Both the position numbers and the translations under genes were made by a program. DNA of 64,000 nucleotides, taken from NCBI GenBank assembly GCA_964035545.1, contig OZ037771.1, positions 9,617,408 through 9,681,407 of the forward strand, written 5' to 3'. A model generated the notes under the pieces. It made no database searches. It was not told the origin of the DNA and saw only the letters and a program-made list of their open reading frames with translations. Shown here in pieces: positions 1 through 64,000 of the stretch; the stretch's first letter is position 1; each line of letters starts with the position of its first letter. Source of the stretch: Bugula neritina. Lineage: Eukaryota > Bryozoa > Gymnolaemata > Cheilostomatida > Bugulidae.

Positions 1-1689
1 TGTGATTTTTCGTTCATCGTCATCGTTGTGTACACCCAACGAAGACGATTTTGTTTGAATTCCCTCAAATGTTTTCATACGAATGTTTTTTTCGTGTCAA
101 ATAGACGCTTTCGTGTGATTCTCACGATCGTGAAGCCATGCCTTTAGGGTCTAATAATATAATTCATCGTATAACCGCCGCACAGATGTGAAAAAAAGTT
201 GAATTAGTATAGTGTCTACCTGACTATACAGCTGACGAAGGGTCTCCCTTATATCACCTACATCAGTGCTCGTATTCATTACTAGCTTTAAACCTGATGG
301 CTTTTCATAATAATGCAGTTTATATTTGCTAGTCTGGTAATTGAGGAAACCATCTTTACTAAAATGTATATCAACACATAAAAACGAATATTTTACTGAA
401 ACAATTCCAATAGAGAATTGACAAATAGCAACATAAAAAGCAACCTAAAGCAAATTAGAAATTAATTAAACATAAAGGTGTGCTGGATTATGTATAATGA
501 ACAAAAGGAATAGCAACAAGCACCCCTATGAACAGATAAGGATTGGTTTGCATCTTTCATGGGTTTAGAGTGAAAATGGTTCAAATAAATGAATCCATGG
601 CGAACGTATTCAAAGTAAAAGTTGTAGCTCACTTACCAGTCAAGTGGAGACAATCGCTTCACAAATGATCTCAAAGAGAACAGCATACCATACATATTTT
701 GAAACTCCTACAGTTAATCAAAAAGATTTGACTGTAAAACATGCAGGCTCATTGTGCAGCACAATGCACCATTGTAGAAATATATTAATTTTCAGATTTC
801 CTGCATTTACATATGCAGTACGAAAATACTATATTTGTAAATAAAAGACATATTTTGATGTGTTTCTGCAATAATGTTAAATAAAATAAACTATAAAATA
901 AAAAAAGATGAAGAAAAGCCAAAGGTTTTACCAACTTACCGCCTTGCTCTGAAAACCTAATCTTACATATCAAAAGCCCCAAAACGATAGAAAATCTCAG
1001 AACAATTTAGCATTACTACATGACTGATATATGATATTCACCTACTACAATTATTTTATTAAATTACCAACTTTAAATTCCAAATTATCATTTAAATTTA
1101 GGACAGTTGAATTCAATTGTGCAATGAGTATAAAGTAGAGATCAGCAACTTGAATAAACAGCATTATGCTGACTGCTTTAAATTCAAAACCATTTATTAA
1201 TATCAACATTATTATCCAGACATTGCCAACAATTATAGTAACTTCTTAAAAACAAAATCATTACATGTAATTATGCTCCATTTACTGAATGTATTTAATT
1301 TGATACGAATACAAATTTAATACTAATAGCAACAGTAATACACATTCACAGTTAAATTGTCATTGTGGTTAACATTTATATTTATATTTTCATTAACTTA
1401 CATTTTCAGGTTAAAATAAACACAGAGTAAAAATTATACTAACAGCAATACCATCAGACTTATTACAATATCAGTATCACAAGTGATACAAATACTCGTA
1501 GTAATAGTATTTTATGAGTAATTGTAATAGTGATAGTAATACCTGAACCCACTCTCATAGTCATACCGATATTAGTCTTAATATTATTACTGCTGTAGCA
1601 TTCATGGCGACAGTATCACTTAAAATTTCCAAGCTAAACTTAATAATGATTATAATAACAATAATTGAAGAACTGAATCAAAATCTGGG
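1..1689. other. AT-rich DNA with no recognisable gene
   Basis: I see only AT-rich sequence here. The short open frames (65-66 codons at 644-844 and 785-982) have no recognisable motif and overlap on opposite strands, so I do not call them. No repeat unit, LTR or terminal inverted repeat was found by eye. Confidence 0.6.
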
Positions 1690-3825
1690 TGCTGTAAGCC
1701 AGAAGAGATAGCACTAGTAGACCAGCATTATCAAAAGAGGTGTTTACAAACGAGAAATGCTTGAATCAAGATTTACAGAGAAATGAAAACGATACACATA
1801 AAGAGGCATCAGTCAAAGAGTCTAAACCATTCTGGAAAAAATGCAGTGAGCCAACAAAGCATAACAGATTAATGCAGAATGGGTATATAGAGTAAATAAC
1901 AAAATGGAGTGCATAAAAAGATAGGGAAAAGCATTACAGCAGCTGATGTGAAAAAGATGGCATGCGAAATACCCAATTGGAAATCACTAGGACCAGATGA
2001 AATTCAATAATTCTGGATCAAGCATGACAAAATTGCACACATTTTTTATCTGATTATGATGGTAATTATCAGCAAAAATGTTTGGAAAATAACATCAATA
2101 ACATGAGGAAAAGCAGCAGTGATCATGAAAGGCCCAGCTAATGGAAAACATGGGAAAATTGACAGGCATATTAGCTGATAAGCTGTACGGCCATCTCTCA
2201 AGTCAGAATGTCGTTTGGGGAGAACAAAAAAGCTGCATAAAACAGTTTAGGGGCACTAAAGATCGCCTTATGCTTGATAAGGCAATAACAAATGACTTAA
2301 ATCAGAGAGGCACTAATTTATGTAGCAATGTGTTGAATCGATTACCAGAAGACGTATGACATACGACCATACTTATGGATATTAGAGACAATGCAATTAT
2401 CTCGAAAGGCTAGTAACGTGATTAGATCAACAAGAAGAAAAACATGGAGTACCTTGAAGAAAAGATCAGAGAAATAGACATCAAGTGAGGAATTTTCTAA
2501 GGAGACTTTTTACATCCACTTCTCTTTGTGACTGCTTCTATTACTATCAATTCTACGAATAGAACCGGCAGAAGAATACAAGTTTAGTCAGGGCAAGAAA
2601 ATAAACCATCTCCTCTATACAGATGAGCTAAAGCTTCACAAGAAGTCTAAGCCAATAATGAAAGTTTCAGTAAATACTGTCAGGATCTTTACAAGATATG
2701 AAGAAATAAAATTTGGATTATGAAAATGTTCCATACCTGTTATGAGCAGAGGGGAGAAAATTAAGGACACAAGAATTAGTCTGCCTGATGAATAGGTTAT
2801 CCGAGAACTAGGCGAAGAGTTTTATAACTATTTTGGAGTTGTTGATATGAATAAAATAAAAACAGAAAAACTGTAAAACAAAATCTAGAAAGAGTGCTAT
2901 AAACAAATGAGAAAAGTTATAGACTCAAAACTGAATGGGAGAAATATCATAAGAAAAACAAATACATGGACTTAGCCAAAATACTTGACTGAACTGTTAA
3001 TAAGAAAAGACATGGACCGAAAGACAAAAAAGTTTATGACAATAAATCATATACTCTATCAGGGAGCAGATGTGAACAGGCTGTATATTAGGAGAAGAAA
3101 AAAGGGAGAGGAATGAGGTCAATTGCAGGATTTGTAAAGGATAAAGAATGCAGCATGTCAGATTACATAAGAAAAACATGTATTGATGAATACACCACTA
3201 TGAACAACTTCCTAAAGGACAAAACAGCAGTAGAACTAAAAAATTATAAAGTGATAAAATGAATTGATGGGCAGAAAAACGGCTCTACATGGCGAGTACA
3301 TTGAAAGGGTGGAAGAAATGAAATCATACTCATAGGATTAGTTAAAGTTTGGTTGGTTGAAAAAGGCAACAAAAAAGCTGCTGTTGGTTGCGCACGATCA
3401 AGCACTCTGTACTAAAAATTATGAAGTGCCTATAATGAAATATCAAGGCAGCAATAAGTGTCGGGTGTGTAATACAAGGGATGAAACTGGGATGTAGATA
3501 CTGAGTGAATGTGGGAAGCTAGCACAAAAAGAATATAAAAAAAATTGACAGTGGGGCATCAATAATTCACTGCGAGCCATGTGAAACTTACAGGCTTCAG
3601 ATGAGCAAGAACTGGTATGACCACCGAGCAGTGTCAGTACTGGAAAATGACAATGAAAAACTTTTTATGGGAGTTCAACATACACACCGATAGTCATTAA
3701 AGCTATAAGGCCTGATATAGTGGTAGCTGACAAGTGTAATGTGGAAACAAAGATAATCAATATCACAGTCTCTGATTAGGCTACTGCTGAGTAAAAGAGA
3801 AAGAATCAGAAAAGATAAAAAGACC
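1690..3825 (+). pseudogene. Decayed LINE with restriction-like endonuclease (R2-like organisation)
   Basis: This is a badly broken non-LTR retrotransposon pol, spread over all three plus frames with many stops. Pieces appear in the order expected for the family: an RT N-terminal piece (WKSLGPDE, about 1980-2000), the RT block at 2141-2359 (LTGILADKLYGHL, then RGTKDRLMLDKAI), a post-RT region at about 2840-3240 (DSKLNGRN, then VNRLYIRRRKKGRGM), a degraded CCHC-type knuckle at about 3440-3530 (CRVC, then SECGKLAQKEY), and at about 3700-3770 RPDIVVADK followed by IINITV. That last order resembles the PD-(D/E)XK endonuclease at the C-terminus of R2-type elements. The YxDD catalytic block is not recognisable. 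The family call is from remembered motifs; the 5' boundary is uncertain. It cannot be functional. Confidence 0.8.
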
Positions 3826-3828
3826 CAC

Positions 3829-3830
<2 letters not shown>

Positions 3831-3872
<42 letters not shown>

Positions 3873-3885
3873 CGTGCGTGTGTGT
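3831..3885. repeat. (TG)n microsatellite
   Basis: About 27 TG units, interrupted near the right end by TGCG variants. Read on the minus strand it is a (CA)n tail directly after the AATAAA-containing 3' end of the neighbouring minus-strand LINE, so it may be that LINE's 3' tail rather than an independent expansion. Confidence 0.95.
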
Positions 3886-4860
3886 ATTTTATTTCATCAT
3901 AATATAGTGTTTTACAACTAGCATAAGTTACAAGAGCAGACAAACTATTAGAAAAGAAACATAGTAACAAATAACAGTATATAAAAATAAAGCTGTCGGA
4001 TGTGATGATGAGGCCCAGTGCGAAATAGCATGGCTAGTGGTACGCGGGCCCAATGTTGGCATAACCATACAAGGCACCACAGATCACTCAACAGAGTAGA
4101 GGTGATGCCTCAATTCCGTTTTAAATTTACCAAGTGGCTGTATAATCTTTAAAAATTTAGGCAACTTATTCCACAGTGCAGATATTACAAAATTGGAGGT
4201 CTGTTGACCAGCAAATGAGGAATAAAATGGAACAGGAAGAGAATGCAACTGATGACGAGTAGTATAGTGAGAGTGTGTCGAAAAGCTTCCTGAATAGTAG
4301 ATTTTATGAGCTTTAATTAGCAGTTTGTCCTTATACAACTTGTCAACTGGTAAAATGTCTGAATTCCTAAACAGGTCTTTAGAATGGTATCTAAAACGTT
4401 TGCGGTGAATTATACGGACAATTTTCTTTTGAAATTTTATCACTCTATCAAGATGGACCCTGGATGCATTCCCCCATAATTCTATAGAGTAGCACAACCT
4501 GGAATGTATAAGTGAATAGTATAACATAATCAAATTTTTTTTAGGAGCGAATGCATTTAAACAATAAAAAAGTCCCGAAATTGGTCGAAGATTTAATAAT
4601 ATTTTCTGAATGTGGGATGACCAGTTTAAATTTCTATCAATTATCACACCTGAAAATTTTACTTTGTCAACTGCTGTTATTGGTTTGCCATTTATTGTTA
4701 ATTTTAAATCAAATTGGAACCTATTTTGATAGTTCTTTAAAATAATGTAAGATGTTTTTTCATAAATAATTGTTAGCTTATTTATCTGGCACTATTTACA
4801 TAGTCTTTTAAGATCAGAAGAGATTTTCTCATATTTATTGTTTAAATTTTTGATTTTGAT
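3886..4860 (-). pseudogene. 5'-truncated LINE, C-terminal end of reverse transcriptase
   Basis: A minus-strand frame of 187 codons (4647 down to 4084) with frame-matched sequence continuing upstream to about 4850 through one stop near 4785. It holds the last part of a Jockey/CR1/L2-like RT ORF: GVIIDRNLNWSSHI, then LIMLYYSLIHSRLCYSIELWG, QKKIVRIIH, and a terminal region ending in LWNKLPKFLK. Upstream residues KTSYIIL and ITAVDKVKFSGV fit the segment just before this in the family. The catalytic YADD block is missing, so the copy is 5'-truncated, as is usual for LINEs. A 3' UTR of about 190 nt follows, with AATAAA at 3893-3888 (minus) and then the (CA)n tract. The exact clade cannot be set from this fragment. 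Confidence 0.82.
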
Positions 4861-5979
4861 TGTAAACATAAACAAAGTCATCTCATTGTAATTGAAACCC
4901 TTGGAGCCACATACAATGCTGTAGATCGGATGGCACTACTTGCAGTAGCTAACTAACATACAGCTTTACAGTTACTGAGTTACTAAGATCAGCTCACATC
5001 TCGAGGGAAGTTGTACTTCTATCCATCCCAACCTAGTGGAACTATTACTAGACCGATGCCAATGATGAAGGACTACACAAGCAAAAAGCTGTAATACTAA
5101 TAGTGATATAACCAATAATAAAGATAAATCAAATGCTAATGAATAATGATCATAATATTAATAATTATAATATCATTTAAATCGATATATAATTAAATAT
5201 TCATTTTTTCATATTGATATTCATATTGATATTTAGTTTATATTATAATTATTACCTTGAACTTTGAAATTTCACGATTAAATTTTTTGTAAGTTCTAGT
5301 ACTATTACAGCACTAATAAATAGTAGTACTAGTAGTAGCACTGCCCTATGAGTATGAGTTATGACTATGAGTAGGAAAACTTACTTCGTCCTTAGGGAGG
5401 TTGGTAGGCTTTTTTCTGTTCCACTCTGCATGAAAAACACAGGTACCCAATCGATCAAATATGTAAAAATTGAAAATCATCACAAGAATACCAAATTGTT
5501 CCAAAAGATAAATATAATTCTCAAGATAGTTTACATCAATGTTATTATGCATCAGTCAAAGTGCTAAAGTTTACTCTGGTATGACCACTGAGCTGGAATA
5601 GTTGTTAATTATTGAGTTCATTGGGTATGACTATCAGTATTGTAGCCGGAGGTCCAGGTACATATTTACGCCAGAAAATAGCGTAGACGCGCAGAGTCTT
5701 AGCAGAGTGGTATATATATTAGGAGTGCCGACCTTAGGCAATCATATGGGCATCATTATGCCACAATTGGCACCGCGAGTTTATATAAGTTATAAAGTGA
5801 AAATTTTGCCACTTTGTTACCTCATTATTTTTTATTTTATGTGTACATTTTTTTAGTTTTGTTATTTGGTGAAATTTCTAAACACATTTTTATAAATATA
5901 AAATTAAAAAAAATAGCACTCATACACGTAAAAACAAAGCTATAAAGTTAAAGTTTCGCTGTGATTACTATGTGAATAT
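4861..5979. other. AT-rich spacer, nothing recognised
   Basis: Simple AT-rich sequence with short poly-purine and TA-rich patches. Frames of 68-84 codons (5346-5567, both strands; 5602-5856, plus) have no recognisable motif. The segment ends exactly where the LTR of Ty3-1 begins. Confidence 0.55.
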
Positions 5980-6308
5980 TGTTATGATTTTCAGAATTAG
6001 GGTTGATATGCAATCCAGATAGTCTATCTACTTGCTAGAGAACTTCACCAGGATAAGTCGAGTGAAACGAGTATATATTTTACACACAAGAACACATTAC
6101 AAAAACTATACAAATACATTCAGTAATTCTACACATTTAGATCATTCAGCACTCTAACTTCGACTAACTAACAGCGGGAAAGCTAACTACTGCTACTAAC
6201 TATCAGTGTCGCATTGTTCCGGGTCAATTACGTGACCCCATGCTGTAGTAGCGGGGAAAAATAACATTTCCCCGTGTTACGTTGCTGGTAGCTCCACGAG
6301 CCACCACA
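5980..6308 (-). repeat. Ty3-1 3' LTR
   Basis: The minus strand starts TGTGGTGGCTCGTGGAGC at 6308, directly after a purine-rich tract, and ends in ATAACA at 5980. Both ends resemble those of the Ty3-2 LTR (AGTGGTGGCTCGTAGAGC and ATAACA), which defines the boundaries. Length about 329 bp. There is no second LTR to compare, so no target duplication can be shown. Confidence 0.8.
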
Positions 6309-6321
6309 CTGCCCCCACCAG
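6309..6321 (-). promoter_or_regulatory. Ty3-1 polypurine tract
   Basis: On the minus strand CTGGTGGGGGCAG immediately precedes the 3' LTR. The same context (GGGCTTTCTGCTGG followed by G-rich sequence) precedes the 3' LTRs of Ty3-2 and Ty3-3. It is the expected primer site for plus-strand DNA synthesis. Confidence 0.75.
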
Positions 6322-6655
6322 CAGAAAGCCCTCTTTCTGATATAAAAAAACTTTACAATTAACTACGTACATTAGTAGACCAAAAAGAAAAAACATAATA
6401 TATATATATATATATAGATACACAATAACAGACACAATCATTATACAGCATGTCACATACAATTGGCCAGCTATAGAGAAGGAATACCGGCTAGTTGTAG
6501 TATTGGACAAGAGGTCGAGCTGTCTAGCTGTCAAGCATTTGCATGATAGTCTTGGGTCCCCCAAGAGGGTAAGGCTTGCGGATCATTCCGGGCAGCAGAA
6601 CCAGAGTCAGTGTTTGGCAAGCCGATGTTTGGCCTGGCGGGCATGTAGTTTCCTT

Positions 6656-7675
6656 TTAATCCGGCCAACCGAGCCTTTTAACTGATAGTCCCGTCGTGGT
6701 ACTAAGCAGATCTGGTGCTAACTGGGTGAACTCAGCCTGCAGCCGGAGGAGACATTCCTCTACAGTGGCCAGGCGAGTGGGGTCTGGGGACGGTGTCCGT
6801 CTTCGACGAGGGAGGGGACTTGGAGACCGGGTCCGCCTTCTAGTCGGAAAAGGGGAGGCTTCTCCTTCTGGATAGGTAAACTCTTCGGGGGTATACACAA
6901 TCTGAGGGCGGTCAGACACCAACGGGGATTGTTGCCTGGTATAGTCTAGTACATGTTGAAAGCCCGAAGTCAGGACGGCCAACAACATTGCCTTCTTTAC
7001 TAAGGGTCGTATCAGGGTCAGGAATTCTGGGTAGAGTTTAGCATCTACCACATAATTCTCTCCAGAGAAACAGCCCGCCGCCCGGTCTCTAGTGACGGGA
7101 TAGGGGTAGACATCATTGTATCCGCAAGGACAGAATGTGAGTAATAGGTGGGCGTTGACATGCAGCTTCAGGGAGCGGTGAGAGGCACACTCTTTGTCAC
7201 AAATCTGGCACCGCGTCCTTCCTCTGGATCCCCAGGCTGTTTCTATCTGCTCCTCCGTTTCCGGCGACACCCACCGCCAGCGGCGGCGCAGTGGCTCAGG
7301 CCGGTCACCATTGGTGTACTTCTCATGATGCGGAGCGGGAAGTGCTCTATCCCGTACCCTGGTTGTAACGGGTCGAGTGTAACCTGAAAGAGTTTCAACA
7401 GCGTTAGTATAATACACTGCAGTGTTGTCGGCTTGAACAGCCTGGCAACTTCTCGTTCAGTTAACACTCGTAGAGATTTATGGTAGTGAATAGTTGGATA
7501 GAACACGTATTGCAATGAGATTGTAAAATCTCTAAGTCAAACTGAGTTCTTACCACGGTAGTTCACTAACCTATCTCCAGCTCATTGGACTCAGTGAGTC
7601 GGAGCTGAGTGATGCAATCTAGTTTCCATATCAAGATATAGTTAACTCACCCCACGATCCGTTGTCGTAAGACAT
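6656..7675 (-). CDS. Ty3-1 third gene: C2H2 zinc-finger protein, predicted two-exon (spliced)
   Basis: Predicted exon 1 is 7675-7651 (ATG plus seven codons and one base); the intron is 7650-7384 (267 nt) with donor GTGAGTTA, a TACTAAC branch-like motif about 20 nt before the acceptor, and acceptor CTTTCAG; exon 2 is 7383-6656. Exon 1 ends in phase 1 and exon 2 continues in the right frame, giving about 250 residues with no stop. Without splicing, exon 1 stops within 15 codons. Domains in exon 2: a basic N-terminal region; a canonical C2H2 finger (CQIC, twelve residues, then HVNAH); a CPC motif; a conserved DVYPYP; an Arg/Ser/Pro-rich segment; and a C-terminal segment containing RLQAEFTQLAPDLL, predicted helical. 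No signal peptide or membrane segment is seen, so it is not an obvious Env. Homologues lie at the same place in Ty3-2 and Ty3-3. Splicing is inferred. Nucleic-acid binding is plausible from the finger only. Confidence 0.78.
7384..7650 (-). other. Predicted intron in Ty3-1 third gene
   Basis: The donor GTGAGTTA (7650-7643), the TACTAAC motif, a short pyrimidine-rich stretch and the acceptor CTTTCAG (7390-7384) are all visible on the minus strand. Ty3-3 has a 266-nt counterpart at 23050-23315 with the same donor and acceptor and the same phase. Reading through the intron meets an early stop in both elements. Confidence 0.72.
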
Positions 7676-7689
7676 ACTGAATTTGTGAA

Positions 7690-7919
7690 ATGGTTTGGAC
7701 TATTGACTAGGAACACGTCTACTCTTGACTGCATCAGCATACAAAAAGATCGAGCAATGTGGTTGGGGTGCGTGACTAAGACTTTGCGCACCCGGCGGAT
7801 GAATTTCGTTTCTACTTCCGCCGATACAAAAGTTGATATTTCCGTGGTGTTGACAACTCCCACAATTGCTCGATACTTTTCCCGTACGGTTTTCCCCTAG
7901 ACTTTCGTACGCGCCGCTT
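7690..7919 (-). pseudogene. Ty3-1 pol C-terminal Cys/His tail, out of frame
   Basis: After the pol stop (7922-7920) the minus strand still encodes, in a shifted frame, a segment matching the end of the Ty3-3 pol: SGAYESL, then SCQHHGNINFCIGG and DAVKSRR (Ty3-3 has SGSYESL, SCEHHGNINFCLGG and DAVKSRR). It ends just before the ATG of the third gene. So the ancestral pol tail was probably longer and Cys/His-rich, and Ty3-1 lost its frame here. Confidence 0.6.
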
Positions 7920-9702
7920 TTAATGCAGTAACATACAAAGTCCTTTAAGTATGCGGGGGGGTTGCCTCGTACGTTGTCCCCGCTCTAGGGGAGGTGACGC
8001 ATTCGTCGGTGTACTAGTAGGGACCTCTGGTGGCGTCTCTACTTCACCGTTAGTGGTCACTTCTTCCTGTTTTCCGGATGGAGCCCCTCCCTCCGTGGGG
8101 GTTTGCATTTCCGGAAGCGGCTCGGTTTCTGGAAGTGATGGAATCAAACTTGGCGCAGGCGGTGGCGGACGCGCTTCTGCAGGCAAAAGCGGTCGCTCCT
8201 CTCTCACCAAGTCTTCTTCCCGCCGAATGACCATTTCAAATTCAGGTCCATGCCGCCGTCGCCCGCGCGTTGTCGTCTGCCTCCTGGGCTCCAACAGCGG
8301 GGGGCTTCTCCCACTGCATCCGAGCTAGCCCAATACGGCTTCAAGCGAGCCTCATTCTGGATAGACACGTGTCCTGAGCGCTCGATCTTGTTGTATGGTT
8401 GGGCATAGCCTCGATGATCACGTAGAGTCCCACGAACTTAGGCTGTAACTTAGCCGCCTGTCCGCGACGCCTACGGTAATTGACCATCCACACCCTATCT
8501 CCCGTCTGGTAGAGAGGTGGTTCCTCGGAATCTTCCTGTCGCACCTTCCACTACTGTTCGCGCAGTATTTCATGTGCGACCTTCATTCGTTCCACTGGCA
8601 TACTTGTGAACCGAGTTGTCTTGCTCTGGAACGTGGTAGGTGAGATGGTCAGGGACACGAGTCTCTCTCCCAAGCATCAAGAGGTTTGGGGTCTCACCAG
8701 TACTGGTGTGTGGGGTGCTACGGTATGCGCGTATGACTTGCGGCAACACCGTGTCCCATTCCTCCTGACTGCGTCCGAAGAGAAAACTCCGGAGCGCATC
8801 ACCTAGCATCCGGTTATTGCGCTCCACCACCCTGTTACCCTGGGGATGGTAAGGGGTGGTCCTGCTCTGATTTACTCCCCAGAGGCGGCAAAAGTCGCTC
8901 ATCAGTTGGGACTAAAACTGAGCGCCTTTGTCAGAGTGTATCTGTTCGGGGAGCCCGAAATAACAGAATACATGTTGGTCTAGCGCCCTGGCCACTGTTG
9001 GGGCTGACGCATCTGGGATAGCCAGAGCGTCCGCCCACCTAGTAAAGTGGTCAGTCAGTACTAAGATCCAACTATTGCCTCTTAGGGTCAGCGGCATGGG
9101 TCTGACCAGGTCAACAGCTACTACTTGCCACGGCCTGCCAGCATATAACCTCCGCCGTCCCGCTTCACCAGGGAGACGGCCATGGTTGCTGGCCTGGCAG
9201 ATTTCACACTGTTTTACTCTGAGCCGGACATATCGCCCTATTTTGGGCCAATACCACCGGAGTTGTAATTTAGAGATCACTATCTTGACCCCTGTGTGGG
9301 CCTGCTTGTGAGTGTCCCAGATTAACTCACGGCGTATGGCGCTGGGGCAAACCACCTTCTTCCTCTCCGGGTGTCTGCCGTTGGCAGCTAGAGAAATGGT
9401 CAGTAGACCATCTTGCCCGATCCTCAGCGAGTCCCAACACTGGCAGAGTAGCCGGAACTTGGCGCATCCCTGCCGTATGCGTTCCTCGCTGGGTCGTCGT
9501 CCTTCCTTTTTGACCCGATATATGTCTGCCACTACCCCAGGCAGCTCTTCCTGGAGCTTCTTCAGCTTCCGGACATATCAGCCAAAACAGGATTGGCGCG
9601 GAGGTTTTGTACAACCTCCGGGGACTCGTCAACCTCCTGCCTGGGTTGACCTTGGTCCTAATCAAACTGTGCTCCGTGGTGAGCCAGTGTCTCTAGTTCA
9701 CA
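7920..9702 (-). pseudogene. Ty3-1 integrase and proline-rich pol tail, broken
   Basis: The integrase catalyses insertion of the element's cDNA into the host genome. From 9532 it shows the HHCC zinc domain (DTHKQAHTG, later CEIC), the first catalytic Asp (VAVDLVRP), the second (HSDKGAQF), a stop just after that at about 8912-8914, then in the next frame the catalytic Glu (VVERNNRM). The C-terminal GPY/F-like module is at 8544-8341 (GDRVWM, later KFVGLY; the Pro of GPY is Leu). The tail 8294-7920 is rich in Pro and Glu and ends with QRTRQPPRILKGL, an anchor also seen in Ty3-3 and Ty3-4. At least one stop and two frameshifts make it inactive. Confidence 0.9.
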
Positions 9703-11343
9703 TCACGGGGGACCTCCGTCCCATCTCTCGATGTTGAGACACTGTTTGCAACCTCCATCGGGTCGGCGGCTCAAACCATCCGCATTGCTGTGTATCTTGC
9801 CCGGTCGATGTTCAATCCGGTACGAGAACTCAGCTAGGATTTTGAGCCACCGGGCGACCTGACTGGAGGGTTCCGCTCTCTTGCACAACCAGATCAGAGA
9901 GGCATGGTCCGTACGCAGCCGGAACTTCCTGCCGTACAGGTATGGTCTGAAGTGCTTTACTGACTTGATTACTGCCAGCAGTTCCTTGCGGGTAGTGCAG
10001 TAATTTTGTTCAGTGGGTGAGAGAGACTTACTGTAGTAAGCTACTACTACCTCTCGGCCTTCCTGCACTTAAGACAGCACAGCGCCAACGTTCTGGTCAC
10101 TGGCATCAGTGTCGAGGATGTACTCCAGATTGGGGTCTGGGTAGGCCAAGATGGGTGCCGTCAGTAGGCAACCCTTGAGGCAGTCAAACGCTCCTTGTTC
10201 GACCAGGGTCCACTGCCACGTCACTCCCTTTGCGATGAGCCGGTTTAACGGCTGTGCTATGCTCGTAAAGTCTGGTATGTATTGCCTGTAATACCCTACC
10301 AGCCCCAAGAAAGCCCGAAGTCCGGTCAAGTCTTGGGAGGTGACCGAGTCTTCTATCGCCCGTACCTTTTCAGGATCCGTTGCCACGCCGTTTCGACCGA
10401 CAACGTGCCCCAGGTACTTGACCTTCGGCTGCAATAGAGCGCACTTAGAAGGTTTGAGCTTAAGACCAGCACCTCGGACTCTCTCGAAGACCTCCCGCAG
10501 ACGACTGGTGTGTGTCTCGAAGTCTGGGGAAATCACGATGACATCATCGAGGTAGATCGGCAGTGTCTTCCAATTGAGCTCGCTGAGGACTTGCTCCATC
10601 AGCCTCTGGAAGGTGGCTGGGGCGGAAGTTAATCCGAAAGGCAGCACCTTCCACTTCCACAAACCATCCCGTGTGATAAGCGCCGCCTTCTCCTGGGCGT
10701 CGGGACTCAGAGGAACTTGCCAGTAGCCGCTCAACAAGTCTAGCGTACTGAAGTACTTACTGCCGGCTAAGGCGTCCATTGACTCGTCAATAGGAGGTAG
10801 AGGGTAGGCGTCCTGTATGGTTACCCTATTGAGCTTGCGGTAATCCACACAAAACCGCCGACTGCCGTCTCTCTTCCGGACCAGTACGACCGGCGAGCTC
10901 CACGCACTATGGGTGGGCTCTATGAGGCCGCGGTTCAGAAAATCCCGGACTTGTCGGCTGACCTCCTTCTCTTTCTTCGGCCCCAGCCTGCGCGTGGGTT
11001 GCCGGATAGAGACCGTTCCTGCAGTCAGCGGTATTTCGTGTCTGACAACTCCAGTCAGTCTCACGTCATTATCTCCGCTGCTGAACACATCACCGTAGTC
11101 GCGTAGCAACTTCGCCATAGCTTGGCGTTCCTTGTTGCTTGCGCAGCCACCACAGGCTGTTTCATATAACTCCCGGATGTGTGTTGAGACCGTCCCTCGC
11201 CCCTGAGTAGGGCGCCGAAGGGGTGCCTCCGTCGCATCACCCAGCGACCGGCCAACGTCCTCCTCCTGGACAGAGTGGAACCAGATCAGCATTGACCCAG
11301 CTGGGAGCTTGATGGGCTCGGTAAAGAGGTTGACACACTGCAC
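9703..11343 (-). pseudogene. Ty3-1 reverse transcriptase and RNase H
   Basis: The RT copies element RNA into DNA. The frame 11343-10069 contains the RT palm with CVDYRKLNRVTIQDAYPLP, the STLDLLSGYWQVPL block with its first catalytic Asp, PFGLTSAPATFQRLM and the YLDD box (IYLDDVIV); the thumb includes FLGLVGYYRQYIPDF. A TAA at about 10069-10071 falls at the start of RNase H, where relatives have Gln; the frame then continues to 9703 with YYSKSL, NYCTTRKELLAV, and the DHASL and HSNADGLSRR motifs. The RT core itself is the best-preserved in the window together with that of Ty3-4. Confidence 0.93.
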
Positions 11344-12266
11344 TAAGATCTCCCCTGCTCAGTCAGCTGGTTCAAACTGCTGGCGAGTTGGATCCTTTCG
11401 TGCACACCTTCAACTACCCCGAGTCCAGAGATCCGGCTATTGTTCACTCTGCAGTGAATGGTAGCCCGGGAGCGGCCTAGCACAGTACAGTTTTGTACCA
11501 CCTGCACGCCTCCCACCAAGGGGCGGCCGAACTTGTCGATGCAGGCGAGTTCTCGCCCGGACATCACCATCGCAGATTTACTAAAATTGATGTGACATCC
11601 GTGCCGTTTCAGGAATGGCATCCCGAGGATGGCGTCCTCCTTGAGCTGACTGACGATAAACGTCTCTTAGATCGTTTGATCACGGACGTGTCTCGTCAGC
11701 TCAATTATATCGTAGGAGGGAAGAAACGACCCGTCAGCCAGGGTGCCATACTCCCCCTCGTTTGGTTCCATCTCGTCTCTGACCCTAGCACTGAGGGTGT
11801 CGAAGAGTTGGCGACTTATGAGGTTCATGGTACAGCCCGAATCGATTAGGAAAGTAACAGCTTTGCCTTCCAATTTGCCGGGCAAGAAATAGCTGTTTCC
11901 ATAGGGCTGCACCTGAACTCTCCCTTCGTGCTTTGCTCTCGCAGGGAGTACCTCCCTCGCTTTAGGTCGCGAAGGAGGTCGCTTGGGATGGTGGTAAGTT
12001 GGCCTCGGAGGTGCAGAGGCTAGATTTCCGGCTACCTTCGCTGGCTCCCATCCAGTTTCTTGGGCCGGTAGCTCGTCGAATCGATTGTGGAGGGGCATAG
12101 AGAAGGTAGTGGCGGGGCGGGGCTTCTTGCTGGTCCGTCGTGGCTGTTGCCACCCTCGGTTGTCAGCATGCGGTACCCTTCTGGGTGACGTACGTTTTTT
12201 CTTCCCTGGGGGTTTCATCGTCGGCCCGCAGGAGGTGGGAACATCTGCGGGCCGCGGTAGTTTAAC
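11344..12266 (-). pseudogene. Ty3-1 pro region: retropepsin, broken
   Basis: In the frame reached after -1 frameshifting, 12266-11667 encodes a basic, proline-rich linker, then a retropepsin with active site LIDSGCTMNLIS. A TAA at 11667-11669 interrupts the protease before the ILGMPFLKRHG segment, which continues in the same frame to 11344. The last codons are shifted by a one-base loss (EQGRS then stop, where relatives read GEILVQCVN). The TAA lies at the same codon as a TAG in Ty3-3. Confidence 0.88.
12223..12266 (-). promoter_or_regulatory. Ty3-1 gag-pol -1 ribosomal frameshift signal
   Basis: On the minus strand the heptamer GTTAAAC (12266-12260) is followed by a 6-nt spacer and a perfect 9-bp inverted repeat (GGCCCGCAG 12253-12245, CTGCGGGCC 12231-12223) with a 13-nt loop. 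The pol frame begins at this heptamer. Ty3-3 has the same arrangement to the base, although the elements are otherwise diverged. Confidence 0.8.
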
Positions 12267-12605
12267 CCTGGAGTTAGGAAGAGACAGCACCTGCGGAAGT
12301 GTCCTTGTTTCCGCATTCCCAGCAAAAACTGACCGTTTCCCCCGGTGGCGGCGCCGGTGGCCGTACTGGCTCAGAGGCGCTACCTACTGGGGTTTGGGAT
12401 GTCAGTGTTGCTATCAGTTTGGCCAGCATGTCGGTCAGTTGAGTGACTTTCGATGCTGCCGCTAACTGGGCCACGGCAGCCGTCGCGGAGGTTTCCTCCT
12501 CTCGCACCGCTCCCGTGTCCGCGTGGTCAACCTCCACTTGACGGGAGTTCCCGCGACTTTTATGCATCTGGTTTGCCAGGAGATAAGCTACGATCGTGCA
12601 GGAGT
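12261..12605 (-). pseudogene. Ty3-1 gag, C-terminal fragment with zinc knuckle
   Basis: Gag forms the virus-like particle. Here only the C-terminal part remains: the end of the capsid (AYLLANQMHKS), a helical segment (KVTQLTDMLAKLIATL) and FCWECGN. The frame then slips by one base; in the shifted frame the nucleotides give GHFRRC, so the ancestral knuckle was a regular CX2CX4HX4C box. The capsid N-terminus is lost at the junction with Ty3-2 near 12590-12605. Confidence 0.82.
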
Positions 12606-12958
12606 AGAGCTACGATCGTGACGACAAAGGGGGTAATATTATTTCCCTTCTAAATGCAGCACGGAGTCACCAAGTGTATTAAGAAGATGACCCGAGACAG
12701 CAATCTGCCAATAGGAATCATGAACTATAATTAGGAACTGTGACTTCCCGCGTAACAGTTATTTAGGAATAGACTGGCAAACTGTAAGCACTGTGCTGAG
12801 TAGTTGTTGATGTGTTCATAGATTTAGTTTTTGGATTGTGTATTAGCATATGAATATATTATTGTAACCTGAACCTTACTTGCGGAGTTGATTTAGCTTA
12901 CGTGTTATGAAGTAACTTGATTGCACACTAAAACCCACAATACTGAAAAAAGATAACG
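12595..12958 (+). repeat. Ty3-2 5' LTR
   Basis: Matches 17514-17879 over its length, from GTAGAGCTACGATC to the terminal AGATAAC. Its first dozen bases do not match the 3' LTR well and abut the truncated gag of Ty3-1. The last base before the primer site is G where the 3' LTR has A. Confidence 0.85.
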
Positions 12959-12959
12959 G

Positions 12960-12977
12960 TGGTGGCAGCGGTGGGAT
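12960..12977 (+). promoter_or_regulatory. Ty3-2 primer-binding site (tRNA-Leu)
   Basis: TGGTGGCAGCGGTGGGAT is complementary to the 3' end of a metazoan tRNA-Leu including CCA (from memory of that tRNA). It is separated from the LTR by one G, as in Ty3-3 and Ty3-4. Confidence 0.8.
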
Positions 12978-12994
12978 AGTTGTGTATATCAACG

Positions 12995-13885
12995 ATGGAG
13001 ACTGACGATGCTGGAACACCACCACAGCCAATAGAAGGTGAGCGTGGAGATAATTTAGTTCCTGTGAATCGTGTAGTAGAAGATCGAAGAGCTCCGAGGG
13101 AGTTGAATGAGGATCGATACCGGTTAAAGGCACCCACTTTCACAGGTGAAGAAGTGGAACAATTCATACAGGAATTTAGTGACGTGTTGGACATCACTTA
13201 ATGGCCACCTAGGGTGGCCCTGCTGAAGCTTAGAATGTCATTGATGGATAAGGTCAAGCCCTATGGGTTAGGACAGGACATCGACAGTATCTTTGCTTCT
13301 CTGCAGGCCCGTTTTGGCATCTCCGCCATAAACGCCCGGGCCCGACTACAAAGGCTGCGGCGTGATCCACACACCCCGCTACAAAAACATGCCGCTACAG
13401 TGATGACGCTGGCGCAGATTGCATACAGTGATCTGCTTCAAGCTAACCGTGAACGGTGTACTTTTGACGCTTTGTACAATCTATCAACGACTTGGGACTC
13501 CATCACCAATTTCTGGCCAGGGGCGTTACCACAGTCGAAAGCGCCCTTGCAGAAGGGGAGGCCTATCTTCTGGCAAAACAGATGCATAAGAACAGCGGGG
13601 TTTCCCGCCAGGTGGAAGTAGAGTCAGCGGTCACCCCAGCCGATCTAGAGGCGGAACCCTCCGCGACCGCTGCTGGACAGTTAGTTGCTGTATCGAAGGT
13701 CGCACAACTGACCGACATGTTGGCTAAACTGGTGACGACACTGACACACAAAACCTCGGTAGGTACCGCTCGCGAGCCCCCACGGCCACTGGCGCCACCA
13801 CCACGGGAAGCAGTCAGTTTTTGCTGGGAATGTCGAAATCTACATTTCCGTAAATACTGCCCCCCTTCTTGCTCCGGGGTTAAAC
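12995..13885 (+). pseudogene. Ty3-2 gag
   Basis: This copy keeps a plausible start, ATG at 12995 (METDDAG); the homologous codon is AAG in Ty3-3 and ATA in Ty3-4. The capsid runs from KAPTFTGEEVEQFI to AYLLAKQMHK. A TAA at 13199-13201 stands where Ty3-3 has Arg, and one base is lost near 13470, so the C-terminal half is in another frame (13492 onward). The knuckle is degenerate (CWECRNLHFRKYC, no His at the right place). Two more bases are lost after it, so gag and pol are now fused in one frame across the GTTAAAC. Confidence 0.85.
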
Positions 13886-13922
13886 TACCGCGGCCCGCAG
13901 ATGTTCTCGCCTCCTGCAGGTC
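13879..13922 (+). promoter_or_regulatory. Ty3-2 decayed -1 frameshift signal
   Basis: GTTAAAC (13879-13885), 6-nt spacer, GGCCCGCAG (13892-13900) and CTGCAGGTC (13914-13922). The second arm carries two changes relative to Ty3-1 and Ty3-3, leaving one mismatch and one G-U pair. Because gag and pol are already fused here by indels, the signal is a relic. Confidence 0.65.
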
Positions 13923-14770
13923 GGCAATGAATTTTCCAGGGAAGAAGAAACGTAGGTCACCCAGATGGGTACCGCGTGCCAACAACCAGGAGTGGCATAA
14001 GCCACAGCGGACAGGTAAGGGGCACCACCTCGCTGTTACCTTCTCCATGCCATTCCACATTAGAATTGACGGGCTGCCGACCCAAGAATCGGAGTGGAGA
14101 CCAGTACAGGCGTCAGAAAGCCCGCCTCTCCCCTTCGAGGTCACCTTACAACCGTCCCAAATGACTACCTCCCCGACCCACAGCGAGAAAGGTGCTCCCT
14201 GCAAGAGTACGGCCCGAAGAAAGAGTACGGGTGCAACACCATGGGCACAGCTATTTCTTACTCGGCAAGATAGCGGGTAAAGCTGTTACCTTCCTGCTCA
14301 ATTCGGGCTGCACCACGAACCTCATAAGGCGCCAACTCTTCGACACCCTTGGCGCTAGGGTCCGAAGCGAGATGGCACCATACGACGGGGAGAATGGCAC
14401 CCTGGCAGACGGGTTGTGCATTCTTTTCTATGGTATAATTGAGCTGACGGGACGCGTCCAAGATCAAGCTATCCAAGAGACGTTTATCGTCAGTCAGCTC
14501 AAAAAGAATACTATTTTCGGGATGCCGTTTCTGAAACGGCACGGATGTCACATGGACCTCACTAAGTCTGCAATAGTGATGTCCGGGCGAGAACTAGCCT
14601 GTGTCGATAAGTTCAGCCATCCTCTAGTTGGAAGCGTGCAGGTAGTACGGAACTGTAAAATACCGTGCCGCTCCCGGGCTACTATTTACTGCAGAGTGAA
14701 TAATAGCCAGACATCCATGAAAGGGTGGTGGAAGGTGCGCACGATAGAATCCAACTCGCCAGTAGCCTAA
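13886..14770 (+). pseudogene. Ty3-2 protease region
   Basis: Runs in the fused frame to 14280, then continues in a second frame at 14192-14770. The active-site triad reads NSG (LLNSGCTTNLI; Asn codon at 14300-14302) instead of DSG/DTG, so the catalytic Asp is lost. Unlike Ty3-1 and Ty3-3, the codon after AIQ/QTI is not a stop here (CAA), and TIFGMPFLKRHGC follows in frame. Confidence 0.85.
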
Positions 14771-15977
14771 ATCAGCTGACTGTGTGAGGAAAGATCTTAG
14801 TGCGGTGCGTCAACCCTTTTTTACGGAGCCGGTGAAGCTACCTGCAGGGTCCATGTTGAGCCGTTTCCACTCTGGCCAGAAAAAGGACGTGGGACCGTCG
14901 TTGGGGGACACGGTAGAAGGTCCCCAACAGCGCCTGCAAAAAGATTGGGGACCGTCCGGAAACGCATCCAGGGGTTGTATGAGATGGCCTGTGACGGCTG
15001 TGCGAGCAACGAGGAACGCCAGGCTATGACGAGGTTGCTACGCGAATATGGTGATGTGTTCAGCAGCGGAGACCATGACGTGGGGCTGAAATGAGCTGTC
15101 AGACACGAGATACCGCTGGCTGCAGGAACAGTTCCTATTCGGCAACCCACATGCAGGTTGGGGCCGGAGAAAGAGAAGGAGGTCAGCCGACAAGTCCGGG
15201 ATCTTCTGGACCGCGGCCTCATAGAGCCAGCCCATAGCGCATGGAGCTCAGCGGTGGTTTTGCTCTGGAAGAAAGACAGAAGTTGGCGGTTCTGTGTGGA
15301 TTACTGCAAGCTCAATAGCGTGACCATACAGGACGCCAACCGTCTACTTTGTATTGATGAATTCTTGGACGCCCTAGCCGGCAGCAAGTACGTCAGTAGG
15401 TAAGACTTGTTGGGCGGTTACTCGCAGGCCCCTCTGAGTCCCGACGTCCAGGAGAAGGCGACGTTGATCACACGGGACAGACTGTGGAAGTTGAAGGTGC
15501 TGCCGTTTGGGTTGACTTCTGCCCCGGCCACCTTCTAGAGGCTGATGGAGCAAGTCTTGAGTGGACTTCACTGGAAGACACTGCTGATCTACCTTGATGG
15601 CGTCAAGACACGTCAGTTGTCTGAGGGAGATATTCCAAAGACTCAAAGGTGCTGGTCTGAAGCTGAAACCTTCCAAGTGCGCTCTGTTGCAGCCGGAGGT
15701 TAGGTACCTAGGGCACTTTGTCGGTTAAAACGGCGTAGCAACGGATCCTCAGAAGGTACAGGCTATAGAAGACTGATCATTCTCCAGGATTTGACCGGAC
15801 TCCGGGCTTTCTTGGGTCTGGTAGGGTATTACAGGCAATACATACCAGACTTTGCGGGGATAGCACAGCCGTTAAATCAGCTCACCACAAAGGGGGTGGC
15901 ATGGCAGTGGACACCGCTCAAACAACAGGCATTCGATTGCCTCAAGGATTTCCTAATGACGGCACCCTTCTTGGCCC
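14771..15977 (+). pseudogene. Ty3-2 reverse transcriptase, dead
   Basis: RT motifs are in pieces: SRQVRDLLDRGLIEP, CVDYCKLNSVTIQDA, a stop at about 15402-15404, PFGLTSAPATF followed by TAG, and IYLDG at about 15588 where YLDD is expected. About 30 nt are missing just after that. The thumb (FLGLVGYYRQYIPDF) is intact at 15791-15960. The frame ends at a deletion that removes the start of RNase H. Confidence 0.9.
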
Positions 15978-16525
15978 AGTCAGAAAATTCCGGCTGCTTA
16001 CGGATCATGCCTCCTTGATTTGGTTGTGTAAGAGAACAGAATCATCCAGTCAGGTCGCCCGGTGGCTTGAAGTCCTAGCCGACTTCTCTTACTGGATGGA
16101 ACATTGACCGGGTAAGAGGCACAGCAATGCGGATGGTTTGAGCTGGCGGCCTGATGGAGGTTGTAAACAGTGTCTCAACATCGAGAAGAAGGATGGAGGT
16201 CCCCCACGATCTGAGTTAGAGACACTAGCTCACCACGGAGCATAGTTTGACTGGGACCAAGGTCATCTCAAGCAGACAGTTGACAAATACTCGAAGGTTG
16301 TACAAAACCTCCACGCCAATCCTGTTTTGGCCAATAATGTCCGGGAGCTGAGGAAGCTTCAGGAAAACTTGCCCGGGGTGGTGGCAGACGCGTATCAGGC
16401 CAAAAAGAACGGGCGACGACCCAGCGATGAACAACTGAGACAGGAATGCGCCAAGTTCGGGCTGTTTTGCCAGCGTTGGGACTCCCTGAGGATCGGGCAG
16501 GATGGTCTGCTGACCATTACTCTAG
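15978..16525 (+). pseudogene. Ty3-2 RNase H end and integrase N-terminal remnant
   Basis: The sequence resumes at FRLLTDHASLIWLC and continues through HSNADGLSWRPDGGC, then NVRELRKLQENLPGVV and the segment before the integrase zinc domain (CQRWDSLRIGQDGLLTITLAA). The zinc domain, catalytic core and C-terminal module are absent. The frame runs without a stop from 16327 directly into the zinc-finger gene. Confidence 0.87.
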
Positions 16526-17215
16526 CCGCCTCACCCATAGAGGAAGAAGCAAATGGCAGACTACCAGGACTACTGCGCCGCCGTTGGCGGTGGGTGTCAC
16601 CGGCAATAGAGAAGAAAATAGAGGCTGCGTAGGGGCCGAAGGGAAGTACCCAATGTCAAATCTGCTACGAAGACAGGCTGTCTCACCGCTCCCTAAGACT
16701 GCACGTAGATGCACACTTTCTATTGACCTTCTGCCCATGCGGACATCACGATGTCTACCCATACCCGATCATTAAACATAGAGCTGCTGGATGCTATCAC
16801 AGGGAGAACTATGTCATGAATGCCGACATGTATCCAGACTTCCTAACGCTCATCCGGTCACTAGTAAAGAAGGCAATGGTGCTAACCGTCTTGATCTCTG
16901 GATTTCAGCATGTACTAAGTATGCCCGGCAGCAGTTTTCCATAGTAGCAGACACTCCTAATGAACCAACCTCCGCGGAGATGGAAGAAGAGTTAAAATTC
17001 CCTCGCCGGAAGGCTATGACACCACCACCAGACCGCCCAACCCGTCTGGCCACCGTAGAGGAGTGACTCCTTCGGTTACAGGCCGACTTCACGCATCTAG
17101 CCCCAGATTTGTTAAACACAACGACTGGGCTGTACCAGCTTAAGGGCTTGGTGGGAAGAATAAAACGGAGACTGTGTGCCCGCCAGGCTAAGCATGACAA
17201 TGACAATGACAATAG
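16526..17215 (+). pseudogene. Ty3-2 third gene (C2H2 zinc finger), fused to integrase remnant
   Basis: In the frame of the integrase remnant: RRRWRWVSPAIEKKIEAA, a TAG at 16630-16632, then CQIC followed by twelve residues and HVDAH (a canonical C2H2 finger), FCPC and DVYPYP, ending in SGFQHVL. A frameshift follows near 16920. The C-terminal segment appears in another frame (TRLATVEE, stop, LLRLQADFTHLAPDLL). Exon 1, the intron and the start of exon 2 are deleted. Even in this poor copy the finger residues are conserved with Ty3-1 and Ty3-3. Confidence 0.82.
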
Positions 17216-17491
17216 TCTTCGTCCATGGGACATATCTGTGAATCTCGTCCTTTCTGGGGATTCCCGATGACAAACATTATGATCACGTAAATGCCTGTTA
17301 CTTCCTCTTCCTTGGATACCACTATAGTTAGCACTATTTCTCTTTCTATAGCTGATCAATTGTGGCTACCTTGTTCTTGGTGTAATGATTATGCTTTTGT
17401 CGTCATTTATGTATATATGTATATTATATTATGTAACTGCTTTTATAATATTCTGTATTTTGCGAGGGAGTGTATTTTTTATCAGAAAGTG

Positions 17492-17513
17492 GGCTTTCTG
17501 CTGGTGGAGGCGA
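17492..17513 (+). promoter_or_regulatory. Ty3-2 polypurine tract
   Basis: GGGCTTTCTGCTGGTGGAGG followed by CGA sits directly before the 3' LTR, matching the layout in Ty3-1 and Ty3-3. Confidence 0.65.
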
Positions 17514-17879
17514 AGTGGTGGCTCGTAGAGCTACGATCATGATGACGAAGGGAGAAATAATAATTCCCTTCTAAAAACAGCACGGAGTCACTAAGTGTAA
17601 TAAGAAGATGACCCGAGACAGCAATCTGCCAATAGGAATCATGAACTAAAATTAGGAACTGTGACTTCCCGCGTAACAGTTAGTTAGAAATAGACTGGCA
17701 AACTGTAAGCACCTTTTCTGAGTAGTTGTTGATGTGTTAATAGATGTAGTTTTTACATTGTGTATTATCGTATAAATATATTATTGTAACCTGAACCTTA
17801 CTTGTGGAGTTGATTTAGCTTCCGTGTTATGAAGTAACTTGATTGCACACTAAGACCCACAATATTGAAAAAGATAACA
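17514..17879 (+). repeat. Ty3-2 3' LTR
   Basis: About 366 bp, from AGTGGTGGCTCGTAGAGC to AAAGATAACA, homologous to 12595-12958. The flank after it (ATACATTAC) has no counterpart before the 5' LTR, so no target duplication is visible. Confidence 0.88.
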
Positions 17880-18026
17880 ATACATTACAGTTGTTACAAA
17901 TGTAAAACTAGTAAGTTGGATGCAAATAAGCGTAGTAATATTACTCAGTTTATGCTATCTTAGAAATTTGTAGTAAATAGTTGGCATGCATGTGCATATA
18001 TATATAAATATAAATATATAAAAAAC

Positions 18027-18070
<44 letters not shown>
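17880..18070. other. Spacer ending in a (TA)n tract
   Basis: AT-rich sequence without motifs, becoming a (TA)n microsatellite at about 18031-18070. The MITE that follows is inserted into this TA tract, and the tract continues on the other side. Confidence 0.8.
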
Positions 18071-18075
<5 letters not shown>

Positions 18076-18819
18076 GATAGTTAAGGGCAACCTTTTAGCT
18101 GCAACTGCCTTGCTGAGGTTTGCATTGTAATCATATAAGAATTCAGTACCAGTAAAATAAAATCTCACCTAATTGTGCTAGAGTCAAAATTTAAAAACTA
18201 TGTTGTAGATCTTCTTTTTCCCCAATGTAAGTTTTGTGGAAATTTCAATTTTCATTTTTTTTGCAAAGTTATAGACAGAAAACTGCCCAATTTTGGCCAA
18301 TTTTGCCTGAAAAGCTGACTTTTCAGTACCAGTAAAATATCTCAGCAGGAAAACATGATATCTGAATAAAATTTGCACTGCTGGAATCCTGAGATATTTC
18401 TCCAGTGCAATTTTTTTCTTTTTCCAATAACTCTTCTAGATTGCCCACAAATTGGTGATTTATACACTGAAAATGCTATATTTTTTCATAGAAAATTAGC
18501 AGCGCGCAGTACTTCACGCTTCAATGAGCACGTAGGGATGAGAAGATATTGGCGGTACATGCTAATTACAGGCTTACTAGCTGGTAGGCTATAATGAATA
18601 GCTTGCTTTGTACTTTGTTTATGTAGCACCCATAATGGAATGTTGATAGATTACGCAGCCCTAATGAAGGTTGCTGCTTATTGGTTGTAGTTTGATCCTA
18701 GGCTAAACAATTGCAAGTAGGCAACACGCATGCCACCCACAAAGCCATATTATTCAAGAACCTAAACTACATTCTGAGAGAAACTTATGACATTCTTAGT
18801 GAGGATGCCCTTAACTATC

Positions 18820-18824
<5 letters not shown>
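18071..18824 (+). mobile_element. MITE copy 1 (TA target duplication, Tc1/mariner-like)
   Basis: 754 bp with inverted ends CACAGGATAGTTAAGG and CCTTAACTATCCTGTG (outer bases CACAGG/CCTGTG), flanked by TA on both sides. A second copy in the opposite orientation is at 26417-27172. No transposase is encoded. A shared open frame of about 65 codons (18378-18184 minus; 26852-27058 in copy 2) has no recognised motif and probably persists only because the DNA is similar. The TA duplication suggests mobilisation by a Tc1/mariner-type enzyme; this is inference. Confidence 0.88.
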
Positions 18825-18887
<63 letters not shown>

Positions 18888-18905
18888 ATGTATATATGGA
18901 TGTAT
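18825..18905. repeat. (TA)n and TATG-variant microsatellite
   Basis: TA repeats continue from the MITE end, then change to TATGTATG and TATATGGATG variants before unique sequence resumes at about 18908. Confidence 0.9.
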
Positions 18906-18907
18906 AC

Positions 18908-19060
18908 ATAAACCAAACGACATTGTGGTTGGTTCTAAGAAAGCTTGGCTGCCCAGAACAGTTCACAAACCTGATTGCAGCTCTATATACAGGAATGAAA
19001 GCCTCTGTCAACCTAAAAGGAGATCTCTCAGCACTATTCGAGATCACAAACGGTGTAAAA
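18908..19060 (+). pseudogene. LINE reverse transcriptase scrap
   Basis: About 50 codons in one plus frame: TLWLVLRKLGCPEQF, then LYTGMKASV and FEITNGVKQ. This is the RT segment leading up to the NGVKQGCVLAP block of many invertebrate LINEs. It breaks off after the Gln, exactly where a hAT-like end seems to start. It differs from the two LINE remnants at 1.7-4.9 kb. Confidence 0.75.
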
Positions 19061-19295
19061 CAGTGGTTCCCTACCTGGGGAGGAATTTTCCCTTAGGGAA
19101 GAATTTGGACATTTTAGGGGAGGAATTTGGATTTTGAAAAATTCATGCAACTTTTTGACAGTTTTTGAGCTCTAGCAAGTTACATGTATATGCATATCTA
19201 TAAATCTTCATCTCAGTTCATCTATTTAACCAGCCCATATTCTACAATCTCGGTTTACTTCTATATGAATGTATTTATTAATTACTTTACCCTAA
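19061..19295 (+). mobile_element. Possible hAT-type transposon left end
   Basis: CAGTGGTTCCCTACCTGGGG at the start resembles the common hAT terminal motif CAGNGGTTCYCAACC (from memory). The rest is AT-rich with a repeated GGGGAGGAATTT. I found no matching right end before Ty3-3 or after it, so the element is incomplete or the call is wrong. Confidence 0.4.
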
Positions 19296-19299
19296 CTAT

Positions 19300-19650
19300 T
19301 GTAGTGAGTCATGCAATGTACTAATATAAGAATCGTCCTCTTTCCGTTCGGGGAAAACTAAGGCCCCAATGTATTAGTCAATAAGAAGAACCGGAATATG
19401 TACTTCCGACCCATGTGACAGTTCCCGGGCAATTAGCAATTATCAGGTTGTTGTAAGCGAGGGCTTGAAGTGTAAACACGCATTAGTAGTGACTGATGTT
19501 GTATTGTAATTTGATGTAATGTTTGTTTTGTATTGTATTGTGGATAATAAAGGTAATGACTCGACAGCTACCCTAGTAATTGCTAGTAGAATAGCCTACT
19601 AAATACGCAAGTAAAAAAACTCACGCACAGTAATTGCACAAATTACTACA
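19300..19650 (+). repeat. Ty3-3 5' LTR
   Basis: 351 bp. Differs from the 3' LTR by an extra stretch of about 29 bp near its start (around 19320-19350) and scattered changes. AATAAA lies at 19546-19551, about 100 bp from the end. Confidence 0.93.
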
Positions 19651-19651
19651 G

Positions 19652-19669
19652 TGGTGGCAGCGGTGGGAT
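19652..19669 (+). promoter_or_regulatory. Ty3-3 primer-binding site (tRNA-Leu)
   Basis: TGGTGGCAGCGGTGGGAT, one G after the LTR, identical to Ty3-2. Confidence 0.82.
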
Positions 19670-19670
19670 C

Positions 19671-20633
19671 TTGCGTATAACAGTCAAGGCAGAAGACGGT
19701 ACGGAGCTACCCATTCCACTGAATGAAGGTGAGGAAGATAATGTTGATATAACTGTGGAACCAGTAGTGTTAGAAGAAGTGAGAGTTCCTAGAGAGTCCG
19801 GTGAGGACAGATACCAGCTGAAGGCGCCCACCTTCACAGGCGAGGAAGCCGTAGAGCAATTTATCCAGGAATTCCAAGATGTGATGGAAGTTGCACGGTG
19901 GCCACCAAGGGTGGCGTTGCTCAAACTCAGGATGGCGCTGACAGACAAGGCTAAGCCCTACGGAACGGGACCTGATATAGACGAGATCTTCGCTTCTCTG
20001 CGGGCCCGTTTTGGTATCTCTGCCATAGATGCGCGGGCCCGCCTACAAAGGCTGCAGCATGATCCTCACACGCCGCTGCAGGAGCACGCTACCACGGTGA
20101 TGACGCTGGCGCAAATCGCGTTTCGCGATCTGCCTCAAGCGAACCGTGAGAGGTATACTTATGATGCCTTCGTGCAGTCCATCAACGACTTGGGGCTCCA
20201 CCATCAATTCCAAGCGCGGGGAGTCGCCACGGTCGAGGATGCACTCGCGGTAGGAGAAGCCTACCTCTTGGCGACTCATATGCACTGCAACCGCGTGGCC
20301 TTACACCAGGTGGCCACGGAGCACACTACTGCTCATACTGAACCAAATGCAGAACCCTCCGCGTTGGCTAATGTGACCCAGATGACGGTAGCATCGAAAG
20401 TCGCTCAGATGACTGACATGCTAGCCAAACTGGTCGCCACGTTAGCTCCCCCAAGCCAGGTAGATACTGCCCGTGAGCCTCGCGGGCTGCAGGCACAATC
20501 ACCAGGCACGAGGCATAACTTCTGCTGGGGATGCGGAAGGCTTGGAAATTTCCAGAAGAACTGCCCTCAACTCCAACAAGGGTTAAACTACCACGGCCCG
20601 CAGATGTTCCCACCTCCTGCGGGCCACCGGTAA
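19671..20633 (+). CDS. Ty3-3 gag, start codon lost
   Basis: An uninterrupted frame of about 320 codons, the best-preserved gag here. It would normally start near 19686, but that codon is AAG where Ty3-2 has ATG; the frame is open from 19671 (TTG). The capsid runs from KAPTFTGEEAVEQFI through KAKPYG and FGISAIDARARLQRL to EAYLLATHMH. A helical segment (KVAQMTDMLAKLVATL) precedes the knuckle CWGCGRLGNFQKNC, in which the His of CX2CX4HX4C is Asn. Gag ends 45 nt after the slippery heptamer. Role: particle formation and RNA packaging. Confidence 0.88.
   Translation: MRITVKAEDGTELPIPLNEGEEDNVDITVEPVVLEEVRVPRESGEDRYQLKAPTFTGEEAVEQFIQEFQDVMEVARWPPRVALLKLRMALTDKAKPYGTGPDIDEIFASLRARFGISAIDARARLQRLQHDPHTPLQEHATTVMTLAQIAFRDLPQANRERYTYDAFVQSINDLGLHHQFQARGVATVEDALAVGEAYLLATHMHCNRVALHQVATEHTTAHTEPNAEPSALANVTQMTVASKVAQMTDMLAKLVATLAPPSQVDTAREPRGLQAQSPGTRHNFCWGCGRLGNFQKNCPQLQQGLNYHGPQMFPPPAGHR
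20582..20625 (+). promoter_or_regulatory. Ty3-3 gag-pol -1 ribosomal frameshift signal
   Basis: GTTAAAC at 20582-20588, in gag phase G TTA AAC; spacer 20589-20594 (6 nt); stem arms GGCCCGCAG (20595-20603) and CTGCGGGCC (20617-20625), perfectly complementary, with a 13-nt loop. Slipping back one base puts the ribosome into the frame encoding LPRPADV and the protease. The frame relation (gag frame 0, pol frame -1) agrees. Confidence 0.85.
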
Positions 20634-21564
20634 ATCATCCAGAGAGGACAACGCGTCTGCCACCCCCCTGGGCGCCACGCGAGGATACTGTGGAGTGGCG
20701 ACCACTACGGCAAGTAGGCTGTTCAAGCCACTCGCCACCTGGGTTCTCTATGCCACTCCGAAACAGATCCGACGGGCTGTTGACCTCAGAGCCTGCGAGG
20801 GAAACGGTACAGGCGCCGCAAGGCGTACCACCCCAACCTCGGCAGCTGGTCATTAGTCGTCGCCAACCATGGACCCTCGACCCACAGCGAGGGAGGTGCA
20901 ACCACGGCACACACAAATGCAGCCACACGGGAGTAGCTACTTCCTGCCAGGAAAGCTAGCTGGCAAGCCTGCCAACTTCCTTCTGGACTCGGGCTGCACC
21001 ACCAACCTCTTTAGCCGTCAATTCTTTGACACCCTCAGCGCTAAGGTCAGGGACGGGCTGGCACTGTATGAGGGGGATCATGGCACCCTGGCAGACGGGT
21101 CGTGCATTCCCTTCTACGGCATTTTTGAGCTTACTGGGTGCGTTCGTAACCAGACCATCTAGGAGACGTTTATCGTCGGACAGCTCAACGAGGATGCTAT
21201 CCTCGGGATGCCATTCTTACAAGGACACAGATGTCGCATCAATTTCAGCAAATCTGCAATGATCATGGGCGACAGGGAGCTTGCCTGTGTCAATAAGTTT
21301 GGTCGTCTTCTAGTGGGAGGAGTGCAGGTCGTACGGAGCTGTACGATACCAGGCCACTCCCGGGCTACCGTCCGCTGCAAAGTAGACGGTGGCCAGACCT
21401 CTAGGTTGGAAGTTGTCAAAAGTTTGCACTCAAGAATCAAACTTGCCCACAGCTTTAGCCGGCTTACAGGACACGGAGAGATCTTGGTGCAGTGCGTCAA
21501 CCCCTCCTCAGAGACGGTGGACCTGCCATCCAGGTCCATGCTGGGCCGCTTCCATCCTGTCTAG
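20589..21564 (+). pseudogene. Ty3-3 protease region
   Basis: Entered by -1 frameshifting. A Pro/Arg-rich linker leads to the retropepsin with FLLDSGCTTNLFSRQFF (about 20975-21030). A TAG at 21160-21162 interrupts it before AILGMPFLQGHR, which continues in the same frame with RELACVNKFGRLLVGGVQVV. It ends at a TAG at about 21562-21564 just where the RT-proximal linker begins. Confidence 0.88.
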
Positions 21565-22014
21565 GAGGAAGACATTGGGCCGTTGTTGAGAGCTACGACG
21601 GAAGGTCCTCAACAGAGCCCGTCTCAAGGGCGGAGGACCGTCCCAACCCACGCCTCCCATTCTCCAGGGACGCGTGGCTACGCGGGCAACAGAAGGCGCC
21701 ATGCCATGGCCAGGTTGTCACGCCGGTACAGTAAGGCACCCCGCCACACAGACCATGACGCCCGCCTAAATAGAGCGGCCTATCGTGAGGTACCACGGGC
21801 GGCGGAGACCACCCCTACTCGGCAGCCCACGACGAGGTTGGGCCCGAAGAAGAAGAACAAAGTTCCCCCGCGGTCCCCGCTGGCAAAACGGGACTCGGGC
21901 CAACTCCAACAGAGGGCTGACACGCCCCCGAAGGCCGTCCAGAGCCTCCGCGCCAAACCTGTATGGGCTGGTAACGTTGGGGAGCTACCGAAACTCTAGG
22001 AAAACCTTCCTGGA
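21565..22014 (+). pseudogene. Ty3-3 pol linker across the RT/RNase H deletion
   Basis: The pre-RT linker reads on through TRQPTTRLGPKKKNKV, the sequence just before RT in the relatives, then jumps to LRAKPVWAGNVGELPKL, which in relatives lies after RNase H. So about 1.6 kb of RT and RNase H (estimated from Ty3-1) is absent. The intervening 20 codons match neither side clearly. Confidence 0.8.
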
Positions 22015-23001
22015 GTGGTAGCCGACGAGTACCGAGTGAAACAGGAAGGGCAACGACCCAGTGGTAGACAACGGAGACAGGGATGCGCCGAGTTACGGCT
22101 GTACTGTCAACGTTGGAACTCTTTGCGGATCGGGCCGGATGGTCTGCTGACCATGACTTTGGCCGCCAACAGCAGACAACCAGCAAGGGAGAGGATAATT
22201 TGCCCAGCTGCCATTTGCCGGAAGTTGATACAGGACACCCACCAGCAGACTGACGCAGGAGTCCAGGGGGTGGTCACCAAGCTACAACTCCGGTGGTACT
22301 GGCCCAACATAGAGCGGGACATCCAGCGCAGAGTGAAACAGTGCGAAATCTGCCAGACCAACAAGCATAGCCGTCTCCCCGGTGAAGCGGGACTGCAGGC
22401 GCATTGTGCTAGAGGGTCTTGGCAAGCGGAGACTGACGTCCTGGCCGGAAACACGCCCATGACCCCGCAGGAAGACTTGGCGAGGCAGGAAAGACCACTT
22501 CCGTCCTTGGAAGGGCGCCCACCGCCCCCAACGTCAGGCCTGCTACCACCACCACTTCCGGAACCAGAAACGGGTCCGGAAGTGCAAAAACCCCCTGTGG
22601 GAAAGGCTCCGTACGGAGGTACCAACGTAGGAACAACCGTCACAAACAGGCTGGAAACACCACCCATGAGACATAACAATCTACGGGTGAGCACACCGCC
22701 TCCTACAGTGATGACACCTTCAGGACCACACACTAGGCAACCCCCAGCGTACCTCGGAGACTTCATACATGACCGCGCTAGAAGCGGCAGTTATGAAAGT
22801 CTGGCGAGGTTTCGTATGGGAAAACAGGCAAAGAAACGTGGGAGTTGTGAACACCACGGAAATATCAACTTTTGCCTTGGCGGAACCACGAATGAGATTC
22901 ATCCGCTGGAAGTAAAAAGCCCTTGTCACGCTTCACAACCACGCTGCCCGGTCTTTTCCTACGTTGATGCAGTCAAGAGTAGACGTGCCACTAAACACTA
23001 A
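22015..23001 (+). pseudogene. Ty3-3 integrase zinc domain joined to pol tail
   Basis: An open frame of 328 codons. Residues 1-125 hold the pre-integrase region and the HHCC zinc domain (QDTHQQTDAG with the second His replaced, later CEIC). After LPGEAG the catalytic core and GPY/F module are missing. The frame continues with a Pro-rich tail (RPPPPTSGLLPPPLPEPE), the HTRQPPAYLGDFI anchor, and a Cys/His-rich end (SCEHHGNINFCLGG, then DAVKSRR). It stops 24 nt before the ATG of the third gene. The tail is also recognisable in Ty3-1. Without DDE residues it cannot integrate DNA. Confidence 0.87.
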
Positions 23002-23024
23002 TCATTTACCGCTCTCATTCCAAA

Positions 23025-23974
23025 ATGTCTTACTATTCTGGATCGAAGGGTGAGTTAGTTATGTTTTTAGTACAGGAACTAGACTGCATCAGTCAGCTCT
23101 AGCTATGCCAGTTAGCGAGCTGGAGATTCGATAATGAAACACAGTGGTGGGAACACACGTCGACTTAGATTTTAAATAATCTGCCATAGCGAGTGTGTTC
23201 TCGATCAACTATTCTTTAGCCTGAATCTCACGAGTGTAACTGAACAGAGCACCTGTCAGGCTGTACATGCCGGCGATACTTTAGTGTATAGTCTTTAACA
23301 CTGCTACTCTTTCAGATAACACTCGAGTGACCACCTCCCGGTCACGGGACCAGCCAACCCCTCTACCCATGGAGGAAGAACTAGTGATGGAAAGGAGGAT
23401 TGAAAAAGCCTGGGGACCCAGCGGACCCCACCAGACCTGTCAGGTCTGCCTTGAGGAGTACCCGTCACACCGCTCCCTGCATCTGCATGTAGACGCACAC
23501 TTTCTACTGCACTTTTGTCCATGCAGGTTCCATGATGTGTACCCGTACCCCGTGATAATCCACAAGATGAACTGCTTTGCCGAAGAGGGCCATATCGTAG
23601 ACAAGGACAGTTTCCCCCAGTATCTAGACATCATCAAGCCGGTCATCAAGAAGGCTATAACCCTGGCTGCGCTAGCGTCAGGGTTCTAAGTACTACTGCT
23701 GTCTGCCCGCCATAAGTCTCCTATGGTTAAGGTCCCGTCCACTACCCCCGTCAACCCTAGTAACACTCCCGAACCAGAAGAAGTGACGATACCCTCTACC
23801 CAAGAAACTACAACAACCCTGCCAGGACCCAGCCGATTTGCTACTGTAGAAGAGCGGCTTTTAAAACTACAAGCCGAGTTTACACAACTTGCTCTTGACC
23901 TGCTGGATACAACAACATGTCTATACCAGCTGAAGGACTCAGTGGGGCAACTGAAGCAGAGGCTACGTGCCTGA
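23025..23974 (+). CDS. Ty3-3 third gene: C2H2 zinc-finger protein, predicted two-exon (spliced), one stop
   Basis: Exon 1 is 23025-23049 (ATG plus seven codons and one base), followed by donor GTGAGTTA. The intron is 23050-23315 (266 nt) with acceptor CTTTCAG. Exon 2 is 23316-23974, joined in the correct phase. Exon 2 has a short basic region, a canonical C2H2 finger (CQVC, twelve residues including the Tyr and Leu core positions, HVDAH), FCPC, DVYPYP, and then TAA at 23687-23689 in the SGF(Q) codon context. The same frame continues with a Thr/Pro-rich linker and FATVEERLLKLQAEFTQLALDLL, predicted helical, ending at 23974. Matches Ty3-1 in order, splice sites and intron length. No membrane segment is seen. 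Function unknown. Confidence 0.76.
23050..23315 (+). other. Predicted intron in Ty3-3 third gene
   Basis: 266 nt from GTGAGTTA to CTTTCAG, with TCTTTAAC about 22 nt before the acceptor as a possible branch site. Unspliced reading stops after 25 codons. Stretches inside the intron (around the CTAGACTGCATCAGTCAGCT segment) are also similar to the Ty3-1 intron. Confidence 0.72.
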
Positions 23975-24303
23975 CAAGCTCAGCACAGATCGCGCTCACT
24001 ACAAGAGTGAGAGCTCACCTAATAAGCATGCCTGTGAAAGGCACCTTTCGGCGGACTGCATTATCGTCGCGTAGATGACCAGCTCCCCCGACCATTGGCC
24101 CGCGTGCTGTATAGCACCCTCTCTCTCTCTCTGTAGCTGACCAACTGTGTGTTTGACCACTCTGTTTACCTTCTTGTATATATATGCTTGTGTGTACTAA
24201 AATATTTCTCTTCTTTCTTTTTGTGGGTTTAATTATGTATCTTTTAGATTATTGTACTGTTTTTATATGTATTTTTTTGTGTGTTCTCAGAAAGTAGGGC
24301 TTT

Positions 24304-24320
24304 CTGCTGGGGGGGGGCGG
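24304..24320 (+). promoter_or_regulatory. Ty3-3 polypurine tract
   Basis: CTGCTGGGGGGGGGCGG directly precedes the 3' LTR. Confidence 0.8.
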
Positions 24321-24642
24321 TGTAGTGGGTCACGAAATGTTTGAGGAATACTAAGGTCTTAATGTATTAGCCAATAAGAAGAACCGGAATATGTACTTCC
24401 GACTTATGTGACAGTTCCCGGGCAATTGACAATGATCACGTTGTTGTAAGCGAGGGCTTGAAGTAGAAACATGTGTTAGTAGTGACTGATATTATAGTGT
24501 AATTTGATGTAATGTTTGTTTTGTATTGTATTGTGAATAATAAAGGTAATTACTCGACAGCTACCCTAGTAATTGCAAGTAGAATAGCCAACTAAATACG
24601 CAAGTAGAAAACTCACGCACAGTAATTGCACAAATTACTACA
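24321..24642 (+). repeat. Ty3-3 3' LTR
   Basis: 322 bp from TGTAGTGGGTCACG to ACTACA. AATAAA at 24539-24544 is the likely polyadenylation signal. Followed by the CTAT duplication. Confidence 0.93.
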
Positions 24643-24765
24643 CTATGACGCAGTTTCGTAGCTTTTTAATTAGCTAAGTTGGTGTAAAAATGCTAAAGCA
24701 GTTTAGTGATGTCAAGTGTAAAAATTTTATCTATCCTCAATGCTAAATGCAAATGAAAAAATCTT
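24643..24765. other. Short AT-rich spacer
   Basis: Begins with the CTAT target duplication of Ty3-3. Nothing else is recognised. Confidence 0.6.
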
Positions 24766-25197
24766 GTGACACCCATTTTAGTCATTCTGGACTAAAATTG
24801 GTGTCGCGAATATTTTTAGTTTTATTTTCACATTTTGCAGAAATTTTTGTTTGTTAATATTGCTCAAAACGTTTTTAATAGTTTAAAGTATATTATGTTT
24901 CATAAGTTAGCATGTCTATGATCATAACGATAACAGTAAAATTAAGTGAAAATTAAATTTTTGATGAGGAAAAATAACTCTTTATAAGTTTGTTTTTTGT
25001 TAAAATTAATTTAATATAATCATTATTTATTTATGTTTTTGGTTTAAACAATTGTGAAATGTTCATTATTTACTGAAGAGTCATTTAACAATAATCTAAA
25101 CAGTCACAACTGTCTAAAAATCTGAAAATAAAATGAAAATTGTTCGCGACACCTATTTTAGTCAAAACCCCCCCCTTATGACTAAATTGGGTGTCAC
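24766..25197. mobile_element. Fold-back MITE with palindromic terminal repeats
   Basis: Both ends carry a repeat of about 45-50 bp in inverted orientation (left GTGACACCCATTTTAGTC; right, read inward, GTGACACCCAATTTAGTC). Each terminal repeat is itself a palindrome, because it is followed by GACTAAAAT and GGTGTCGCG. An extra partial copy (GCGACACCC, then ACCCATTTTAGTCAC) lies just outside the right end at about 25200-25226. The middle is AT-rich and non-coding. No clear target duplication. The superfamily is not identifiable. Confidence 0.7.
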
Positions 25198-25231
25198 GGA
25201 CCGCGACACCCGGTGGCCACCCATTTTAGTC

Positions 25232-25797
25232 ACACCCGTTACAGTATGTTTCAATATGCTACAGTGTTTTTCAGTATATTTCAGTATGTTTCCGTATATT
25301 TTGGTATGTTGCAGTTTATTTTGGTACGTTGCAGTTTATTTCAGTATGTTGCAGTATAATTCAGTATGTTTCAGTATATTTCAGTGTGTTACAGTCTATT
25401 TCAATATACTACAGTATATTTCAGGATGTTACAGTATATTTCGCTATGTTGTAGCATATTTTGGTATGTTACAGTATATTTCAGTATGTCGCCGTATATA
25501 CTTCAATATGTTGCAGTATATTCCAGTGTGTTACAGTATATTACAGCATGTCACAGTATATTTCAGTATGTTACAGTATATTTCAGTATGTTACGGTATA
25601 TTTCAGTGTATAAAAGTATATTACAGTGTGTTACAGTATATTTGAGTATCTTACAGTATGTTTCGATATGCTACAGTATTTTTCAGTATATTTCATTATG
25701 TTACCGTATATTTCAGTATGTTATACAGTATATTTCAGTATTTTACAGTATATTTCAGTATGTTACGGTATATTTTGGTATGTTACAGTGTACCGGC
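25232..25797 (+). repeat. Satellite A, left block (10/20-bp unit)
   Basis: Tandem alternation of TTTCAGTATG-like and TTACAGTATA-like 10-mers, about 56 of them. The same satellite occupies 62112-64000. It ends at the 3' LTR of the BEL element. The overlapping 170-183 codon open frames here are a by-product of a stop-free repeat unit, not genes. Confidence 0.93.
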
Positions 25798-26165
25798 TGC
25801 CTCAGTTTATTTATAACAGGTGGCACTGCTGGAATTATCCTGATGTTTATTGAAACTACTGGTAACCAACGTGAAACTACAATAATAAAATTTAATAATA
25901 GAGATATTGATGAATAAAAAATTAAACATAAAACATTACAAAAATTGTTGCATAACATTAACAATGGTCAACATACCTCTATTACCCTTCCTAGGGGGAG
26001 TTAGAATTAAATATATAAATTTGTGATAGTGAAAGTTCAATCAAAAATCAAAAATGACTAGTGAGAATTTCAACAGTCAGTGGAGAAAAGCATCAGACTT
26101 TGGAATGGAAGCATAAAACACCTCAGCTATTATAATTCCTGGCTACAAGCTATACAAAGCTGACA
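25798..26165 (-). repeat. BEL 3' LTR
   Basis: Minus strand TGTCAGCTTTG (26165) to CTGAGGCA (25798), 368 bp. Similar over its length, with small indels, to 43851-44195. The TG...CA ends and the position just after pol support the call. Confidence 0.78.
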
Positions 26166-26378
26166 GCTATTATGTTAGCAAAAATCATTGCATTGTATAA
26201 TAGTGAAAACAAAGCTATTTGTGGTCTAAAAAAAGCTGTGGCTAAGTGAGTAGCTAAGTGAGTAGCTAAGTGAGTAGCTTAGTGAGTATATGGGTGAATG
26301 GTGATGAATTGTCCTGTGCCACTGTATGCAATTGTGTGTAATAAAAAATGATCAAAACGCTGCACTCCAACCTAAAAT
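26166..26378 (-). other. BEL 3' untranslated region with a 12-bp tandem repeat
   Basis: Between the pol stop and the 3' LTR. It contains four copies of GCTAAGTGAGTA (about 26241-26289, the last copy with one change). No obvious polypurine tract. Confidence 0.65.
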
Positions 26379-26416
26379 TTAGGATGAAATTTTACTTGGT
26401 GCTTTTACTAAAACTA
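26379..26416 (-). pseudogene. BEL pol, last codons after the MITE
   Basis: Twelve codons in frame with the upstream part of pol, ending VKAPSKISS and TAA at 26381-26379. They were separated from the rest by MITE copy 2, which sits at a TA. The TA flanks (26415-26416 and 27173-27174) are the target duplication. Confidence 0.72.
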
Positions 26417-27172
26417 CACAGGATAGTTAAGGACATCCTCACTAAGAATATCATAAAATTCTCTCAAAATGTAGTTTAGGTTCTTGAATAATATTGCTCT
26501 GCGGGTGGCATGCGTGTTGCCTACTTGCATTTGTTTAGCCTAAGATTAAACTACAGCCAATGGGCAGCAACTTTCATTAGGGCTGCGTTATCTATCAACA
26601 TTCCATTATGGGTGCTACATAAACAAAGTACAAAGCAAGCTATTCATTATAGCCTGCCAGCAAGCAAGCTTGTAATTAGCATGTACGAGCCAATATCTTC
26701 TCATCTATACGTGCTCATTGAAGCGTGAAGTGATGCGCGCTGCTAATTACCCATGAAAAAATATGGCATTTTCAGTGTATAAATCACCAATTTATGGGCA
26801 ATCTAGAAGAGTTATTAGAAAAAGAAAAAAATTGCACTGGAGAAATATCTCATGATTCTAACAGTGCAATTTTTATTCAGATATCATGTTTTCCTGCTGA
26901 GATATTTTACTGGTACTGAAAAGTCAACTTTTCACGCAAAATTGGCCAAAATTGGGCAGTTTTCTGTCTATAACTTTGCAAAAAAAATGAAAATTGAAAT
27001 TTCCAAAAAATTTACACTGGAGAAAAAAAAGATCTACAACAGAGTTTTTAAATTTTGACTCTAGCACAATTAGGTGAGATTTTATTTTACTGGCACTGAA
27101 TTCTTATATGATTACAATGCAAAACCTCAGCTAGGCAGTTGCAGCTAAAAGGTTGCCCTTAACTATCCTGTG
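26417..27172 (-). mobile_element. MITE copy 2 (TA target duplication), inside BEL pol
   Basis: 756 bp with the same CACAGGATAGTTAAGG ends as copy 1 (18071-18824) and in inverted orientation to it. Flanked by TA on both sides. Its insertion post-dates the BEL element. Non-coding. Confidence 0.9.
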
Positions 27173-27174
27173 TA

Positions 27175-28260
27175 CTAAATTGCTCAATGGCCTGACGAGC
27201 TGACGGGCCTTCACTTGGGGTATCCACGTACACCTAATAGCAGCGTCACGGATCTCACTACCCCATCATGCGATCGATGTACCTCGATGACACGGGCCAT
27301 CGACCAGTCATTTCAGAGACTGGCTTCTTGCATAACATGAACGACATCACCTACAGCTACCTCAGGGGTTTTTTTAGTCCATCTTTGTCGCACCTGAAGT
27401 GTCTGCAGATACTCGCTACGCCACTTACGCCTGAATTGATTAGATAGCTCTTGAACAACTCGCCAGCCCTTGCAGGAGTAAAGATCTGAGCCAGAGAACT
27501 CAGCAGGAGGGGCAGGGTGAGTTGGGATTTCATGGTAAAGAGCATATTTGGGGTGAGTGGGAGATCATCTTCAGAGACGGTCCCCAGAGGTCTACTGTTA
27601 ATAATTGACATAACCTCATAAAAAAGAGTTCTTAACTGAGAGGTGCTCAACCTTGCACAGTGTGTCCTTCCAATTCCTTTGAGGACTGTTCTGACAGATC
27701 GAATCAGAGGCTACCACACACCACCCATGTGACTAGAGTGAGGTGGATTAAAGATGAACTTGATGTTGGGGTGTGAAGATTTGAGGTGACCTTCCAAGTT
27801 TTTGGCGAGGTCATTTAATGCTCCGATAAAGTTTGTGCCTTGGTCGCAGCGTATTGTAGACACTGCACCACAAAGAGATATTAGGTAGCGAAGTGCATTA
27901 ATGAAAGAATCAGAAAACATATCTTTAAGAAGCTCAATATGAACAGCTCTGGGGGCAAGGCAACTTATCATGAGTCTGTAAGCCTTTCTTTCTTTTTGAT
28001 CATCCTTAACTATAAATGGACCAAAACAGTCAATCCCACAATGAGTGAATGGGGCTGCTTCATCAAGCCTTTCTGCAGGAAGAGTTGCCATATGAGGAGT
28101 TGCAGGTGTACCGTGAATCTTTTTTGCATTCAACACAGTTTTGAATGACTTTGAAAACCTTAGACTTGGCATTGACTATCCAGAAACCATGAGATCTAAT
28201 TTGAGCTAGCGTAGGTTCTCGACTTTAGTGAGCAGAAAGATGAGCGGTCACATGTGCAGA
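27175..28260 (-). pseudogene. BEL integrase, broken
   Basis: The zinc domain appears at about 28255-28100 (HVTAHLSAH, then IQNCVECKK) with a stop and a frameshift in it. The catalytic core 28172-27711 has the first Asp (CGIDCFGPF) and second Asp (RCDQGTNF). At the third position, SHMGGVW is followed by TAG (27713-27711) where the family has Glu, so the catalytic triad is lost. The frame continues with IRSVRTVLKGIGR, IINSRPLG and the C-terminal module (RQRWTKKTPEVAVGDVVHV, then LLLGVRG), with one more TGA near 27323. Function in life: cDNA integration. Confidence 0.9.
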
Positions 28261-29436
28261 TATGGGTAAGATGATAGGGTGCTTCTCATCATATGAAAGG
28301 GTAGTGCATTCCTGTAGTCTCCCACCAATATGAAGTAGGCCTCTTGAGTCTAGGAATGGGTCTAGCTTTGTCAGACAGCTAGATTTCTTCAGAGGCTGCG
28401 ATGCCTTAAGCACGGCGATCTCATTTGAGAAATACTCTACTTGAATGAGTTGTAGGATAGTCTGTTTGGCGTTTCGAAATTTAGACTGGGGAGTTTTGCT
28501 TAGGTACTTTTGAATTGTGGCAATTGCTCTCACTGCTCTGTTCCAGTCAGAAAACTTTCCCAAGCGTTTGTCGAGAGAAAATTGTACTGTTTGTGAAGAT
28601 AACGACAGTGATGACTGTTTTACCTCTTCATCATCAGGATTGATGTACACTTGTGGTTGCGCATGTAAGATGATAGGTTCAGTCTTGAGAAATTGAGGAC
28701 CGCTAAGCCAGTCAGATGAGCTGATTTCTTTGACATTGGCGCCTCTACAACTGAGGTCAGCTGGGTTTTCTGTAGTTGGAATGTATTTCCAGCTGTTCGA
28801 ATCTGAAAGATGCCGTATTGTTTCTACTCTGTTTGCAACATATGTGTGAAATCGATTACCAGTATTACTTATATAGCCAAGAACAACAGTTGAGTCAGAA
28901 TATAAGTGTGTGTTGATGTTTGGAATGTCAAGTTCTTTGACATACTTTGTGACCAATCTGACAGCACTTGTTGCTGCCTGAAGCTCGGGCCTTGGAACGG
29001 TCACTTGTTTCATTGGCGCAACCTTGGCCTTACGTGAAAGAAGTGCAACATGCACTCGCTTTGCCGACTCAACTAGTCGAAGATATGTGCAATGACCATA
29101 GCCCACTGTACTCGCATCAGCAAATGTGTGCAGTTGAGCAGTTTTAATCGAATTGAAACCATGAGGAGTGAGACAGCGAGGTATGGTGATGTGATTGATA
29201 GACATCAAGTCTGATTTACAAGTAGATCATCTGAGAAGTAAGGAGCCTGTAAGTGGTGCATTCCAATCAGGGTTATTACGGCATGTCTCTTTCAGAATGA
29301 TTTTACCCTGGAGAACAAAGGGAGCTATCAGACCTAGGGGGTCAAACACGGAAGCTACTGTAGATAAAACACCTTTCCTAGTGTCTGGTTTGATAATGGG
29401 GCGATGCTGGAATGTGAATTGGTCTTGGTCCGTATC
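28261..29436 (-). pseudogene. BEL RNase H region
   Basis: The frame 29208-28225 follows RT in the same frame after stops at about 29437-29439 and near 29235. It shows KGVLSTVASVFDPLGLIAPF (connection typical of BEL/Pao pol) and then LHTFADASTVGYGHCTY (RNase H first Asp), HLYSDSTVVLGYI, and the NPADLSCRGANVKEI segment that closes the domain. It degrades or displaces the RNA template during reverse transcription. Confidence 0.88.
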
Positions 29437-30680
29437 CTACAGGACACCAAGTGATCGTTCTTGAGGTAATAGATCAGAGGTGAGATTTAGGGTGGCAAGT
29501 GTATTTGCACACTCACTCCTTGGTAACTGTGACATGACAGACCTACTGTTAGAGGCTATTTTGTGAAGCTTAAATTGACCGGTTTGGCAAACTGACTGAG
29601 TTTGTTTAATCAGGATAATAGCTTCTGCTTCACTGGAAACACTTGTGAGAACATCATCAACGTAAAAGTTGTGATGAATGAAGTGATGTGATGGTGCAAG
29701 AGTCGGTGATAATGACTTGCAGCGATCAGCTAGAAACCTGAGACCGTAGGTTGCACATGCGAGAGAAGATTGAGCTCCAAAAAAATGAACAGTCATCTTG
29801 TAAGTAGCATATCTTCCATCTTTATTGTACCATATAAAGTTAGGATAGTCTTGGTGCTCTGGTAAAACCTTGAATTGATGGAACATTCGTTCTATGTCCC
29901 CCATAAAGGCTATATGATTCTTCCTAAATTGCAGTAGGATACCTTAGAGGTCATTTATGTGATCTGGACCATGCAGAAGGAAGTTATTCAGACTAACTCC
30001 TCCTACCATAGCAGTGCAATCAAAGACAACACGAATGCAATCAGGCTTGTGAGGATGAAACACTCCAAAGGGAGGAATATACCAGGAAGTGGTTGAATCA
30101 TGAGGAGCAATAACAGCTTCACCCTTAGAAATGAGGTCAGTCATGAAATGGTGGTATTGAGTTTTGTACGCAGGATTACTGTTGAACTTCTTCTCTAGAA
30201 GTCTGAATCGATGTAGTGCAGAGGACTTGGGGTCAATATGTGGAGGTTTAGCTTTAAATGGCAACGGCATCCAGACCCTGTTATTTTTCATTGTGGTCTG
30301 ACTTTTCATTGTGAAGAGAAATTGCTTGTCTTCAATAAGGAGACTTGGTGTTTCATCGTGTGAGTCTGAATATTCAGGGTTGAATATGTCAATTAGCTTA
30401 GCAAGCTCTTTTTTTGGATTAGCAGTACACTTGAAAGTTACTAGCTCTCTGCCCTGTGGCACTGGTCGATTGATTATTTTAGTATGTGTAATATGCTGAG
30501 GATTTATTTTACCCATGACTTTCCAACCTATCACTGTCTTGATTGCAAACGGTTCTTCTTTGTTACTTGTGATAAGGATTTGTTGAGGTCTGTATGCCTC
30601 CATGAAAGTGTTGCTAATCAATAATATTACTGGGATATTGTTAGTGGAATCCGGTAGTTCATCTGCCACTGGCAACAAGT
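29437..30680 (-). pseudogene. BEL reverse transcriptase
   Basis: Frames 30678-29944 and 29904-29437 are in phase. Motifs in order: AIKTVIGWKVMGKI, RFRLLEKKF, IRVVFDCTAMVGGVSLNNFL, a TAA at about 29944-29946, DIERMFHQFKVLPEHQDY, FGAQSSLACATYGL, and the catalytic box FYVDDVLTS (YVDD). All main RT blocks are present; the lesion count is low compared with the integrase. Confidence 0.92.
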
Positions 30681-31074
30681 GGGGCCATGTCTGTAGCTTT
30701 TGCTTTGTAGGAATTTGAGTGTTGTCAATAGATAGTGTTGGGTGTGAATAACATGGTGGTGGTGAATGTCGCTCTGTACCTCTGTAGGCACGAACCTATA
30801 AGCCTGTAACAATATCACAGTCAATTGGTTTGTTGTTAGAAGTCAATGTGGTAAGACCAATTTATATTTTCATAGTGTCAGGATTCAGTTTTGCTATAGT
30901 GTTGTAGGTTATGTAAGTGGTGTCAGACATGGAGTCCACTAGGGCAAAAACTAAACATTCTTTTGATGGGTTTTCCTCACTGCTGACCCAAACTGGTATT
31001 ACCCATGATAAGCTATCAGGGGCAATATTGATGCAATTAAAATTTCCAGTGAAGGTTTGTTTATCATCATCTAG
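30681..31074 (-). pseudogene. BEL protease (DUF1758-like)
   Basis: In the pol frame: FALVDSMSDTTYI is the active-site segment of BEL/Pao proteases, with Met in place of the Gly of DSG/DTG. Variation at this third position is, to my memory, seen in some BEL elements, so it need not be a loss. Two stops (about 30862 and 30797) follow, then the spacer to RT. Confidence 0.75.
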
Positions 31075-31510
31075 TCATTTATCTGATGCATTTTGTTGAG
31101 AGCTTTGTGCTTCTGGGTTTTCCTGTGAATCTGGTTTTGTAGTGAGTTGCTTGTTTGAACCATTGGATGTTGCTACGTTTTTAGGGTATTTATGCATTTT
31201 GTGAAGAGAAGTTGGATTCCTTTCTTTGCAGGTGTTACAGACAGCAGGAGATTCACATTCCTTGGCAATGTGGTTACCATCTAAACAGGCATAGCAAAAG
31301 TGTTTGCCTTTGATGAACTCATGAGCTTCAGAAAATGGCAGAAGTTTTAGCTTTCTAAAAACAGCAGTTTTGTGATTGTCCATTTTGCAGAATATAGATG
31401 CATGAATGTGTGCCTTAAATTGCTGTGGAGTAACTTCGAACTGCTGTGCAGCAAATGTCCTCTTTGGAATTACAGGTTTTTTTATAATGTCTTGAGTTTT
31501 TGTCTTTGCT
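31075..31510 (-). pseudogene. BEL gag C-terminal zinc-knuckle region
   Basis: In frame with pol: TPQQFKAHIHASIFC, then CYACLDGNHIAKEC (CX2CX4HX4C) followed by CNTCKERNPTSLHK, a second C2H2-like knuckle. This double knuckle after the DUF1759-like domain is the usual BEL arrangement. Ends at a TGA at 31077-31075. The gag-to-pol frame here is continuous with protease, so a single gag-pol polyprotein is likely. Confidence 0.85.
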
Positions 31511-32213
31511 TATGTGTTTGATTCATGGAGAGCTTTTGACAATAAATTTTGAGCTATATCACAGTGGTGTGATAAAATGTTATAAATGTTTTTAGAGGAG
31601 CAAATCTCCCAGTCTCTTTTTCTAATCTGGTAGACTCGTCAGCCCACATTTATCCGATTTGATGTGGAATTTTCACTATTAACCTTTTATTGGCTGCTTT
31701 CGTATTGAGGTTGATGTCTGCATCAAGACCATCAATATATTCCAGTAAATCAATAAAATCTTCTAAAGCTTTTGCATCTCTTTGGTTTATTTTTGGCCAG
31801 TTTTGGAGTTTATCTAAGTATGCCTCTGTTATTTTTTCTCCTTTCCCGTATCTGTCATCTAATTTAGCCCAGGCTGCCTCATATGAGTGTTCTGTCTTTT
31901 GTCTGTAAAGACCTTGGATGACTTTGTAAGCTCTGCCGTCTACAAACTGTCTTAAATTTAACCATTTTTGCTCGGCTGAGCTTTTTGAGAGGTTAAAAGC
32001 CTCATTGAAGGCCACCTTCCAATCTTGGTATTTCAGTGGATCGCCCGAAAACATGGGGGGCTCTGATGGACATTGCCTAACTAGGTTGATAGCTTCAGCG
32101 TAATCATCAGGTGTAAAGGCAGGTTGCTGTTGGTAGCTGGGGTTAGTAACAGGGCTTTGATAAGCAACCTGGGGAACATTGCTTGAGAGCTCATTAGACT
32201 GTAAAAAAGGGTT
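31511..32213 (-). pseudogene. BEL gag, DUF1759-like part
   Basis: 32213-31650: PPMFSGDPLKYQDWKVAF, QKWLNLRQFVDGRAYKVIQG, YGKGEKITEAYLDKL and KALEDFIDLLEYIDGL are typical of this gag domain. A TAA at 31652-31650 follows PHQIG and the frame goes on with MWADESTRLEKETGRF. A one- or two-base shift between about 31600 and 31510 separates it from the knuckle frame. The N-terminal part was displaced by the TIR element. Confidence 0.88.
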
Positions 32214-34784
32214 CACAGTTAGTTTAAGGTCATGCTTTTCAGTTTCTGGCTCTTTGCCAGGTGCTTTATGTTCTATATGAACAATGTTCCACTGATAGCT
32301 CGAACAGGTTGAATGTCACAAGAACAAAAAAAATATGAAAAGATAAAGAAACTTATGTTCTCCAATATACTTTTTTATTTTTTTCAAAAGCCAATTCATG
32401 TTTAAGTTATAGCTTGTTGAAAAAACTAGTCCCCCTTCCACATTCTCTTTAATTTATACGCTCCTGACTTGTTATTGTGTCTCAATATGCCTTGTATTTG
32501 AGTGCTTGTTAGTCTCGCTTCACTAACTTTGCCTATACTTCACAAGTGCCAGTGCTGCTGGCTCAAAAGCTAAATGTTATAAACTGTCAGCTAAAATCTG
32601 ATCTAGTATTCCTAGGTTGGTTGGCCTAAATAAAACAATAGTCAAATCATGATTTCATGTTTTAAAAATTTACTCTATTCTAACCTGCTGCCTAGCTAGT
32701 TATATTTTTGATGTATAATTACAGAATTTGTGATACATTTTTTTGGCAACCATCCGAGTTATAAAATGCAGTAATGGTACTTATAATATTATATTATTAT
32801 CATTATAATATACTATATAGTATTATGTGTGTTTTTATTATACTGCATAATATATATTTTATTATTGTTGTTGTGCAAACAAGTGCAATTAACCTAGTTT
32901 TCAAAATGTACCTCTAAATTATCAGAATATCAGTTTAGATATTTCCATACTTTGCTAGGTAAACCTAAAAAAAGAGGCTGTATTCCCAAAGTAAAGGGTG
33001 TTGAACTATGAACTATATTAGATTTGCCACTCTGCTACCAAGTGCATCAGTATAATATTATATGAATAGCTCTGATGCTTTGTCTCCAGTGGCTGGCTGC
33101 GATATGATAACTTAGCCAACTTCCAAGAGTTTAAAATTGGCGCAATTATTCAAGAGGTTACATACTGCAGAGAGCTAGCAGTGATAGTAACCTTGCTATT
33201 GACAGTACTTATTACAACTGCCAGCATATAAGCTGCATTGTAGAATGCCGTTGGGGTAGGCTAGTAAAACCAAATTCTGCTCTCTAATATATTTTAGACA
33301 CAATGCAGCAACATAGTTTTTAGTTTCAAATTATATTGCCACCCTTACATGAGCTGTGGGCTTCATAAAGATTCATATGATTAGATATTTATGCTATAGG
33401 CCCTACCTGTGCTAGTGTATGATGAAAATAACACACCATTGTCAAAGTTAACTTCAAGTATGTTGTTTTCCAGAAACTCAGTATTGTCCATTTATCTCTC
33501 GCATACAAATACTTATGTAATGGCATACAGTTTAAGTTTTATTTTAGAGCACATCTGCAAACTCTACAATAAGAGCTTGCTTTACCAGTCTATTTCAGAC
33601 CTGTTTTTGTAGCTAGTAATACGCAAGCTACTTATTTTTAAACTTTTGGGTTATTTGTTCAAAACCATTAGCTTTGCTAGTAACCTGAGGCTATTGCAAC
33701 AGTTTACTGCTGATCAACATGAATTGACAGCCTAATAATTATAACCCATTTGCCGCGAAATATTTATGAAATAACTGTTACTCAAATAGTGAGCGACTTA
33801 CTAACGATGACTGCGTGGTCCAGAGGTCAACGGCGTCGGCGAGGAGTTGGTTGGTCATGGTTCAACCCTAGTTTGTTGCAATTTTTTTTGTCAACTTATG
33901 CAAATCCTACGCATGTATAATAAATATGGCTATAATTGTAAAGTTTTTTTAACTTTTGTTCAACGGTAAGACAACATACATGCATAATAATTAGATACTG
34001 AACACTGGGCTAAACCTTAAATTGATCTTATAGAATACAATGTACTTAAAATAATCATATGTGAATTAGAGAAACTGAAAGTACACCTGCTGCACTATAA
34101 ACAAACCTTTACTGACAAGACTGCAAAGTGAAGTGATTTAGCTGAAATTAACTCTGCCAAACAAACAAAGAATTATGTTGTGCTGAGGCATTTTCAATAG
34201 ATTGTAACATAGTGAGATATTCAGCAAAGTGCTAATGTAAAACAGGGAACAATATATTGGCAGAAATCCAATAGATTGCCAATTTGTGCGAGAGGGTACT
34301 ATATGTTATTGTAATAGCGCGCAGAGCGGCAAACGTACTGGGAATGTTATAATTAGTCATAGGAGCGTAGCTAGAACCACCATATGAAGAATTTAGAAAA
34401 TTGCAGTGAGACTTGCAAAATGGTGTATGTTTTTACCAAATTGTGAAGAGCATAAACAGAATTTCAAAAAACAAAGAAAGTATATTAGAGAAAACATATC
34501 AAGGAATGTCAAGTTTAACTTTTAGACTTTATAAAATGAATCCCCTGTGCTACAGCAGTGGAACATGGAGGGTGTAAAATTTTACTTATTATGCAACAAC
34601 TTTCTCAGAAAATTTTTTCTTGAAAAATTAAAAAAGTATATGAAAGAGGAATGCAAGAGCTATCTTTTCATGTAAAATTTATTAATGTGAGACAAAAACT
34701 GTTCGAGCTATCCCCTGGAAACTGTTTATGTATAACATAAAGCAGTGCCTGAATCTGGAAAGTAATGACCTTAAACTAACTGTG
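32214..34784. mobile_element. 2.57-kb terminal-inverted-repeat element inside BEL gag
   Basis: The ends are perfect 20-bp inverted repeats (CACAGTTAGTTTAAGGTCAT at 32214; its reverse complement ending at 34784), with similarity extending to about 90 bp with an indel (shared GCTTTATGTT and ATAGCTCGAAC). It interrupts gag between two in-frame halves. Flanks are GGTT on the left and TTTG on the right: at most a 2-3 bp duplication. No transposase is recognisable; the longest frame is 67 codons (33409-33612, no motif). CAC termini occur in CACTA/EnSpm, Transib and hAT relatives; I cannot choose. It is a non-autonomous or gutted DNA transposon. Confidence 0.8.
33806..33890 (+). repeat. Possible tRNA-derived SINE head or tRNA relic
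   Basis: TGGTCCAGAGGT (33816-33827) resembles a tRNA A box, and GGTTCAACCC (33859-33868) a B box, at a tRNA-like spacing. No cloverleaf could be completed by eye. An AT-rich tail follows. It lies within the TIR element. Confidence 0.45.
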
Positions 34785-35605
34785 TTTGTGGATGGTACAG
34801 GTGTGGTTGGAAGAATACGAGAGTGCATGATATTTTTAGTCAGACGCTGAGGTGTGTGAATGATTGGTTGAGGTGGCGTAGCTGGTGTGATGGATGGCAA
34901 CTGATTTAGAAGTGAAGAAGAGCTGTCCTTCTTTTCCTCTTCTTCAATGGCTTGGGCTATGACTTGCTCTTCAGCCTCCGCTGCGTGCATTTCAGCCTGA
35001 AGCTCTTGCTGCTTGACAGCGTTTGTAAGTTGACTAGCTTGCTGTCGTAACTCATGAATTATATTGGCAGATTCTAATTTTTTTCTTAGTGCGGCTGCTT
35101 TAGCTGTGGATTACACCTGCATTAATCTGAGCTGTGACTGTGAACTAGCACGAAATGAGTGATAAGATGAAGCCGGTTTTGAACTTACAAAATGACTAGC
35201 GGATTCTAAGATCTCAAAGCGCTGAATTTCTTGTGCTGGCTTGAAGCCAGCAGTTTTTGTTTTGGTTGAAAGTTTACTCATTCGATCTATGACATCACCA
35301 ATCAATGTTTCACAATCAGAATGCGATCTATCCATTTGATTTCGGACTCGAAGATCTGGCTCATGATCTCCTAGCATGAGGCGCCACTCATCATAGGTTC
35401 CTTTTAAATTGTGTTTAGCTTGGGATAGTTGGTTTTTATAACCTTCGAATGAGTCGTACGAAATATCCTGTTTTGATGCAAAGTGAGAACATATAGATTT
35501 GTGTCACTCAGCACAGTTTGTGATTTCATTGTCTAGTTGTGTAGCTTTCTGATTAATTTTTGTTCTTAAAGATGTATGGGATTTTGAGGCATTTGATTCA
35601 GACAT
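34785..35605 (-). pseudogene. BEL gag, N-terminal part
   Basis: Start ATG at 35605 (MSESNASKSHTSLR). One frame with a TGA at 35506-35504 and a TAA at 35113-35111. The region from about 35090 to 34930 is a predicted coiled coil rich in Gln and Glu (LRQQASQLTNAVKQQELQ, then EEQVIAQAIEEEEKK), followed by a Pro/Thr-rich linker cut by the TIR element. The gag N-terminus of BEL elements commonly has such a helical region. Confidence 0.8.
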
Positions 35606-35644
35606 CACTTATTTAGGTATGAAAGCGTAGCAATCACAAAGAAT
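35606..35644 (-). other. BEL leader, gag-proximal end
   Basis: 39 bp between the gag ATG and the 5' LTR of Ty3-4. The rest of the leader lies beyond Ty3-4 at 43200-43850. Confidence 0.65.
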
Positions 35645-36063
35645 TGTAATGGATTTCAGTGGTGCAATTTATTGTTAGTTATTATATCGAAAGGGTCGAC
35701 TCTATACTGTATGCTATTGTGGAGATCGACTACATCGACCTCCAGTGACTTGTAGCTATGGCCAACAGTGGCACCACTAGTAACAACCAATCAGGACTGA
35801 TACACTAATTGATAGCAGGTGGAGCTAGCTACTCGTAGTTGAAGCGCGCTGAGTAGCTAGCCAGGCAGAGCAGCTTGGGACTTCGTTTAGAGTACTTGTG
35901 TATAAAGCTCACTTATTATGTAATCGTTTCAATTCATGTTAGCAATAAATAAAACTTTTTGTATCTTGTAATGAATAAACTTTTGATAACGTAAACAACC
36001 TGGTGTAGTGGCTTTGTTTAAGTCGACCCACACATAATATAGTGAATTGTGGAATTCACTACA
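35645..36063 (+). repeat. Ty3-4 5' LTR
   Basis: 419 bp, TGTAATGG to TTCACTACA. Same length as the 3' LTR with about 20 differences by eye (roughly 95% identical). AATAAA at 35944-35949. Confidence 0.96.
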
Positions 36064-36064
36064 G

Positions 36065-36082
36065 TGGTGGCAGCAGTGGGAT
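36065..36082 (+). promoter_or_regulatory. Ty3-4 primer-binding site (tRNA-Leu type)
   Basis: TGGTGGCAGCAGTGGGAT, one G after the LTR. One base differs from Ty3-2 and Ty3-3. Confidence 0.8.
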
Positions 36083-36118
36083 TCCACTTGATACAAATGC
36101 TCCTAGCCAGGGAGTAAG

Positions 36119-36991
36119 ATAGCCGACGAGGACGACGCGCCCGGACAGGAACCGGCAGCAATAGAGGAGGATCACATAGGCGGCCCAGCGCTGCCTATGA
36201 ACAGGTACCACTTGCGGGCTCCCATCTTCTCAGGGGAAGAAGATGTGGAGCAATTCATCACGGAGTTTAGTGATGTGGCGGCCATCTGCAGATGGCCGAA
36301 TAGGGTTACCCTGATCCAGCTGCGGTTATGTCTGACAGGGCCGGCTAAACCCTATGGGATAAGCCAGAATGTCGGTGACATATTTGAAGCATTACGAGCT
36401 CAGTTTGGATTAACCGCTCGAGATGCTCGCGTGCAACTGCAGGGGCTTAGGAGAAATCTTAAGACCAACCTGCAAGAGCATGCTACCGCAGTCGAACGAC
36501 TGGCGCAAGTCGCCTACGGTGACTTGCCTGCTGATAGTCGACAGAGCCTAGCACTGGATGCATTCCTCCAGTCTATTAACAACCTCGGTCTGAAACAGCA
36601 TCTGCTGGTGGCCGAAGTTGAGACTATGGAGAGAGCTCTAAGGCTTGGGAATGCTTATTTCCAAGCCGACAGTGCGAGTCGACCTGGTGCGACGATACAG
36701 CAGGTCGGAGCAGACGACGACGTGTCGACGTCGCCGGCGAAGACAGCTGTACATGTCGCCTCGGCAGCAGCAGACGAATCGACTAGCTTGACCACAAGCT
36801 TGATTCGAGAACTGCTAGCCGAGATCAGGCAACTGCGTTAGCAGTCGACAGCCGAGCGACCCAGGAGGTCGTCGGTAGCTGTCGACGACAGGCGCCGCCC
36901 CGTATGCTGGGGCTGTGGTTTTGGTGGGCACTTCATGCGAAGTTGCCCCCATGGTAGTGGGAGGCAGTTAAACAGCAACGGCCAACCGTAA
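36119..36991 (+). pseudogene. Ty3-4 gag
   Basis: The frame opens at about 36119, where ATA stands in the start position (followed by ADEDDAPGQEPAAIEED); the first in-frame ATG is at 36197. The capsid runs from RAPIFSGEEDVEQFI to RLGNAYFQADS. A TAG at 36839-36841 (probably from CAG) precedes a Pro/Arg-rich linker and an intact CX2CX4HX4C knuckle (CWGCGFGGHFMRSC). Ends at TAA 36989-36991, just after the slippery heptamer. Confidence 0.88.
36967..36973 (+). promoter_or_regulatory. Ty3-4 slippery heptamer GTTAAAC
   Basis: In gag phase G TTA AAC; shifting back one base enters the frame of protease and RT. The 9-bp hairpin of Ty3-1 and Ty3-3 is not present downstream. Only a weak GGCC/GGCC pairing can be drawn. 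Confidence 0.65.
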
Positions 36992-38030
36992 CTTCCGCCG
37001 ACCGTGGGCCCCAGTTTAACCCCCCAAGGCAGAGGCCAAGGCCCAAACCCCACCGGGTGAGGAGGCCGCCTTCGCCAGAGTGGCAAGCCCCAAGGAGAGT
37101 TAGCAGGCTGCAAGGCCCACCAAAACCTTCGGCTTGGGCACTCAAAAACCGCTTTGAAGGTTTGCTTGATGAGGGAGTGAACGACGAGTGGGAGCAAAAC
37201 AGGGATTTTCCTCGGTTGCTCACACGAGCATCAGTCCGAGAATTCACTCGGCCGCCCGTGTGTGAGCGAGACCGAGACGTAACCTGCTAGCCCACGCGAC
37301 GTCGACGACCCCCTCGCAACCGAAAAGCACAGGTGCATCCCCAACTCCATGCACATGAGGTGTCGCTTCAAGAGACGAACCGCTCAGTGAGCGCTCAGCC
37401 ATATGGAAGCAGCTATTTCCTCCCCGGCCAACTTGCTGGCAAAGCTGTCACGTTCCTGTTGGATACTGGGTGCACCACAAATCTACTGAGTCGGCGTCTA
37501 TTCGACACTCTCAGTGCCAGGGACAGGGCTAGCCTCGAACCATATGAAGGGGAACAGGGCACGTTGGCGGACGGGTCGTGTATTCCTTTCTATGGGGTAA
37601 TCCAGTTGACTGGTAGAGTCTGTGATCAGATGATCAGTGAGACCTTCGTCGTCAGTCAACTCAAGGAGGACGCCATCTTGGGCATGCCATTTCTGAAGCG
37701 ACACAGGTGCTACATCGACTTTAGCAAGTCGGCGGTAGTGATGGCTGGGCGTGAGCTGGCCTGTGTCGACCGATTTGGCCGACCCTTGGTGGGGGGAGTG
37801 CAGGTGGTACAGTGTTGCACTGTACCTGGGTGCTCCCAGGCTACAGTTCGCTGCAGAGTGAACTGTAGGGAAATCTCCGAGCTTGGAGTGGTGGAAGGTG
37901 CACTGGGGGGCGTCCAGCTCGCTAACAGTCTGAACAGGCTGGATGAGCAGGGGGAGTTCCTGGTCCAGTGCGTAAACCCTTTCACGGAGCCGGTAGAATT
38001 GCCGGCTGGGTCTCTAGTGGGGAAGTTCCA
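36974..38030 (+). pseudogene. Ty3-4 protease region
   Basis: After the frameshift an Arg/Pro-rich linker runs to a TAG at 37288-37290 and continues in the same frame from 37291. The retropepsin has FLLDTGCTTNLLSRRLF (DTG triad, about 37453-37500) and AILGMPFLKRHRCYIDF. At the codon that is a stop in Ty3-1 and Ty3-3 this copy has Ser. The protease itself is uninterrupted. Confidence 0.9.
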
Positions 38031-39620
38031 CTCTGTACAGGAGGAGGATGGAGGGCCCGTGCTGGAGACGGCGGACGAAGCCCGTGGGGTACCCACTAGA
38101 GACGGCAGGGGGCCGGTGCCTAAACACGTAGTGGAGTTGTACGAGAATGCCTGTGATGGCTGTGAGAGCAAGCGAGAACGCCTGGTGATGGCGCGGCTAC
38201 TCTCTGAGTACAAGGACGTGTTCAGTTGCGGCGACCATGACATGGGTCTGACTAAGACTGTCTGTCACGAGATACCCCTGGCGGCGGGGACGGCGCCCAT
38301 CCGGCAGCCGACCCGCCGGTTAGGTCCTGAGAAGGAGAGAGAAGTGAGCCGTCAGGTGCAAGACCTTCTGAACCGGGACCTGATTGAGCCAGGCCATGGG
38401 GCCTGGAGTTCTCCAGTCGTCCTGGTTCGGAAAAAGGATGGGAGCTGGAGGTTTTGCGTTGATTATTGCAGGCTGAACAGCGTGACCATCCAGGGCGCTT
38501 ACCCTCTCCCTAGGATCAATGAGTCGCTCGATGCCTTAGCTGGTAGCAAGTTCTTCAGCACGTTGGACTTGCTAAGCGGGTATTGGCAGGTGCCCCTGAG
38601 TCCTGAAGCACAGGACAAGGCTGCTTTCATAACGCGGGATGGGCTCTGGAAATGGAAGGTGTTGCCATTCGGACTTACGTCCGCACTGGCCACCTTTCAG
38701 CGACTCATGGAGCAGGTCCTGAGTGGGCTGCACTGAAAGACCTTGCTCATCTATCTCGATGATGTCATTGTCATCTCCCCCGACTTTGACACACATGTCA
38801 GTCGACTCAGGGAGGTGTTTGACAGGCTTCGAGCTGCTGGTCTGAAACTCAAGCCCTCTAAGTGTGCATTACTGCAACGCGAGGTCAAGTACCTGGGCCA
38901 TGTAGTTGGTCGAGATAGGGTCGCCACCGTCCTCGAGAAGGTACGGGCTGTGAGGGACTGGGCCGTCCCTGTCGACCTCCCAGAATGGCGGGCATTCCTG
39001 GGACTGGTAGGGTACTATCGTCAGTACATACCAGACTTCGCCGGAATTGCACAGCCGTTAAATCGGCTGACAGCAAAGGGGGTGCGCTGGCAGTGGACAC
39101 AGGCCGAGCAGAAGGCATTTGACCACCTGAAGGGTCGCCTGGTGGAAGCACCCATCTTGGCGTATCCTGACCCTGCGAAGGAGTACATTTTGGATACTGA
39201 TGTCAGTAACCATAATGTGGGGGCTGTGCTGTCGCAAGTCCAAGATGGTCGCGAGGTGGTGGTGGCTTACTGTAGCAAAGCCCTGTCGGCGCCTGAGAAG
39301 AACTACTGTACAACCAGGAGGGAACTCTTGGCAGTAGTCAAGGCGGTCAAACACTTTAGACCATATCTATATGGGCGCACATTCCGGCTTCGGACGGACC
39401 ATGCGTCTTTGATATGGCTGTGTCGACGGGCAGAACCATCAAGCAAAGTAGCGCGCTGGCTAGAGATCCTGGCAGAGTTTTCTTATCGGATCGAACACCG
39501 ACCCAGTAGGAAACACGGTAACGCCGATGGACTCAGCCGCCGCCAGGCAGATGGGTGTAAGCAGTGCCAGATTATTGAGCGCAGGGATGGTGAACCACTC
39601 GCTCGGACGTTGAAGCGCAG
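38031..39620 (+). pseudogene. Ty3-4 reverse transcriptase and RNase H, one stop
   Basis: The same frame as protease through SSPVVLVRKKDGSWRFCVDY, STLDLLSGYWQVPLS and PFGLTSALATFQRLM. A TGA at 38734-38736 (Trp in relatives) lies just before the catalytic IYLDDVIVISPDF. The thumb has FLGLVGYYRQYIPDF. RNase H shows EYILDTDVSNHNVGAVLSQV, NYCTTRRELLAVVKAV, LRTDHASLIWLC and HGNADGLSRR. The frame is lost by a one-base shift near 39590-39630. All catalytic residues that I can see are retained. Confidence 0.94.
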
Positions 39621-41515
39621 TTGGGGAAAGCGGGTGTATACAGCTGGAAAAAGGACAACTCCTGTCCGAATCCCCTAACGAAGCTGTTAACAACCTTCAC
39701 GCAAACCCCACGCTGCTCAGGAACGTCAGGGAGCTATGTCGGCTCCAGGCTACGCTACCAGGGGTGGTAGCTGACCTAGTCCGGGCCAAGAAAGAGGGAC
39801 GGCGGCCGAGTGAGGCCGAACAACGAGTGAAAAGTACAGAGTTTAAGTACTTCTGTGACCGCTGGGACTCCCTCAGGTTCAACAGCGATGGGCTGCTAAC
39901 GATCACGTTGGCAGCCGGCACCAATCGCAGTGAACGAGAGAGGGTAGTCTGCCCGTCCGCTCTGAGGCGGGAGTTGATCTGGGACACCCATAGGCAAGCT
40001 CACGCGGGAGCAAGCTGGGTGACTAGGTGTCTTCAACTCCAGTGGTTTTGGCCCGGTATGACCCGGGATGTCCGACTCCGGGTGCGGAAGTGCGAGGTAT
40101 GCCAAGCTAGCAAGCATGGCCGCCCCACTGAAACCGCAGGGAGGCGTCGCCTCCATGCCGGTCGTCCGTGGCAGGTAGTTGCTGTCGATCTGGTAGGCCC
40201 CATGCCCACAACAGTGAGAGGTAATAACTGGATACTGGTATTAACTGACCATTTCACGCGGTGGGCTGATGCACTGGCTATTCCAGATGCATCGGCCCCC
40301 TCGGTGGCCAGAGCCTTGGATCAGCAGGTGTTCTGTTAATTCGGCTTGCCGGAACAGATACACTCTGATCAAAGCACCCAGTTTCAGTCGCAAATTATGA
40401 GCGATCTCTGTAAAATGTGAGAGGTAAACCAGAGTCGGACGACCCCGTATCACCCGCAAGGGAACGGGGTTGTGGAGCGGAACAACCGAATGCTAGGGGA
40501 CTCTCTGAGAAGCCTGCTGATCGGTAGGAGCCAGGAAGAGTGGGACTTGGTGCTGCTGCAGATCATGCGAGCGTACCGTAGTACCCCTCCATCCAGTACA
40601 CTGGAGACCCTTAATTTTCTCATGCTAAGGAAAGAAACCAGGGTTCCTGAGCACGTAACCTATCATGTTCCGGCTCCCGAGAGCAACGTCCACGATTACG
40701 TGGACGAACTCGTTAAACGCATGGGGACAGCTCAGGAGGTGCTACGTGAGCAGCAATGGCAGGTCAAAAGTGGTGACTCTGACGACCCCCCCTTATACAA
40801 GGTGGGAGACTGGGTCTGGATGACCAGTCATCGCCGGCGGCGCGGACAGGCAGCCAAGTTGCAGCCGAAGTTCGTAGGTCCCTACTGCGTGATCGAGGTG
40901 ATGCCAAATCACACCTACAAAGTGGAACGGTCTGGACAAGTGTCAGCCCAGAACGAATCACGGCTGAAACCTCACTGGGCGAGTCCTGATGCAGCAGGTC
41001 AAGCACCTCCCCTCTTAGAGCCCGCTAGACGCCCGCCTATGAGGGGGCGAGGCATGGCGTATAGAGAGGTTGAGGAGACACTGCAAGATCAGGACAGGGC
41101 GGCTGACGCGCCGCCCGACCCGGCCCGGCCACCTCCACCCCAGGAGGAGGAGGCCGACACACCAGAAGACCTGTCAGAGCCAGCCCCACCACCTGTGGAG
41201 CCGGTCGACAGGCCCATCGCCCCGGATGAGATTGACATTCCTCAAAATCATGAGGAAGAGGCAGCTGGGGGAGGACCACCCGTACTGGTGGACCCCCCCG
41301 TACTGGCGACACCACCCGTGGTGGAAGAGCCACCAGTCGTAGCAAATTCCCCAGTGCAGTTGGAGCGTAGGCAACGCACTAGGGCGCCTCCATCTTATTT
41401 AAAAGATTTCTTGTGTGATGCAGTGGAAAAACATCCATCAGCTCTCATAAAAGAAATCTGGGGAGACGAGCAATTGAGAGTTGCATTTCCAAAATATAAG
41501 GAGACGCAACTGTGA
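39621..41515 (+). pseudogene. Ty3-4 integrase with proline-rich tail, two stops
   Basis: Frame 2 from about 39620: the linker (NVRELCRLQATLPGVVADL), HHCC zinc domain (DTHRQAHAG, CEVC), first Asp (VAVDLVGP), TAA at 40337-40339 (Tyr in relatives), second Asp (HSDQSTQF), TGA at 40418-40420 (Trp in relatives), third residue Glu (VVERNNRM), and an intact GPY module (GDWVWM, KFVGPYCVIEVM). A tail of about 170 residues is rich in Pro and Glu and ends with RQRTRAPPSYLKDFL and a 40-residue extension unlike that of Ty3-1 or Ty3-3. The DDE triad is present. Confidence 0.93.
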
Positions 41516-42768
41516 GTTGCGTACCCAGTGGTGTAAATATAAACACTACCGGGGGTAAAGAAAAGAGCAAAGCCAGCTCGCTAGTGAAGGGGGTATTATG
41601 CAATCACTTTCACTGCGAAGAGCGTTTTTTTCTATTTCAACTGCCAACGTGCACGCATGTACTTGGCAGGCTGGCGTACTACGTAGCCTAAGTGGGCAGC
41701 AGACTAACGTCGTGGCTGTTTTATGGTAAGTCTACTAGTATAATTCTAATAATTAAGTAGAATTCAAGCTGGTAGCTTAAATCAGTCTCGCTTTATCATA
41801 ACGATAAAGCTAGTTTCCAAAGTCAGGTGATTCACTGACGACTTGAGTGAGGCAGTCGACCGCATGATTTAATAATAATCAGTGGTTAGTAGATTGCGAG
41901 ACTCAGTCGAGGTGTCGTACTGACAGGTGCAAACCCCTTCAACAGTTTCTGGCATTCTGTTGCAGGTGAGACTTTAATGGCGGAGCATAATTCTTTCTCC
42001 TGGCACCACCGTCGCGCAGTCACCCATCATTCATTACGTTACTTTTCGACGCGATGCTGACTGTTTGACTTGCTTCTTGGAGTGCCATAATAGCAATTCT
42101 GGTGACTGTCGTGGCGGATGGTGCCTTACAACAGCAAGGTGCAGAGAGGCAACTAAACAGAGGAGTTCTTCTCTCTTCTCGTCCTGGCGATGACGTATCG
42201 ACATAATAATACTGCAATGAGGGATACAACTAGACAGAGCAGTTCTTCTCTCTTCTCGTCCTGATGACGACGTACCGACGTAATAATAATAAGAAGTAAC
42301 AAGTAATATTAAAGAATCCTGCATGAAGTAATAATTAAATATAAAAGTCAAGATGAAGAAGCCTTAAATTCCCCCCTTTGGGAATTCGACGGTGATTAGT
42401 GTGGATGCTAGTATTCGACACGACCCTCTAAAAAGAGACCAACAACCCCCCTTTCTTCTCCCCCCTTTGGAGAGATTCCTTTGCCACGCTTGATTCTTCT
42501 GGGGGCTTGTCGAGGCCACCCATTGCTGTGTTCGGACTATGTGAATGTGATACAGTATATCTCCTTCCCTCCCTATGTTTATGCTGCCTTACATTATCTG
42601 GTGAGAGACACTCGACCCTGCGACGGATCATGATCGATCGTCTTGTTAATATTGTAAATCACTTTGATTATGTTATTTTGTGTCCTCTTATTCCTGTTTA
42701 CTTTTTAATCTTTTATTTTATTTTTAATGTTGTCATGCAAGCCTTAATTATAGAGTGTACCTTTCGAT
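41516..42768 (+). other. Ty3-4 post-pol region: candidate intron, no zinc-finger gene
   Basis: 1.25 kb where Ty3-1 and Ty3-3 hold the third gene. A GTAAGT directly after ATG (41723-41725) and a TTCTGTTGCAG acceptor ending at 41965 would define a 240-nt intron, about 210 nt after pol, close to the 266-267 nt introns of the relatives. But the downstream sequence meets stops in all frames after at most 45 codons, and no C2H2 finger is encoded. A duplication of about 61 bp is present (42151-42211 and 42228-42288). The gene is either degenerated or replaced. Confidence 0.5.
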
Positions 42769-42780
42769 AGGTGTGGAGAG
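42769..42780 (+). promoter_or_regulatory. Ty3-4 polypurine tract
   Basis: AGGTGTGGAGAG immediately before the 3' LTR. Confidence 0.7.
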
Positions 42781-43199
42781 TGTAATGGATTTCAGTGGTG
42801 CAATTTATTGTTAGTTATTATATCGAAAGAGTCGACTCTATACTGTATGCTATTGTGGAGATCGACTACATCAACCTCCAGCGACTTGTAGCTATGGCCA
42901 ACAGTGGCACCACTAGTAACAACCAATCAGGACTGATGCACTAATTGATAGCAGGTGGAGCTAGCTACTCGTAGTGGAAGCGGGCTGAATAGTTAGCCAG
43001 GCAGAGCAGCTTAGGACTTCGTTTAGAGTAGTTGTGTATAAAGCTCACTTATTATGTAATCGTTTCAATTCATGTTAGCAGTAAATAAAACTTCTTGTAT
43101 CTTGTAATAGATATACTTATCATAGCGTAAACAACCTGGTGTAGTGGCTTTGTTTAAGTCGACCCACACATAATATAGTGAATTGTAAAATTCACTACA
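42781..43199 (+). repeat. Ty3-4 3' LTR
   Basis: 419 bp, TGTAATGG to TTCACTACA. AATAAA at 43084-43089. Confidence 0.96.
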
Positions 43200-43850
43200 T
43201 AATTTTCATAAAAAATTTGCTCACTAATTTGCTACCGCCTATTGCAGCAGAGACAAGACAAGAATGACAAGTGATGAGAGATGATTGAAGAAACCTTATA
43301 TGTGACGAGTAGGTTATGATGATTAATGTCGGCCAATATCAAAAAAATGTCCCGAATTATTCCACTAGCTTTGTGATTTCACTATTACAGTTACTGATTT
43401 TACAGTGATTTAAACAAATGAACACTAATTCAGCCTAGTTATATTTAGCTTAACAAAAACAAGATTATAAAAAGAAGTGTTGATGTGCTATTACTTAGTT
43501 TAGGTGATTATGGTATGTAAGAAACTCAAGTGTTGTAGATATAATGATACGTTAAAACAACTTATCAATCGAGTTAGTTGTTTGTTGACTGCTGGCTCTG
43601 TCTGCATAGTTCTGATGTCTGATGCTGTGCTAGTTGTAGAAATGATGTACTGGTGATGATAATTGAAACTGAGTACATACAGGAACTGAAACTGGATCCT
43701 TACTGGCTTTATAGTTTGTTTGCTTGGTTGATTTTTTAAGTACTCTACTTCAAGGTAATAAATTGCAGCAGGGTTTGTGTCTCCTTGGTAAAGGCAACAA
43801 CTGTTAAGAACTGGTCTTTTCAATAATAGGTAGAGTTTTGCTGGAAGGTC
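43200..43850 (-). other. BEL leader, LTR-proximal part
   Basis: Lies between the BEL 5' LTR and Ty3-4. One minus frame of 107 codons (43823-43500) has no recognisable motif and I do not call it a gene. The sequence next to the LTR (GACCTTCCAGCAAAAC on the minus strand) should be the primer-binding site but I cannot assign a tRNA. Confidence 0.55.
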
Positions 43851-44195
43851 TGCCCCAGTTTAATTAGAACAGGTTGCACTGCTGGATTTATGCTGATGTT
43901 TATTGAAACTAACTGGTAACCAACGTGAAACTACAATAATAAAATTTAATAATAGAGATATTGATGAACAGAAAAATTAAACATAAAACATTACCAATGG
44001 TCAAAATACCTCTATTACTCTTCCTGGGAAAAGTTGAAATTAAATGTATAAATTTGTGATAGTGAAAGGTTGATAAAAAATCAAAAATGACTGGTGAGAA
44101 TTACAACAGTCAGCGGAGAAAAGCATAAGACTCTGGAATGAAGAATAAAACACCTCAGCTATTATAATTCCTGGCTACAAGCTATAAAAAGCTTA
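43851..44195 (-). repeat. BEL 5' LTR, outer end lost or replaced by satellite B
   Basis: Matches 25798-26165 from CTGGGGCA (minus, 43851) to AGCTTTTTATAGC near 44190. Beyond that the satellite B sequence starts (TTAGCACTTTTGGGCATG), so the terminal few bases and any target duplication are missing. Confidence 0.78.
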
Positions 44196-47100
44196 GCACT
44201 TTTGGGCATGTTTTAGCACCTTTGGGCAGTGTTAAGCACACTAAGTCTACTATTAGCATTATTGGGCACGTTTCAGAATCCCTGGGCACTTATTGATACT
44301 AGTATAATATTTCGCTCAATTTAGCACATTTAGGCATGTTTTAGCACATTTGGGCACTGTTAAGCACAGTAGTTCTACTATTAGCATTATTGGGCACGTT
44401 TCAGAATCCCTGGGCACTTATTGATACTAGTATATTATTTCGCTCAATTTAGCACATTTAGGCATGTTTTAGCACATTTGGGCACTGTTAAGCACAGTAG
44501 TTCTACTATTAGCACTAATGGGCACGTTTCAGAACCTCTGAACACTTATTGGTACAATTGCCATATTTGGCATGTTTTAGCACATTTTGGCATGTTTTAG
44601 CACATTTTGGCATGTTTTAGCACATTTAGGACCTGTTGGCACATTTGTTCCGTTTGTAGCATTATTGGACACGTTTCAGAACCCCTGGGCACTTATTGAT
44701 ACTAGTATAATATTTGGCTCAATTTAGCACATTTAGGCATGTTTTAGCACATTTGGGCACTGTTAAGCACAGTAGTTCTACTATTAGCACTATTGTGCGC
44801 GTTTCAGAATCTCTGGGCACTTATTAGTACTAGTAGTATATTTGGCTCAATTTAGCACATTTGAGCATGTTTTAGCACATTTTTGCACGTTTTAGCAGAT
44901 TTGGGCACTGTTAAGCACATTTGTTCTGTTTGTAACACTATTGGGTGCATTTCAGTACTTTTGTGCACTTATTAGTACTATTAGCTTAATTGGTTCAATT
45001 TAGCACATTTGAGCATGTTTTAGCACATTTGGGCATGGTTGAGCACAGTAGTTCTACTAATAGCACTATTGTGCACGTTTCAGAATCTCTGTGCACTTAT
45101 TAATACTAGTAGTATATTTGGCTCAATTTAGCACATTACGGCATGTTTTAGCACATTTTGGTAGTTTTAGCACATTAGGGGATGTTTTAGCACATTTTGG
45201 CATGTTTTAGCACATTTGGGCACTGTTAGCACATTTGTTCTGTTGGTAGCACTATTGGGTGCGTTTCAGAACCTCTGGGCAATTATTGGTACTAGTAGTA
45301 TATTTGGCTCAATTTAGCACATTACGGCATGTTTTAGCACATTTTGGTAGTTTTAGCACATTTGGGCACTGTCAAGCACATTTGTTCTGTTTGTAACACT
45401 ATTGGGTGTGTTTCAGTACTTCTGTGCACTTATTGGTACTATTAGCATATTTGGCTCAATTTAGCACACATGGGCATGTTTTAGCACATTTGGGCGTGTT
45501 TTAGTACATTTGGGCACTGTCAAGCACATTTGCTCTGTTTGTAGCACTAATGGGTGCGTCTCAGACCCTCTGGGCACTTATTGGTACAAGTAGTATATTT
45601 GGCTCAATTTAGCACAATTGGGCATGTTTTAGCCCATTTGGGCACTGGTGAGCACAGTAAATCTACTATTAGCAATATTGGGCGCGTTTCAGCACCGCTG
45701 GGCACTTATTGGCGCTATTAGCAAGTTTGGCTCAATTTAGATCATTTGAGCATGTTTTAGCACATTTTAGCTTGTTTTAGCACATTCGGGCACTGTTAAG
45801 CACATTTGTTCTGTTTGTAGCACTATTGGGTGCGTTTCAGAATCTCTGGGCACTTATTGGCACTAGTAGTATATTTGGCTCAATTTAGCACATTTTGGCA
45901 TTTTTTTGCACATTGGGGCACTGTTAAGCTCTTTTTTTCTGTTTGTAGCGCTATTGGGTGCGTTTCAGTACTTCTGGGCACTTATTGGTAGTGTTAGCAT
46001 ATTTGACCTAATTTAGCACATTTGGGCATGTTTTAGGACATTTGGGCACTGTGGAACACAGTAGTTCTACTATTAGCACTATTGGATGCGTTTCAGTACT
46101 TCTGGGCACTAACTAGTATTATTAGCATATTTGACTTAATTTAGCACATTTGGGCATGTTTTAGGACATTTGGGCACTGTGAAACACAGTAGTTCTACTA
46201 TTAGCACTATTGGGTGTGTTTGAGTACTTCTGTGCACTTATTGGTACTATTAGCATATTCGTCTCAATTCAGTACATTCGGGCATGTTTTAGCACATTGA
46301 GGAATGTTCTAGCACATTTTTGCAGTGTTAAGCACACTAGTTCTACTATTAGCACTATTGGGCACGTTTCAGAACCTCTGGGCACTGAATGGTACTATTA
46401 GCATATTTGGCTCAATTAAGCACACTTAGGCATGTTTCAGCCCATTTGGCAATGTTTTTGCAGATTTGGGCACTGTTAAGCACCCTAGTCCTACTATTAG
46501 CACTATTGGGCATGTTTCAGAACCTCTGGGCACTAATGGGTACTATTAGCACAATTGGCTCATCGTAGCACATTTGGGCACGTTTGAGCACTGTTGAGCA
46601 CACTTGTTCTACTTTTAGCACTATTCGACACGTTTCAGAACCTCTGGGCGCTTATTGGTGCTATAAGTGTAATTGGCTCGATTTAGCACATTTGGGCACA
46701 TTTGGGCACATTTGGGCACTGTTAAGCGCACTAGATCTACTATTTGCACTATTGGGCACATTTCAGAACCCCTGGGCGCTTATTGGTGTTATTAGTATAT
46801 TTGGCTCAATTTAGCACATTTGGGCATGTTTTAGCACATTTGTGCACTGTTAAGCACACTAGTTCTACTATCAGCACTATTGGGCACGTTTCAGAACCTC
46901 TGGGCACTAATAGGTACTATTAGCGTGTTTGGCTCAATTCAGAACATTTTTGCATGTTTTAGGACATTTGGGCATGTTTTAGCCCAATTGGGAATGATTT
47001 AGCAGATTTGGGCACTGTTAAGCACACTAGTCCTGCTATTAGCATTATTGGTAAGTTTAAGGACCTCTGGGAGCCTATTGGTGCTATTAGTGTGATTCGC

Positions 47101-50100
47101 TTAGATCATTAGAGCATGTTTTAGCCCATTTTGGGCGCAGTTGAGCACAGTAGTTCTACTAATAGCACTAATGTCCGCGTTTCAGAATCTCTGGGCACTT
47201 ATTTGTACTATTAGCATGTTTGGCTCAATTTAGTACATTTGGGCACGTTTTAGCCCATTTTGGAATGTTTTAACAGATTTGGGTACTGTTAAGCACACTA
47301 GTCCTAATATTAGCAGTATTTTGCGCGTTTCAGAATTTCTGCACACTAATAGGTACTATAAGCACCATTGGCTCAAATTAGCACAATTGGGCATGTTTTA
47401 GCACGTTTTGGCACTGTTGAGCACACTTGTTCTGGTTTTGGCACTATTGGGCAGGTTTCAGAACTTCTGAGCACTAAAAAGTACTGTTAGCATGTTTGGC
47501 TCAATCTAGCACATTTGGGCATGTTTTAGCACATTTGGGCACTGTTAAGCACACTAGTCCTAATATTAGCACTATTGGACATGTTTCAGAACCTCTGGAC
47601 ACTAATAGGTACTATTAGGACCATTGGCTCAATTTAGCACATTTGGGCATGTTTTAGCTCGTTTTGGCACTTTTGAGCACACTTGTTCTAGTTTGAGCAC
47701 TATTGGGTAGTTTCAGAATTTCTGGGCACTTATTGGTACTATTAGCATATTTGGCTCAATTTAGTACATTTGGCTCAATTTAGTACATTTGGGCATGTTT
47801 TAGCACATTTGGGCATGTTTCAGAACCTCTGGGCACTTATTGGTACTATTAGCATATTCGGCTCAGTTTAGTACATTTGGGCATGTTTTACCCCATTTGG
47901 GCACTGTTGAGAACACTAGTTCTACTATGAGCACTATTGGGCACATTTCGGAACCTGTCGGCACTTATTGGTACAGTTACCATAATTGGCTCAATTTAGA
48001 ACATTTGGGCATGTTTTAGCCCATTTGGGAATGTTTTAGCAAGTTTGGGCACTGTTAAGCACACTAGTCCTAATATTAGCACTATTTGGCACGTTTCAAA
48101 TATTCTGCGCACTAATAGGTTCTATTAGCACAATTGGCTCATTTTAGCACATTTGGGCATGTTTTAGCACGTTTGGGCACTATTGAGCACACTTGTTCTA
48201 GTTTTGGCACTATTGGGCATGTTTCAGAACTTCTGGACACTAATAGGTACTATTAGGACCATTGGCTCAATTTAGCACATTTGGGCATGTTTTAGCATGT
48301 TTTGGCACTGTTGAGCACACTTGTTCTAGTTTTGGCACTATTGGGTCCGTATCAGACCTTCTGTTCACTAAAAGGTACTATTAGCATATTTGGCTCAATT
48401 TAGTACATTTGGGCATGTTATAGCCCATTTGGGAATGTTTTAGCAGATTTGGGCACTGTTGCGCACAAAAGTTCTACTATCCGCACTATTGCGCACATTT
48501 CAGAAGCTCTGGGCACTTATTGGTACTATTACCATCTTTGGCTCAATTTAGTACATTTGGGCATGTTTTTGCCCAATTGGGCACTGTTGAGCACACTTGT
48601 TCTAGTTTTAGCACTATTGGGCACGTTTCAGAACTTCTGGGCACTTATAGGTACTATTAGCATATTTGGCTCAACTTAGTACATTTGGGCATGTTTTAGC
48701 CCATTTGGGCACTGTTGAGAACACCAGTTCTACTATGAGCACTATTGGGCACGTTTCGGAACCTGTGGGCACTTACTGGTACTATTACCATGTTTGGCTC
48801 AATTTAGTACATTTGGGCATGTTATAGCCCATTTGGGAATGTTTTAGCCGATTTGGGCACTGTTAAGCACAATAGTTCTACTATCAGCACTATGTGGCAC
48901 ATTTCGGAACCTCTGGGCACTTATTGGCACTATTACCATGTTTGGCTCAATTTAGTACATTTGGGCATGTTTTTGCCCAATTGGGCACTGTTGAGCACAC
49001 TTGTTCTAGTTTTAGCACTATTGGGCACATTCCAGAACTTCTGGGCACTTTTTGGTACTATTAGCATATTTGGCTCAATTTAGTACATTTGGGCATGTTT
49101 TAGCCCATTTGGGAATGTTTTAGCAGATTTGTGCACGGTTAAGCACCCTAGTCCTATTATTAGCACTATTGTGCAAGTTTAGGAACCTCTGGGCGCTTAT
49201 ATGTGCTATTTGTGTATTTTGCTCAAATTAATACATTTGGGCATGTTTTAGTTAATTGGGGAATCTTTAGCAGATTTGGGCACTGTTAAGCACACTAGTC
49301 CTAATATTAGCACTATTTGGCACATTTCGGAACCTGTGGGCACTTATTGGTACTATTACCATAATTGGCTCAATTTAGAATATTTGGGCATGTTTTAGCC
49401 CATTTTGGAATGTTATAGTAGGTTTGGGCACTGTTAAGCACACTAGTTCTACTATTAGCACTATTCTGCACGTTTCTGAACCTGTGGGCACTTATTGGTA
49501 CTATTAGCATATTTGGCTCAATTTAGTACATTTGGGCATGTTTTCGCCCATTTTGGAATGTTTTAGCAGATTTGGGCACTGTTAAGCACACTAGTCCTAA
49601 TATTAGCACTATTTGGCACGTTTCAAATATTCTGCGCACTAATAGGTACTATTAGCACAATTAGCTCAATTTAGCACATTTGGGCATGTTTTAGCACGTT
49701 TGGGCACTATTGAGCACACTTGTTCTAGTTTTGTCACTATTGGGCATGTTTCAGAACTTCTGGACAATAATAGGTACTATTAGGACCATTGGCTCAATTT
49801 AGCACATTTGGGCATGTTTTAGCACGTTTTGGCACTGTTGAGCACACTTGTTCTGGTTTTGGCACTATTGGGCATGTTTCAGAACCTCTTGGCAATTATT
49901 GGTATTATTAGCATATTCGGCTTAATTTAGTACATTTGGGCATGTTTTAGCCCGTTTGAGAATGTTTTAGCAGATTTGTGCGCGGTTAAGCACCCTAGTC
50001 CTACTATTAGCACTATTGTGCAAGTTTAGGAACCTCTGGGCGCTTATTTGTGCTATTTGTGTATTTGGCTCAAATTATTACATTTGGGCATGTTTTAGTT

Positions 50101-53100
50101 AATTGGGGAATCTTTTAGCACATTTGGGCACTGTTGGGCACACTAGTTCTACGATTAGCATTACTGGGCACGTTTCAAACTTCTTGGCACTAACAGGTAC
50201 TATTAACATGTTTGGCTCAATGAAGCACATTTTTGCATGTTTTAGGACATTTTGGCACTGTTGAGCACACTAGTTCTACTATTAGCACTATTGGGCACGT
50301 TTCAGAACCTCAAGGCACTTATTGGTACTATTAGCATATTCGGCTCAATTTAGTACACTTGGGCATGTTATAGCCCATTTGGGAATGTTTTAGCAGATTT
50401 GGGCACTGTTAAGCACATTAGTTCTACTATCAGCACTATTGGTCACATTTCAGAACCTCTGGGCACTTATTGGTACTATTAGCATATTTGGGCTCAATTT
50501 AGTACATTTGTGCATGTTTTAGCCCATTTGGGCACTGTTGAGAACACCAGTTCTACTATGAGCACTATTGGGCACATTTCGGAACCTGTGGGCACTTACT
50601 GGTACTATTACCATAATTAGCTCAATTTAGAACATTTGGGCATGTTTTAGCCCATTTGGGAATGTGTTAGCAGATTTGTGCACGGTTAAGCACCCTGTCC
50701 TACTATTAGCACTAATGTGCAAGTTTAAGAACCTCTTGGCGCTTATTCGTGCTATTTGTGTATTTGGCTAAAATTAATACATTTGGGCATGTTTTAGTTA
50801 ATTGGGGAATCTTTTAGCACATTTGGGCACTGTTGAGCATACTAGTTCTACGATTAGCATTACTGGGCACGTTTCAGAACTTCTGGGCACTAATAGGTAC
50901 TTTTAGCACCATTGGTCCATTTTAGCACATTTGGGCATGTGTTAGCACGTTTTGGCACTGTCGAGCACACTTGTTCTAGTTTTGGCACTAGTGGGTCCGT
51001 ATCAGAACTTCTGTTCACTAAAAGGTACTGTTAGTATATTTGGCTCAATTGAGTACATTTGGGAATGTTTAAGCAAAATTGGGCACTGTTAAGCACACTA
51101 GTCCTACTATTAGCACTATTGGACATGTTTCAGAACCTCTGGGCACTTATTGGTACTATTAGCATATTTGGCTCAATTTAGTACATTTGGGCATGTTTTT
51201 GCCCAATTGGGCATTGTTGAACACACTTGTTCTAGTTTTGGCACCATTGAGTCTGATCAGAACCTCTGGGCACTTATTGGTATTATTAACATATTTGGCC
51301 CAATTTAGTACATTTGGGCATGTTTTTGCCCAATTGGGCACTGTTGAGCACACTTGTTCTAATTTGAGCACTATTGGGTAGTTTCAGAATTTCTGGGCAC
51401 TTATTGGTACTATTAGCATATTTGGCTCATTTTAGTACATTTGGGCATGTTTTAGCACATTTTAAGATGTTTTAGCACATTTGGGCACTGTTAAACACAC
51501 TTGTTCGAGTTTTAGCACTATTGGGCACGTTTCAGAACTTCTGGTCACTAACAGGTACTATTAACATGTTTGGCTCAATGTAGCACATTTTGGCATGTTT
51601 TAGGACATTTGGGCACTGTTAAGCACACTAGTTCTTCTATTAGCACTATTGGGCACGTTTCAGAACCTCTGGGCACTTATTGGTACTGTTAGCATATTTG
51701 GCTCAATTTAGTACATTTGGGCATGTTTTAGCCCATTTGGGCACTGTTGAGAACACTAGTTCTACTATGAGCACTATTGGGCACATTTCTGAACCTGTGG
51801 GCACTTATTGGTACTATTACCATAATTGGCTCAATTTAGAACATTTGGGCATGTTTTAGCCCAATTGGGAATGTTTTAGCAGGTTTGGGCACTGTTAAGC
51901 ACACTAGTTCTACCATTAGCACTATTCTGCACGTTCTTGAACCTGTGGGCACTTATTGGTACTATTAGCATATTTGGCTCAATTTAGTACATTTGGACAT
52001 GTTTTAGCCCATTTTGGAATGTTTTAACAGATTTGGGCACTGTTAAGCACACGAGTCCTAATATTTGCATTATTTGGCACGTTTCAAATATTCTGCGCAC
52101 TAATACGTAGTATTAGCACAATTAGCTCAATTTAGCACATTTGGGCATGTTTTAGCCCATTTGGGCACTATGGAGAACACTAGTTCTACTATTAGCACTA
52201 TTGGGCACATTTCGGAACCTGTGGGCACTTACTTGTACTATTACCATAATTGGCTCAATTTAGAACATTTGGGGATGTTTTAGCCCATTTGGGAATGTTT
52301 TAGCAGATTTCTGCACGGTTAAGCACCCTAGTCCTACTATTAGCACTAATGTGCAAGTTTAACAAGCTCTGGGCGCTTATTTGTGCTATTTGTGTATTTG
52401 GCTAAAATTGATACATTTGGGCATGTTTTAGTTAATTGGGGAATCTTTTAGCACATTTGGGCACTGTTGAGCACACTAGTTCTACGATTAGCATTACTGG
52501 GCACGTTTCAGAACTTCTGGGCACTAATAGGTACTTTTAGCACCATTGGTGTATTTTAGCACATTTGGGCATGTTTTAGCACGTTTTGGGACTGTTGAGC
52601 ACACTTGTTCTAGTTTTGGCACTATTGAGTCCGTATCAGAACCTCTGGGCACTTATTGGTACTATTAACATATTTGGCTCAATTTAGTACATTTGGGCAT
52701 GTTTTTGCCCAATTGGGCACTGTTGAGCACACTTGTTCTAGTTTGAGCACTATTGGGTAGTTTCAGAATTTCTGGGCACTTATTGGTACTATTAACAAAT
52801 TTGGCTCAATTTAGTACATTTGGGCATGTTTTAGCACATTTGGGCATGTTTTAGCGCATTTGGGCGCTGTTAAACACACTTGTTCTAGTTTTAGCATTAT
52901 TGGGCACGTTTCAGAAATTCTGGGCAGTAACAGGTACAATTAACATGTTTGGCTCAATGTAGCACATTTTGGCATGTTTTAGGACATTCGGGCACTGTTA
53001 AGCACACTAGTTCTTCTATTAGCACTATTGGGCACGTTTCAGAACCTCTGGGCACTTATTGGTACTGTTAGCATATTTGGCTCAATTTAGTACATTTGGG

Positions 53101-56100
53101 CATGTTTTAGCCCATTTGGGCACTGTTGAGAACACTAGTTCTACTATGAGCACTATTGGGCACATTTCTGAACCTGTGGGCACTTATTGGTACTATTACC
53201 ATAATTGGCTCAATTTAGAACATTTGGGCATGTTTTAGCCCAATTGGGAATGTTTTAGCAGGTTTGGGCACTGTTAAGCACACTAGTTCTACTATTAGCA
53301 CTATTCTGCACGTTTTTGAACCTGTGGGCACTTATTGGTACTATTAGCATATTTGGCTCAATTTAGTACATTTGGACATGTTTTAGCCCACTTTGGAATG
53401 TTTTAGCAGATTTGGGCACTGTTAAGCACACTAGTCCTAATATTTGCACTATTTGGCACGTTTCAAATATTCTGCGCACTAATAGGTAGTATTAGCACAA
53501 TTGGCTCAATTTAGCACATTTGGGCATGTTTTAGGACATTTGGGCACTGTTAAGCACACTAGTTCTTCTTATAGCACCATTGGGCACGTTTCAGAACCTC
53601 TGGGCACTTATTGGTACTGTTAGCATATTTGGCTCAATTTAGTACATTTGGGCATGTTTTACCCAATTTGGGAATGTTTTAGCAGATTCGGGCACTGTTA
53701 AGCACACTAGTTCTACTATCAGCACTATTGGGCACATTTCAGAACCTCTGGGCACTTATTGGTACTATTACCATGTTTGGCTCAATTTAGTACATTTGGG
53801 CATGTTTTTGCCCAATTGGGCACTGTTGAGCACACTTGTTCTAGTTTTGGCACTATTGGGCACGTTTCCGATTTTCTGGCACTTATTGGTACTGTTAGCA
53901 TATTTGGCTCAATTTAGTACATTTGGGCATGTTTTAGCCCATTTGGGCACTGTTGAGAACACTAGTTCTACTATGAGCACTATTGGGCACATTTCTGAAC
54001 CTGTGGGCACTTATTGGTACTATTACCATAATTGGCTCAATTTAGAATATTTGGGCATGTTTTAGCCCAATTGGGAATGTTTTAGCAGGTTTGGGCACCG
54101 TTAAGCACACTAGTTCTACTATTAGCACTATTCTGCACGTTTTTGAACCTGTGGGCACTTATTGGTACTATTAGCATATTTGGCTCAATTTAGTACATTT
54201 GGACATGTTTTAGCCCATTTTGGAATGTTTTAGCAGATTTGGGCACTGTTAAGCACACTAGTCCTAGTATTTGCACTATTTGGCACGTTTCAAATATTCT
54301 GCGCACTAATAGGTATTATTAGCACAATTAGCTCAATTTAGCACATTTGGGCATGTTTTAGCACGTTTGGGCACTATTGAGCACACTTGTTCTAGTTTTT
54401 TTACTATTGGCCATGTTTCAGAATTTCTGGACACTAACAGGTGCTATTAGGACCATTGGCTCAATTTAGCACATTTGGGCATGTTTTAGCACGTTTTGGC
54501 ACTGTTGAGCACACTTGTTCTGGTTTTGGCACTATTGGGTCCGTATCAGAACTTCTGGGCACTAAAAGGTACTATTAGGATATTTGGCTCAATTTAGTAC
54601 ATTTGGGAATGTTTTAGCAGATTTGGGCACTGTTAAGCACATTAGTTCTACTATCAGCACTATTGGGCACATTTCAGAACCTCTGGGCACTTATTGGTAC
54701 TATTACCATGTTTGGCTCAATTTAGTACATTTGGGTATGTTTTTGCCCAATTGGGCACTGTTGAGCACACATGTTCTAGTTTTAGCACTATTGGGCACGT
54801 TTCAGAACTTCTGGGCACTTATTGGTACTATTAGCATATTTGGCTCAATTCAGTACATTTGTGCATGTTTTAGCCCATTTGGGCACTGTTGAGAACACTA
54901 GTTCTACTATGAGCACTATTGGGCACATTTCGGAACCTGTGGGCACTTACTGGTACTATTACCATAATTGGCTCAATTTAGAACATTTGGGCATGTTTTA
55001 GCCCATTTGAGAATGTTTTAGCAGATTTCTGCACGGTTAAGCACCCTAGTCCTACTATTAGCACTAATGTGCAAGTTTAAGAACCTCTGGGCGCTTATTT
55101 GTGCTATTTGTGTATTTGGCTAAAATTAATACATTTGGGCATGTTTTAGTTAATTGGGGAATCTTTTAGCACATTTGGGCACTGTTGAGCACACTAGTTC
55201 TACGATTAGTATTACTGGGCACGTTTCAGAACTTCTGGGCACTAATAGGTACTTTTAGCACCATTGGTGTATTTTAGCACATTTGGGCATGTTTTAGCAC
55301 GTTTTGGGACTGTTGAGCACACTTGTTCTAGTTTTGGCACTATTGAGTCCGTATCAGAACCTCTGGGCACTTATTGGTACTATTAACATATTTGGCTCAA
55401 TTTAGTACATTTGGGCATGTTTTTGCCCAATTGGGCACTGTTGAGCACACTTGTTCTAGTTTGAGCACTATTGAGTAGTTTCAGAAATTCTGGGCAGTAA
55501 CAGGTACTATTAACATGTTTGGCTCAATGTAGCACATTTTGGCATGTTTTAGGACATTCGGGCACTGTTAAGCACACTAGTTCTTCTATTAGCACTATTG
55601 GCCACGTTTCAGAACCTCTGGGCACTTATTGGTACTATCAGCATATTTGGCTCAATTTAGTACATTTGGGCATGTTTCACCCCATTTGGGAATGTTTTAG
55701 CAGATTTGGGCATTGTTAAGCACACTAGTTCTACTATTAGCACTATTCTGCACGTTTCTGAATCTGTGGGCACTTATTGGTACTATTAGCATATTTGGCT
55801 CAATTTAGTGCATTTGGGCATGTTTTAGCCCATTTTGGAATGTTTTAGCAGATTTGGGCACTGTTAGGCACACTAGTCTTAATATTAGCACTATTTGGCA
55901 CGTTTCAAATATTCTGCGCACTAATAGGTACTATTAGCACAATTGGCTCAATTTAGCACATTTGGGCATGTTTTAGCACGTTTGGGCACTATTGAGCACA
56001 CTTGTTCTAGTTTTGTCACTATTGGGCATGTTTCAGATTTTTTGGACACTAATAGGTACTATTAGGACCATTGGCTCAATTTAGCACATTTGGGCATGTT

Positions 56101-57487
56101 TCAGCACGTTTTGGCACTGTTGAGCACACTTGTTCTAGTTTTGGCACTATTGGGTCCGTATCAGAACTTCTTGGCACTAAAAGGTACTATTAGGATATTT
56201 GGCTCAATTTAGTACATTAGGGAATGTTTAGAAAATTGGGCACTGTTAAGCACACTAGTCCTACAATTAGCACTATTGGGCATGTTTCAGAACCCCTGGG
56301 CACTTATTGGTACTATTAGCATATTCGGCTCAATTTAGTGCATTTGGGGATGTTTTAGCCCATTTGAGAATGTTTTAGCAGATTTGGGCACTGCTGAGCA
56401 TACTAGTTCTACTATTAGCACTATTGGGCACGTTTCAGAACCTCTGGGCACTTATTGGTACTATTAGCATATTTGGCTCAATTTAGTGCATTTGGGCATG
56501 TTTTTCCCCCATTTGGGAATGTTTTAGCAGATTTGGGCACTGTTAAGCACACTAGTTCTACTATCAGCACTATTGGGCACATTTCGGAACCTCTGGGCAC
56601 TTATTGGTACTATTACCATGTTTGGCTCAATTCAGTACATTTGGGCATGTTTTTGCCCAATTGGGCACTGTTGAGCACACATGTTCTAGTTTTAGCACTA
56701 TTGGGCACGTTTCAGAACTTCTGGGCTTTTATTGGTACTATTAGCATATTTGGCTCAATTTAGTACATTTGGACATGTTTTAGCCCATTTTGGAATGTTT
56801 TAGCACATTTGGGCACTGTTAAGGGCACTAGTCCTAATATTTGCACTATGTCGCACGTTTCAAATATTCTGCGCACTAATAAGTACTATTAGCACAATTA
56901 GCTCAATTTAGTACATTTGGGCATGTTTTACCCAATTTGGGAATGTTTTAGCAGATTCGGGCACTGTTAAGCACACTAGTTCTACTATCAGCACTATTGG
57001 GCACATTTCAGAACCTCTGGGCACTTATTGGTACTATTACCATGTTTGGCTCAATTTAGTACATTTGGGCATGTTTTTGCCCAATTGGGAACTGTTGAGC
57101 ACACTTGTTCTGGTTTTGGCACCATTGGGTCCGTATCAGAACTTCTGGGCACTAAAAGGTACTATTAGGATATTTGGCTCAATTTAGTACATTTGGGAAT
57201 GTTTTAGCAGATTTGGGCACTGTTAAGCACATTAGTTCTACTATCAGCACTATTGGGCACATTTCAGAACCTCTGGGCACTTATTGGTACTATTACCATA
57301 ATTGGCTCAATTTAGAATATTTGGGCATGTTTTAGCCCATTTGGGAATGTTTTAGCAGGTTTGGGCACTGTTAAGCACTCTAGTTCTACTATTAGCACTA
57401 TTCTGCACGTTTCTGAACCTGTGGGCACTTATTGGTACTAATAGCATAGTTGGCTCAATTCAGTACATTTGGGCATGTACTAGATTG
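44196..57487 (+). repeat. Satellite B: 129/149-bp monomer array
   Basis: About 13.3 kb of tandem monomers. Using the recurring AACCTCTGGGCACTTATTGG segment as a landmark, eleven successive landmarks between 53040 and 54420 give spacings of 129, 149, 145, 128, 149, 128, 129, 149, 146 and 128. The two classes differ by one 20-bp module (CATTTGGGAATGTTTTAGCA type); each monomer has two or three such modules plus a core (CACTAGTTCTACTATTAGCAC and onward). Larger blocks are duplicated: 51659 onward resembles 53040 onward (about 1.38 kb apart), and 52313 onward resembles 55030 onward (about 2.7 kb). Open frames of 60-107 codons inside are repeat artefacts. Confidence 0.95.
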
Positions 57488-57523
57488 AGCACATTTAGGC
57501 ACTGAAAAGTGCCTAAATGTGCT
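57488..57523. other. Perfect palindrome at satellite strand switch
   Basis: AGCACATTTAGGCACT, a 4-nt loop GAAA, and its exact reverse complement. To the left the satellite module reads on the plus strand, to the right on the minus strand, so this is the hinge of an inverted arrangement. Confidence 0.9.
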
Positions 57524-60500
57524 AAAAAGTGCCTACTTGTGCCTAAATGTGCTAAAAGTGCCTAAAGGTGCTGAAAAATGCCCAAATGTGCTAAAAAGTG
57601 CCCAAATGTGCTAAAAAGTGCCTAATTGTGGTAAAAGCGCCTAAATGTGCAGAAAAATGCCTAAATGTGCTGAAAAATGCCTAAATGTGCTCAAAAAAAC
57701 CTAAATGTGCCTAAATGTGCTAAAAGTGCCTAAATGTGCTAAAAAGTGGCTAAATGTGCTAAAAAGTGCCCAAATGTGCTAAAAAGTGCCTAAATGTGCC
57801 TAAATGTGCTGAAAGTGCCCAAATGTGCTGGAAAGTGCCTAAAAGTGCCTAAATGTGCTAAACAGTGCCTAAATGTGCCTAAATGTGCTAAAAGTGCCTA
57901 AATATGCTGAAAAGTGCCCAAACGTGCTAAAAAGTGCCTGAATGTGCTAAAAAGTGCCCAAATGCGCTAAAAAGTGCCTTAATGTGCTAAAAGTGCCCAA
58001 ATGTGCTGGAAAGTGCCTAAAGGGGCCTAAATGTGCTAAAAGTGTTCAAATGTGCTGGAAAGAGCCAAAAAGTGCCTAAATGTGCTAAACAGTGCTGAAA
58101 TGTGCCTAAACGTGCTAAAAGTGCCTAAATGTGCTGAAAAGTGCCCAAATGTCCTAAAAAATGCCTAAATGTGCTAAAAGTGCCCAAATGTGCTCGAAAG
58201 TGCCTAAAAGTGCCTAAATGTGCTAAACAGTGCCTAAATGTGCTAAAAGCGCCCAAATGTGCTGAAAAGTGCCTAAATGTGCTAAAAAGTGCCCAAATGT
58301 GCTAAAAAGTGCCTAAATGTGCTAAAAGTGCCCAAATGTGCTGGAGAGTGCCTGAAAGTGCCTAACTGTGCTAAACAGTGCCTAAAAGTGCTAAAAGTGC
58401 CTAAATGTGCTGAAAAGTGCCTACATGTGCTAAAAAGTGGCTAAATGTGCTAAAAAGTGCCGAAATGTGCTGAAAAGTGCCCAAATGTGCCTAAATGTGC
58501 TAAAAGTGCCCAAATGTGCTAAAAAGTGCCCAAATGTGCCTAAATGTGGTAAAAGCGCTTAAATGTGCTGAAAAGTGGCTAAATGTGCTAAAAAGTGCCC
58601 AAATGCGCTAAAAAGTGCCTAAATGTGCTAAAAGTGCCCAAATGTGCTGGAAAGTGCCTAAAAGTGCCTAAATGTGCTAAACAGTGCCTAAATGTGCTAA
58701 AAGTTCCCAAATGTGCTGGAAAGAGCCAAAAAGTGCCTAAATGTGCTAAACAGTGCCTAAATGTGCCTAAATGTGCTAAAAGTGCCTAATTGTGCTGAGA
58801 AGTGCCCAAATGTGCTAAAAAGTGCCTAAATGTGCCTAAATGTGCTAAAGTGCCCAAATGTGCTGGAAAGTGNNNNNNNNNNNNNNNNNNNNNNNNNNNN
58901 NNNNNNNNNNNNNNNNNNNNNNNNNNNNNNNNNNNNNNNNNNNNNNNNNNNNNNNNNNNNNNNNNNNNNNNNNNNNNNNNNNNNNNNNNNNNNNNNNNNN
59001 NNNNNNNNNNNNNNNNNNNNNNNNNNNNNNNNNNNNNNNNNNNNNNNNNNNNNNNNNNNNNNNNNNNNNNNNTATGCCTAAATGTGCTAAAAGAAATTCC
59101 TAAAAGTGCCGAAATGTGCGTAAATGTGCCAAAAGTGCCTAAATGTGCTCAAAAGCGCCTAAATGTGCCTAAATGTGCCTAAATGTGCTAATAGTGCCTA
59201 AATGTGCTAAAAAGTCCTAAAAGTGCATAAATGTGCTAAAAAGGGCTTGAATGTGCTTCAGTTTGCGAAAACTGCCTAAATGTGCTAAAAAGTGCCTAAA
59301 AGTGCCTAAAACTGCCCAAAAGTGCCTAAATATGCCTAATTGTGCTAAAAAGTGCCTAAATGTGCTAAAAAGTGGCTAAATGTGCCTAAATGTGCTAAAA
59401 AGTGCCTAATTGTGCTAAAAAGTGGCCAAATTTCCCTAAATGTGCTAATAGTGCCTAAATGTGCTAAAAAGTGCCTAAATATGCTAAAAAGTGCCTAAAT
59501 AAACCTAAACGTGCTAAAAGTGCCTAAATGTGCCTATATGCGCTAAAAGTGCCTAAATGTGCTGAAAAGTGCCTATATGTAACTAAATGTGCCAAAAGTG
59601 CCTAAATGTGCTAAAAAGTGCCTAAAAGTGCCTAAATGTGCCTAAATGTGCTAATAGTTCCTAAATCTGCTAAAAAAGCCAAAAAGTGCCTAAATGTGCC
59701 TAAATGTGTTAATAGTGCTCAATTCTGATAAAAAGTGCCTAAATGTGCTAAAAAGTGCCTAAAAGTGCCTAAATATGCCTAAATGTGCTAAAAGAAGTTC
59801 CTAAAAGTGCCGAAATGTGCCTAAATGTGCCAAAAGTGCCTAAATGTGCTCAAAAGCGCCTAAATGTGCCTAAATGTGCCTAAATGTGCTAATAGTGCCT
59901 AAATGTGCTAAAAAGTCCTAAAAGTGCATAAATGTGCTAAAAAGGGCTTGAATGTGCTTCAGTATGCCAAAACTGCCTAAATGTGCTAAAAAGTGCCTAA
60001 AAGTGCCTAAAACTGCCCAAAAGTGCCTAAATATGCCTAATTGTGCTAAAAAGTGCCTAAATGTACTAAAAAGTGCCCAAAGGTGCCTAAAGGTGCTAAA
60101 AGTGCATAAATGTGGTAAAAAGTGCCTAAATGTGCCTAAATGTGCCTAAATGTGCTGAAAGTGCCTAAATGTGCTAAAAAGTGCTTAAATGTGCTAAAAA
60201 GTGCCTAAATGTGCTAAAAGGGCCTAAATGTGCTAAAAAGTGCCTAAAAGTGCCTAAATGTGCCTAAATGTTCTTAAAGTGCCTAAATGTGCTAAAAGTG
60301 CCTAAATGCGCTAAAAGTGCCTAAATGTGCTAATAGTGCCTAAATGTGCCTAAATGTGCTAAAAGTGCCTAAATGTGCTAAAAAGTGGCTAAATGTGTCT
60401 AAATGTGCTAAAAAGTACCTGATTGTGCTGAAAAGGGGCTAAATTTCCCTAAATGTGCTAATAGTGCCTAAATGTGCTAAAAAGTGCCTAAATATGCTAA

Positions 60501-62111
60501 AAAATGCCTATAAAAACCTAAACGTGCTAAAAGTGCCTAAATGTGCCTATATGCGCTAAAAGTGCCTAAATGTGCTAAAAAGGTCCTAAAAGTGCTTAAA
60601 TGTGCTAAAAAGTGCTTGAATGTGCCTAAATGTGCTAAAAATGCCTAAATGTGCTAAAAAGTGCCTATATGTGACTAAATGTGCCAAAAGTGCCTAAATG
60701 TGCTAAAAAGTGCCTAAAAGTGCCTAAATATGCCTAAATGTGCTCAAAAAAGTTCCTAAAAGTGCCGAAATGTGCCTAAATGTGCCAAAAGTGCCTAAAT
60801 GTGCTCAAAAGCGCCTAAATGTGCCTAAATGTGCTAAAAGTGCCTAAATGTGCTAAAAGTCCTTAAATGTGCTAAAAAGTGCCTAAAGGTGCCTAAATGT
60901 GCCTAATTGTTCTTAAAGTGCCTAAATGTGCTAAAAGTGCCTAAATGTGTTAAAAAGTGCCTAAATGTGCTAAAAGTGCCTAAATGTGCCTAAATGTTCT
61001 TAAAGTGCCTAAATGTGCTAAAAGTGCCTAAATGTGCTAAAAAGTGCCTATATGTGCCTAAATGTGCCTAAAGTGCCTAAATGTGCTAAAAAGTGCCTAA
61101 AAGTGCCTAAAAATGCCTAAAAGTGCCTAAACGTGCCTAAACGTGCCTAAATAATATGCCTAATTGTGCTAAAAAGTGCCTAAATGTGCTAAAAAGTGCC
61201 TAAATATGCCTAAATGTGTTAAAAGTGCCCAAATGTGCTGGAAAGAGCCAAAAAGTGCCTAAATGTGCTGAAAAGTGCTTGAATGTGCCTAAGTGTGCCG
61301 AAAGTGCCTAAATGTGCTAAAATGTGCCTATATGTGCCTAAATGTGCCTAAAGTGTCTAAATGTGCTAAAAAGTGCCTAAAAGTGCCTAAAAGTGCCTAA
61401 AAGTGCTTAAACGTGCCTAAACGTGCCTAAATAATATGCCTAATTGTGCTAAAAAGTGCCTAAATGTGCTAAAAAGTGCCTAAATATGCCTAAATGTGTT
61501 AAAAGTGCCTAAATGCGCTAATAGTGCTTAAATATGCCTAAAAGTCCCAAAAGTGCGTAAATGTGCTAAAAAGTGCCTAAAAGTGCCCAAATGTGCCTAA
61601 AGGTGCTAAAAGTGCCTAAATGTGCTAAAAAGTGCCTAAATGTGCTAAAAAATGCCTAAGTGTGCTAAAAGTGCCTAAATGTGCTAAAAAGTGCCTAAAT
61701 GTGCTAAAAAGTGCCTAAATGAGCCTAAATGTGCTAAACGTGTCTAAATGTGCCTAAATGCGCTAAAAGTGCCTAAACGATCTAAAAAGGTCCTAAAAGT
61801 GCCTAAATGTGCTAAAAAGTGCTTGAATGTGCCCAAATGTGCTAAAAGTGCCTAAATGTGCTAAAAGTGCCTAAATGTGCTAAAAAGTGCCTAAATGTGC
61901 CTAAATGGGCTAATAGTGCCTAAATGTGCTAAAAAGTGCCTAAATAAGCCTAAATGTGCTAAAAGTGCCTATATGTGCCTAAATGCGCTAAAAGTGCCTA
62001 AACGTGCTAAAAAGTGCCTATATGTGCCTGAATGCGCCAAAAGTGCCTAAATGTGCTAAAAAGTGCCTAAAAGTGCCCAAAAGTGCCTAAATATGCCTAA
62101 ATGTGCTAAAA
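57508..62111 (-). repeat. Satellite C: 20-bp module array
   Basis: About 4.6 kb (200 of it N) of GTGCCTAAATGTGCTAAAAA-type units with length variants of 17-30 bp. Reverse-complemented, the unit (CATTTAGGCACTTTTTAGCA) is close to the satellite B module (CATTTGGGCATGTTTTAGCA). Larger repeats exist: 59073-59400 recurs at 59773 onward (700 bp apart across the gap edge), and 61060-61220 recurs at about 61350-61510. Confidence 0.95.
58873..59072. other. Assembly gap (200 N)
   Basis: Exactly 200 N inside satellite C. A round number is a typical placeholder, so the true array length is unknown and large-scale conclusions about C are limited. Confidence 0.99.
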
Positions 62112-64000
62112 TAAAATTCAGTATGTTGCAGTAACTTTCAATGTGTTGCATTGTATTTCAATATTTTACAGCGTGTTTCAGCATGTTGCAGTATGTTGCA
62201 GCGCGATTCAGTGTGTTACAGTGTATTTCAGAAGTTTGCAGTAGATTTCAGCATGTTGCAGAACATTTCAGTATGTTGACATATGTTTCAGTATGTTACA
62301 GTACATTTCTGTATATTACAGTATACTTCAGTGTGTTGCAGTGTATTTAAGTATACTACAGCATATTTCAGTATGTTGCAGTATACTTTGATGCGTCGCA
62401 GTATTTTTCAGTGTGTTGCCGTATGTTTCAGTGTGTTGCAGTGTACTTCAATATGTTGCAGTATATTTTAGTATTTGACAGTGTATTTCAGAATGTTGCA
62501 GTATATTTTAGTATGTTGTATTATATTTCAGTATATTTCAGTGTGTTGCAGTATACTTCAATGTGTTGCAGTGTATTTCATTTTCTTTCAGTATGTTGCA
62601 GCATATTTCAGTATGTTGAGTATGTTTCAGGATGATACACTATATTTCAGAATTTTGCAGTATATTTCACGGTGTTACAGTATACTTTAGCATTTTGCAG
62701 TATAATTCAGTGTGTTACAGTACATTTTCCTATATTACACTATATTTCAGTGACTTGCCGTCTATTCCAGTATGCTACAGCATATTTCAATATTTTGCAG
62801 TGTTTTTTAATGTGACGCAGTTTATTTCAGTATAATACTGTATATTTAGGTGTGTTGCAGTATATTTTAATGTGTTGCAGTGTGTTTCATTATGTTACAG
62901 TGTATTTCGGTATGTTGCAGTATGTTGCAGTATATTTCAGTATGTTGCAGTATATTTCAGTATGTTGCAGTACGTTTCAGTATGTTACAATTTAATTCAG
63001 TATTTTGCGTATATTTCAGTGTGTTACAGTAAATTTCCTTATGTTGCAGTATATTTCAGTGTGCTGCAAGATATTTCAATGTGTTGCAGTGTATTTCAAT
63101 ATGTTACGGTGTAGTTCAATATGTTGCAGTATTTGGCAGTGTATTTCAGTATGTTGCAGTATCTTGCAGTATATTTGATTATGTTGCAGAATATTTCAGT
63201 ATGTTGCGTATGTTTCAGTGTGCTACAGCATATTTCAGTACGTAGCAGTGTTTTTCAATGTGGTACAGTATCTTTCAGTATATTACCGTATATCTAGGTA
63301 TGTTGCAGTTTACTCTAATGTGTTGCAGTGTATTTCAGTAAGTAACAGTGTATTTCAGTATGTTGCAGTATGTTGCAGTATATTTCAGTTTTTTACAGTG
63401 TATTTCAGTACGTTGCAGTATATTTTAGTGTATTACAGTATACTTCAGTATGTTACAGTACATTTCTGTATGTTACACTATATTTCAGTGAGTTGCACTG
63501 TAATTCAGTGTGCTACAGGATATTTCAGTATGTTGCAGTGTTTTTCAATGTGTTACAGTATCTTTCAGTATATTACCGTATATCTAGGTATGTTGCAGTT
63601 TATTTTGATGTGTTGCAGTGTATTTCCGTTTTTTTACAGTGTATTTCAGTATGTTGCAGTATGTTGCAGTATATTTCAGTTTTTTACAGTGTATTACAGT
63701 ACGTTGCAGTATATTTCAGTGTGCTACAGTATATTTCAGTATATTACCAAATATTTAGGTTTGTTGCGGTATGTTTCAGTATGTTGCAGTATGTTTCAGT
63801 ATGTTTCAGTATTTTACAGTACATTACTGTATATTACAGTATACTTCAGTGTGTTGCAGAGTATTTCACTATAATGCGTGTGTTTCAATGTGTTACAGTA
63901 TCTTTCAGTATATTACCGTATATTTAGGTATGTTGCAGCTCACTCCAATGTGTTGCAGTGTATTTCAATCTGTTACAGTATATTTCAGTATGTTGCAGTA
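62112..64000 (+). repeat. Satellite A, right block (10/20-bp unit)
   Basis: Same unit as 25232-25797: alternating TTTCAGTATG and TTGCAGTATA 10-mers. It starts abruptly after the last satellite C unit and continues past the window end. The consensus unit contains no TAA, TAG or TGA in any plus frame, which explains the overlapping open frames of up to 218 codons. Confidence 0.95.

Follow-up and report, generated by a model that had tools for sequence, protein, structure and literature searches.

A spliced zinc-finger gene behind pol in a Ty3/Gypsy retrotransposon of Bugula neritina and the predicted hairpins of its intron

What does a Ty3/Gypsy retrotransposon of the bryozoan Bugula neritina encode behind its pol gene, and what could that product act on? 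The question arises in a stretch of 64,000 nucleotides of contig OZ037771.1 (positions 9,617,408 to 9,681,407; the window in what follows), where an open reading frame, ORF3, sits between pol and the 3' LTR of an element on the minus strand (6656-7675). A preliminary description, made from the letters alone, had split this region into two exons and an intron; reading of the minus strand bears out those coordinates to the base, and the same holds for the end of exon 1 (23049) and the start of exon 2 (23316) proposed for a second copy (Table 1). The analysis establishes ORF3 as a genuine third gene of a Ty3/Gypsy retrotransposon with a high copy number.

Pfam recognizes RVT_1, RT_RNaseH_2 (partial), Integrase_H2C2 and rve in the window copy, and from the coordinates RNase H precedes integrase, the order of Ty3/Gypsy elements. 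Elsewhere in the genome, one copy (L039) has an open pol of 1467 codons. Among seven elements examined, the LTR pairs are 96-100% identical, and a 4-base duplication flanks six, with one mismatch in the seventh. Two subfamilies, A and B, are represented in the window. The donor of the window copy, a subfamily A member, reads GTGAGTTA from 7650 on the minus strand, a TACTAAC motif lies at 7409-7403, and the acceptor CTTTCAG ends at 7384; joined, the exons give 25 + 728 = 753 nt in phase. This copy is mildly damaged, having an Asp in place of the histidine of its second zinc-binding unit (column H101 of the alignment) and a C-terminus out of frame relative to the other copies.

Table 1. Positions of ORF3 copies and associated features in the window
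Feature	Positions	Strand	Remarks
ORF3 exon 1, subfamily A copy	7651..7675	-	25 nt from ATG, ends in phase 1, encodes MSYDNGSW + G
ORF3 intron, subfamily A copy	7384..7650	-	267 nt, GTGAGT...TTTCAG; predicted structured RNA
Intron stem-loop 1	7578..7607	-	predicted
Intron stem-loop 2 (long irregular hairpin)	7473..7577	-	predicted
ORF3 exon 2, subfamily A copy	6656..7383	-	728 nt with stop
Zinc finger 1	7148..7210	-	C-X2-C-X12-H-X3-H
Putative zinc-binding unit 2	7070..7132	-	C-X1-C-X12-H-X4-C in other copies; here His is Asp
pol stop codon TAG	7700..7702	-	24 nt upstream of the ORF3 ATG
pol remnants of the window element	8912..12383	-	RT/RNase H and integrase open frames, frame breaks
Third ORF3 copy	16519..17195	+	internal deletion fuses pol to ORF3; stops and frame change
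Start of subfamily B element after 5' LTR	19651..19733	+	candidate gag donor GAAG/GTGAG at 19728/19729
ORF3 exon 1, subfamily B copy	23025..23049	+
Intron, subfamily B copy	23050..23315	+	266 nt
ORF3 exon 2, subfamily B copy	23316..23974	+	broken by TAA at 23687-23689

The subfamily B element is flanked by the arms of an inverted repeat (18119-18826 and 26415-27123), 93-95% alike, and the fusion of pol to ORF3 by internal deletion is seen in two copies, one in the window (16080-17195) and one elsewhere (L013), the latter inside an open frame of 1388 aa running from integrase through to ORF3 exon 2. A further gag-pol element (36107-41515, plus strand) gave no match to ORF3 by tblastn and none to the intron profile, so that not every gag-pol element here possesses the third gene. 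The remains of another retroelement, perhaps BEL/Pao-like, occupy 27711-32315 on the minus strand. The part of the window from about 44064 to 64000 contains very large arrays of minisatellites spaced at 10 and 128 bases; near 63179-63927, more than one of their frames is open.

The scale of the family was assessed over the genome (215.8 Mb, 295 contigs). With the window exon 2 as query, the best 150 of 908 candidates were scored, 20 with an internal stop and 130 without; the subfamily B query gave 231 matches, the best 150 of 811 candidates being scored, so that both counts favour well-kept copies. The word formed by exon 1 and its donor occurs 156 times in subfamily A and 98 times in subfamily B, with no occurrence of the reversed control pattern. 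Among 60 loci followed individually, 55 have an exon-1 match; the donor is GTGAGT in 48 of the 49 with a mapped acceptor and GTGAGA in one, while the remaining exon-1 loci comprise three with a donor whose acceptor was not matched by the search expression and three that are intronless. The TACTAAC motif, put forward earlier as a feature of the gene, is present in the window intron and proves variable across the family: it occurs in 11 of the 25 subfamily A introns with a mapped acceptor, next to TATTAAC in 13 and another sequence in one, and most subfamily B introns have CTTTAAC at its position.

Two more distant lineages, C and D, were sampled at eight loci, seven of which have the donor. Relative to one subfamily A copy (L003), ORF3 identity is 71% in lineage C (L076) and 50% in lineage D. 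All four lineages share the GTGAGT donor and an exon 1 ending in phase 1 wherever it is whole (L078 lacks its start); exon 1 measures 22 nt in D and 25 nt in each of the other three. Since donor and phase are constant while the exon-1 residues differ across lineages, the pattern is that expected of a real coding exon, and the conservation of intron and splice phase that a genuine family gene should display is found in four diverged lineages.

Direct evidence for splicing comes from genomic DNA. When the whole genome was searched for the joined exon 1-exon 2 pattern, allowing up to three mismatches, the exact junction was found at four places in subfamily A and four in B, and at none with the reversed control. 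The four subfamily A copies, compared whole, are full-length from LTR to LTR and differ from the intron-bearing reference by a single large gap, which begins right behind exon 1 and stops right before exon 2. Their LTR pairs are 96-100% identical, 4-base target-site duplications surround them (with a one-base difference in one of the four), and ORF3 runs uninterrupted over 268-270 codons. As the four lie at different target sites, there were at least four occasions on which intron-free RNA was packaged and integrated. The claim of a spliced gene with exons in matching phase is thereby borne out by eight exact intron losses: an intron of about 265 nt just after pol is spliced out, joining an ATG exon of 22-25 nt to exon 2. 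Genomic copies lacking exactly an intron can serve as a general proof of retrotransposon splicing where RNA data are not at hand.

Not every intronless copy needs to stand for a separate loss. One of them (L037) is 8% apart from the other three A copies in 3' pol and 17% in the ORF3 region, which indicates an independent intron-loss event; two others (L036 and L038) are 1% apart in the ORF3 region and may descend from a common intronless parent, and the fourth (L035) has a pol closest to that of an intron-bearing copy. In subfamily B, where the elements were compared at the junction, two places share one sequence and two share another, and two of the four, on the same contig and 172 kb apart, may be duplicates of each other. 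We infer that the same two positions saw at least three independent losses, and probably four or more. Intron-bearing words nevertheless number 254 in A and B together, against eight joined ones.

The preliminary description had further proposed that the spliced message is subgenomic, as in errantiviruses; here the splicing stands, and a subgenomic message is a possibility; the intronless A copies derive from RNA from which only the small intron was removed, with gag-pol retained. A donor, GAAG/GTGAG, does lie 43 nt after the gag ATG in seven of seven subfamily A elements, in a phase that would join ORF3 exon 2 in frame, and its conservation makes an errantivirus-like gag-to-ORF3 mRNA possible. 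No copy with a junction from the gag donor to ORF3 was found in subfamily A with three patterns (two exact, one with up to three mismatches), leaving that route possible but unsupported. Translation could equally well proceed from RNA spliced at the small intron only or from an internal start; the start codon of ORF3 may be reached by reinitiation after pol, from an internal promoter or on a subgenomic RNA.

Selection was measured on the 44 of 60 loci with exon 2 open over at least 190 codons, a set biased towards intact copies because 16 loci were dropped (in five the start of exon 2 was not recognised, and 11 were too short). The pooled pN/pS is 0.129 for the 26 copies of subfamily A and 0.188 for the 18 of B; in the eight pairs of highest dS, dN/dS is 0.05-0.09 in A and 0.11-0.17 in B; between the subfamilies, dS is saturated in 463 of 468 pairs. 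The dN/dS near 1 that had been named beforehand as grounds for abandoning the gene does not appear, the values being about 0.05-0.2, and purifying selection on ORF3 is supported. The notion that ORF3 is a chance frame, or a captured host fragment, without function is contradicted by these ratios, by the phase kept in four lineages and by the eight exact intron losses, and its probability is negligible.

The encoded protein has about 270 aa in subfamily A. Its finger 1 has the ligands C60, C63, H76 and H80 (alignment columns), spaced C-X2-C-X12-H-X3-H, and a second unit follows with C86, C88, H101 and C106, spaced C-X1-C-X12-H-X3/4-C. For each of the eight proposed zinc ligands, the residue is present in 43-44 of the 44 copies; one lineage C copy has lost two. 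A canonical C2H2 finger and a separate CPC motif had been reported in the preliminary description: the finger is there, and CPC turns out to be the start of the second unit, so that the finger apparently belongs to a tandem pair with a degenerate C2HC-like unit. The C-terminal segment VEERLLRLQAEFTQLAPDLL...LKRKLRARQAKHR ranks with the most conserved stretches of the protein and has a basic end. In a scan including eight copies, the Pfam C2H2 matches remained below the curated cut-off (E 0.07-0.15); NCBIfam, which is oriented towards prokaryotes, returned one weak, unrelated match, and AlphaFold, run on three window sequences, gave an unusable model (pLDDT 37). Subfamily A proteins also contain an arginine- and Ser-Pro-rich stretch (RTRSPSPP...RRRRTPSPDP), absent from B and D, which therefore cannot be a core RNA-binding part; it is reminiscent of sites for proline-directed phosphorylation, one of which is described as required in CERV in the available part of the source (PMC10309623).

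The position of ORF3 between pol and the 3' LTR, its splicing and the in-phase donor at the gag start in seven of seven A elements are also what a diverged envelope-like protein, made in errantivirus fashion, would display. In five intronless copies, however, no membrane segment was found, the highest 19-residue hydropathy mean being 1.67 in a stretch with two lysines, no Env family occurs among the weak Pfam matches of eight copies, and the zinc-ligand patterns are conserved. On hydropathy and family scans the Env reading was rejected, and we regard it as very improbable; ligand patterns, hydropathy and selection together confirm the earlier view of a non-Env zinc-finger protein in the position of env.

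C2H2 fingers most often bind DNA. The main rival reading is accordingly that ORF3 is a DNA or chromatin binder, serving integration targeting, anti-silencing or transcription from its own LTR, with the intron as a regulatory convenience whose structure only tunes splicing. Finger 1 fits the ordinary C2H2 pattern (in the sub-threshold Pfam matches given above), and the best PDB profile match, which aligns both units, is the tandem-finger protein INSM1, at an insignificant E of 0.5. Yet the protein has two units only, the second non-canonical, and DNA binding alone leaves unexplained that most copies keep a hairpin-bearing intron despite its recurrent loss. This rival reading is rather doubtful in our estimate.

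Relative to shuffled sequences, the introns of the A and B window copies have fold z-scores of -2.55 and -2.35, as opposed to +0.80 and -0.10 for stretches of exon 2 of equal length. The two structures, predicted separately, have 33 pairs in common. Scored on 50 introns, these pairs form in 98.8% of cells (22-43% with one arm slid), a test that is not independent, as the structure was derived from the sequences scored. Changes on both sides occur in nine of the 33 pairs, a number that 14 of 500 shuffles attain; the further pair types amount to 18, below the shuffled mean of 21.0 and reached by 500 of 500 shuffles.

A stricter comparison consisted of scoring the structure predicted from one subfamily on the other. 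Over the whole intron this cross-prediction is borderline, with p 0.07 and 0.03 for all changed pairs and p 0.01 and 0.09 for the doubly changed ones, and outside the centre it gives p 0.68 and 0.10; the claim of conservation over the whole intron was thus narrowed to the central hairpins, a restriction chosen post hoc. There, the A-only structure keeps nine of ten doubly changed pairs in B, against 4.3 expected (p 0.005), and the B-only structure eight of 11 in A, against 4.7 expected (p 0.04); counting all changed pairs, 13 of 21 are kept from A to B (8.2 expected, p 0.02) and 11 of 25 in the reverse direction (8.0 expected, p 0.11).

Lineages C and D, whose introns had no part in deriving the pairs, were scored as well. 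Mapped through A, lineage C introns pair in 95 of 99 cells, and lineage D introns in 117 of 120 cells via B and 115 of 116 via A, compared to 15-53% for the slid control; the pairs scored are mostly letter-identical and, as C resembles A and D resembles B, these tests are not fully independent. One lineage D intron differs from B at four of 30 pairs, all four of which still pair. A consensus of 17 introns from the four lineages again consists of stem-loop 1 and the long hairpin, with five of 30 pairs doubly changed and kept. A search of Rfam over window positions 6200-24300 yielded five weak matches, none inside an intron. Taken together, there is moderate support, from predicted folds, for intron hairpins conserved across four lineages with compensatory changes.

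Low divergence was at one point taken as a sign of strong constraint on the intron. Subfamily A introns differ by 0.048-0.054 and the 4-fold sites of exon 2 by 0.23; the adjoining tail of pol proved equally low, and the argument was withdrawn. In the last 450 nt of pol, a control that covers subfamily A, 4-fold sites differ by 0.043 (0.229 in exon 2 and 0.115 further upstream in pol), and second positions, at 0.057, are no more conserved than the 4-fold sites. This suggests a young or recombined block, or an overlapping RNA constraint.

Hairpins within an intron could also work by themselves. According to such an explanation, the hairpin would be an autonomous element (a packaging or dimerisation signal, or a splicing silencer) without contact to ORF3, which would serve another step. 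The intron does mark genomic RNA, and its retention in most copies (254 against eight words) agrees with this. Intronless full-length copies were nonetheless packaged and integrated, and the intron is therefore not an absolute packaging signal; we consider this explanation unlikely.

The reading preferred here links the two parts of the gene. The hairpins lie in an intron that genomic RNA must keep, and the zinc-finger protein is the product of the RNA that has lost it, from which an interaction between them may be supposed. With a conserved structure in the intron, the element's own RNA becomes a more likely target than DNA, chromatin or silencing. In this scheme, the ORF3 protein would be made only after removal of the intron, would act in the nucleus on the element's own RNA and would recognise the RNA still carrying the structured intron. 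The bound RNA would then be shifted from splicing to export, translation and packaging as genomic RNA, amounting to a feedback switch built on the same logic as CERV/Cer1 or Rev/RRE. The account as a whole, that is, a selected, spliced zinc-finger ORF3 that acts on its element's own intron-bearing RNA through such a switch, we put at slightly less than an even chance. A self-contained RNA-fate switch, where a tandem zinc-finger protein recognises the intron of its own gene and spares genomic RNA from splicing, is a tentative possibility that leans towards doubtful.

HIV Rev is a regulator made from spliced RNA, and the RRE is a structured RNA within an intron of the RNA that retains it. The likeness to the present gene is the structured RNA predicted inside an intron, with a putative binding of ORF3 to it; no sequence relation of Rev to ORF3 is expected. 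A nearer counterpart is Cer1 of C. elegans, a Ty3/Gypsy-related element, which, as far as the accessible text describes it, makes a non-Env nuclear protein, CERV, from a spliced mRNA, needed for the export of unspliced genomic RNA (PMC10309623). CERV has a cysteine-rich, putatively zinc-binding loop, which is essential and can be likened to the ORF3 units (same source, in part). In the same text, however, CERV has 517 aa and H, M and G domains and is encoded by five exons, of which the initial three are read in the gag frame, and no structured intron of Cer1 is described there (PMC10309623), while ORF3 has about 270 aa, two exons after pol and C2H2/C2HC-like units. The parallel drawn here is functional only.

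Other elements resemble this one in their layout. The errantivirus gypsy has a spliced third gene after pol, and a possible donor at the gag start is found here too; as outlined in the portion of the source available, that gene is an envelope glycoprotein expressed from a subgenomic mRNA (PMC4276936), whereas ORF3 has no membrane segment and only its small local intron is seen to be removed. The plant elements Ogre, CRR, Bagy2 and BARE1 are LTR retrotransposons with spliced RNA, although the splices described lie between or within gag and pol ORFs or serve an env RNA, and a zinc-finger third gene does not figure in the excerpt consulted (PMC3735527). Orchid Ty3/Gypsy elements with an AlkB-like ORF have likewise acquired and retained an extra gene acting on RNA; theirs is a 2-ODD demethylase in another host group, and the part of the paper at hand describes no structured intron (PMC9289625). 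Spliced LTR-retrotransposon RNAs and extra genes are, on these partly available sources, already known (PMC3735527, PMC9289625). Among the titles and abstract openings searched, no description of a zinc-finger third gene in a Ty3 element was found, and a known relative may exist. What is new here, with moderate support, is an ORF3 intron of about 265 nt with hairpins conserved across four lineages.

Retroelements must export RNA that still carries introns. To our knowledge, few element-encoded export factors are known apart from the retroviral regulators and CERV. The present family offers a candidate factor and a candidate RNA target within a single gene of 1 kb, in hundreds of natural copies, and as these include intronless ones, the question of export and splicing becomes directly testable. 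If the proposed switch is true, an RNA-fate switch would have evolved in these elements independently of Rev/RRE, with both the protein family and the structured intronic RNA being new.
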